A DNA stretch of 26,476 bases from a virus. This document shows positions 1 to 26,476 of this stretch, piece after piece. The notes under the pieces were generated by a model. It was not told where the DNA came from and did not search any database. It saw only the letters and a list, made by a program, of their open reading frames with translations. The stretch spans positions 1-26,476 of IMG/VR virus record IMGVR_UViG_3300027631_002279; one strand, written 5' to 3'. The translations under genes and the position numbers were made by a program. Numbering within the stretch: the first letter of the stretch is position 1; each line of letters begins with the position of its first letter.

Positions 1-57
1 GATAAAGAGATAGTGTTTATGAGCACAATTATTCAAATTTTAAATATTATAAAATGA
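1..57 (+). CDS. 3' end of an upstream gene (partial)
   Basis: Frame 1 is open from the window edge and ends at TGA 55-57, giving an 18-residue tail (DKEIVFMSTIIQILNIIK). The stop overlaps the next start as ATGA at 54-57, the same tight junction used throughout the window, which supports it as the true end of an upstream gene. The residue pattern is hydrophobic and helix-like. In T4 the gene before gp62 is gp44, the large clamp-loader subunit, so that is a reasonable guess from context only; 18 residues cannot identify it. Confidence 0.45.
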   Translation, partial: DKEIVFMSTIIQILNIIK

Positions 58-293
58 TAAACGAACAATTTCAACAACCGCAGATTGATTTAAAAGATAC
101 ACGAGATGTACCATGCGAATGTGGTAATTTAATCTTTATGCCGGGTTATAGATTCCGTAAGGCTTCTAAATTATTAACAGGTGGTGAAAAAGATACTGTT
201 ATGCCATTCGAAGTATTCTTATGTACAAATTGTGGTAAACCATTACAAGAGTTTTTACCCGATGAATTGAAAACTCCAAAAGAAGAAAAATAA
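54..293 (+). CDS. Small zinc-ribbon phage protein
   Basis: This 79-residue protein has a CxC pair (C21, C23) and a CxxC pair (C57, C60, followed by Gly), a plausible four-cysteine zinc ribbon. Between them lies a basic stretch (YRFRKASKLL) and a 'VMPFEVFLC' strand leading into the second knuckle. This layout (Cys pair, 'kkiSrll', 'p.pvf.C..CG') is common in small proteins of T4-like and other marine phages, which have no assigned function. The charged tail is rich in Lys and Glu. The start forms ATGA with the preceding stop, and its own stop overlaps the next start as TAATG, so it is probably translationally coupled to the clamp loader gene. A role next to the replisome is inferred from position only. 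Confidence 0.75.
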   Translation: MINEQFQQPQIDLKDTRDVPCECGNLIFMPGYRFRKASKLLTGGEKDTVMPFEVFLCTNCGKPLQEFLPDELKTPKEEK

Positions 294-745
294 TGGCAGT
301 TAAAAAGTTATTTGACCATCTTAATGCAATTACGGCGGAGCAAGACCCAAACTATTTCGATAAGTTATCGGAAGAGGATTTAAAATCGTGGAGTAACTTT
401 ATGATTAATCGATTCCTTTCTATGAAGCCGGAATGGGTTGAACTCATTGCATCATTATTACCTTTAACCCAAACTCTTCAACCAAAGGAGATGTATAAAT
501 TGTATATTGGCGTTTTACCAAAAGGTAAGCAATATTTAAAATATACTAAAGGCAAATCCGAAGATAAGTATGAGGAGTTTTTAGTTGAATTGGTTAAGAA
601 AGATTATTCAGTACCAGAATCACAGGCATTAGAATACATAGATATCCTCTATTCAACTAGAGAAGGTAGAGAGAATATCAAATACATTTGCGAAATGTAT
701 GGCGTAGAAAAAAAACAAATTACGAAACTTAAATTAAAGATATAA
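293..745 (+). CDS. 62: DNA polymerase clamp loader small subunit (gp62-like)
   Basis: The 150-residue protein matches what I know of the T4-type clamp loader A subunit family. It starts with a short helix 'LFDHLNAIT' (residues 6-14). Next comes the family signature 'SNFMINRFLSM' at 34-44, like F-I-V-N-R-x-L-S in cyanophage gp62. A 'MYKLYIGVLPKGKQYLKYTK' segment around 80-100 corresponds to the usual Y-x-F-Y-x-x-I-x-K-x-K-R-F-x-K-W-x-K region, and a helical C-terminus follows. With gp44, gp62 loads the sliding clamp gp45 onto primer-template DNA. Length is close to the family norm (about 130-190). The protein is very diverged, so the call rests on motif order. It is the strongest single indicator that the window is a T4-like myovirus. 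Confidence 0.78.
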   Translation: MAVKKLFDHLNAITAEQDPNYFDKLSEEDLKSWSNFMINRFLSMKPEWVELIASLLPLTQTLQPKEMYKLYIGVLPKGKQYLKYTKGKSEDKYEEFLVELVKKDYSVPESQALEYIDILYSTREGRENIKYICEMYGVEKKQITKLKLKI

Positions 746-748
746 TTC

Positions 749-780
749 TTTGGTTTATTGAAATAAAATTCGTATATTTG
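749..780 (+). promoter_or_regulatory. Bacteroidota-type promoter, TTTGG-N19-TATATTTG
   Basis: TTTGG at 749-753 and TATATTTG at 773-780 are separated by 19 nt, matching the Bacteroidota housekeeping promoter (-33 TTTG, -7 TAnnTTTG). The same two boxes with the same spacer recur at 17193, 19052 and 23396. Only 4 nt separate the -7 box from the ATG at 785, so the transcript would start at or next to the start codon (leaderless or nearly so). Confidence 0.75.
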
Positions 781-784
781 TTAT

Positions 785-1645
785 ATGGCTAGAGTATCAT
801 TTTCACAATATAGTATGTGGAGTAATTGTCCACAACAATATAAACTATCTTACATAGATGGTTTATCCACATCAAAATCCAATATACATTCTGTATTTGG
901 TTCAGCAATGCACGAAACATTGCAAGAGTATTTAAGTAGATGCCTTCGTATCTCCAAATCACAAGCTGATAAGGGAATGGATACGAAGGCTTTTCTTAAA
1001 GAAAAGATGAGAGAATTTTTCATCAAAGAATCCAACGAAGGAAAAGACCCTATATGTTCTAAAGAAGAATTAGTAGAGTTCTTAGAAGATGGATATCTAA
1101 TTTTAGATTACTTTCAGAAATCAAAAAACTTCAATAACTTCTTTTCTTTACAAGATGATGAATTAGTTGCTATTGAGCAAGTTATTAATACTAAGATAGG
1201 TGAACACGTTAACTTCTTAGGATTCATAGATTTCATTGTTAGAAGCAAAGCAACAGGTAGATATCGTATTACTGATTTCAAAACATCTACTAAAGGTTGG
1301 AGTAAATACCAAAAATCAGACCCGGTTAAAAACACTCAAATACTTTTATATAAGAAATTTTACGCAGAGTTATTAAATATTTCACCTGATATTATCGATG
1401 TGGAGTTTATGATTCTAAAACGCAAGGTATCGGAAAATGCAGATTACCATATTCCACGCATTAGTAGACACGTACCCGCTAGTGGTAAACCATCTATGAA
1501 TAAAGCATGGAAAGGATTTACTGAATTTGTGGGCAACGTATTTAATGAAGATGGTTCATATAGAACTGATATAGGGTTTTTCAAAAAGCCATCAAAACTT
1601 TGTAGTTGGTGTGAATTTTTGGGAACACATTGTGATGGAAAATAA
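785..1645 (+). CDS. PD-(D/E)XK exonuclease, RecB/Cas4-like, with Fe-S cysteines
   Basis: 286 residues. The N-terminus 'SFSQYSMWSNCPQQYKL' and 'GSAMHETLQEYL' (H43) are typical of RecB/AddB/Cas4 nucleases. The catalytic core is G146-F-I-D149 followed by D164-F-K166 (D...DxK), then 'QILLYKKFY', the family's Q-x3-Y helix. C15 plus C273-x2-C276-x6-C283 reproduces the one-plus-three cysteine pattern that binds a 4Fe-4S cluster in AddB and Cas4. Expected activity is a metal-dependent single-strand DNA exonuclease for recombination, host DNA degradation or end processing. M1 is preferred over M11 because M11 would remove the conserved S-F-S-Q-Y. It is driven by its own promoter at 749-780 and followed by an AT-rich hairpin. 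There is no cas1 or cas2 nearby, so it is not part of a CRISPR locus here. Confidence 0.85.
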   Translation: MARVSFSQYSMWSNCPQQYKLSYIDGLSTSKSNIHSVFGSAMHETLQEYLSRCLRISKSQADKGMDTKAFLKEKMREFFIKESNEGKDPICSKEELVEFLEDGYLILDYFQKSKNFNNFFSLQDDELVAIEQVINTKIGEHVNFLGFIDFIVRSKATGRYRITDFKTSTKGWSKYQKSDPVKNTQILLYKKFYAELLNISPDIIDVEFMILKRKVSENADYHIPRISRHVPASGKPSMNKAWKGFTEFVGNVFNEDGSYRTDIGFFKKPSKLCSWCEFLGTHCDGK

Positions 1646-1678
1646 TTTTTTGTATATATATGTATATACAAAAATTAT
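1642..1678 (+). terminator. AT-only hairpin after the nuclease gene
   Basis: TTTTTGTATATA (1647-1658) and TATATACAAAAA (1663-1674) are a perfect 12-bp inverted repeat with a 4-nt loop (TATG). Pairing extends to 1642-1678 with one bulged T. It begins inside the stop codon of the nuclease gene and ends 5 nt before the next ATG. It could act as a terminator, an mRNA-stability element or a binding site. The lack of G-C pairs makes a strong intrinsic terminator uncertain. Confidence 0.45.
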
Positions 1679-1683
1679 CAACT

Positions 1684-1881
1684 ATGGCAGATTTAAAATT
1701 AACAACTGTTAAGGTTATAAAAAGGTTATATGATGAGGACTTTAAGATTATCACAATACATGGTGGTATCAATTTTCAAAAACTCGTTAATAGAACCTTA
1801 GACCTTTACACAAAAAACGAACAATTTAGAAAACAATTAAATGAATACACTATTTTACAAATAAGTGGTTCACAATTTTAA
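1684..1881 (+). CDS. Small hypothetical protein
   Basis: A 65-residue protein starting MADLKLTTVKVIKRLYDEDF. The ATG at 1684 is chosen over the in-frame ATG at 1660 because 1660 lies inside the hairpin loop and would add only a hairpin-encoded extension. The body looks like an alpha/beta fold with a helical middle ('FQKLVNRTLDLYTKNEQFRKQLNEY') and a terminal strand ('TILQISGSQF'). The helical part is reminiscent of ribbon-helix-helix-like small phage regulators, but I do not recognise a family. It lies 15 nt upstream of the first glycosyltransferase with no promoter between, so it may lead the sugar operon. Confidence 0.55.
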   Translation: MADLKLTTVKVIKRLYDEDFKIITIHGGINFQKLVNRTLDLYTKNEQFRKQLNEYTILQISGSQF

Positions 1882-1896
1882 GAAACAAAATAAGTT

Positions 1897-3276
1897 ATGG
1901 CAAAAAAGAAGATTCTGTTACTTTCAGATGACCTTAGAATGACGAGTGGTATAGCTAATGTATCTAAACAATTGGTATTAGGTACATTAGATAAGTACGA
2001 TTGGGTTCAATTAGGTGCAGCAATTAAACATCCCGAAGCAGGGAAAATTTTAGATTTAAATGATAGTGTTAGAGAACAAACCGGCGTAAAAGATGCGAGT
2101 GTTAAAATCTATCCATTTGATGGTTATGGTAATGCTGATATTATCCGTCAGTTATTAATGGTTGAAAAACCCGATGCAATTCTACACTTTACCGACCCGA
2201 GATATTGGTTATGGTTATATGAGATTGAGCATGAAATTCGCCAATCAGTTCCTCTTTTCTTCTATCATATTTGGGATGATTTACCAGACCCAAAATATAA
2301 TAGAAATTACTACGAAAGTTGTGATTGGATTGGATGTATTTCAAAACAAACATATGGTATCACCAAACGAGTTTGGAGTTGGGATAAAGAAAAACATTGG
2401 ACACCTCCAGCCGATTGGCAAGTGAGTTATGTACCACATGGTATTAATTCTGATTTATATAAACCAGTAGAAGTTCCAAAAGAATTTAAACAATCCATTT
2501 TTGGTGATAAAGAATATGAATTTGTTCTATATTGGAATAATAGAAATATTCGTAGAAAACAACCAATGGATGCTATGTTGGCATTTGATAAATTCAGAGA
2601 GGCATTGCCTGAAGATAAGCGAGATAAGATTTGTATGGTAATGCATACGGCGCCGGTCGAAGAGCATGGTACGGATTTACCTACATTTATAGAACATTGT
2701 ATTCCAGAAGCAAATATTATATTTGCACCCAACAAATATACGGAACAAGAATTAAACTATCTATATAATATAGCTGATGTAACAATCAATGTAGCATCAA
2801 ACGAAGGATTTGGATTAGCAACTGCAGAATCGGTAATGGCAGGTACACCAATTATACTAAATGTATCAGGTGGTATGCAAGACCAATGTGGATTTAGAGA
2901 TAAAGGTACGGGTAAATTATTAACTGCAGAAGATTATGTAGAGATTGGTTCATTACATGATAGACATAAAAAAGCAGGTGTAGTTTGGGGAGATTGGGTT
3001 AAACCAATTTGGCCGGTTCGTTCAACAACAGGTTCAGTTCCTACTCCATATATTTTTGATGATAGACTTGATTTTGAAGATATTGCTCCTTTAATTATGG
3101 ATTGGTATATGATAGGTAGAGAGGAAAGAAAAGCAGCAGGACTAAAAGGTAGAAAACATTTCATAGGAGAAGGAAAATTGAGTAAGGAAGCAATGTGTGA
3201 TTCATTAGTTGAAGGTATGGAAGGAGCATTTGCAAATTGGAAACCAAAACAAAAATTTAAGTTAATAGAGTTATAA
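1897..3276 (+). CDS. GT4-type glycosyltransferase (GT-B fold)
   Basis: 459 residues. The N-terminal half has a Rossmann start ('KKILLLSDDLRMTSGIANVSKQL'), with an acceptor-side 'FFYHIWDDLPDP' around 121-132 and 'SYVPHGINSDLYKP' near 177-190. The C-terminal donor domain carries 'SNEGFGLATAESVMAGTPI' at 301-319, the E-x7-E signature (E303, E311) of retaining GT4 enzymes. There is no membrane segment, so it is probably cytoplasmic. Related proteins occur in several large phages. Donor and acceptor cannot be read from the sequence. It is the first gene of the sugar island, separated by one base from the next GT4 gene (stop TAA, T, ATG), implying coupling. The acceptor could be a virion protein, modified DNA or a host glycan. 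Confidence 0.82.
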   Translation: MAKKKILLLSDDLRMTSGIANVSKQLVLGTLDKYDWVQLGAAIKHPEAGKILDLNDSVREQTGVKDASVKIYPFDGYGNADIIRQLLMVEKPDAILHFTDPRYWLWLYEIEHEIRQSVPLFFYHIWDDLPDPKYNRNYYESCDWIGCISKQTYGITKRVWSWDKEKHWTPPADWQVSYVPHGINSDLYKPVEVPKEFKQSIFGDKEYEFVLYWNNRNIRRKQPMDAMLAFDKFREALPEDKRDKICMVMHTAPVEEHGTDLPTFIEHCIPEANIIFAPNKYTEQELNYLYNIADVTINVASNEGFGLATAESVMAGTPIILNVSGGMQDQCGFRDKGTGKLLTAEDYVEIGSLHDRHKKAGVVWGDWVKPIWPVRSTTGSVPTPYIFDDRLDFEDIAPLIMDWYMIGREERKAAGLKGRKHFIGEGKLSKEAMCDSLVEGMEGAFANWKPKQKFKLIEL

Positions 3277-3277
3277 T

Positions 3278-4546
3278 ATGAAACCAACATTAGTATTTCA
3301 AGCACCGGTAGCAACGAGAAGTGGGTATGGTGACCACGCAAGAGATTTATTACATTCTCTTTATAAATTAGATAAATTTGAAATTAAAGTTATTAGTACT
3401 CGTTGGGGACACACTCCAATGGATGCTCTTAATTATGATAAACCATTTCATAAATGGGTAGTAGATAACATCATACCAAGCATTCAACAAAAGCCAGATA
3501 TTTATATTCAGGTTACTGTACCGAATGAATTTCAACCATTAGGAAATTATAACATTGGAATCACTGCAGCAATTGAAACAACGCATTCACCATTAGATTG
3601 GATACATGGTTGTAATAGAATGGATTTAATCATAGTTCCATCGGAACATTCTAAAAAGAGTTTGGTAGATACGGTTTATAATGAAGCTGATAAAACAACC
3701 GGCCAATTAATAGTACAACATAGGATTCAAAAACCAGTTGAGATTCTTTTTGAAGGATTTGATGAATTTGATTTCGGAACTGAAGAAGTTGCATATATTA
3801 CTGAATTGGATGCAATCAAAGAAGATTTTGCATTCTTATTTGTAGGACATTGGTTAAGGGGTGATTTAGGCGAAGATAGAAAGAATGTGGGGATGATGAT
3901 TAAGACATTCGCAATGGCATTCAAAAACGAAAAAGTAAAGCCAGCATTAGTTCTTAAAACATCATCGGCAGGTTTTAGTGTAATAGATAGGGAAACTACT
4001 ATTAAAAAAATTAGAGAAGTATTAGGAAAAGACTATAAATCAGTTCCAGTTTATCTTTTACATGGCGATTTAACCCCATCGGAAATGAATGGATTATATG
4101 AACATAAAAAAGTAAAAGCAATGTTGAATTTTACAAAGGGTGAAGGATTTGGTAGACCTCTATTGGAATTCAGTTTGACGGGTAAGCCTGTAATTGTATC
4201 TAATTGGAGTGGACATATTGATTTCTTAAAGAAAGGTGCAGTATTATTGGAGGGAGAGTTAAAAGAAGTACACGAATCAGCTGCAGACCAATTCTTATTA
4301 AGAGAGGCAAAATGGTTTAATATAAATGTTTCAAAAGCATTACCAATCATTAAGGATGTTTATAAGAATTACGATAAGTATAAATCCGAATCAGCTAAGT
4401 TGGGTAAGCATAATTTAGCAACATTTAGTTTAGCAAAAATGACAGAAGGATTTGATGGTATTCTAAATCAATATGGTATTTATACTAAGATACAACCAAA
4501 GTTTCAACAACTTCAATTACCCAAATTAAAATCATTAAATAAATAA
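3278..4546 (+). CDS. Second GT4-type glycosyltransferase
   Basis: 422 residues with a GT-B layout. The start 'TLVFQAPVATRSGYGDHARDLL' resembles the G-Y-G acceptor loop of phage and cyanobacterial GT4 proteins. The middle has 'ITAAIETTHSPLDWIHGCNRMDLIIVPSEHS' (about 95-124). The donor domain starts near 'FAFLFVGHWLRGDLGEDRKNVGMMIKTF', with 'KGEGFGRPLLEFSLTGKPVIVSNWSG' from 287, giving E289-x7-E297. It is retaining by family and cytoplasmic since no TM is seen. It is not a duplicate of the upstream gene: shared sequence is confined to fold motifs. The pair probably acts in sequence on one glycan. It ends one base before the next start. Confidence 0.82.
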   Translation: MKPTLVFQAPVATRSGYGDHARDLLHSLYKLDKFEIKVISTRWGHTPMDALNYDKPFHKWVVDNIIPSIQQKPDIYIQVTVPNEFQPLGNYNIGITAAIETTHSPLDWIHGCNRMDLIIVPSEHSKKSLVDTVYNEADKTTGQLIVQHRIQKPVEILFEGFDEFDFGTEEVAYITELDAIKEDFAFLFVGHWLRGDLGEDRKNVGMMIKTFAMAFKNEKVKPALVLKTSSAGFSVIDRETTIKKIREVLGKDYKSVPVYLLHGDLTPSEMNGLYEHKKVKAMLNFTKGEGFGRPLLEFSLTGKPVIVSNWSGHIDFLKKGAVLLEGELKEVHESAADQFLLREAKWFNINVSKALPIIKDVYKNYDKYKSESAKLGKHNLATFSLAKMTEGFDGILNQYGIYTKIQPKFQQLQLPKLKSLNK

Positions 4547-4547
4547 T

Positions 4548-5018
4548 ATGAATTACAATCCTATATATCGTAAATCAATTGATGATAAAAATGCAATAAG
4601 TGCCAATAAAATGGCTAGAGGTAAGTTTTATTTAATAAAAGAATACGTTTATGTGGATGGTATAAAAGGTAGTTTTACAGAAACAACTGCTCCTATAATA
4701 TTTACACTATTTGTATCGCAACCAAAGGATATAATACATTGTGTAAAAGTATCAAATGTTAATCCAAACTTAATTAAGAAATTCTTCGGTAAATTCGTAA
4801 ATGAAGATACTGAAAAACTACAAATGAGAGGTGGAGCAAAAAAAATATATGAGCAAATTGTTTCAAAAGTTCCTATAATTACAAATGATGCATATAGGAC
4901 TTACAAAATAAGTGGAGTAACTAAAGTTATAGAGTTAACTATGGATGTAAATGAGATAACTCCAAAGAATATGAATGTTACAGGCATAGATAAAAAGTCA
5001 CAATTAAAAGGTAGATAA
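4548..5018 (+). CDS. Hypothetical phage protein
   Basis: 156 residues, family not recognised. It reads as a compact beta-rich protein: 'ARGKFYLIKEYVYVDG', 'APIIFTLFVSQPKDIIHCVKVSNVNPNLIKKFFGKF', and near the C-terminus 'YRTYKISGVTKVIELTMDVNEI'. The alternation of strand, 'P-I-I-F', and a following short loop into helix loosely recalls a small T4-like phage protein family whose members report on 'YDxxPL...' cores, but the match is too weak to name. It lies between two glycosyltransferases and the FILWLKGF protein, and is probably co-transcribed. It has no signal peptide or membrane segment. A structural or sugar-related role is undecided. Confidence 0.6.
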   Translation: MNYNPIYRKSIDDKNAISANKMARGKFYLIKEYVYVDGIKGSFTETTAPIIFTLFVSQPKDIIHCVKVSNVNPNLIKKFFGKFVNEDTEKLQMRGGAKKIYEQIVSKVPIITNDAYRTYKISGVTKVIELTMDVNEITPKNMNVTGIDKKSQLKGR

Positions 5019-5020
5019 AA

Positions 5021-5446
5021 ATGACATCAAAAGAATTCATCCTTTGGTTAAAAGGATTTACAGAGGGAGTACATGAGTTTAATATTACTCCAAAACAATG
5101 GGATTTATTAAAAGATAAATTGGTAGAGGTTAAGGATGAAGAACCAATAGGATTTCCATTCGGAGTTCCGAATACCGCACCAATACAAACATTACCATTT
5201 ATCCAACCATACAACCCATATACAATAAATTGTGGTAGTGGTTCATCTGGAACAATAACAACAACACCGGGTGGTGGTTCTATAACATACGCAACACCAC
5301 AATTTATAACATCAACTACAACAGGAACTGCATATGGGTATCCGAGTGGTTCTAATTGGAGTTATACAAATAGTACATACAATCCACCATATACAACGGG
5401 CGGAGAAGCAGATGATACTAAGAAAGAACCTCATAACGAAGATTAA
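5021..5446 (+). CDS. Phage protein with FILWLKGF N-terminal module and Gly/Ser/Thr tail
   Basis: 141 residues in two parts. Residues 1-40 ('MTSKEFILWLKGF', then 'ITPKQWDLLKDKLVEV') form a short helical module seen at the start of many phage proteins across unrelated tailed phages, with no known function. Residues 60-130 are low-complexity, rich in Thr, Ser, Gly, Pro, Tyr and Asn. That could be a flexible linker or a heavily O-glycosylated segment, which is interesting because the gene sits in a glycosyltransferase cluster. The C-terminus is acidic. Its stop overlaps the epimerase start (TAATG), so the two are coupled. Confidence 0.7.
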   Translation: MTSKEFILWLKGFTEGVHEFNITPKQWDLLKDKLVEVKDEEPIGFPFGVPNTAPIQTLPFIQPYNPYTINCGSGSSGTITTTPGGGSITYATPQFITSTTTGTAYGYPSGSNWSYTNSTYNPPYTTGGEADDTKKEPHNED

Positions 5447-6309
5447 TGAAAAAAGTATTAGTTACAGGAGGAGCAGGATTTGTAGGTTATGCACTTACAT
5501 TAGAATTGCTTAAAAGAGGATATCAAGTCGATGTAATTGATAATCTTTCAATTGGAGCTGAAGCAAAAATATCACCATTTGTAAATTTTTTAGGTGGAGA
5601 TATTAGAAGTATGGATAATATCAAAAATACCCCATATGATTATATATTTCATTTGGCAGCATTAAGTAGAATACAACCATCGTTTCAAAATCCAACATTA
5701 ACATTTTCAGTAAATGTAGATGGTACAAAGCAAGTTACTGAATATGCGTATCATAGCAAATCTAAATTAATATACGCAGGTTCATCATCCCGCCATCATA
5801 ATCCAATGTTATCGCCATACGCACTAACAAAGCATATGGGAGAAGAGTGGATAAAGATGTTTAAGGGGGTATATGGTTTGAATGCAGAGATAGCCCGTTT
5901 TTATAATGTATATGGTCCAGGTGAGTTAGTAGATAGTAATATGGCAGCTGTTATTGGTATATGGAGAAATGCTATATCAAAGGAAGAACCAATCCTAATA
6001 CATGGTGATGGTGAACAAAGAAGAGATTTTACACATATAGATGATATTGTTGATGGGTTAATTAGAATTGCTGAAACTGATGAAAAGCACGAAGATGCTT
6101 GGGAATTAGGAACAGGTTGTAATTACTCATTAAATGAATTGGCTGATATGTTTGGTTACTCAAATATAAAATATGTAGATGATGTAAAAGGTAATTACCG
6201 AAAAACATTAAGATTAAATAATGATGCGGTTGAACGTTTAAATTGGAAACCGACAGATAAATTAAAAAGTTATATAAATGAAATTAAGTTACGCAATAAC
6301 GGCTTGTAA
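5446..6309 (+). CDS. NAD-dependent nucleotide-sugar epimerase/dehydratase (extended SDR)
   Basis: 287 residues, typical of a short UDP-glucose 4-epimerase-like SDR. The NAD-binding G8-x2-G11-x2-G14 is in 'TGGAGFVG'. D31 at the end of beta-2 ('VDVIDN') favours NAD. The catalytic triad is S113/S114 ('AGSSS'), Y125 and K129 ('SPYALTKHMGEEW'). 'ARFYNVYGPG' and 'FTHIDDIVDGLI' are the usual substrate-side motifs of UDP/GDP/TDP-sugar epimerases. It would interconvert or dehydrate an activated sugar for the nearby transferases. The exact sugar cannot be assigned. It overlaps the next gene by 32 bases. Confidence 0.88.
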   Translation: MKKVLVTGGAGFVGYALTLELLKRGYQVDVIDNLSIGAEAKISPFVNFLGGDIRSMDNIKNTPYDYIFHLAALSRIQPSFQNPTLTFSVNVDGTKQVTEYAYHSKSKLIYAGSSSRHHNPMLSPYALTKHMGEEWIKMFKGVYGLNAEIARFYNVYGPGELVDSNMAAVIGIWRNAISKEEPILIHGDGEQRRDFTHIDDIVDGLIRIAETDEKHEDAWELGTGCNYSLNELADMFGYSNIKYVDDVKGNYRKTLRLNNDAVERLNWKPTDKLKSYINEIKLRNNGL

Positions 6310-6904
6310 TGAAGTCGAAGAAACAATTAGATTGGTAAATCAATTATTAAACTACAAAGAAGAAAATTCCGAAATAGTAGTTCTATTAGATACACCAAAA
6401 GCACCTACCGAATTAGTAGAGTATTTAGAGTTGCAAGCAAACGCAGACCACATTACACTTATCGAATCGGAATTTAATAATGATTTTGCACAATGGAAAA
6501 ACTTTTTAAACTCACAATGTAATGGTGAGTGGATATTTCAGTTAGATGCAGATGAATATCTTACACCGGATTTGATTGTAAATTTAGAAGCACTATTAGA
6601 TGCCAATGCTGATAAAGATATGATTATCGTTCCACGTATCAATACAGTCGAAGGTTTAACTCAATCCCACATTGAAAAGTGGGGATGGAATGTAAATGAA
6701 AAAGGTTGGGTAAACTTTCCAGATGTTCAGACTCGTATTTATAAAAATAAGCCAGAGCAGATTGGATGGAATGGAAAGGTACACGAAAGAATTGGTGGGT
6801 ATGAGAATTATACAAATTTTCCAATAGAAGAATTATATTGTATTATCCATCCAAAAGCAATCGAAAGACAAGAAAAGCAAAATAACTACTACGATACTTT
6901 ATAA
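6278..6904 (+). CDS. GT2-family glycosyltransferase, WaaE-like
   Basis: 208 residues with a GT-A start ('MKLSYAITACNEVEETIRLV') and the metal-binding D90-A-D92 in 'FQLDADEYLTP'. 'GKVHERIGG' near 168 is characteristic of the LPS core beta-1,4-glucosyltransferase WaaE/KdtX group. No membrane anchor is present, unlike many polysaccharide GT2 enzymes. The start at 6278 lies within the 3' end of the epimerase gene (32-base overlap) and is the only start that keeps the complete first beta strand. An inverting transferase acting on a lipid-A-core-like or oligosaccharide acceptor is plausible from the family. Confidence 0.82.
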   Translation: MKLSYAITACNEVEETIRLVNQLLNYKEENSEIVVLLDTPKAPTELVEYLELQANADHITLIESEFNNDFAQWKNFLNSQCNGEWIFQLDADEYLTPDLIVNLEALLDANADKDMIIVPRINTVEGLTQSHIEKWGWNVNEKGWVNFPDVQTRIYKNKPEQIGWNGKVHERIGGYENYTNFPIEELYCIIHPKAIERQEKQNNYYDTL

Positions 6905-7539
6905 TGGTACACATTTATTATCACATATATGCAATAGAAGGCGTTGATGCGATAGTTAAAGAACAATTGGAATTGATAAAAGCCAATTTTGATTTTCCAT
7001 ATAAATTAAATGTAGGTATTTCAATTGCAAATGATAATATATCACTTATCAATATACTTAGTTTATTTAATATATCAGATTTAAAAGATGTAAGAGCTAG
7101 AGCAAATGAGTTTGTTACATTAGATTTAATAGAAAAAGATAAGGAAAAATTTGGAGATTCCGATTATATTTTGTATCTTCATACGAAAGGTGCTTCTAAA
7201 CAAAATTCAGAAAATGTAATAACTTGGAGACATCTTATGAATTACTTTAACGTTGAAAAGTGTAAGAATGTTTTTAAAATTTTTGAAAAAACTTCATATA
7301 ACACATATGGAGTATTATTGGGAACAGCTGGAAAATGGAAATTATATTCTGGTAATTTTTGGTGGGCAAAAGCATCTTATTTGAAAACAATAGAAATGGA
7401 TGGAGTAAAACGAAATAGATTTAATGCCGAAGTGGATTATATCCAAAACGGAATAGATTGGAAACCATATTCATCATATAACAGAGAAGGTGAAAACCAT
7501 TATCTAATTAATTTTGACGAAACAAATTATAGACAATGA
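6904..7539 (+). CDS. Putative glycosyltransferase with LHTKG and SGNFWWA motifs
   Basis: 211 residues. The pattern 'YILYLHTKGAS' (88-98), 'TWRHLMNYF' (107-115), 'GVLLGTAGKWKLYSGNFWWAKASYL' (136-160) is that of a small GT-A-like family found in LPS, capsule and phage glycan loci, where 'HTKG' occupies the DxD-like place and 'GNFWWA' marks the acceptor side. No classical DxD is visible. The donor is unknown. It starts on the last base of the previous stop (TAATG) and shares ATGA with the next gene. Confidence 0.7.
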   Translation: MVHIYYHIYAIEGVDAIVKEQLELIKANFDFPYKLNVGISIANDNISLINILSLFNISDLKDVRARANEFVTLDLIEKDKEKFGDSDYILYLHTKGASKQNSENVITWRHLMNYFNVEKCKNVFKIFEKTSYNTYGVLLGTAGKWKLYSGNFWWAKASYLKTIEMDGVKRNRFNAEVDYIQNGIDWKPYSSYNREGENHYLINFDETNYRQ

Positions 7540-8393
7540 AAATAACATTCATATACGATTATAAAAATGGAGAGCAATGGTCTACGCCATTAGCACTCTT
7601 AAATGAATTCAAAGAAAGAGGGTGGGAAACTCAAATAATCAAAACAAACAATGCCGACTTAAAGAATTGGGTAGATTCCAAACCACAAACTGATATTGTA
7701 TTGTTTATGGATTGGGGTAGATTTGATTCACAATATCTTAATAAAGATTTAGTTCCTGCATTTTGGATACAAGAGAGTGGAGATGACCCTCAAAACTTTG
7801 AAAGAAATTCACCAAAAGCAAATAGATTCCACTTCACAATAACACCTGATAAACAATGTGCGGAAGCATATATAAAAATGGGTATAAATTCTGAATGGAT
7901 AAACCACTTTGCAGATACAGCAGTTCAATTTCCTATGAATTCTGAATCAAAATATGTAGCAGTTACAACTAGAGGAATTGGTAATTCTACATTTTTAGAT
8001 TACTTAACCGAATGGGCTGAAGGTTCAGTTGGAAATAGGAATGGACTGAATGCACAACAGCATACTGAATTTTTGAATAGTGGATTAATGGTTATTCAAA
8101 ATAGTAGATGGAAAGAAATTACTCGTAGAATCTTTGAAGGAATGGCTTGTGGAAAATTAGTTATAACGGATAGATTATCAAATGAAACTGGGTTATCAGA
8201 AATGTTTATCGATGGGGAAGATATCATATATTACGATGAGATGTTTGATTGCATAGAGAAGATGAATTACTACAATGAAAATGAAGAGGAGAGAGAAAGA
8301 ATTGCACATAATGGAATGATGAAAGTATTACACAACTACACTCAAATTCAAGTTGTAGATAAACTAATAACAGCATATGAAAGAAGTAGGTAG
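7536..8393 (+). CDS. GT-B glycosyltransferase, CgeB/GT1-like
   Basis: 285 residues. The N-terminal half has Rossmann features ('MKITFIYDYKNGEQWS', 'DIVLFMDWGRFDS', 'PAFWIQESGDDPQNFERNS'). The C-terminal half has 'SRWKEITRRIFEGMACGKLVITDRL' near 190-213, in which E201 within 'RRIFEGMACG' corresponds to the donor-binding segment of CgeB-like and GT4-like enzymes. A short linker ('STFLDYLTEWAEGSVGN') joins the domains. At 285 residues it is shorter than a typical GT-B enzyme (350 or more), so the donor domain may be compact. It overlaps its upstream neighbour by 4 bases and the acetyltransferase by 17. Confidence 0.72.
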   Translation: MKITFIYDYKNGEQWSTPLALLNEFKERGWETQIIKTNNADLKNWVDSKPQTDIVLFMDWGRFDSQYLNKDLVPAFWIQESGDDPQNFERNSPKANRFHFTITPDKQCAEAYIKMGINSEWINHFADTAVQFPMNSESKYVAVTTRGIGNSTFLDYLTEWAEGSVGNRNGLNAQQHTEFLNSGLMVIQNSRWKEITRRIFEGMACGKLVITDRLSNETGLSEMFIDGEDIIYYDEMFDCIEKMNYYNENEEERERIAHNGMMKVLHNYTQIQVVDKLITAYERSR

Positions 8394-8895
8394 TTATACA
8401 TACGGACATGACAATATAAAAATTGTACATGGAAATGAAGGAAAAACTTTACGAATAGGTAAGTTTTGTTCTATTGCAGAAAATATAATTGTATTTTTAG
8501 GAGCAAACCATAGAGTAGATTGGTTTTCAACATATCCGTTTGGACATATACATGATACTACATTTCCAAAGGTAAAAAAAGACCACGGCCACCCATCATC
8601 AAAAGGTGATGTCATAATAGGAAATGATGTTTGGTTAGGTACGGGATGCACAATAATGAGTGGTGTAACAATAGGTGATGGTGTAGTGGTTGCAGCATGT
8701 AGTGTTGTTACAAAAAATGTTCCACCATATACAATAGTAGCTGGTAATCCTGCAAAACAAATTCGTAAAAGGTTTGATGATGTAGTTATTAACAAATTAT
8801 TAGAATTAAAATGGTGGGATAAAACTGAATCAGAAATAAATGAAATATCAGACATACTTTGCTCAAATGATATCGAAAAATTAAACAATATATAA
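8377..8895 (+). CDS. Hexapeptide-repeat acetyltransferase (CatB/WcaF-like)
   Basis: 172 residues with a left-handed beta-helix: 'LRIGKFCSIAENIIVFLGANH' near 25-45, then 'GDVIIGNDVWLGTGCTIMSGVTIGDGVVVAACSVVTKNVPPYTIVAGNPAKQIRKRF'. Catalytic His is H45 in 'GANHRVDWFSTYPF', as in xenobiotic acetyltransferases and colanic-acid acetyltransferases. These enzymes form trimers and O- or N-acetylate sugars using acetyl-CoA. In this island it most likely acetylates a glycan or a nucleotide-sugar precursor. The start at 8377 lies within the end of the upstream gene, and the stop TAA overlaps the methyltransferase start. Confidence 0.85.
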   Translation: MKEVGSYTYGHDNIKIVHGNEGKTLRIGKFCSIAENIIVFLGANHRVDWFSTYPFGHIHDTTFPKVKKDHGHPSSKGDVIIGNDVWLGTGCTIMSGVTIGDGVVVAACSVVTKNVPPYTIVAGNPAKQIRKRFDDVVINKLLELKWWDKTESEINEISDILCSNDIEKLNNI

Positions 8896-9488
8896 TGAAA
8901 AGAACAGATATAATTAATGCATTTATACAAAAGTATGGATATAAGAGTTATTTAGAAGTTGGAACACAAGACCCAACATCTAATTTTGATTTAATAAATG
9001 CAGAATGTAAAGTATCGGTAGACCCATTTCCAAGAGGAGAAGTAACATTTATTGGAACATCCGATGAATACTTTGAATCAATATCAGAAGATGTGAAGTA
9101 TGATATTATTTTTATAGATGGATTACATCACGATGACCAAGTTTTAAAAGATATTGAAAACTCATTTAATCATTTATCAGAAAATGGAACTATTATTTGT
9201 CACGATTGTTTACCAACAACAGAAGATATGCAAGCTAGAGATGACCACGGTAGAGAATGGACTGGAGATGTATGGAAAGCAATTGCCGAATTAAGAGTTG
9301 AAAGGATTGATTTAGATATTAAAGTTGTAAATACTGATTATGGGTGTGGTATTATTCGTAGAGGAACAAATATACCATATGAAACATCTGCTAATTATAA
9401 ATCGTATTATCATTATAATAATAATAAATGGAATATGTTAAATATTATATCAACCGAACAATTTATACAATGGATAAATATAGCGTAA
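8895..9488 (+). CDS. Class I SAM-dependent methyltransferase
   Basis: 197 residues. Motif I is 'YLEVGTQDPTSN' (19-30), with acidic D43 ('SVDPFP') for the SAM ribose. 'YDIIFIDGLHHDDQVLKDI' (69-87) and 'NGTIICHDCLP' (97-107) match the Methyltransf_24-like family often found in sugar and cephalosporin-hydroxylase-like gene clusters. The 'IDG-x-H' and 'HDC' patterns suggest a possible metal-assisted O-methyltransferase. Its place between an acetyltransferase and GT2 enzymes argues for methylation of a sugar, perhaps a capping step, rather than DNA. DNA methylation motifs (DPPY/NPPY) are absent. Confidence 0.82.
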   Translation: MKRTDIINAFIQKYGYKSYLEVGTQDPTSNFDLINAECKVSVDPFPRGEVTFIGTSDEYFESISEDVKYDIIFIDGLHHDDQVLKDIENSFNHLSENGTIICHDCLPTTEDMQARDDHGREWTGDVWKAIAELRVERIDLDIKVVNTDYGCGIIRRGTNIPYETSANYKSYYHYNNNKWNMLNIISTEQFIQWINIA

Positions 9489-10117
9489 TTATACCAACAC
9501 TTTGGAAATCAAATAGAATTGGAAAGTTATTATTTAGTTTGATAGAATGTGAATTTGTTGATGAAATTATATTAATAGATAATGCCGGAAAGTTCTTTGA
9601 ATATTTCGAAGGATTGAATAAAGTAAAATTAGTTCAGGTAGAAGAAAACATTTATGTAAATCCTGCTTGGAATTTAGGAGTTAAACTTGCTAAAAATAAT
9701 TGTATAGCAATATTAAATGATGATATAAATTTTAATCCAAATATATTTGAAGTGATAACCGAAGATATATTAAATCAGTTTGGTATTATTGGTATGGGTG
9801 AGGGTAATTATAAGTCATTAAACATAGAAGGTGACCCAATTTTAGAAGTATGGCAACCTGGCGTAAATGATTGGGGATGGGGATGCTTTATTATGTTGAA
9901 TAAAAAAGATTGGATTGATATCCCAGATAATATAAAAATATGGTATGGAGATAATATTATAAAAGATGTAAACCCAACACCAAAAGCATGTTTAAGAAAT
10001 TTTAGAGTGGATACTGAAATGAGTACAACCTCTGATGAAAAAGAATGGGATGAAATAAAAAAAGAAGATTATAATAACTTTATAAATTATTTAAGAAATG
10101 GACAAGTTACCAATTAG
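9470..10117 (+). CDS. GT2-like glycosyltransferase
   Basis: 215 residues from the ATG at 9470. This start is preferred over 9428 because it begins exactly at the first GT-A strand ('MDKYSVIIPTLWKSNRIGKLL') and overlaps the methyltransferase by 19 bases instead of 61. 'VDEIILIDNAG' is the nucleotide-binding strand; 'NPAWNLGVKLAKNNCIAILNDDINFNP' carries the DxD-equivalent N83-D84-D85. 'GWGCFIMLNKKDW' near 140-150 forms the acceptor-side region. There are no membrane segments. Donor and acceptor are unknown. Confidence 0.78.
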   Translation: MDKYSVIIPTLWKSNRIGKLLFSLIECEFVDEIILIDNAGKFFEYFEGLNKVKLVQVEENIYVNPAWNLGVKLAKNNCIAILNDDINFNPNIFEVITEDILNQFGIIGMGEGNYKSLNIEGDPILEVWQPGVNDWGWGCFIMLNKKDWIDIPDNIKIWYGDNIIKDVNPTPKACLRNFRVDTEMSTTSDEKEWDEIKKEDYNNFINYLRNGQVTN

Positions 10118-10838
10118 TATAGGTATATTAGCTTGGAATAGTGGACAAGTATTAGTAGATACTTTAACTACATATCATCAAAATGGATTATTTGATATGG
10201 TGAACGATACCACTATCTTATTTCAAGAGTTTTCAGAGCAAGATTACCAAATAGCAAAACATTTTGGATTAGATTTTATAGGGTTAACTAAGAATATTGG
10301 AATAGGGCAAGCATTTATAAAATTAACTGAAAATGCCGAATCGGATTATGTTTTAGTATTGGAACATGATTGGAATTTAATTGAAGATAAGCAAACTACA
10401 TACGATACATTAAAAAGAAGCTATCAAGCAATCGAAGTGGGAATGGATGTAGTTAGATTAAGACATAGAAAGAATCCAGGAAATCCACATTTTTCATTTA
10501 GATATATTGGTAAAGAACTTACTTACTATGATGATGAGATTGGAGCAACATCGCCTCACCTTTTAGATTCAGTTCATTGGTGTGAGCCTGATATTGAATT
10601 TGGTGATTATATAAAAAAATCAGAAGATATGTTTTGGACTACTTCTCGATATGGTAATTGGACAAACAATCCTTGCTTATACAAAAAACAATTTTATTTA
10701 GATACCGTTAAACAATTCGCCGGCGATGGTATTGCATTAGAAGGTAATATTGGAAAATGGTGGGTTCAGCAAGAATATAAGGTTGGACATGGTGAAGGAT
10801 TATTCAAACATAATGATTGGCAAAAATACGGAAGATAA
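10098..10838 (+). CDS. GT2-like glycosyltransferase
   Basis: 246 residues. GT-A start 'PISIGILAWNSGQVLVDTL'; 'FIGLTKNIGIGQAFIKLTENAESDYVLVLEHDWNL' places an E89-H-D91 metal motif where GT2 enzymes have DxD. The rest includes 'VVRLRHRKNPGNP' and 'NNPCLYKKQFY', consistent with an acceptor domain. This E-x-D version is seen in phage and marine bacterial transferases of unassigned specificity. It starts within the end of the preceding gene (20-base overlap) and shares TAATG with the next. Confidence 0.74.
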   Translation: MDKLPISIGILAWNSGQVLVDTLTTYHQNGLFDMVNDTTILFQEFSEQDYQIAKHFGLDFIGLTKNIGIGQAFIKLTENAESDYVLVLEHDWNLIEDKQTTYDTLKRSYQAIEVGMDVVRLRHRKNPGNPHFSFRYIGKELTYYDDEIGATSPHLLDSVHWCEPDIEFGDYIKKSEDMFWTTSRYGNWTNNPCLYKKQFYLDTVKQFAGDGIALEGNIGKWWVQQEYKVGHGEGLFKHNDWQKYGR

Positions 10839-11629
10839 TGAAATACACAATAGTAGGATGTATAACCAAATACGGAATAGAACAAATTAAACCATTTGTT
10901 GAATCAATTGAGCAAAGTGGATTCAATGGTGAAAAATTAATGTTAGTATATGATATATCCAAAGAAACAATTGAATATTTGGATAGTAAGGGTTGGTTAA
11001 TAACACAATCAGAACCACAGCAACATATTATCTTACAAAGATTTAGAGATATGTATGCACTTTTACAATCATATGAAACAGATGTAATTATTTGGGTAGA
11101 TGTTAAAGATATCATATTTCAAAAAGACCCAACCGAATGGTTAAACACTAATATGAATAAAGATATTCTTGCTTTTAGTGAATCATTGAAATTTGGAGAT
11201 GAAGCTTGGGCAAGATTAAATGCAGGTACATCATTTCCTATGGAATGGGAATGGTTACAAAATGAAGAAATATATTGTGCCGGCACTATTGTTGGTAAGA
11301 AAGAAGCAATTAGGGATTTATTTATTGATATTTATAGATGGAGTTTAACTACTTCTAATCCAGAACAATTAGCAGACCAAGCTGCATATAATATTATTAT
11401 ACATCTAAATCAATTCAAAGATAAAGTTCAATTTGTAAAACAACAAGAAGGATTTGCAGCTCAATTACATTTGAAATTAAAGAAAGGTGATACACTACCT
11501 TATACTGAAATATTACCAAAAATAGATGGTAGTGAAGTTAAAAATGAAAAGGATGAATTATATACATTAGTACATCAATACGATAGAAACGAAGAACTTA
11601 AACAATTAATAGAAAACAAATATAAATGA
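10838..11629 (+). CDS. Putative GT-A glycosyltransferase with D-x-x-D motif
   Basis: 263 residues from ATG 10838, which overlaps the previous stop (TAATG); the in-frame ATG at 10817 would add an extension lying entirely in the neighbour. The core is 'YTIVGCITKYGIEQIKPFVESIEQSG', then 'VIIWVDVKDIIFQKDPTEWL' (83-102). In this family, D88-x-x-D91 followed by F-Q-x-D-P serves as the metal site, as in capsule-associated 'DvrDvvFQ.dP' transferases. 'CAGTIVGKKEAIRDLF' and 'DQAAYNIIIHL' match the later helix-strand pattern. It ends with an ATGA overlap. Confidence 0.7.
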   Translation: MKYTIVGCITKYGIEQIKPFVESIEQSGFNGEKLMLVYDISKETIEYLDSKGWLITQSEPQQHIILQRFRDMYALLQSYETDVIIWVDVKDIIFQKDPTEWLNTNMNKDILAFSESLKFGDEAWARLNAGTSFPMEWEWLQNEEIYCAGTIVGKKEAIRDLFIDIYRWSLTTSNPEQLADQAAYNIIIHLNQFKDKVQFVKQQEGFAAQLHLKLKKGDTLPYTEILPKIDGSEVKNEKDELYTLVHQYDRNEELKQLIENKYK

Positions 11630-12528
11630 AAAAAATAGTTATTACATCATTTATCATGCCACATGAGTTGGATGATTTGGAAAGGGTATTAGTAGATTTA
11701 AATAAAGCATCTAAATATATTAAAGGAGAAAATTACTCATTTTATATCTCACTTTCAGTATCCGATTATCTAATAGATTGGAGTACATCTAAAGTTGATA
11801 AGCAATTTTTTATAGATAGATTCAATTCATTAAAGCCATTGACTAATTGGGCAGGTAGTTCTGTAATGCAAATTAGAGAAGAAGTTATGGGAGCATTTCA
11901 ATGTAAAAGATATGCACATAAAGAAATTACCGATGCAACTCATTTTATTTGGTTAGATACAGATATTTGTTTTGATGATAAAATATTGTATTATATGGAA
12001 GCAAGTATTGATAGATTAAATGAAACTGATAAACATATTGATAAATATTTTATTACACCAGAAATTGTTAAATATTGGGACACAACTTGGGATTGTTTAG
12101 TTAATGTAAATTATTTAGATAAACCATTAGATTATTGCAAAACAAATAATCCATTTTCTGAAAGTGGTGAGGTTGGAGATGTAGAATTAGAAACTGTACT
12201 TAATAATGTTGTAGGACAACCTAAAACTAAATTTGGTGCAGGGTGGTTTACACTTTTATCAAAACCTCTATTAGATAGAATACCTTTACCTGAATCAATG
12301 GGGGCATATGGGCCAGATGATACATTTTTAATGTGGGGAATTGAAAAATTAAACCAAAAAGGTGAAAATATATATCAATTTAAATTGAAAAATTATATTG
12401 TATGCGAGAATTATATGTATAGAGACAGAAAGCATTATGATTCTTTAATAAGCAGAATTGATAGAAAAGAAGAATTTAAACAAAAATCACATATAGTATT
12501 TCAGGAAGAAATAAATAATCTATTGTAA
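11626..12528 (+). CDS. Putative GT-A glycosyltransferase (last gene of the sugar island)
   Basis: 300 residues. The metal-binding motif is D111-T-D113 in 'THFIWLDTDICFDDKILYYM'. Earlier strands are 'KKIVITSFIMPHE' and 'YSFYISLSVSDYLIDW'. Later 'TKFGAGWFTLLSKPLLDRIPLPESMGAYGPDDTFLMWGIEKL' contains a G-P-D-D-T-F segment, typical of the second acidic site of GT-A enzymes, and a basic C-terminus follows. Only this gene and the two GT4 genes are over 300 residues or near it in the island, suggesting it may act on a larger acceptor. The stop at 12528 is followed by a promoter-like motif at 12541, ending the operon. Confidence 0.72.
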   Translation: MKKIVITSFIMPHELDDLERVLVDLNKASKYIKGENYSFYISLSVSDYLIDWSTSKVDKQFFIDRFNSLKPLTNWAGSSVMQIREEVMGAFQCKRYAHKEITDATHFIWLDTDICFDDKILYYMEASIDRLNETDKHIDKYFITPEIVKYWDTTWDCLVNVNYLDKPLDYCKTNNPFSESGEVGDVELETVLNNVVGQPKTKFGAGWFTLLSKPLLDRIPLPESMGAYGPDDTFLMWGIEKLNQKGENIYQFKLKNYIVCENYMYRDRKHYDSLISRIDRKEEFKQKSHIVFQEEINNLL

Positions 12529-12540
12529 TTAAATAAAAAT

Positions 12541-12550
12541 TTATATTTAT
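12541..12550 (+). promoter_or_regulatory. TTATATTTAT promoter-like motif
   Basis: TTATATTTAT lies 27 bases upstream of the ATG at 12577 with no TTTGG box in the expected place. The same TTTATATTTA(T) core precedes the genes at 21029, 22514 and 24116. It probably marks a second (late-type) promoter class read by a modified host or phage-directed RNA polymerase. Confidence 0.5.
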
Positions 12551-12576
12551 GATAGTATATAAAATATAAAAAAAAT

Positions 12577-13155
12577 ATGAAATTTGAAGTAACCAACCCA
12601 AAAGCTTGGAAAGCTGTAAACGAGAAGAATATTCCAATGACGCATAAGATTAAAGTTTATGAAAAATTAGGCGGAGCATATCGTTTAGGGGAAAGTGGTG
12701 GAGAGCAAGTATTCAATAAAATGACTGAATTACTTAAACACAGAATGGGTGAAAATGATGATAATTCTTCACCAGAAGAAACATTGGCAGGATTAAAAGA
12801 AATGGCAATGGGTAATTTGGAAAGAATTACCGATTATTCTAATATGATTTTACAAAGAATGCAGGGAGGACAGGAATTAGATTCGTGGATGTATTCTCAA
12901 CTTACAGTAGCAGTAGAAAATTTAAACTCCGTACACGATGCAATGGATGGCGATGATGGTAAAATAGAACCATTAAAAGAAGAACCAGCTAAAACATCTG
13001 GAGAAAAAATTCAAAATCTTAATGATAGAATTAAAGTATTAAGAGATAAAATATCTGCAACTAAATCGCCAGAACAAAAGAAGTTACATAGTGATAGATT
13101 AAAAAATGCATTACAATCACTTTCTAACATTAAAAAAGACCATTCAATAAAGTAA
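12577..13155 (+). CDS. Helical phage protein, possible virion-associated
   Basis: 192 residues. The segment 'LAGLKEMAMGNLERITDYSNMILQRMQGGQELDSWMYSQLTVAVENLNSVHDAMDG' (70-124) matches a helical module I know from T4-like marine phages: 'l..I...a..l...i..g..L..Wv..Kit.A...l..v.dYl.g', usually near structural genes and of unknown function. The C-terminal 140-190 is a predicted coiled coil ('EKIQNLNDRIKVLRDKI', 'HSDRLKNALQSLSNI'). It is the first gene behind the TTATATTTAT motif. No enzyme motif is visible. Confidence 0.68.
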   Translation: MKFEVTNPKAWKAVNEKNIPMTHKIKVYEKLGGAYRLGESGGEQVFNKMTELLKHRMGENDDNSSPEETLAGLKEMAMGNLERITDYSNMILQRMQGGQELDSWMYSQLTVAVENLNSVHDAMDGDDGKIEPLKEEPAKTSGEKIQNLNDRIKVLRDKISATKSPEQKKLHSDRLKNALQSLSNIKKDHSIK

Positions 13156-13157
13156 TT

Positions 13158-13475
13158 ATGGAAAATTTGTATTCAGTATTAATTACGGCAATAACCGTAT
13201 TAGGTGGGACAGGAGCTTGGAGATATTACGAAAAGAGAGCACTAAATAAAGAGAGGGATGATGATTTTGTTAGACACGATTGTAAAGACCGAATATCTAA
13301 ATTGGAAGCATTGTTAGAAAATAGTTCAAAAGAGAAAGATGAACTTCGTAATATGGTGTTAGAACTTACGAGAGAAGTGGCAGCATTGAGTGTCAAAGTT
13401 GAGTTCCTTACAAAAGAGAATGATAAGTTAGAAAAAGCACTTCCAAAAACAAAGAAGCAAACATTAAATGGCTAA
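13158..13475 (+). CDS. Membrane-anchored coiled-coil protein (holin/spanin-like topology)
   Basis: 105 residues. One N-terminal membrane helix (about 5-22, 'YSVLITAITVLGGTGAW') is followed by 'RYYEKRALNKERDDD' and a long coiled coil from about 45 to 95 ('ISKLEALLENSSKEKDELRNMVLELTREVAALSVKVEFL'). This is a topology common to phage proteins annotated as holin-associated or i-spanin-like. With no recognisable family, any lysis role is inference. It starts 2 bases after the previous gene and overlaps the next by 8. Confidence 0.6.
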   Translation: MENLYSVLITAITVLGGTGAWRYYEKRALNKERDDDFVRHDCKDRISKLEALLENSSKEKDELRNMVLELTREVAALSVKVEFLTKENDKLEKALPKTKKQTLNG

Positions 13476-14289
13476 GATTCTGCAAGAATGTATTATTGTA
13501 TCCAAAGAGGTTAATGATAAGTTCATTCTAGCTAAGAATAGAGATAGAGCTTATAATCCATCTTTAGAAATTATTCACACTATCATTGATGGTGTAGAAG
13601 TTGCATATTTGCATGATATAACTACCGATTGGAGTGAAGGTTTAAATGAAAACGGAATCGGTGTTGTAAATTCAGCACTATTGGTTGGACATGATGAAGC
13701 CGAACATAAGATTGTAAAGAAGGGTGGTAAGCCAGGACCTGATGGTGATAAGATGAGAAACATTATCAAACAACCTACCCTAGTAGATGCAGTGAGAGCT
13801 ACACTATCATATAAGGGCAAGAGTGGATTAGCTTTGAAAGGACATACATTTGTAGCATCTCCAAAACATATGATTAGTATTGAAACTACATCAAAGCATA
13901 AGCCTGATGTTAAAATTCAAAATTCCGAATCACCTGTTGTTCGTACAAATCACGGACATATGTTCACCGATGCCGGATATACAAGCGGTGAGAAATATCT
14001 AAGTTCAAAATTGAGGAAAATATCAGCAGAAAAATCAGTTGATAAAGTAGAAGATTGGAAAGAAATAGCATTGGCAATGAGAAAAGAATTTTTTCCAAAA
14101 AGACCTATGTTAAATATGAAAAGAGATACTGAAGAAATGTCTACATCATCTCAAACTGTAATGAATTTGACTGATAAAATATTAGAAATTACATACTTTA
14201 AAGATAAGGTTAAAGAGTTTAAAGGAATTAAAACCGACTTACCTAAAGGATATACTCCCAAAATTAAAATAGAAATAAAAGAAATTTAA
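13468..14289 (+). CDS. Ntn-hydrolase-like protein (C45/choloylglycine hydrolase-like)
   Basis: 273 residues. The start 'MAKILQECIIVSKEVNDKFILAKNRDRAYNP' has the layout of Cys-dependent Ntn hydrolases and TANGO2-like proteins: a candidate nucleophile C8, a strand, then 'AKNRDR' in place of the usual N-x-D/N-R-D motif. 'EGLNENGIGVVNSAL' (58-72) is the next core strand pair and 'VVRTNHGHMF' (158-167) the expected R-T-N-H segment. Enzymes of this superfamily cleave or transfer amides (penicillin V, bile salts, acyl-homoserine lactones). The real substrate is unknown. C8 would have to become N-terminal; the preceding residues end in L-Q-E. Phage homologues exist in my recollection, without assigned roles. 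Confidence 0.65.
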   Translation: MAKILQECIIVSKEVNDKFILAKNRDRAYNPSLEIIHTIIDGVEVAYLHDITTDWSEGLNENGIGVVNSALLVGHDEAEHKIVKKGGKPGPDGDKMRNIIKQPTLVDAVRATLSYKGKSGLALKGHTFVASPKHMISIETTSKHKPDVKIQNSESPVVRTNHGHMFTDAGYTSGEKYLSSKLRKISAEKSVDKVEDWKEIALAMRKEFFPKRPMLNMKRDTEEMSTSSQTVMNLTDKILEITYFKDKVKEFKGIKTDLPKGYTPKIKIEIKEI

Positions 14290-15122
14290 TGGTTAACAAC
14301 TTTACATCGGGAATGTGGAATGGTATGAAGGTTGAGTTTGGAAAAGTATATTCAAACTTAAACGCTTTTGCATTTAATCCATTGAATGAAGCTGATAGTA
14401 AGAAGTTAAGAGTATTTGATTTTGATGATACATTAGTTCAGACAAACTCTAATATATACATTAAACATAAAGATGGGAAAGAATCAAAACTAACACCTGG
14501 AGAATACGCAGTCTATGAGCCAAAGGATAGTGATAAGTTTGATTTTTCTGATTTTGAAAAAGTAAAGCAACCACAAGAGATTAAGGGTGTTACTAGATTA
14601 TTAAAAAATATAGTAAGAGTTGGTGGTTCGGAAATCGTTATATTAACAGCTAGAGCGGCATATAAGCCAATTAAGAAGTATTTATCAGATATCGGATTAA
14701 AAGATATATTTGTAGTAGCATTAGCAGATGCAAATCCACAAAAAAAAGCTGATTGGATAGAAAATAAAATAAAAGATGGTGTAAATGATGTGTTCTTTAT
14801 AGATGATTCTCATAAGAATGTTTCAGCAGTAAAGGCATTATCTAAAAAATACCCAAATATATCATTGAAGGTTAAGCATGTTCAACATACAACACCGGCA
14901 TTGCCTAAAAATGATACAACACCAAAGCAGGATAAAAACGAACCAACTAAATCTGCTAAGGTAAAGGGAAATGATATTAAATTAAAATCACTACTTCCAA
15001 AAGATTTAGAAAAAACAATTAAAAACCCTGAAACGGGTAGAATGATTAAAATGAAATCTGCATTAGGATATGATGAGAAATCAAAAGTATTTCAAGCAGC
15101 TCAACGTACTTTAAAAAAATAA
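14289..15122 (+). CDS. HAD-like phosphatase, probably virion-targeted
   Basis: 277 residues. The HAD motif I is D44-F-D46-D-T in 'LRVFDFDDTLVQT', motif II 'VILTARAAY' near 119 and the late acidic motif 'VFFIDDSHKN' near 165, so a magnesium-dependent phosphohydrolase is likely. In T4-like marine phages similar HAD proteins begin with a short capsid-targeting leader just before 'RVFDFDDTL'. Here residues 32-35 are L-N-E-A, a candidate prohead-protease site. The C-terminus contains 'IKLKSLLPKD' (230-239) and 'KNPETGRMIKMKSALGYD' (from 245), a K-N-P-x-T-G-R type motif. It is too unlike GmhB to be called the missing heptose phosphatase. Confidence 0.78.
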   Translation: MVNNFTSGMWNGMKVEFGKVYSNLNAFAFNPLNEADSKKLRVFDFDDTLVQTNSNIYIKHKDGKESKLTPGEYAVYEPKDSDKFDFSDFEKVKQPQEIKGVTRLLKNIVRVGGSEIVILTARAAYKPIKKYLSDIGLKDIFVVALADANPQKKADWIENKIKDGVNDVFFIDDSHKNVSAVKALSKKYPNISLKVKHVQHTTPALPKNDTTPKQDKNEPTKSAKVKGNDIKLKSLLPKDLEKTIKNPETGRMIKMKSALGYDEKSKVFQAAQRTLKK

Positions 15123-15125
15123 GTT

Positions 15126-15572
15126 ATGATATACCTTTTCACAGGTCAACCAGGTAGTGGTAAAACCACTTTGGCAAAAAAGTTACAATATTTTCTTCAA
15201 ACTGATAAAAAGAATTGGAGAAAATCAGTATTCCATATAGATGGAGACCAGCTTAGAGAGCTATTCCCAAATACCGATTATTCAAAAGAAGGTAGAGAAC
15301 GCAATATTCAAAAAGCATTTGATATTGCTAAATATTTAGATAGTAGTAATACTGATGTTGTAATATCATTAGTTGCTCCATATAGAGAATTAAGAGAAAA
15401 ATTAAAATCTGAATGTAAAGTTCAGGAAATATATTGTCATACTAAAAAAATGAGAGGTAGAGAAAGCTTCTTTGCATTAGACTATGAACCACCAATTGAA
15501 TTTTATATGGATTTAGATACATCCGATTCTCCAGATAATACATTTAGTAAACTAATAAAAATTTTGATTTGA
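15126..15572 (+). CDS. Adenylylsulfate-kinase-like P-loop kinase
   Basis: 148 residues. Walker A G7-x4-GKT in 'TGQPGSGKTTLAKKL'. D39-G-D41 followed by 'QLRELFPNTDYSKEGRERNIQKA' matches the CysC substrate-binding segment (D-G-D-x-L-R, then N-x-D-L-G-F-S-x-x-x-R-x-E-N). 'DVVISLVAPYRELREKLK' corresponds to the S-x-I-S-P-Y-x-x-x-R motif. APS kinases phosphorylate adenylylsulfate. Phage members of this fold also phosphorylate other small molecules or nucleic acid ends. The protein is shorter than CysC (about 200), and its C-terminal lid is reduced. No sulfate-adenylating partner is present, so substrate assignment stays open. Confidence 0.75.
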   Translation: MIYLFTGQPGSGKTTLAKKLQYFLQTDKKNWRKSVFHIDGDQLRELFPNTDYSKEGRERNIQKAFDIAKYLDSSNTDVVISLVAPYRELREKLKSECKVQEIYCHTKKMRGRESFFALDYEPPIEFYMDLDTSDSPDNTFSKLIKILI

Positions 15573-15588
15573 TATACTTATTAGTATA
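15573..15588 (+). promoter_or_regulatory. Small inverted repeat between kinase and HNH-like genes
   Basis: TATACT (15573-15578) and AGTATA (15583-15588) form a 6-bp hairpin with loop TATT directly after the kinase stop and 18 bases before the next ATG. It lacks the T-tract of a terminator. It could be a protein-binding or RNA-processing site, or chance in AT-rich DNA. Confidence 0.25.
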
Positions 15589-15606
15589 AAATTAAATGTT
15601 ATTAGT

Positions 15607-16197
15607 ATGGAAAATGAAGAAGTAGAAGAATTCTTCCCAAACATAGAACCCAATAGTAGAACTACAAAAAGAGGGTTAGGCGCAAAGCCGTTGTTAGAAT
15701 CTCAAATTAAAGCCGCACAAGAAGCATCACGCTCTGCGTTCGAAGCAGCGAGAACGTTGGGTGTATCATATAATACCTATAAAAAATATGCTAAATTATA
15801 CGGCGTATTTGAAGATTTAAAAAATCCATATGGTATTGGAATTGAGAAAGCTAAGAAAATCAAAAATAAAAAATATCACATTGATGATTTGATTGCCGGA
15901 AAGCATATTAGATATCCATTGCATAAATTTAAAAATAAATTATTCGATAGTGGGTATGTTCCGAGAGTATGTGGGGGGTGTGGTTTTGGCGAAGAAAGAA
16001 TATCCGATGGCAAAATGCCATTATTGATTGATTTTATAGATGGTAACCTTAATAATCGTAAATTAGAAAATATCAGACCATTATGTTATAATTGCTTTTT
16101 CCTATTAGTAGGTGATAGAAATGTAAAACATTGGTATGAAGAAAACGGATACGCAGATGAAGAAAATATACAGGAGCAAAGTTCCATTCAGGATTAG
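15607..16197 (+). CDS. HTH plus degenerate HNH-type zinc protein
   Basis: 196 residues. Residues about 33-66 ('IKAAQEASRSAFEAARTLGVSYNTYKKYAKLYG') form a helix-turn-helix. C122-x2-C125 and C160-x2-C163 supply four zinc ligands, surrounding 'LLIDFIDGNLNNRKLENIRPLC' (139-160), which is laid out like HNH endonucleases ('LxxDHIxGxxxxNxxxNLxxLC'). The catalytic His is Phe (F143), and the residue after the last Cys pair is Phe instead of His. I know of phage relatives with the same loss, so it is more likely a DNA-binding regulator than a nuclease. The start ATG follows the kinase gene by 34 bases. It overlaps the next gene by 41 bases. Confidence 0.72.
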   Translation: MENEEVEEFFPNIEPNSRTTKRGLGAKPLLESQIKAAQEASRSAFEAARTLGVSYNTYKKYAKLYGVFEDLKNPYGIGIEKAKKIKNKKYHIDDLIAGKHIRYPLHKFKNKLFDSGYVPRVCGGCGFGEERISDGKMPLLIDFIDGNLNNRKLENIRPLCYNCFFLLVGDRNVKHWYEENGYADEENIQEQSSIQD

Positions 16198-17188
16198 TTT
16201 AGGTGGGGGAGGTACTGATATGCCTGATTATTGCAAACATCAAACGGGCGCAGTAATCAATACTACTATTCGCTTATTTACCCACACATCTCTACAATTA
16301 AGAGATGATACCAAAGTTACCTTTAAATGGATAAATAAGGATGAATTTGAGGAGCATGAATTTAGTGATAACTTAGATTGTTCTTATGGATTAAAGCTCT
16401 TTAAAGCAACTCACAATCACATTTGTAAACGATTTAAGATAGAATCGGTTGGATATGATATAGTTTCTAACCAAGATGTTCCAACGGGTAGTGGTTTAGG
16501 TACTTCATCTACTCTCATAGTTTCTCTTATTGGTGTTTATATGGAATTATTTAATTTACCATTAGGCGAATATGATGTAGCTGAAATGGCAATTCAAATT
16601 GAAAGAGTTGAATTGGCTGAAAATGGTGGTAAGCAAGACCAATATGCAGCAGCATTTGGTGGATGGAATTATATGGAATTCAAAGGAGATGATGTGATTG
16701 TAAATCCATTACGAATTAAAGATAGTATTCAAGATGAATTAGAAAATAACATAATACTATACTTCACAAACTTTACTCGAAATAGTTCTGATGTTCTTAC
16801 GGAGCAAGTTCAAAAAATGAAAGATAAAAATAAAACATCTGTTCTGTCTTTACATGCATTAGTAGAGCAAGCAAAGATGATTAAAGATTGCTTAATTAAA
16901 GGGAATATAGATGATTTGGGTGAGATATTGGATTATGGATTTCAGCAAAAGAAAATGTTAGCAAGGGGTATTAGTACCAAAGAAATTGAAATTTTATATC
17001 AAACAGCTTTAAAAGCTGGAGCCACTGGTGGTAAAATAAGTGGAGCAGGTGGAGGAGGGTTTATGTTCTTTTATTGTCCAAATAATACAAAATATAATGT
17101 TATTAAAGAATTAGATAAGCTGAAAATGGGATACAATCAGCCATTTACTTGGAATAAATTTGGTATGAGGACTTGGCAAATAGGATAA
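16157..17188 (+). CDS. hddA: GHMP kinase, D-glycero-D-manno-heptose 7-phosphate kinase-like
   Basis: 343 residues from ATG 16157. This start is chosen because it precedes 'KKIYRSKVPFRISLGGGGTDMPDYC', the family's N-terminus, whereas 16136 adds only residues embedded in the neighbour. ATP-binding motif 'VPTGSGLGTSSTLIVSLIG' and C-terminal 'GGKISGAGGGGFMFFYCP' are GHMP kinase signatures. The 'S-L-G-G-G-G-T-D' start and 'ENGGKQDQYAAAFGGWNYMEF' are typical of HddA and related sugar-1-kinases (fucokinase relatives). Expected reaction: phosphorylation of heptose-7-phosphate at C-1 to the 1,7-bisphosphate. It is followed by the Fe-S trio and gmhA. Confidence 0.85.
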   Translation: MKKIYRSKVPFRISLGGGGTDMPDYCKHQTGAVINTTIRLFTHTSLQLRDDTKVTFKWINKDEFEEHEFSDNLDCSYGLKLFKATHNHICKRFKIESVGYDIVSNQDVPTGSGLGTSSTLIVSLIGVYMELFNLPLGEYDVAEMAIQIERVELAENGGKQDQYAAAFGGWNYMEFKGDDVIVNPLRIKDSIQDELENNIILYFTNFTRNSSDVLTEQVQKMKDKNKTSVLSLHALVEQAKMIKDCLIKGNIDDLGEILDYGFQQKKMLARGISTKEIEILYQTALKAGATGGKISGAGGGGFMFFYCPNNTKYNVIKELDKLKMGYNQPFTWNKFGMRTWQIG

Positions 17189-17192
17189 AACA

Positions 17193-17224
17193 TTTGGTAA
17201 AGTAATAAATTTGTTGTATATTTA
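17193..17224 (+). promoter_or_regulatory. Promoter TTTGG-N19-TATATTTA before iscU
   Basis: TTTGG (17193-17197), a 19-base spacer and TATATTTA (17217-17224) lie 16 bases upstream of the iscU start, in the gap after hddA. The last base is A where the other members of this class have G. The promoter would drive the Fe-S trio and gmhA. Confidence 0.65.
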
Positions 17225-17240
17225 TAGTAAATAAACTAAT

Positions 17241-17645
17241 ATGTCATACGGAGATAAAGTAATAGACCATTTCAATAACCCACGAAATGTAGGTACTTTG
17301 GATAAAAGTAAATCCAATGTAGGTACGGGATTGGTGGGAGCACCCGAATGTGGTGATGTAATGAGACTACAAATAGAAGTTAATGATAATATCATCACCG
17401 ATGCAAAATTCAAAACCTTTGGATGTGGTTCGGCAATAGCAGCATCATCCTTAGCAACTGAATGGTTGAAGGGAATGTCAATAGATGATGCAATTAAACT
17501 GGATAATATGGAATTGGTAGAGGAACTATCATTGCCACCTGTTAAGATACATTGTTCAGTATTGGCCGAAGATGCGATAAAAGAAGCAATAAAAGATTAT
17601 AGACAAAAGCAAGGATTAGAGGAATTAATTCTTGAAGGAATCTAA
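17241..17645 (+). CDS. iscU: Fe-S cluster assembly scaffold IscU/NifU-like
   Basis: 134 residues, a full-length single-domain IscU. The complete ligand set is visible: C37 and D39 in 'GAPECGDVM', C62 in 'FGCGSAIAASS', H104-C105 in 'PPVKIHCSVLAEDAI'. These correspond to C35, D37, C61, H103, C104 of bacterial IscU. 'LPPVKIHC' is the segment recognised by the HscA chaperone in bacteria (LPPVK). It would accept Fe and sulfur and pass on a 2Fe-2S or 4Fe-4S cluster. No cysteine desulfurase or HscA/HscB is in the window, so host partners must be used. Start at 17241 follows an A/T-rich leader. Confidence 0.92.
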   Translation: MSYGDKVIDHFNNPRNVGTLDKSKSNVGTGLVGAPECGDVMRLQIEVNDNIITDAKFKTFGCGSAIAASSLATEWLKGMSIDDAIKLDNMELVEELSLPPVKIHCSVLAEDAIKEAIKDYRQKQGLEELILEGI

Positions 17646-17664
17646 AAACAAAAAAATATAAAAT

Positions 17665-17973
17665 ATGAGCTACATTATTGGTAAGTCTTGTGTTGATTGT
17701 ATGGATACTGCGTGTGCAAATGTATGCCCGGTAGATTGTATTCACGGACCCATTAACATAGAAGGCTCGGGTGGCGAAATTGAAAGAGATGGTAGAGCAG
17801 CATTTCCCGGTGGGCAAATGTATATCAATCCTGATGTTTGTATTAATTGTGGAGCATGTGAGCCTGAATGTCCTGTTAATGCAATTTACGAAGATGAGGA
17901 TTTAGCAATAAAAGCAGGTGAAGAAGAATATGTACATAAGAATTATGAATTCTTTGGTCTAAAATACGCATAA
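17665..17973 (+). CDS. Dicluster ferredoxin
   Basis: 102 residues with two cysteine clusters. First: C9-x2-C12-x4-C17-x3-C21-P plus C25, an FdxA/7Fe-like arrangement ('CVDCMDTACANVCPVDC'). Second: canonical C59-x2-C62-x2-C65-x3-C69-P ('CINCGACEPECP'). Two Fe-S clusters (4Fe-4S and a 3Fe/4Fe) are expected. It could give electrons for cluster assembly or for a phage or host redox enzyme. It lies between IscU and IscA, with its stop overlapping the IscA start (TAATG). The leader is A-rich ('aaaaaaatataaaat'). The acidic C-terminus ends FFGLKYA. Confidence 0.9.
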   Translation: MSYIIGKSCVDCMDTACANVCPVDCIHGPINIEGSGGEIERDGRAAFPGGQMYINPDVCINCGACEPECPVNAIYEDEDLAIKAGEEEYVHKNYEFFGLKYA

Positions 17974-18296
17974 TGGTAACAGTATCAGAAACAGCAGCTA
18001 AAAAATTAACATCACTCATTGAAGAAAGTGGATTTAAAACTCCCTACGTCAGAGTATCCGTTAAAGGTGGTGGATGTAGTGGGTTAGCGTATGACCTTTC
18101 ATTTGATACTGACCAACAAACGGGAGATACTCTTGCAGAAGATAAAGGAGTAAAAATTTTAGTAGATATGAAATCCTTATTATACCTATTTGGTACTGAA
18201 TTACAATTTTCAGATGGGTTGAATGGTAAGGGTTTTGAATTTATTAACCCCAACGCTAGCCGAACTTGCGGATGCGGGGAAAGTTTCGCAGTATGA
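17973..18296 (+). CDS. iscA: A-type Fe-S carrier IscA/HesB
   Basis: 107 residues, typical length. Three conserved cysteines are present at exactly the positions of E. coli IscA: C35 in 'GGGCSGLAYDLSF', and C99-G-C101 in 'NPNASRTCGCGESF'. It is an A-type carrier that receives and delivers Fe-S clusters to target enzymes. HesB/IscA-like genes occur in several marine T4-like phages. It overlaps ferredoxin at the start and gmhA at the end (ATGA at 18293-18296), indicating one operon. Confidence 0.93.
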   Translation: MVTVSETAAKKLTSLIEESGFKTPYVRVSVKGGGCSGLAYDLSFDTDQQTGDTLAEDKGVKILVDMKSLLYLFGTELQFSDGLNGKGFEFINPNASRTCGCGESFAV

Positions 18297-18856
18297 TAAA
18301 TGATATAATACGAAAATCCATAGAAGTAAAAGAAAATATTTTATTGGATAAATCATTACATCAAGTAATTTATAATTCAATAGATGTTATAGTAAACGCT
18401 TTTCAAAGTGGTAAAAAAGTTATGTTTTGTGGTAATGGTGGAAGCGCAGCAGATGCACAACATTTAGCAGCGGAATTATCTGGTAGATTTTATAAAGATA
18501 GAAAAGCATTACCATCCGATGCATTACATTGCAATACATCATATTTAACGGCAGTAGCCAACGATTATAGTTATGATGTAATATATTCGAGATTAGTTGA
18601 TGGTGTTATGAATAGTGGTGATGTGTTAATTGGATTATCAACATCCGGCAATTCTAAAAATATCATTAATGCATTTAAAACCGCTAAAGAAAAGGGAATT
18701 ATTACAATAGCATTGACGGGCGAAACTGGTGGTGATATAGGAATATTAGCAGATTATTTAATAAATGTACCCAATACCGATACACCGAGAATACAAGAAG
18801 CACATATAATGATAGGACATATTATTTGTGAATTAGTAGAATCAAAATTATTTTAG
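18293..18856 (+). CDS. gmhA: Sedoheptulose-7-phosphate isomerase
   Basis: 187 residues from ATG 18293, which overlaps the iscA stop; the in-frame ATG at 18266 would add nine residues read from within iscA. SIS-domain signatures are 'GNGGSAADAQHLAAEL' (47-62) and 'IGLSTSGNSKNI'. The four zinc/active-site residues of E. coli GmhA (H61, E65, Q172, H180) appear here with the same spacing as H57, E61, Q168, H176. Reaction: sedoheptulose-7-phosphate to D-glycero-D-manno-heptose-7-phosphate, the committed step of nucleotide-heptose synthesis, supplying the kinase at 16157. Confidence 0.93.
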   Translation: MINDIIRKSIEVKENILLDKSLHQVIYNSIDVIVNAFQSGKKVMFCGNGGSAADAQHLAAELSGRFYKDRKALPSDALHCNTSYLTAVANDYSYDVIYSRLVDGVMNSGDVLIGLSTSGNSKNIINAFKTAKEKGIITIALTGETGGDIGILADYLINVPNTDTPRIQEAHIMIGHIICELVESKLF

Positions 18857-18858
18857 TT

Positions 18859-19050
18859 ATGGCAAGGACAGAACCATCCACTAAGGATAAACCACGAAAA
18901 TTTGAACACATTTACAAAGATGATGATGGATGTGAATCAATTTGGAAATACGATTTGGATAAATTCGCAAATGGACCTATATCAGTAGAGCAGAAATATA
19001 CTGCAAAATATCTAAAAGAAATGGAGTTAAGAAGAAAACGAGGAAGATAA
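18859..19050 (+). CDS. Small basic hypothetical protein
   Basis: 63 residues, strongly charged: acidic segment 'KDDDGCESIWKYDLDKF' in the middle, and a basic C-terminus 'ELRRKRGR'. 'YKDDDGCESIWKYDLDKF' reads like a small beta-hairpin. I do not recognise a family. Starts 2 bases after the gmhA stop and is followed by a new promoter at 19052, so it closes the iscU-gmhA operon. The basic tail could bind nucleic acid, which is inference. Confidence 0.6.
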   Translation: MARTEPSTKDKPRKFEHIYKDDDGCESIWKYDLDKFANGPISVEQKYTAKYLKEMELRRKRGR

Positions 19051-19051
19051 A

Positions 19052-19083
19052 TTTGGTAAATCCAAAAATCTTTCTTATATTTG
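19052..19083 (+). promoter_or_regulatory. Promoter TTTGG-N19-TATATTTG before the histone-like gene
   Basis: TTTGG (19052-19056), 19 bases, then TATATTTG (19076-19083). The ATG is 19 bases downstream at 19103, a normal short leader. The transcript is closed by the hairpin at 19281, so this looks like a dedicated single-gene unit, consistent with strong expression. Confidence 0.75.
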
Positions 19084-19102
19084 TATAATTAAAACAAACA
19101 TT

Positions 19103-19276
19103 ATGGCTAAAAAGCAAGAATTGTTCGAACAAATGACCAAATTATGGGTAGTATTTGTAGACGAACACAACAAGACAACTAAAGTATCTCAAAAGAATGC
19201 TAGAACAGCAATTGGCGACTTGAAAAAGTTAGTAACCGAATATCGTTCAGCTTCCGTAGAAGAAACCAAAAATTAA
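19103..19276 (+). CDS. Histone H1-like (Hc1-type) small DNA-binding protein
   Basis: 57 residues. The C-terminal half, 'VSQKNARTAIGDLKKLVTEYR', matches the core of Bacteroidota Hc1/histone H1-like proteins ('NKAAGTRxRKAMQDLKKLAQEIR'), and the N-terminal helix 'ELFEQMTKLWVVFVDEH' occupies the same place as 'kkv..Li..ae.d'. These proteins bind DNA non-specifically through a basic helix. The unusual aromatic stretch LWVVFV replaces the normally polar helix. It has its own promoter and terminator. The role could be nucleoid takeover or genome compaction. Confidence 0.7.
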   Translation: MAKKQELFEQMTKLWVVFVDEHNKTTKVSQKNARTAIGDLKKLVTEYRSASVEETKN

Positions 19277-19280
19277 CCCA

Positions 19281-19313
19281 AAAGGGGTGCATGAGAGTGT
19301 ACCCCTTTATTTT
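19281..19313 (+). terminator. Rho-independent terminator after the histone-like gene
   Basis: AAAGGGGT (19281-19288) pairs perfectly with ACCCCTTT (19301-19308), with a wobble G-T and a C-G pair inside and an 8-base loop, followed by ATTTT. It is one of only two G-C-rich hairpins in the window. Confidence 0.85.
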
Positions 19314-19353
19314 AAACAATTAATAATTATTTTAAAAACAAAAAACAAAAGTT

Positions 19354-19560
19354 ATGGCAAAGTTTTATTCAGTATGTGTAGCAATCGAAGTTGAAGATGC
19401 TAAAGGTAAAATCAAAAAACAAAAAGAAAATTATTTAGTAGATGCATTATCGGTAACGGAAGCAGAAGCTAAGTTAGTTAAGAAATTCGTAGCAGAAGGA
19501 GTTAAGCTTGAGTATGAAGTAGTAAAAGTATCAGAAACAAACATTATTGAAGTATTCTAA
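19354..19560 (+). CDS. DUF4494-like small phage protein
   Basis: 68 residues. 'KQKENYLVDALSVTEAEAKLVKKFV' then 'EYEVVKVSETNIIEVF' matches the DUF4494 pattern known from Bacteroidota and their phages ('kvtEpYLVDAlSFTEAEaRi...' with 'f.V.avk...i.Evf'). Structure is probably beta-hairpin, helix, beta strand. Function unknown. A 40-base A-rich leader precedes the start, after the terminator at 19313, with no obvious promoter boxes, so it may be read from weak read-through or an unrecognised promoter. Confidence 0.78.
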   Translation: MAKFYSVCVAIEVEDAKGKIKKQKENYLVDALSVTEAEAKLVKKFVAEGVKLEYEVVKVSETNIIEVF

Positions 19561-19561
19561 T

Positions 19562-19822
19562 ATGGAAAAAGAACTCAAAGAAGAAAAACAACTTGTTCTT
19601 AAAAGAGTTCCACCGGGAGATAGATGGATATTCGCAGGAGCCAAAGAAGGAAACATTCGAGGCGATGTATATCCATCCCTCACCGATGCTTTGGAAGCTT
19701 GGTATCAATATGCAGGTGATACTAATTTTTATATTGAAGCAAGGCATGGAACTGTAGAAATAGTAAAACAGGCTGAAGTTGAAAAAGTAATAAAAAGGTT
19801 CTCATTATATGGCGAAGATTAA
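19562..19822 (+). CDS. Small hypothetical protein
   Basis: 86 residues from ATG 19562. This start directly follows the previous stop (TAATATGG), and the alternative ATG at 19547 lies inside the DUF4494 gene. The N-terminus is Lys/Glu-rich. The middle 'VPPGDRWIFAGAKEGNIRGDVYPSLTDALEAWYQYAGDTNFYIEARHG' suggests a small mixed fold with a W-Y-x-Y helix, and C-terminal 'VKQAEVEKVIKRFSLYGED' is amphipathic. No family recognised. It overlaps the nucleotidyltransferase by 14 bases. Confidence 0.58.
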   Translation: MEKELKEEKQLVLKRVPPGDRWIFAGAKEGNIRGDVYPSLTDALEAWYQYAGDTNFYIEARHGTVEIVKQAEVEKVIKRFSLYGED

Positions 19823-20237
19823 AAAATTAGTTATAGCAAGTGGGTATTTCAATCCTCTACATAAAGGACATATAGAATACCTTAAAAGAAGCAAAGAGCT
19901 TGGAGATTCGCTCATAGTTATTGTTAATAATGATATGCAAGTGGGGTTGAAGGGTTCTAAGGTATTTCAAAATGAATTGGAAAGAAGAGAAATTATTGAT
20001 GAATTAAAATCCGTTAATTTCAGTCTGGTATCCATAGATGAGGATAGGAGTGTAAAGCGTAGTATAGAATTTATCTACAAATTCATAAAAGCTGATAAAT
20101 ACATATTTACCAATGGTGGAGACCAATTTGGAGATACTATTTTAGAAAAAGATTTATGTAATCAGCTTGGAATAGAGCTGGTAGATGGGTTGGGTGATAA
20201 AATACAATCTTCATCGGAATTGAAAAATAAAATATGA
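19809..20237 (+). CDS. Nucleotidyltransferase of the HldE C-terminal/GCT type
   Basis: 142 residues. The HxGH signature is H18-K-G-H21 in 'GYFNPLHKGHIEYLKRSKELGD'. 'LIVIVNNDMQ', 'LKGSKVFQNELERREII' and 'FTNGGDQF' match the RfaE/HldE C-terminal domain and glycerol-3-phosphate cytidylyltransferase pattern, and the tail 'GLGDKIQSSSELKNKI' is the closing S-S-S segment. Likely reaction: transfer of a nucleotide (AMP or CMP) to a heptose-1-phosphate. With GmhA and the GHMP kinase it gives three of the steps to NDP-heptose. A phosphatase (GmhB) is not evident. The nucleotide is not deducible by eye. Confidence 0.85.
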   Translation: MAKIKKLVIASGYFNPLHKGHIEYLKRSKELGDSLIVIVNNDMQVGLKGSKVFQNELERREIIDELKSVNFSLVSIDEDRSVKRSIEFIYKFIKADKYIFTNGGDQFGDTILEKDLCNQLGIELVDGLGDKIQSSSELKNKI

Positions 20238-20983
20238 ATAAAAGCAGATTTTTTGCATTTGGATGTAGTTACACCTATTGGAAAGATAATCCAACTTGGG
20301 CTGATTTTATTGGTATAAATTATGATAAATACTATAACTTTGGAATTCCCGGTGCATCTAATACATTTATAATGCAAAAGCTTATAGAAGCTGATGAAGT
20401 ATATAATTTAAACGCAGACACCGATTGCATAATAGTAGCCCTTACAGGATTTGGTAGATTTGCATATTTGGAAATTCCTGATAAAGGTGGATACGTTTGG
20501 CAGACTAACGGTGATATTTTATTTCCAAATGATGAACATCCTACTAAAGCCAAACTAATTAGAAATGAAATATATAACTGGCCTTGGGCAGCTTATGATT
20601 CTTGGATAGCTACTACTGTAATTAAAAAGTTATTAACTCTAAAAGGAATTGAGCACAAAATAATAATGGCATTGGATAACAGTCATTACATAAATGAGGC
20701 ATATACATTAGGATTGGATCTTGAGTTTGAAAATATAGGACACATTGTTCCAAAAATAAAGGATATATACAATATATTAGATATCAAAGAACCAATAGAT
20801 ATTTACAGAGAAAATAATAATGAAACATTATATTCAGATGATGACCAAAGTAAGCATCCCAATGGACGAATATATTATGATTATTGTTTGAAGCATATGC
20901 CAGAATTATTATCAGATAAGAGTTTAGATTTATTAAATACTCCAACTGAAATATGGAAATCTAAAATTAATAAGTTAATCTAA
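20234..20983 (+). CDS. SGNH/GDSL-like hydrolase
   Basis: 249 residues. N-terminal 'FFAFGCSYTYW' supplies the block I nucleophile S12 in G-C-S-Y-T, seen in phage SGNH-like proteins. 'FGIPGASNTFI' (36-46) gives the oxyanion Gly and Asn (N43) of block II, and 'DCIIVALTGFGRF' the strand before block III. Near the C-terminus, 'DDDQSKHPNGRIYYDYC' holds H208 of block V, although the acid is at D204 (x3 from His instead of the usual x2). Likely an esterase acting on acyl groups of glycans. It might remove or transfer the acetyl group added by the enzyme at 8377, which is inference. ATGA overlap with the previous gene. Confidence 0.65.
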   Translation: MNKSRFFAFGCSYTYWKDNPTWADFIGINYDKYYNFGIPGASNTFIMQKLIEADEVYNLNADTDCIIVALTGFGRFAYLEIPDKGGYVWQTNGDILFPNDEHPTKAKLIRNEIYNWPWAAYDSWIATTVIKKLLTLKGIEHKIIMALDNSHYINEAYTLGLDLEFENIGHIVPKIKDIYNILDIKEPIDIYRENNNETLYSDDDQSKHPNGRIYYDYCLKHMPELLSDKSLDLLNTPTEIWKSKINKLI

Positions 20984-20996
20984 AATTTTTAATATT

Positions 20997-21004
20997 TATA
21001 TTTA
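20997..21004 (+). promoter_or_regulatory. TATATTTA promoter-like motif (TTTATATTTA)
   Basis: TTTATATTTA (core 20997-21004) lies 24 bases upstream of the ATG at 21029 in the only gap of this area. No TTTGG sits 19 bases upstream. The leader is a run of A4-5C repeats, a typical Bacteroidota-style translation leader. Confidence 0.5.
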
Positions 21005-21028
21005 ATTACAAAACAAAAACAAAAACAA

Positions 21029-21331
21029 ATGAGCACATTCGTATTAGTATTAGTTACATTGGCAGTAGCTGGTGGAATTACTTACTTCCTAATGAAAAAA
21101 GGAAAAATTGCAGATGCAAACAAAAACAACATTCCTGATGTAATAGATGAGAAAGTTGAAAAAGTTAAAGCAGTTGTTAAAGAAACTAAAACCCGTGTAA
21201 AACGAGTTGTAGAAGAAACAAAAGATGTAGTTGCCGCTGTTAAAGAAGTAGGTAAACAAGCATCTCATGTAACTAAAGCAACTAAAAGTTCGGAAGCTAG
21301 ACCAGGTAGAAAGCCTGCAGCTAAAAAGTAA
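21029..21331 (+). CDS. Membrane protein with Ca-loop-like motif and basic tail
   Basis: 100 residues. A single N-terminal membrane helix (about 3-22, 'TFVLVLVTLAVAGGITYFLM'), then 'KKGKIADANKNNIPDVIDEK', in which D-x-N-x-N-x-I-x-D looks like the calcium loop of dockerin/thrombospondin type 3 repeats. Next is a helical region 'VKAVVKETKTRVKRVVEETKDVVAAV' and a Lys/Ala/Pro-rich tail 'SSEARPGRKPAAKK' reminiscent of histone H1. The topology suggests an inner-membrane anchor with the helical tail in the cytoplasm. I recognise similar small proteins in Bacteroidota phages without function. Confidence 0.62.
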   Translation: MSTFVLVLVTLAVAGGITYFLMKKGKIADANKNNIPDVIDEKVEKVKAVVKETKTRVKRVVEETKDVVAAVKEVGKQASHVTKATKSSEARPGRKPAAKK

Positions 21332-21367
21332 TTAATTAAATCAATCAGAGAATAATTTAATTTTTAC

Positions 21368-21496
21368 ATGGCAAAAGCAAAATCTGCGAATACCGCACAA
21401 AAACTTTCTTTTGGAAAAAAAAGTACTGGAAAAGCTAAAAAGAATTTCGGTCCTAAAGAACAAAAACCAAAAAGATATAAGGGACAAGGTAGATAA
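21368..21496 (+). CDS. Small highly basic protein
   Basis: A 42-residue gene, MAKAKSANTAQKLSFGKKSTG onward, ending with KPKRYKGQGR. Fourteen of 42 residues are Lys or Arg and there are few hydrophobic residues, so it is likely to bind DNA or RNA. The end 'RYKGQGR' resembles basic small proteins of T4-like marine phages. Its stop is 1 base from the start of the ParB-fold gene, so it is coupled to it. Function, whether in genome packaging or translation, is inference. Confidence 0.62.
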   Translation: MAKAKSANTAQKLSFGKKSTGKAKKNFGPKEQKPKRYKGQGR

Positions 21497-21497
21497 A

Positions 21498-22484
21498 ATG
21501 ATAAAACTCAAATCATTATTAGCCGAAGAAGATGTTGTAAAAAACAAAAAGACAGGTAATGTTTATGTGGTTCAATCATTTGACCCGAATAAACATGACA
21601 AACCATCTCCTGCCGAAATTGAAAAAACTAAGCAAGCTAATAATGGAGTACTTCCAAAAAGTGAACCTCAATCAAAACAAATTCCACAAAACACTGCACC
21701 AACCAAATCAGGTCAAAAATTAGGTGGTAGTGATTTAAAAACATCTGCTGAAAAAGGTAGTGGAATGCCAAAGTTGAAAGATTTGATGCCAGGAATGGAT
21801 ACATCAGCAAAATCTCTTTCACAAATAACTCCAATAGAAAGACAAAAAATATCTACTGTTGTAGATAAATTAGCTGAATTAGGTAGGCAAGCAAAGGAAA
21901 AGGGAGAACAAGCACCTAACTTTAATTTATGTCAGGTTTCAATTCCAGGTACTAATTTATATTGTGATGGTAATAAAGGAATTGAAAGAGGGGATATGCC
22001 ACAATTCAAAGGAACACCTCAACCAGGTTCACCTGCTGATAAACTTCCAAAAGATGAAAGTGGAGAAGCCGATACCGAAGAATTTTTCAAAGAAATGTTG
22101 AATAAACAAGGTATCAAAGTTTCAGAACCAACAGCAGTTCCACCAGACCGTTTAAAAGCAACACAAAGTGAGCTTGTAGGGGTTAAAGTTGCAGGAATGA
22201 GTAAAGTATTAGATGATAAAAATCATCCGGCATACGGAAAAATTACCGCACCTATATATGTATCCAATGATGGGTACGTTTTAGATGGACATCATAGATG
22301 GGCAGCAGTTGTTGCACATAATGCAGCAAATCCAAAAAATCAAATTCCAATGAACGTTAGGGTTATTGATGAACCAATCGAACCATTGGTAAAACGTTCA
22401 AACGCATTCGCAGAAAAAATGGGTATTAGAGCTAAAAAAGCAGATACTGGAGCAGCTGGTGGACCATCCCCAATTACTAAATAA
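21498..22484 (+). CDS. ParB-fold protein with capsid-targeting-like N-terminus
   Basis: 328 residues from ATG 21498. This start, chosen over 21411, sits 1 base after the small basic gene's stop and exposes the leader 'MIKLKSLLAEED'. The first 10 residues resemble T4 capsid-targeting sequences: short, basic/hydrophobic, ending in L-A-E (prohead protease site LxE). A Pro/Lys-rich disordered region follows to about residue 110. The C-terminal part contains 'KATQSELVGVKVAGM', 'APIYVSNDGYVLDGHHRWAAVVAHN' with DGHHRWAA at 263-270, the ParB/sulfiredoxin fold nucleotide-binding box. Such phage proteins are candidate nucleases or NTPases delivered with DNA. The predicted internal head location is inference. 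Confidence 0.72.
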   Translation: MIKLKSLLAEEDVVKNKKTGNVYVVQSFDPNKHDKPSPAEIEKTKQANNGVLPKSEPQSKQIPQNTAPTKSGQKLGGSDLKTSAEKGSGMPKLKDLMPGMDTSAKSLSQITPIERQKISTVVDKLAELGRQAKEKGEQAPNFNLCQVSIPGTNLYCDGNKGIERGDMPQFKGTPQPGSPADKLPKDESGEADTEEFFKEMLNKQGIKVSEPTAVPPDRLKATQSELVGVKVAGMSKVLDDKNHPAYGKITAPIYVSNDGYVLDGHHRWAAVVAHNAANPKNQIPMNVRVIDEPIEPLVKRSNAFAEKMGIRAKKADTGAAGGPSPITK

Positions 22485-22487
22485 TTT

Positions 22488-22495
22488 TATATTTA
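22488..22495 (+). promoter_or_regulatory. TTTTATATTTAT motif before the endolysin gene
   Basis: TATATTTA (22488-22495), embedded in TTTTATATTTAT, is 18 bases upstream of the endolysin ATG. The position right before the lysis gene is what supports a late-type role for this motif class. No -33 box is seen. Confidence 0.5.
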
Positions 22496-22513
22496 TAACA
22501 AAACATAATTACT

Positions 22514-23359
22514 ATGCTATTAAAAAGAGGTGACAATAACGAAAGTGTCAAACAATTACAAACAAAGTTAGGTTTAGAAGCAATTGGTAACTACGGCCCT
22601 AAAACCGAAGATGCAGTAAAAGCATTTCAAACTAAAAATGGTTTAACTCCGGATGGTATTGTAGGAAATACTACTTGGAATAAAATTATGGGTATTACGG
22701 AAGCAGAAGCTCCGATAGCATCTGTTGTAGTATCTACACCAATAGCATCGGTAGGTGGATTGAAATTAGATAAACTTAAAGGACATATTCCTGATGCAGT
22801 AATCGCAATGATTCCTGATACGGCAGCTAAGTTCGAAATAAATACTCCATTAAGATTGGCGCATTTCTTAGCACAATGTGGACATGAGAGTGGTGGATTT
22901 AAAGCAACGCAAGAAAACCTAAACTATTCAGCAAAAGGATTGGCTGGTATCTTTAAGAAATATTTCCCAACTGAAGCAGCAGCAGCTCCATATGCTAGAC
23001 AACCACAAAAGATTGCATCCAAAGTGTATGGTGGTAGAATGGGTAACGGACCTGAATCAACTGGCGAAGGCTACAAATTTAGAGGTAGAGGATATATCCA
23101 ATTGACAGGTAAAGAAAACTATACTGCATTTGGTAAATCAATCGGAGAAGATATGGTAGCTAACCCAGATATGGTGGCATCAACTTACGCTTTATTATCA
23201 GCAGCTTGGTTTTTCTCTAAAAACGGATTACATAAGATAGCAGATGAAGGAGCTAGTGATTTAGTTGTAACAAAGATTACTAAAAGAGTAAACGGAGGAA
23301 CAATCGGATTACCGGACAGAATTAAACATTTCAAAGAATATTATCACTTATTAGCATAA
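22514..23359 (+). CDS. Endolysin: PG-binding domain plus GH19 muramidase/chitinase-like domain
   Basis: 281 residues. Residues about 5-60 are a PG_binding_1 domain ('NNESVKQLQTKLGL', 'GPKTEDAVKAFQTKNGLTPDGIVGNTTWNKIMG'). After a short linker, 'LAHFLAQCGHESGGFKATQENLNYSA' starts the GH19 lysozyme-like domain, with catalytic E125 and a second Glu E134. 'KFRGRGYIQLTGKENYTAFGK' and 'AAWFFSKNGLH' are the usual GH19 motifs in phage endolysins. Cuts the cell wall glycan backbone at lysis. It has no signal peptide, so it needs a holin. The gene ends in a terminator at 23364. Confidence 0.92.
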   Translation: MLLKRGDNNESVKQLQTKLGLEAIGNYGPKTEDAVKAFQTKNGLTPDGIVGNTTWNKIMGITEAEAPIASVVVSTPIASVGGLKLDKLKGHIPDAVIAMIPDTAAKFEINTPLRLAHFLAQCGHESGGFKATQENLNYSAKGLAGIFKKYFPTEAAAAPYARQPQKIASKVYGGRMGNGPESTGEGYKFRGRGYIQLTGKENYTAFGKSIGEDMVANPDMVASTYALLSAAWFFSKNGLHKIADEGASDLVVTKITKRVNGGTIGLPDRIKHFKEYYHLLA

Positions 23360-23363
23360 TAAC

Positions 23364-23396
23364 AAAGGGGAGAAACTAAAAATTCTCCCTTTTTAT
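23364..23396 (+). terminator. Rho-independent terminator after the endolysin
   Basis: AAAGGGGAGAA (23364-23374) pairs with TTCTCCCTTTT (23383-23393, one G-T wobble), an 11-bp stem with an 8-base loop, followed by T-rich TTTTATTT. The TTTGG box of the next promoter begins right at its end (23396). Confidence 0.85.
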
Positions 23397-23427
23397 TTGG
23401 TTTTGTAACAAATTTTTCGTATATTTG
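23396..23427 (+). promoter_or_regulatory. Promoter TTTGG-N19-TATATTTG after the endolysin
   Basis: TTTGG (23396-23400), 19 bases, TATATTTG (23420-23427); the ATG at 23450 follows with a 22-base AT-rich leader. It abuts the preceding terminator, so transcription is reset here, giving a separate unit for the small membrane protein and the cupin. Confidence 0.75.
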
Positions 23428-23449
23428 TTAGAATATAAATTATAAAAAA

Positions 23450-23632
23450 ATGAAAGAAAGACTGCAAATAGTTATGAACGTTACGTTAGTAACTTGTGTA
23501 ATAGGATTAGCATTATCATATGTTACACAATTAGTTCCAAATTTTCCAAAATTAAATTTTTTGGAAGCAATTGGGGTATATTGTATTTGGACACCTATCC
23601 ATAATTTAATGAAGAAAAGAGATGATGAATAA
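23450..23632 (+). CDS. Small two-helix membrane protein
   Basis: 60 residues. Two hydrophobic segments are visible (about 7-28 'IVMNVTLVTCVIGLALSYVTQL' and 38-52 'FLEAIGVYCIWTPIHNLM') with a charged C-terminus 'KKRDDE'. Size and topology fit a class II holin-like protein, and the location next to the endolysin supports that, but its separate promoter and the absence of any family signature leave it uncertain. A superinfection or membrane-modifying role is equally possible. Confidence 0.55.
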   Translation: MKERLQIVMNVTLVTCVIGLALSYVTQLVPNFPKLNFLEAIGVYCIWTPIHNLMKKRDDE

Positions 23633-23644
23633 AGTATAATTATT

Positions 23645-24034
23645 ATGATTATAGATGTAAATATTAAAGCACCCCATAGAGTAGATAAAAAATGGGGGTA
23701 TGAATTGTGGGTTCACAACGATGAAGATTATTGTGGGAAATTATTAGTATTCAATAAAATTGGAGATAAATTCTCAATGCACTACCATCTTATAAAGAAA
23801 GAAACTTGGTATGTTCAGAAAGGTGCATTTATATTTAATTGGATAGATGTTGAAAACGGAAAACTAAATACAAAAGTTTTAGCAACGGGAGATTCAGTTC
23901 TTATAGAAAGAGGATTACCACATCAATTGGAAGCAATGGTAGATGAATCCACTATATTTGAAGTATCAACAGAGCACTTTGACGAAGACTCATATAGAAT
24001 TTATAGAAATACTTCAGATGATTTGAAAGGTTAA
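23645..24034 (+). CDS. Cupin, mannose-6-phosphate isomerase type II-like
   Basis: 129 residues. A single-domain cupin beginning 'HRVDKKWGYELWVHNDEDYCGKLL', a pattern common to mannose-6-phosphate isomerase/GDP-mannose pyrophosphorylase C-terminal domains. The metal site is H46-x-H48, E53 and H93 ('SMHYHLIKKETWYVQKG', 'GLPHQLEAM'). Similar stand-alone cupins occur in sugar loci and phages, where they could isomerise or epimerise a phosphorylated sugar. Its place in the phage with a heptose pathway makes a sugar-phosphate substrate plausible. It starts 12 bases after the previous stop and is probably co-transcribed with it. Confidence 0.78.
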   Translation: MIIDVNIKAPHRVDKKWGYELWVHNDEDYCGKLLVFNKIGDKFSMHYHLIKKETWYVQKGAFIFNWIDVENGKLNTKVLATGDSVLIERGLPHQLEAMVDESTIFEVSTEHFDEDSYRIYRNTSDDLKG

Positions 24035-24044
24035 ATAAAATTTT

Positions 24045-24052
24045 TATATTTA
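24045..24052 (+). promoter_or_regulatory. TTATATTTAT motif before the envelope operon
   Basis: TATATTTA (24045-24052) in TTTTTATATTTATATGG, 63 bases upstream of the ATG at 24116, which is the longest leader in the window. The leader contains the inverted repeat at 24077-24117. Confidence 0.45.
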
Positions 24053-24076
24053 TATGGGTAAATAGTAAGTAAATCA

Positions 24077-24117
24077 ATTGGTTATGTATAAGTTAATGCA
24101 AAATTATCATAACCAAT
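24077..24117 (+). repeat. 10-bp inverted repeat masking the start codon of the next gene
   Basis: ATTGGTTATG (24077-24086) and CATAACCAAT (24108-24117) are perfect inverted repeats with a 21-base loop. The right arm covers the first two bases of the start codon at 24116. In mRNA the hairpin would hide the start. A 19-codon overlapping reading frame (ATG 24084, TAA 24141-24143) also crosses the start, so this leader may control translation. Confidence 0.55.
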
Positions 24118-24778
24118 GGTCACACAAGACGTTTATTCAGTAAACTTTGTAGAAAAGTTAAAACAAAAGTTATTAGGACTTTTTGTTTATTCAGTATTAT
24201 CGTTTGTAATCTTAGCATTAATAACGCAAGTAACATTCGTAGTTCTTACCGCTTTAGAAAAAGATGAAATTATCCAACGAGCAGTTAATGCATTTGATTG
24301 GAAGTTTGATGGTACATTTAGAAACAGCCCAGGCAACATTATGTATGACCCCAATGAGCATGTTTGGGTTGAATCTGTAATCAATAATGTTAAGATTGGA
24401 AAATTGGCTGGAAACAGACAATTAGAGTTTGGTGTTAAAAATGTGTTGGAAGAATTCATACAAGAAAATGGGTATGATTTAAATTCAACTGCATCAAATA
24501 AATTACAAGTACAAATTATCTATTTGGATGTTTTAACAACAAAGAAAAACATCTCTGTATTTCACAAAAACGAAGAAGAAGTTGTTATCAGAATGAAGGG
24601 TATCCTTTATAAAGATGGCAAAAAAGCAAAAGAGGTTATGGTTGAAGAATCATCATCTGAAATCTCTATGTCAACTCTAATAGTAGATGAAGGTGGTAAA
24701 TTTAATCAAACTTCATTGAGTAACGCTTTGAAAAAAGCATCCGAAAAGCTCGTAACCAAACTATTAGCAGATAAATAA
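24116..24778 (+). CDS. Membrane-anchored protein of unknown function
   Basis: 220 residues. An N-terminal membrane helix (about 21-45, 'LFVYSVLSFVILALITQVTFVVLTAL') follows a short cytoplasmic start. The rest reads as an alpha/beta envelope domain: 'LEFGVKNVLEEFIQENGYDLN', 'KLQVQIIYLDVLTTKKNISVF', 'EEVVIRMKGILYKDGKKAKEVMVEE', closing with a helix 'SLSNALKKASEKLVTKLLADK'. The strand-strand-final-helix layout recalls YajG-like and other envelope lipoproteins, but without a lipobox. Its start lies inside a hairpin. It is followed by a secreted protein 2 bases later, so both may act in the cell envelope. Confidence 0.62.
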   Translation: MVTQDVYSVNFVEKLKQKLLGLFVYSVLSFVILALITQVTFVVLTALEKDEIIQRAVNAFDWKFDGTFRNSPGNIMYDPNEHVWVESVINNVKIGKLAGNRQLEFGVKNVLEEFIQENGYDLNSTASNKLQVQIIYLDVLTTKKNISVFHKNEEEVVIRMKGILYKDGKKAKEVMVEESSSEISMSTLIVDEGGKFNQTSLSNALKKASEKLVTKLLADK

Positions 24779-24779
24779 T

Positions 24780-26447
24780 ATGAAAAAAATATTAATATTT
24801 TTAGGGATACTAGTTATGTCTCTATTAACATTTACAACACAGGCACAATTAACAATTAATCAATCAGTAACACCCACCACAAATTTAAAAGTTGGTGATA
24901 CTCTTTCAGTAAAATATACAGTCGCTAGAGGTACAACCACACCTCGTTATTTCTGGTTAAGATACCAATACAATAACAAAGCATTGGCATATGTTTCAAC
25001 GGTATTCTCACAAGGAACATCAGTTCAAACATATTACACAAGTTGGACAGGATATAAATTTACAGCAAGTACTGCAAATAGTATTACAGCAAAAAGTTTA
25101 TATGCACAATATTTAGCAACTCCGTGGGGGTATGTGGCTAACGTAGATTGGAACGCAGGTCAATTGACTGTACAAAGAACCGATGCATCAATCGATGGTG
25201 ATATCGCAACTCAAAAATATATAATTAAAGATTTAGGTGCATATACTGATATTCATAAATTAGATTTATCATACTCAATAGATGCAGCAAGTGCATACAT
25301 TACTCCAATTACAACCGACCCCGGTACAATGTCATTAACAAATGTAACGGGTAATACATCCGCATTTAAAGTAAGAGTTCTATTCCCAACAGGATACGAT
25401 ATTACGGCGCATAGTGTTGCATTATTTCCAATACAATCAAATGGTAGTATTGATTTTAACGTAACTCCAATTGCAACTAAAGTATTAGATGCTAGTGGTG
25501 AAGCAGCATTTACAACGCAAGTTAAAGTAGGTGATAGTTTAGCAGTTTGGGTATATGGTGCAAGTGGAAAAGCATTTATGAATAATATTATAACTGTATC
25601 AGATGCATACAAATCATTTTTAGGTATTTCGCAAACCGATATTAATGGAGTTAGTACATATTTTACAAGACCCGTATTGGAAAAGAATATAGGTTTAATT
25701 ACAAAAGGAAAAACTACTTTTAGTGAAAGTGATTCATATTACGCATTTGCATATGTAATGGGTATTGCTAATATAAAAGATAGTGCATGGATTCCATTAA
25801 GTACAAATGGTGGATTATATAAATGGTTTAGTGGTTTATTAAATCAAAGTTGGTTAGATGGAATTCCTACTTATAAAACAAAAGTAACTGCAGCAAATCA
25901 AGCAGTAGATATGGTGTATGCATGGGGTGGCGATTTAGATTGGTCACACTCATCTTCTCCAACCGAAATAGCAAGTAGAATTGCAAGTGGTAATTACGCT
26001 AATTCAGTAAATCCATCGGAGAATACAATGAAAACATTTTCTACATTTGCTTCAACAAATATGGCATACTCACAGGCATTTGAAGAAGCTAAGTTAGGTT
26101 TGGTATCTACGATAGTTAATGGTAAAGTTGTATTAAGTGGTAATTTAACAAAAGAAGGATTAGCAGGATTAGAAGTAATCTTACAATATGATAATACTAA
26201 ATTAACTTTTGATAATATTTCATTTGATGCAGGCCCAAATGTGACTAACTTCTCAACAAACGGAGATGGTAGATTGACATTTGGTTCAATGGACCAGGTT
26301 AAAATAGGTAGAATTAAAACGGGTACTCCATATAGATTAACATTTACTCCAAAGGAAACTATAACAAATACAGCAGGTTTATTCTATACTGTTTTAGCAG
26401 ATGCCGTAGATGGTAGTGGAAACAAGATTAACCTAATAGTAGAATAA
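24780..26447 (+). CDS. Secreted protein with cohesin-like C-terminal domain
   Basis: 555 residues. A clear Sec signal peptide is present: 'MKKILIFLGILVMSLLTFTTQA' with probable cleavage after TQA before Q23. The body is beta-rich with Thr/Ser/Asn-rich repeats ('TPTTNLKVGDTLSVKYTVARG', 'LDLSYSIDAASAYI') resembling Ig-like or adhesin folds, and a central region about 275-400 with 'FTRPVLEKNIGLITKGKTTF' and 'AYVMGIANIKDSAWIPL'. The last ~110 residues ('GKVVLSGNLTKEGLAGLEVILQYDNTKLTFDNISF', 'DGRLTFGSMDQ', 'GLFYTVLADAVDGSG') follow the cohesin beta-sandwich pattern. Secreted to periplasm or surface. Possibly an exposed binding protein. Confidence 0.72.
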   Translation: MKKILIFLGILVMSLLTFTTQAQLTINQSVTPTTNLKVGDTLSVKYTVARGTTTPRYFWLRYQYNNKALAYVSTVFSQGTSVQTYYTSWTGYKFTASTANSITAKSLYAQYLATPWGYVANVDWNAGQLTVQRTDASIDGDIATQKYIIKDLGAYTDIHKLDLSYSIDAASAYITPITTDPGTMSLTNVTGNTSAFKVRVLFPTGYDITAHSVALFPIQSNGSIDFNVTPIATKVLDASGEAAFTTQVKVGDSLAVWVYGASGKAFMNNIITVSDAYKSFLGISQTDINGVSTYFTRPVLEKNIGLITKGKTTFSESDSYYAFAYVMGIANIKDSAWIPLSTNGGLYKWFSGLLNQSWLDGIPTYKTKVTAANQAVDMVYAWGGDLDWSHSSSPTEIASRIASGNYANSVNPSENTMKTFSTFASTNMAYSQAFEEAKLGLVSTIVNGKVVLSGNLTKEGLAGLEVILQYDNTKLTFDNISFDAGPNVTNFSTNGDGRLTFGSMDQVKIGRIKTGTPYRLTFTPKETITNTAGLFYTVLADAVDGSGNKINLIVE

Positions 26448-26476
26448 TGAAGCATTTATTAGTTACATTATTACTT
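26447..26476 (+). CDS. Start of next gene (partial, probable signal peptide)
   Basis: An ATG at 26447 overlaps the previous stop (TAATG) and runs open to the window edge: MKHLLVTLLL. Ten residues with a Lys/His start and hydrophobic run look like the beginning of another Sec signal peptide, suggesting a series of exported proteins. Confidence 0.6.
   Translation, partial: MKHLLVTLLL

What the first reader, a model, noticed from the sequence alone, without database searches (positions are those of the whole stretch)
21498..22484. ParB-fold protein with a T4-type capsid-targeting leader
The N-terminus MIKLKSLLAEE has the features of T4 internal-protein leaders: about ten residues, basic and hydrophobic, ending in LxE where the prohead protease cuts. 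A ParB/sulfiredoxin-fold domain (DGHHRWAA) sits at the C-terminus, with a disordered linker between. This would be a candidate effector packaged in the head and injected with DNA, perhaps acting on host defence or nucleotides.
Basis: partly seen in the sequence, partly recalled or inferred. Interest (0 to 1): 0.62.

Follow-up and report, generated by a model that had tools for sequence, protein, structure and literature searches.

The report
Head-packaged ParB-fold phage effector candidate
This gene of an uncultured T4-like phage, whose nearest cultured relative infects Flavobacterium, very probably makes a protein that is loaded into the virus head by a short removable tag and delivered into the bacterium with the DNA; the same tag sits on several unrelated proteins of related phages, so it marks their hidden injected cargo.

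Summary
The ORF starts MIKLKSLLAE|E and ends in a ParB/sulfiredoxin-fold module. About 200-kb relatives encode a gp21-type S77 protease and gp23. The leader matches T4 IPIII (MKTYQEFIAE|A) position for position; residues 4, 7 and 10 are the conserved ones. It recurs on unrelated proteins of the same genomes (11 N-termini against 0 of 3,190 internal Met), including a gene beside gp21 and a zeta-type kinase. Where the leader is replaced, [LI]xE is kept before the same mature sequence. The operon follows a motif that also precedes the structural genes. Relatives of the C-terminal module are virion proteins by published mass spectrometry (LIMEstone1) and occur inside giant DarB-like virion proteins. 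Corrections: the region after the leader holds a folded mini-domain, not only a linker; a second leader-like motif (KLKDLMP) sits internally; the active-site motif (DGHHRWA) resembles the serine kinase SerK, so an NTP-binding or kinase-like role in the host is my preferred but weakly supported guess. This is a new variant of a known kind: a T4-type internal protein with a polyvalent-protein-type cargo.

The parts
20993..21000 (+). TATTTATA, core of a putative late-promoter motif upstream of the operon 21029-21331 / 21368-21496 / target
   Evidence: Motif enriched upstream of genes; in G002, 17 of 22 occurrences lie in the structural-gene regions, Fisher p = 8e-7; also ahead of the same operon in G002, G004 and G005
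21029..21331 (+). 100-aa protein with an N-terminal hydrophobic segment and a charged helix; first gene of the operon
   Evidence: ORF; weak PHROG hits to spanin/holin families; syntenic in G004 and G005
21368..21496 (+). 42-aa basic protein ending ...KRYKGQGR, directly upstream of the target
   Evidence: Sequence; conserved upstream neighbour in G002, G004 and G005
21498..22484 (+). Target gene: leader + mini-domain + linker + ParB/Srx module (328 aa)
21498..21527 (+). Capsid-targeting-like leader MIKLKSLLAE; predicted prohead-protease cut after E10
   Evidence: same register as T4 IPIII/IPII MKTYQEFIAE
21528..21647 (+). N-terminal mini-domain of the mature protein (residues 11-50, EDVVKNKKTGNVYVV...)
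   Evidence: Conserved, pLDDT about 80, also in a ~690-aa protein of G002/G005
21672..21764 (+). Disordered linker (residues 59-89)
   Evidence: pLDDT below 50
21771..21791 (+). Internal leader-like motif KLKDLMP (residues 92-98)
   Evidence: KLxxL[ILM]P occurs 4, 3 and 4 times in three genomes against fewer than 0.1 in shuffles, mostly in head-cluster or putative cargo proteins
21978..22004 (+). GIERGDMPQ motif (residues 161-169), shared with distant virion homologues
   Evidence: G, R and MPQ invariant in 24 homologues
22113..22427 (+). ParB/sulfiredoxin-fold module (about residues 206-310), with TQSE (222-225) and DGHHRWA (263-269)
22490..22497 (+). Second TATTTATA promoter-like motif, before the endolysin
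22514..23359 (+). Endolysin (peptidoglycan-binding + GH19), next gene downstream; in T4 ipII/ipIII adjoin lysozyme gene e
14289..15122 (+). Second cargo candidate in the window: HAD phosphatase with a conserved [LIV][NQ]E|A site (LNE34|A here) before the HAD domain and a C-terminal KLKSLLPK...KNPETGR module

Best explanation
The protein is a T4-type internal head protein. Made late in infection, its first ~10 residues (MIKLKSLLAE) bind the prohead core through hydrophobic positions 4, 7 and 8. The gp21-type S77 protease then cuts after Glu10 (L-A-E|E), leaving the mature protein (residues 11-328) inside the DNA-filled head, from where it enters the host with the genome. In the host, the ParB/sulfiredoxin-fold module acts early as an NTP-binding enzyme on a host target. 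Its active-site motif DGHHRWA is the same as in the free serine kinase SerK, so a kinase or NTPase activity is a likelier guess than a DNA-partition clamp; nuclease activity stays possible. Shown here (computationally): the leader, its sharing with unrelated proteins, the protease and gp23 in relatives, the fold, and homologues in virions (published mass spectrometry). Inferred: binding to the core, cleavage, ejection. Guessed: the biochemical activity. The stated confidence is for packaging through a cleavable leader; about 0.7 for an injected effector and 0.4 for a kinase-like or NTPase activity.
For: (1) The leader recurs on non-homologous proteins far above chance, including a gene lying between the protease and scaffold genes and a zeta-type kinase; codons differ, so the peptide is what is conserved. 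(2) Same register as T4 IPIII/IPII MKTYQEFIAE|A; in T4, residues 4 and 7 target and residues 8 and 10 govern processing (PMC9026906); the same positions are conserved here. (3) Leader replacement with the cut site kept: MNKFERKIYQLIME|N, MNKIERKLYNIINE|D, MKVLTNILKTILKE|E, MIKLKSLINKSFLLKE|D before the same VVKNKKTGNVY; the zeta-type kinase keeps [IL]xE|G in HTVC008M (MIPFILKE|G) and Melnitz (MKTFAELQE|G). (4) gp21 and gp23 in all five ~200-kb relatives, with QLLDE|A in gp23. (5) Late-promoter-like motif upstream of the operon. (6) Homologous module found in virions: LIMEstone1 17.31 kDa, 5 peptides, 35.57% = 53/149 residues, matching the 149-aa homologue; inside giant DarB-like virion proteins of F116 and DC1. 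(7) ParB/Srx/SerK fold and DGHHRWA identity with SerK.
Against: No virion of this clade was examined; cleavage and ejection are inferred. The protease and gp23 lie outside the 26-kb window and are seen only in relatives. [LI]xE near an N-terminus is common (about 10% of proteins), so the motif alone proves nothing. Some relatives (L132, L137, L138, L140) have another N-terminus without a leader. The virion homologues in LIMEstone1 and CBA120 lack this leader, so they support the module's location, not this route. SerK similarity is confined to a short motif (E about 0.7; NCBIfam E = 0.004), and structural Z-scores are modest (up to 6.7).
Confidence: 0.8

Rival explanations
1. It is packaged in the head, but as a structural or DNA-organising core component rather than as an effector acting in the host; the ParB-like module binds DNA or nucleotides inside the capsid or during ejection.
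For: A leader-bearing gene also sits in the head cluster itself, so the leader marks head-core proteins in general; the family is well conserved (module about 90% identity), unlike the fast-changing T4 internal proteins.
Against: Other carriers look like effectors (zeta-type kinase; a SAM-lyase-like neighbour); the module is fused into giant polyvalent or DarB-like proteins and is not part of the T4 head core set; fusions vary between relatives (extra C-terminal domain in L003 and L006).
Confidence: 0.2
2. It is not packaged: a late cytoplasmic or lysis-associated protein made next to the endolysin, with an amphipathic N-terminal helix that only resembles a capsid-targeting leader.
For: It sits between a spanin/holin-like gene and the endolysin; short amphipathic N-termini are common.
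Against: The leader is shared with head-cluster and kinase genes elsewhere in the genome; Glu10 is invariant although residue 9 is free; leader swaps keep [LI]xE; T4 ipII/ipIII also adjoin the lysozyme gene.
Confidence: 0.07
3. It is a classical ParB-type partition or transcription regulator, or a DNA nuclease without any packaging role.
For: ParB/Srx fold; the polyvalent-protein survey treats phage ParB domains as likely DNases (PMC5512222).
Against: Pfam detected no ParB model and no HTH or dimerisation domain; the motif is DGHHRWA rather than a canonical ParB motif; the leader is left unexplained.
Confidence: 0.04

Closest known systems
T4 internal proteins IPI, IPII, IPIII and Alt with a capsid targeting sequence (CTS)
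   Same: About 10-residue N-terminal leader ending [LI]xE; hydrophobics at 4, 7, 8 and Glu at 10; longer variants as in IPI; host phage has gp21- and gp23-type genes; gene beside the endolysin
   Different: Leader sequence is MI[KR]LK[SD]LLxE rather than MKTYQEFIAE; cargo is a ParB/Srx-fold protein unrelated to T4 internal proteins; packaging not demonstrated
Polyvalent proteins with ParB-like domains (phage P1 DdrB type; Iyer et al. 2017, PMC5512222)
   Same: ParB/Srx-superfamily domain in phage proteins that are packaged and injected; relatives of this module occur in 900-2,096-aa multidomain proteins, one with a nucleotidyltransferase
   Different: No detectable sequence similarity to P1 DdrB or DarB; stand-alone protein with a prohead-protease leader instead of an autopeptidase
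Stand-alone ParB/Srx virion protein of Ackermannviridae (LIMEstone1 ORF101, CBA120 orf137)
   Same: Same module (GxxRxxMPQ, TQxE, DGxHR); confirmed in LIMEstone1 virions by mass spectrometry
   Different: 149 aa, no leader of this type, no N-terminal mini-domain; about 30% identity
Free serine kinase SerK / SbnI
   Same: ParB/Srx fold and DGHHRWA motif
   Different: Only the motif aligns by sequence (E about 0.7); SerK's C-terminal part is absent; activity unknown

Membership tests
T4-type internal (CTS-bearing) head proteins | N-terminal propeptide of about 10-19 residues ending in a gp21-type [LI]xE site | tested here: met
   MIKLKSLLAE|E; E10 invariant; all 27 distinct short leaders in relatives carry [LI]xE before the mature sequence
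T4-type internal (CTS-bearing) head proteins | Leader shared among otherwise unrelated proteins of the same phage | tested here: met
   carriers found in G002, G004, G005 and G008
T4-type internal (CTS-bearing) head proteins | Phage encodes a gp21-type prohead protease and gp23 with a cleavable propeptide | tested here: met
   In 5 of 5 ~200-kb relatives carrying the gene; the window fragment itself does not contain this region
T4-type internal (CTS-bearing) head proteins | Present, trimmed, in mature virions and ejected into the host | not testable with these tools
   Needs virion proteomics; only a homologue of the C-terminal module has been seen in virions
ParB/sulfiredoxin fold superfamily | Core fold with the conserved Arg of the active-site motif | tested here: met
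   Every chain listed by the VIA comparison is ParB, Noc, Srx, SerK, SbnI or another ParB-like protein (best Z 6.7); R267 in DGHHR invariant in 24 homologues
DdrB-like ParB domain of polyvalent proteins | Sequence similarity to the P1 DdrB ParB domain | tested here: inconclusive
   No detectable similarity by profile search against P1 DdrB and DarB; a more distant relation is not excluded
Canonical ParB partition proteins | Pfam ParB domain with HTH and C-terminal dimerisation domains | tested here: not met
   No such Pfam hit; the protein ends shortly after the fold
SerK free serine kinase | Full-length SerK similarity above the curated cut-off | tested here: not met
   NCBIfam SerK 16.3 bits against a cut-off of 380; only DGHHRWA aligns in PDB SerK
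SerK free serine kinase | Kinase activity on a small molecule or protein | not testable with these tools
   Biochemistry needed

The most novel reading that the evidence does not exclude
T4-like phages of this group use a modular delivery code: a swappable leader (cleavable at [LI]xE), plus a related uncleaved KLxxL[LIM]P motif inside other proteins, loads a varied cargo (SerK-like ParB-fold enzyme, zeta-type kinase, SAM-lyase-like protein, HAD phosphatase, giant nucleotidyltransferase) into the head for injection, and this ParB-fold protein is a pre-early enzyme that modifies a host or defence target by nucleotide-dependent phosphorylation.
Probability: 0.3. Interest if true: 0.8.

Novelty: new variant of a known kind. 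Interest (0 to 1): 0.62.

Why it matters
A reliable leader lets one read the injected arsenal of an uncultured phage group directly from sequence, as signal peptides do for secretion. Here it already flags a candidate set: a ParB/SerK-like protein, a zeta-type kinase, small unknown proteins, and neighbours such as a SAM-lyase-like (anti-restriction type) protein. It extends T4-style internal proteins, known mostly from enteric phages, to large phages related to a Flavobacterium phage, and joins the T4 capsid-targeting mechanism to the polyvalent-protein cargo known from P1. Each prediction gives an exact neo-N-terminus that one virion proteomics run can test.

Tried and rejected
Pfam, PADLOC and NCBIfam gave no confident family for the protein; PHROG gave only an unknown family (phrog_2859). 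Direct profile match to P1 DdrB, DarB, DarA or Hdf: none significant. Sequence-only PDB searches with the whole protein: nothing meaningful. Annotated-phage search for the head-cluster leader protein: no relatives. General [LI]xE density in scaffold and core proteins is only slightly above expectation, so it was not used as evidence. The in-frame TTG start at 21411 was considered and rejected. No paper with virion proteomics of the cultured relative immuto was found in the library. Atu_ph07 virion proteomics exists, but its supplementary tables could not be read, so the kinase homologue there was not checked. The Sajous1 'ParB N-terminal domain' virion protein (11 spectra, PMC10892097) is taken as a likely homologue by annotation only.

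Full report
WHAT IS THERE. The window is a 26-kb IMG/VR virus fragment. ORF 21498-22484 (328 aa) begins MIKLKSLLAEEDVVKNKKTGNVYVV and carries DGHHRWAA near its end. Its ATG follows closely the stop of a conserved 42-aa basic gene, and the endolysin gene comes next. Twenty relatives were fetched first, 78 loci in a second scan that partly overlap the first.

IS THE LEADER MORE THAN CHANCE? Yes. In the alignment of relatives Glu10 is invariant, Leu4 and Leu7 are 95% identical, and residue 9 is free (15%). Three ~200-kb relatives (G002, G004, G005) were read completely and their genes predicted. N-terminal 10-mers are shared between non-homologous proteins far beyond shuffles. A strict leader pattern hits 11 of 700 N-termini and 0 of 3,190 internal Met. 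The carriers are the target family, a gene lying between the gp21-type protease and the scaffold/gp23 genes (G002 117130, G004 195100, G005 153364), a zeta-toxin-like P-loop kinase and small unknown proteins. Their codons differ, so the peptide is what is conserved. In two phages (G002, G008) consecutive genes carry such leaders, next to a SAM-lyase-like gene with a YDLNE|A start.

IS IT A T4-TYPE LEADER? T4 IPIII and IPII begin MKTYQEFIAE|A and IPI MKTFKEFTSTTTPVSTITE|A. According to PMC9026906, residues 4 and 7 of the IPIII leader matter for targeting and residues 8 and 10 for processing. These are the conserved positions here. All five ~200-kb relatives carrying the gene encode the S77 prohead protease and gp23, and gp23 has a QLLDE|A site. 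The strongest comparative point is leader replacement: MNKFERKIYQLIME|N, MNKIERKLYNIINE|D, MKVLTNILKTILKE|E and MIKLKSLINKSFLLKE|D precede the same mature sequence, and every distinct short leader carries [LI]xE (background about 10%). Independently, the zeta-type kinase keeps the site with other leaders in Pelagibacter phage HTVC008M (MIPFILKE|G) and Methylophilales phage Melnitz (MKTFAELQE|G). The cultured Flavobacterium phage immuto has gp20, gp21 and gp23 and leaders of the same type. In T4 the ipII/ipIII genes adjoin the lysozyme gene, as the target adjoins the endolysin; this is only suggestive.

EXPRESSION. TATTTATA is enriched upstream of genes. In G002, 17 of 22 occurrences lie in structural-gene regions (p = 8e-7). 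It precedes the target operon in G002, G004, G005 and in the window at 20993. I read it as a late promoter (inference).

THE CARGO. The AlphaFold2 model of the whole protein has a low-confidence leader, a mini-domain (11-50), a disordered linker (59-89) and a folded C-terminal half. A model of residues 119-316 reaches pLDDT 84. Structural matches are ParB/Noc, sulfiredoxin, SerK and SbnI, best Z 6.7. By sequence, the best real PDB matches are SerK proteins through the motif DGHHRWA (weak). Invariant elements across distant phages are GxxRxxMPQ, TQ, and DGxHR. A 2025 survey found ParB-fold proteins binding CTP, ATP or GTP (PMC12704722), so NTP binding is a reasonable expectation.

WHERE RELATIVES OF THE MODULE ARE FOUND. 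In LIMEstone1, a 17.31-kDa virion protein was found with 5 peptides and 35.57% coverage (PMC3296691); the 149-aa homologue weighs 17.30 kDa and 53/149 = 35.57%. The paper's table numbers it ORF102 and the GenBank record ORF101, which is annotated as a confirmed structural protein. In F116 and DC1 the module is part of giant virion or DarB-like proteins. In other IMG/VR phages it lies in proteins of up to 2,096 aa, one with a nucleotidyltransferase. This fits the polyvalent-protein concept (PMC5512222), in which ParB domains are packaged and injected; P1 DarB has its own N-terminal packaging signal (PMC9024508).

A SECOND MOTIF. KLxxL[ILM]P, resembling the leader without the cut site, occurs inside the target (KLKDLMP, residues 92-98), in the HAD and SAM-lyase-like proteins and at the N-termini of head-cluster proteins, 4, 3 and 4 times per genome against under 0.1 by shuffling. 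It may be an uncleaved core-binding element; untested.

VERDICT. Packaging through a cleavable leader is the best-supported reading; ejection is likely by analogy; the biochemical role is open, with an NTP-dependent kinase-like activity my first guess. No virion of this clade has been examined.

Noticed in passing
G002:C1:7189-9382 and L163 (G008), both outside the window: A cassette of consecutive leader-bearing genes: SAM-lyase-like protein (PF23780), zeta-type kinase and three small unknown proteins; a likely set of injected proteins.
   Followed up: partly
window 14289-15122: HAD phosphatase with a conserved [LIV][NQ]E|A site near residue 34 and a C-terminal KLKSLLPK...KNPETGRMIKMKSALGYD module that also ends the SAM-lyase-like protein; a second cargo candidate.
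   Followed up: partly
window 20993, 22490, 24047 and upstream of structural genes in G002, G004, G005: TATATTTATA motif, a candidate late promoter of this phage group.
   Followed up: partly
G002:C1:126466, G004:C1:182017, G005:C1:162582: 1,294-1,471-aa proteins with an N-terminal nucleotidyltransferase motif (GRFQPFHxGH) and a very short leader (MNLNE|V, MNLINE|V, MNLIKE|V), reminiscent of T4 Alt's six-residue propeptide.
   Followed up: no
L003:10985-11716, L006: Some family members carry an extra C-terminal domain of about 240 aa with no Pfam match.
   Followed up: no
window 1897-12528: Long run of glycosyltransferases, sugar epimerase and related genes; downstream (17241-18296) three Fe-S cluster-type genes (scaffold-like, ferredoxin-like, IscA-like), unusual for a phage. 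Named from reading the translations only.
   Followed up: no
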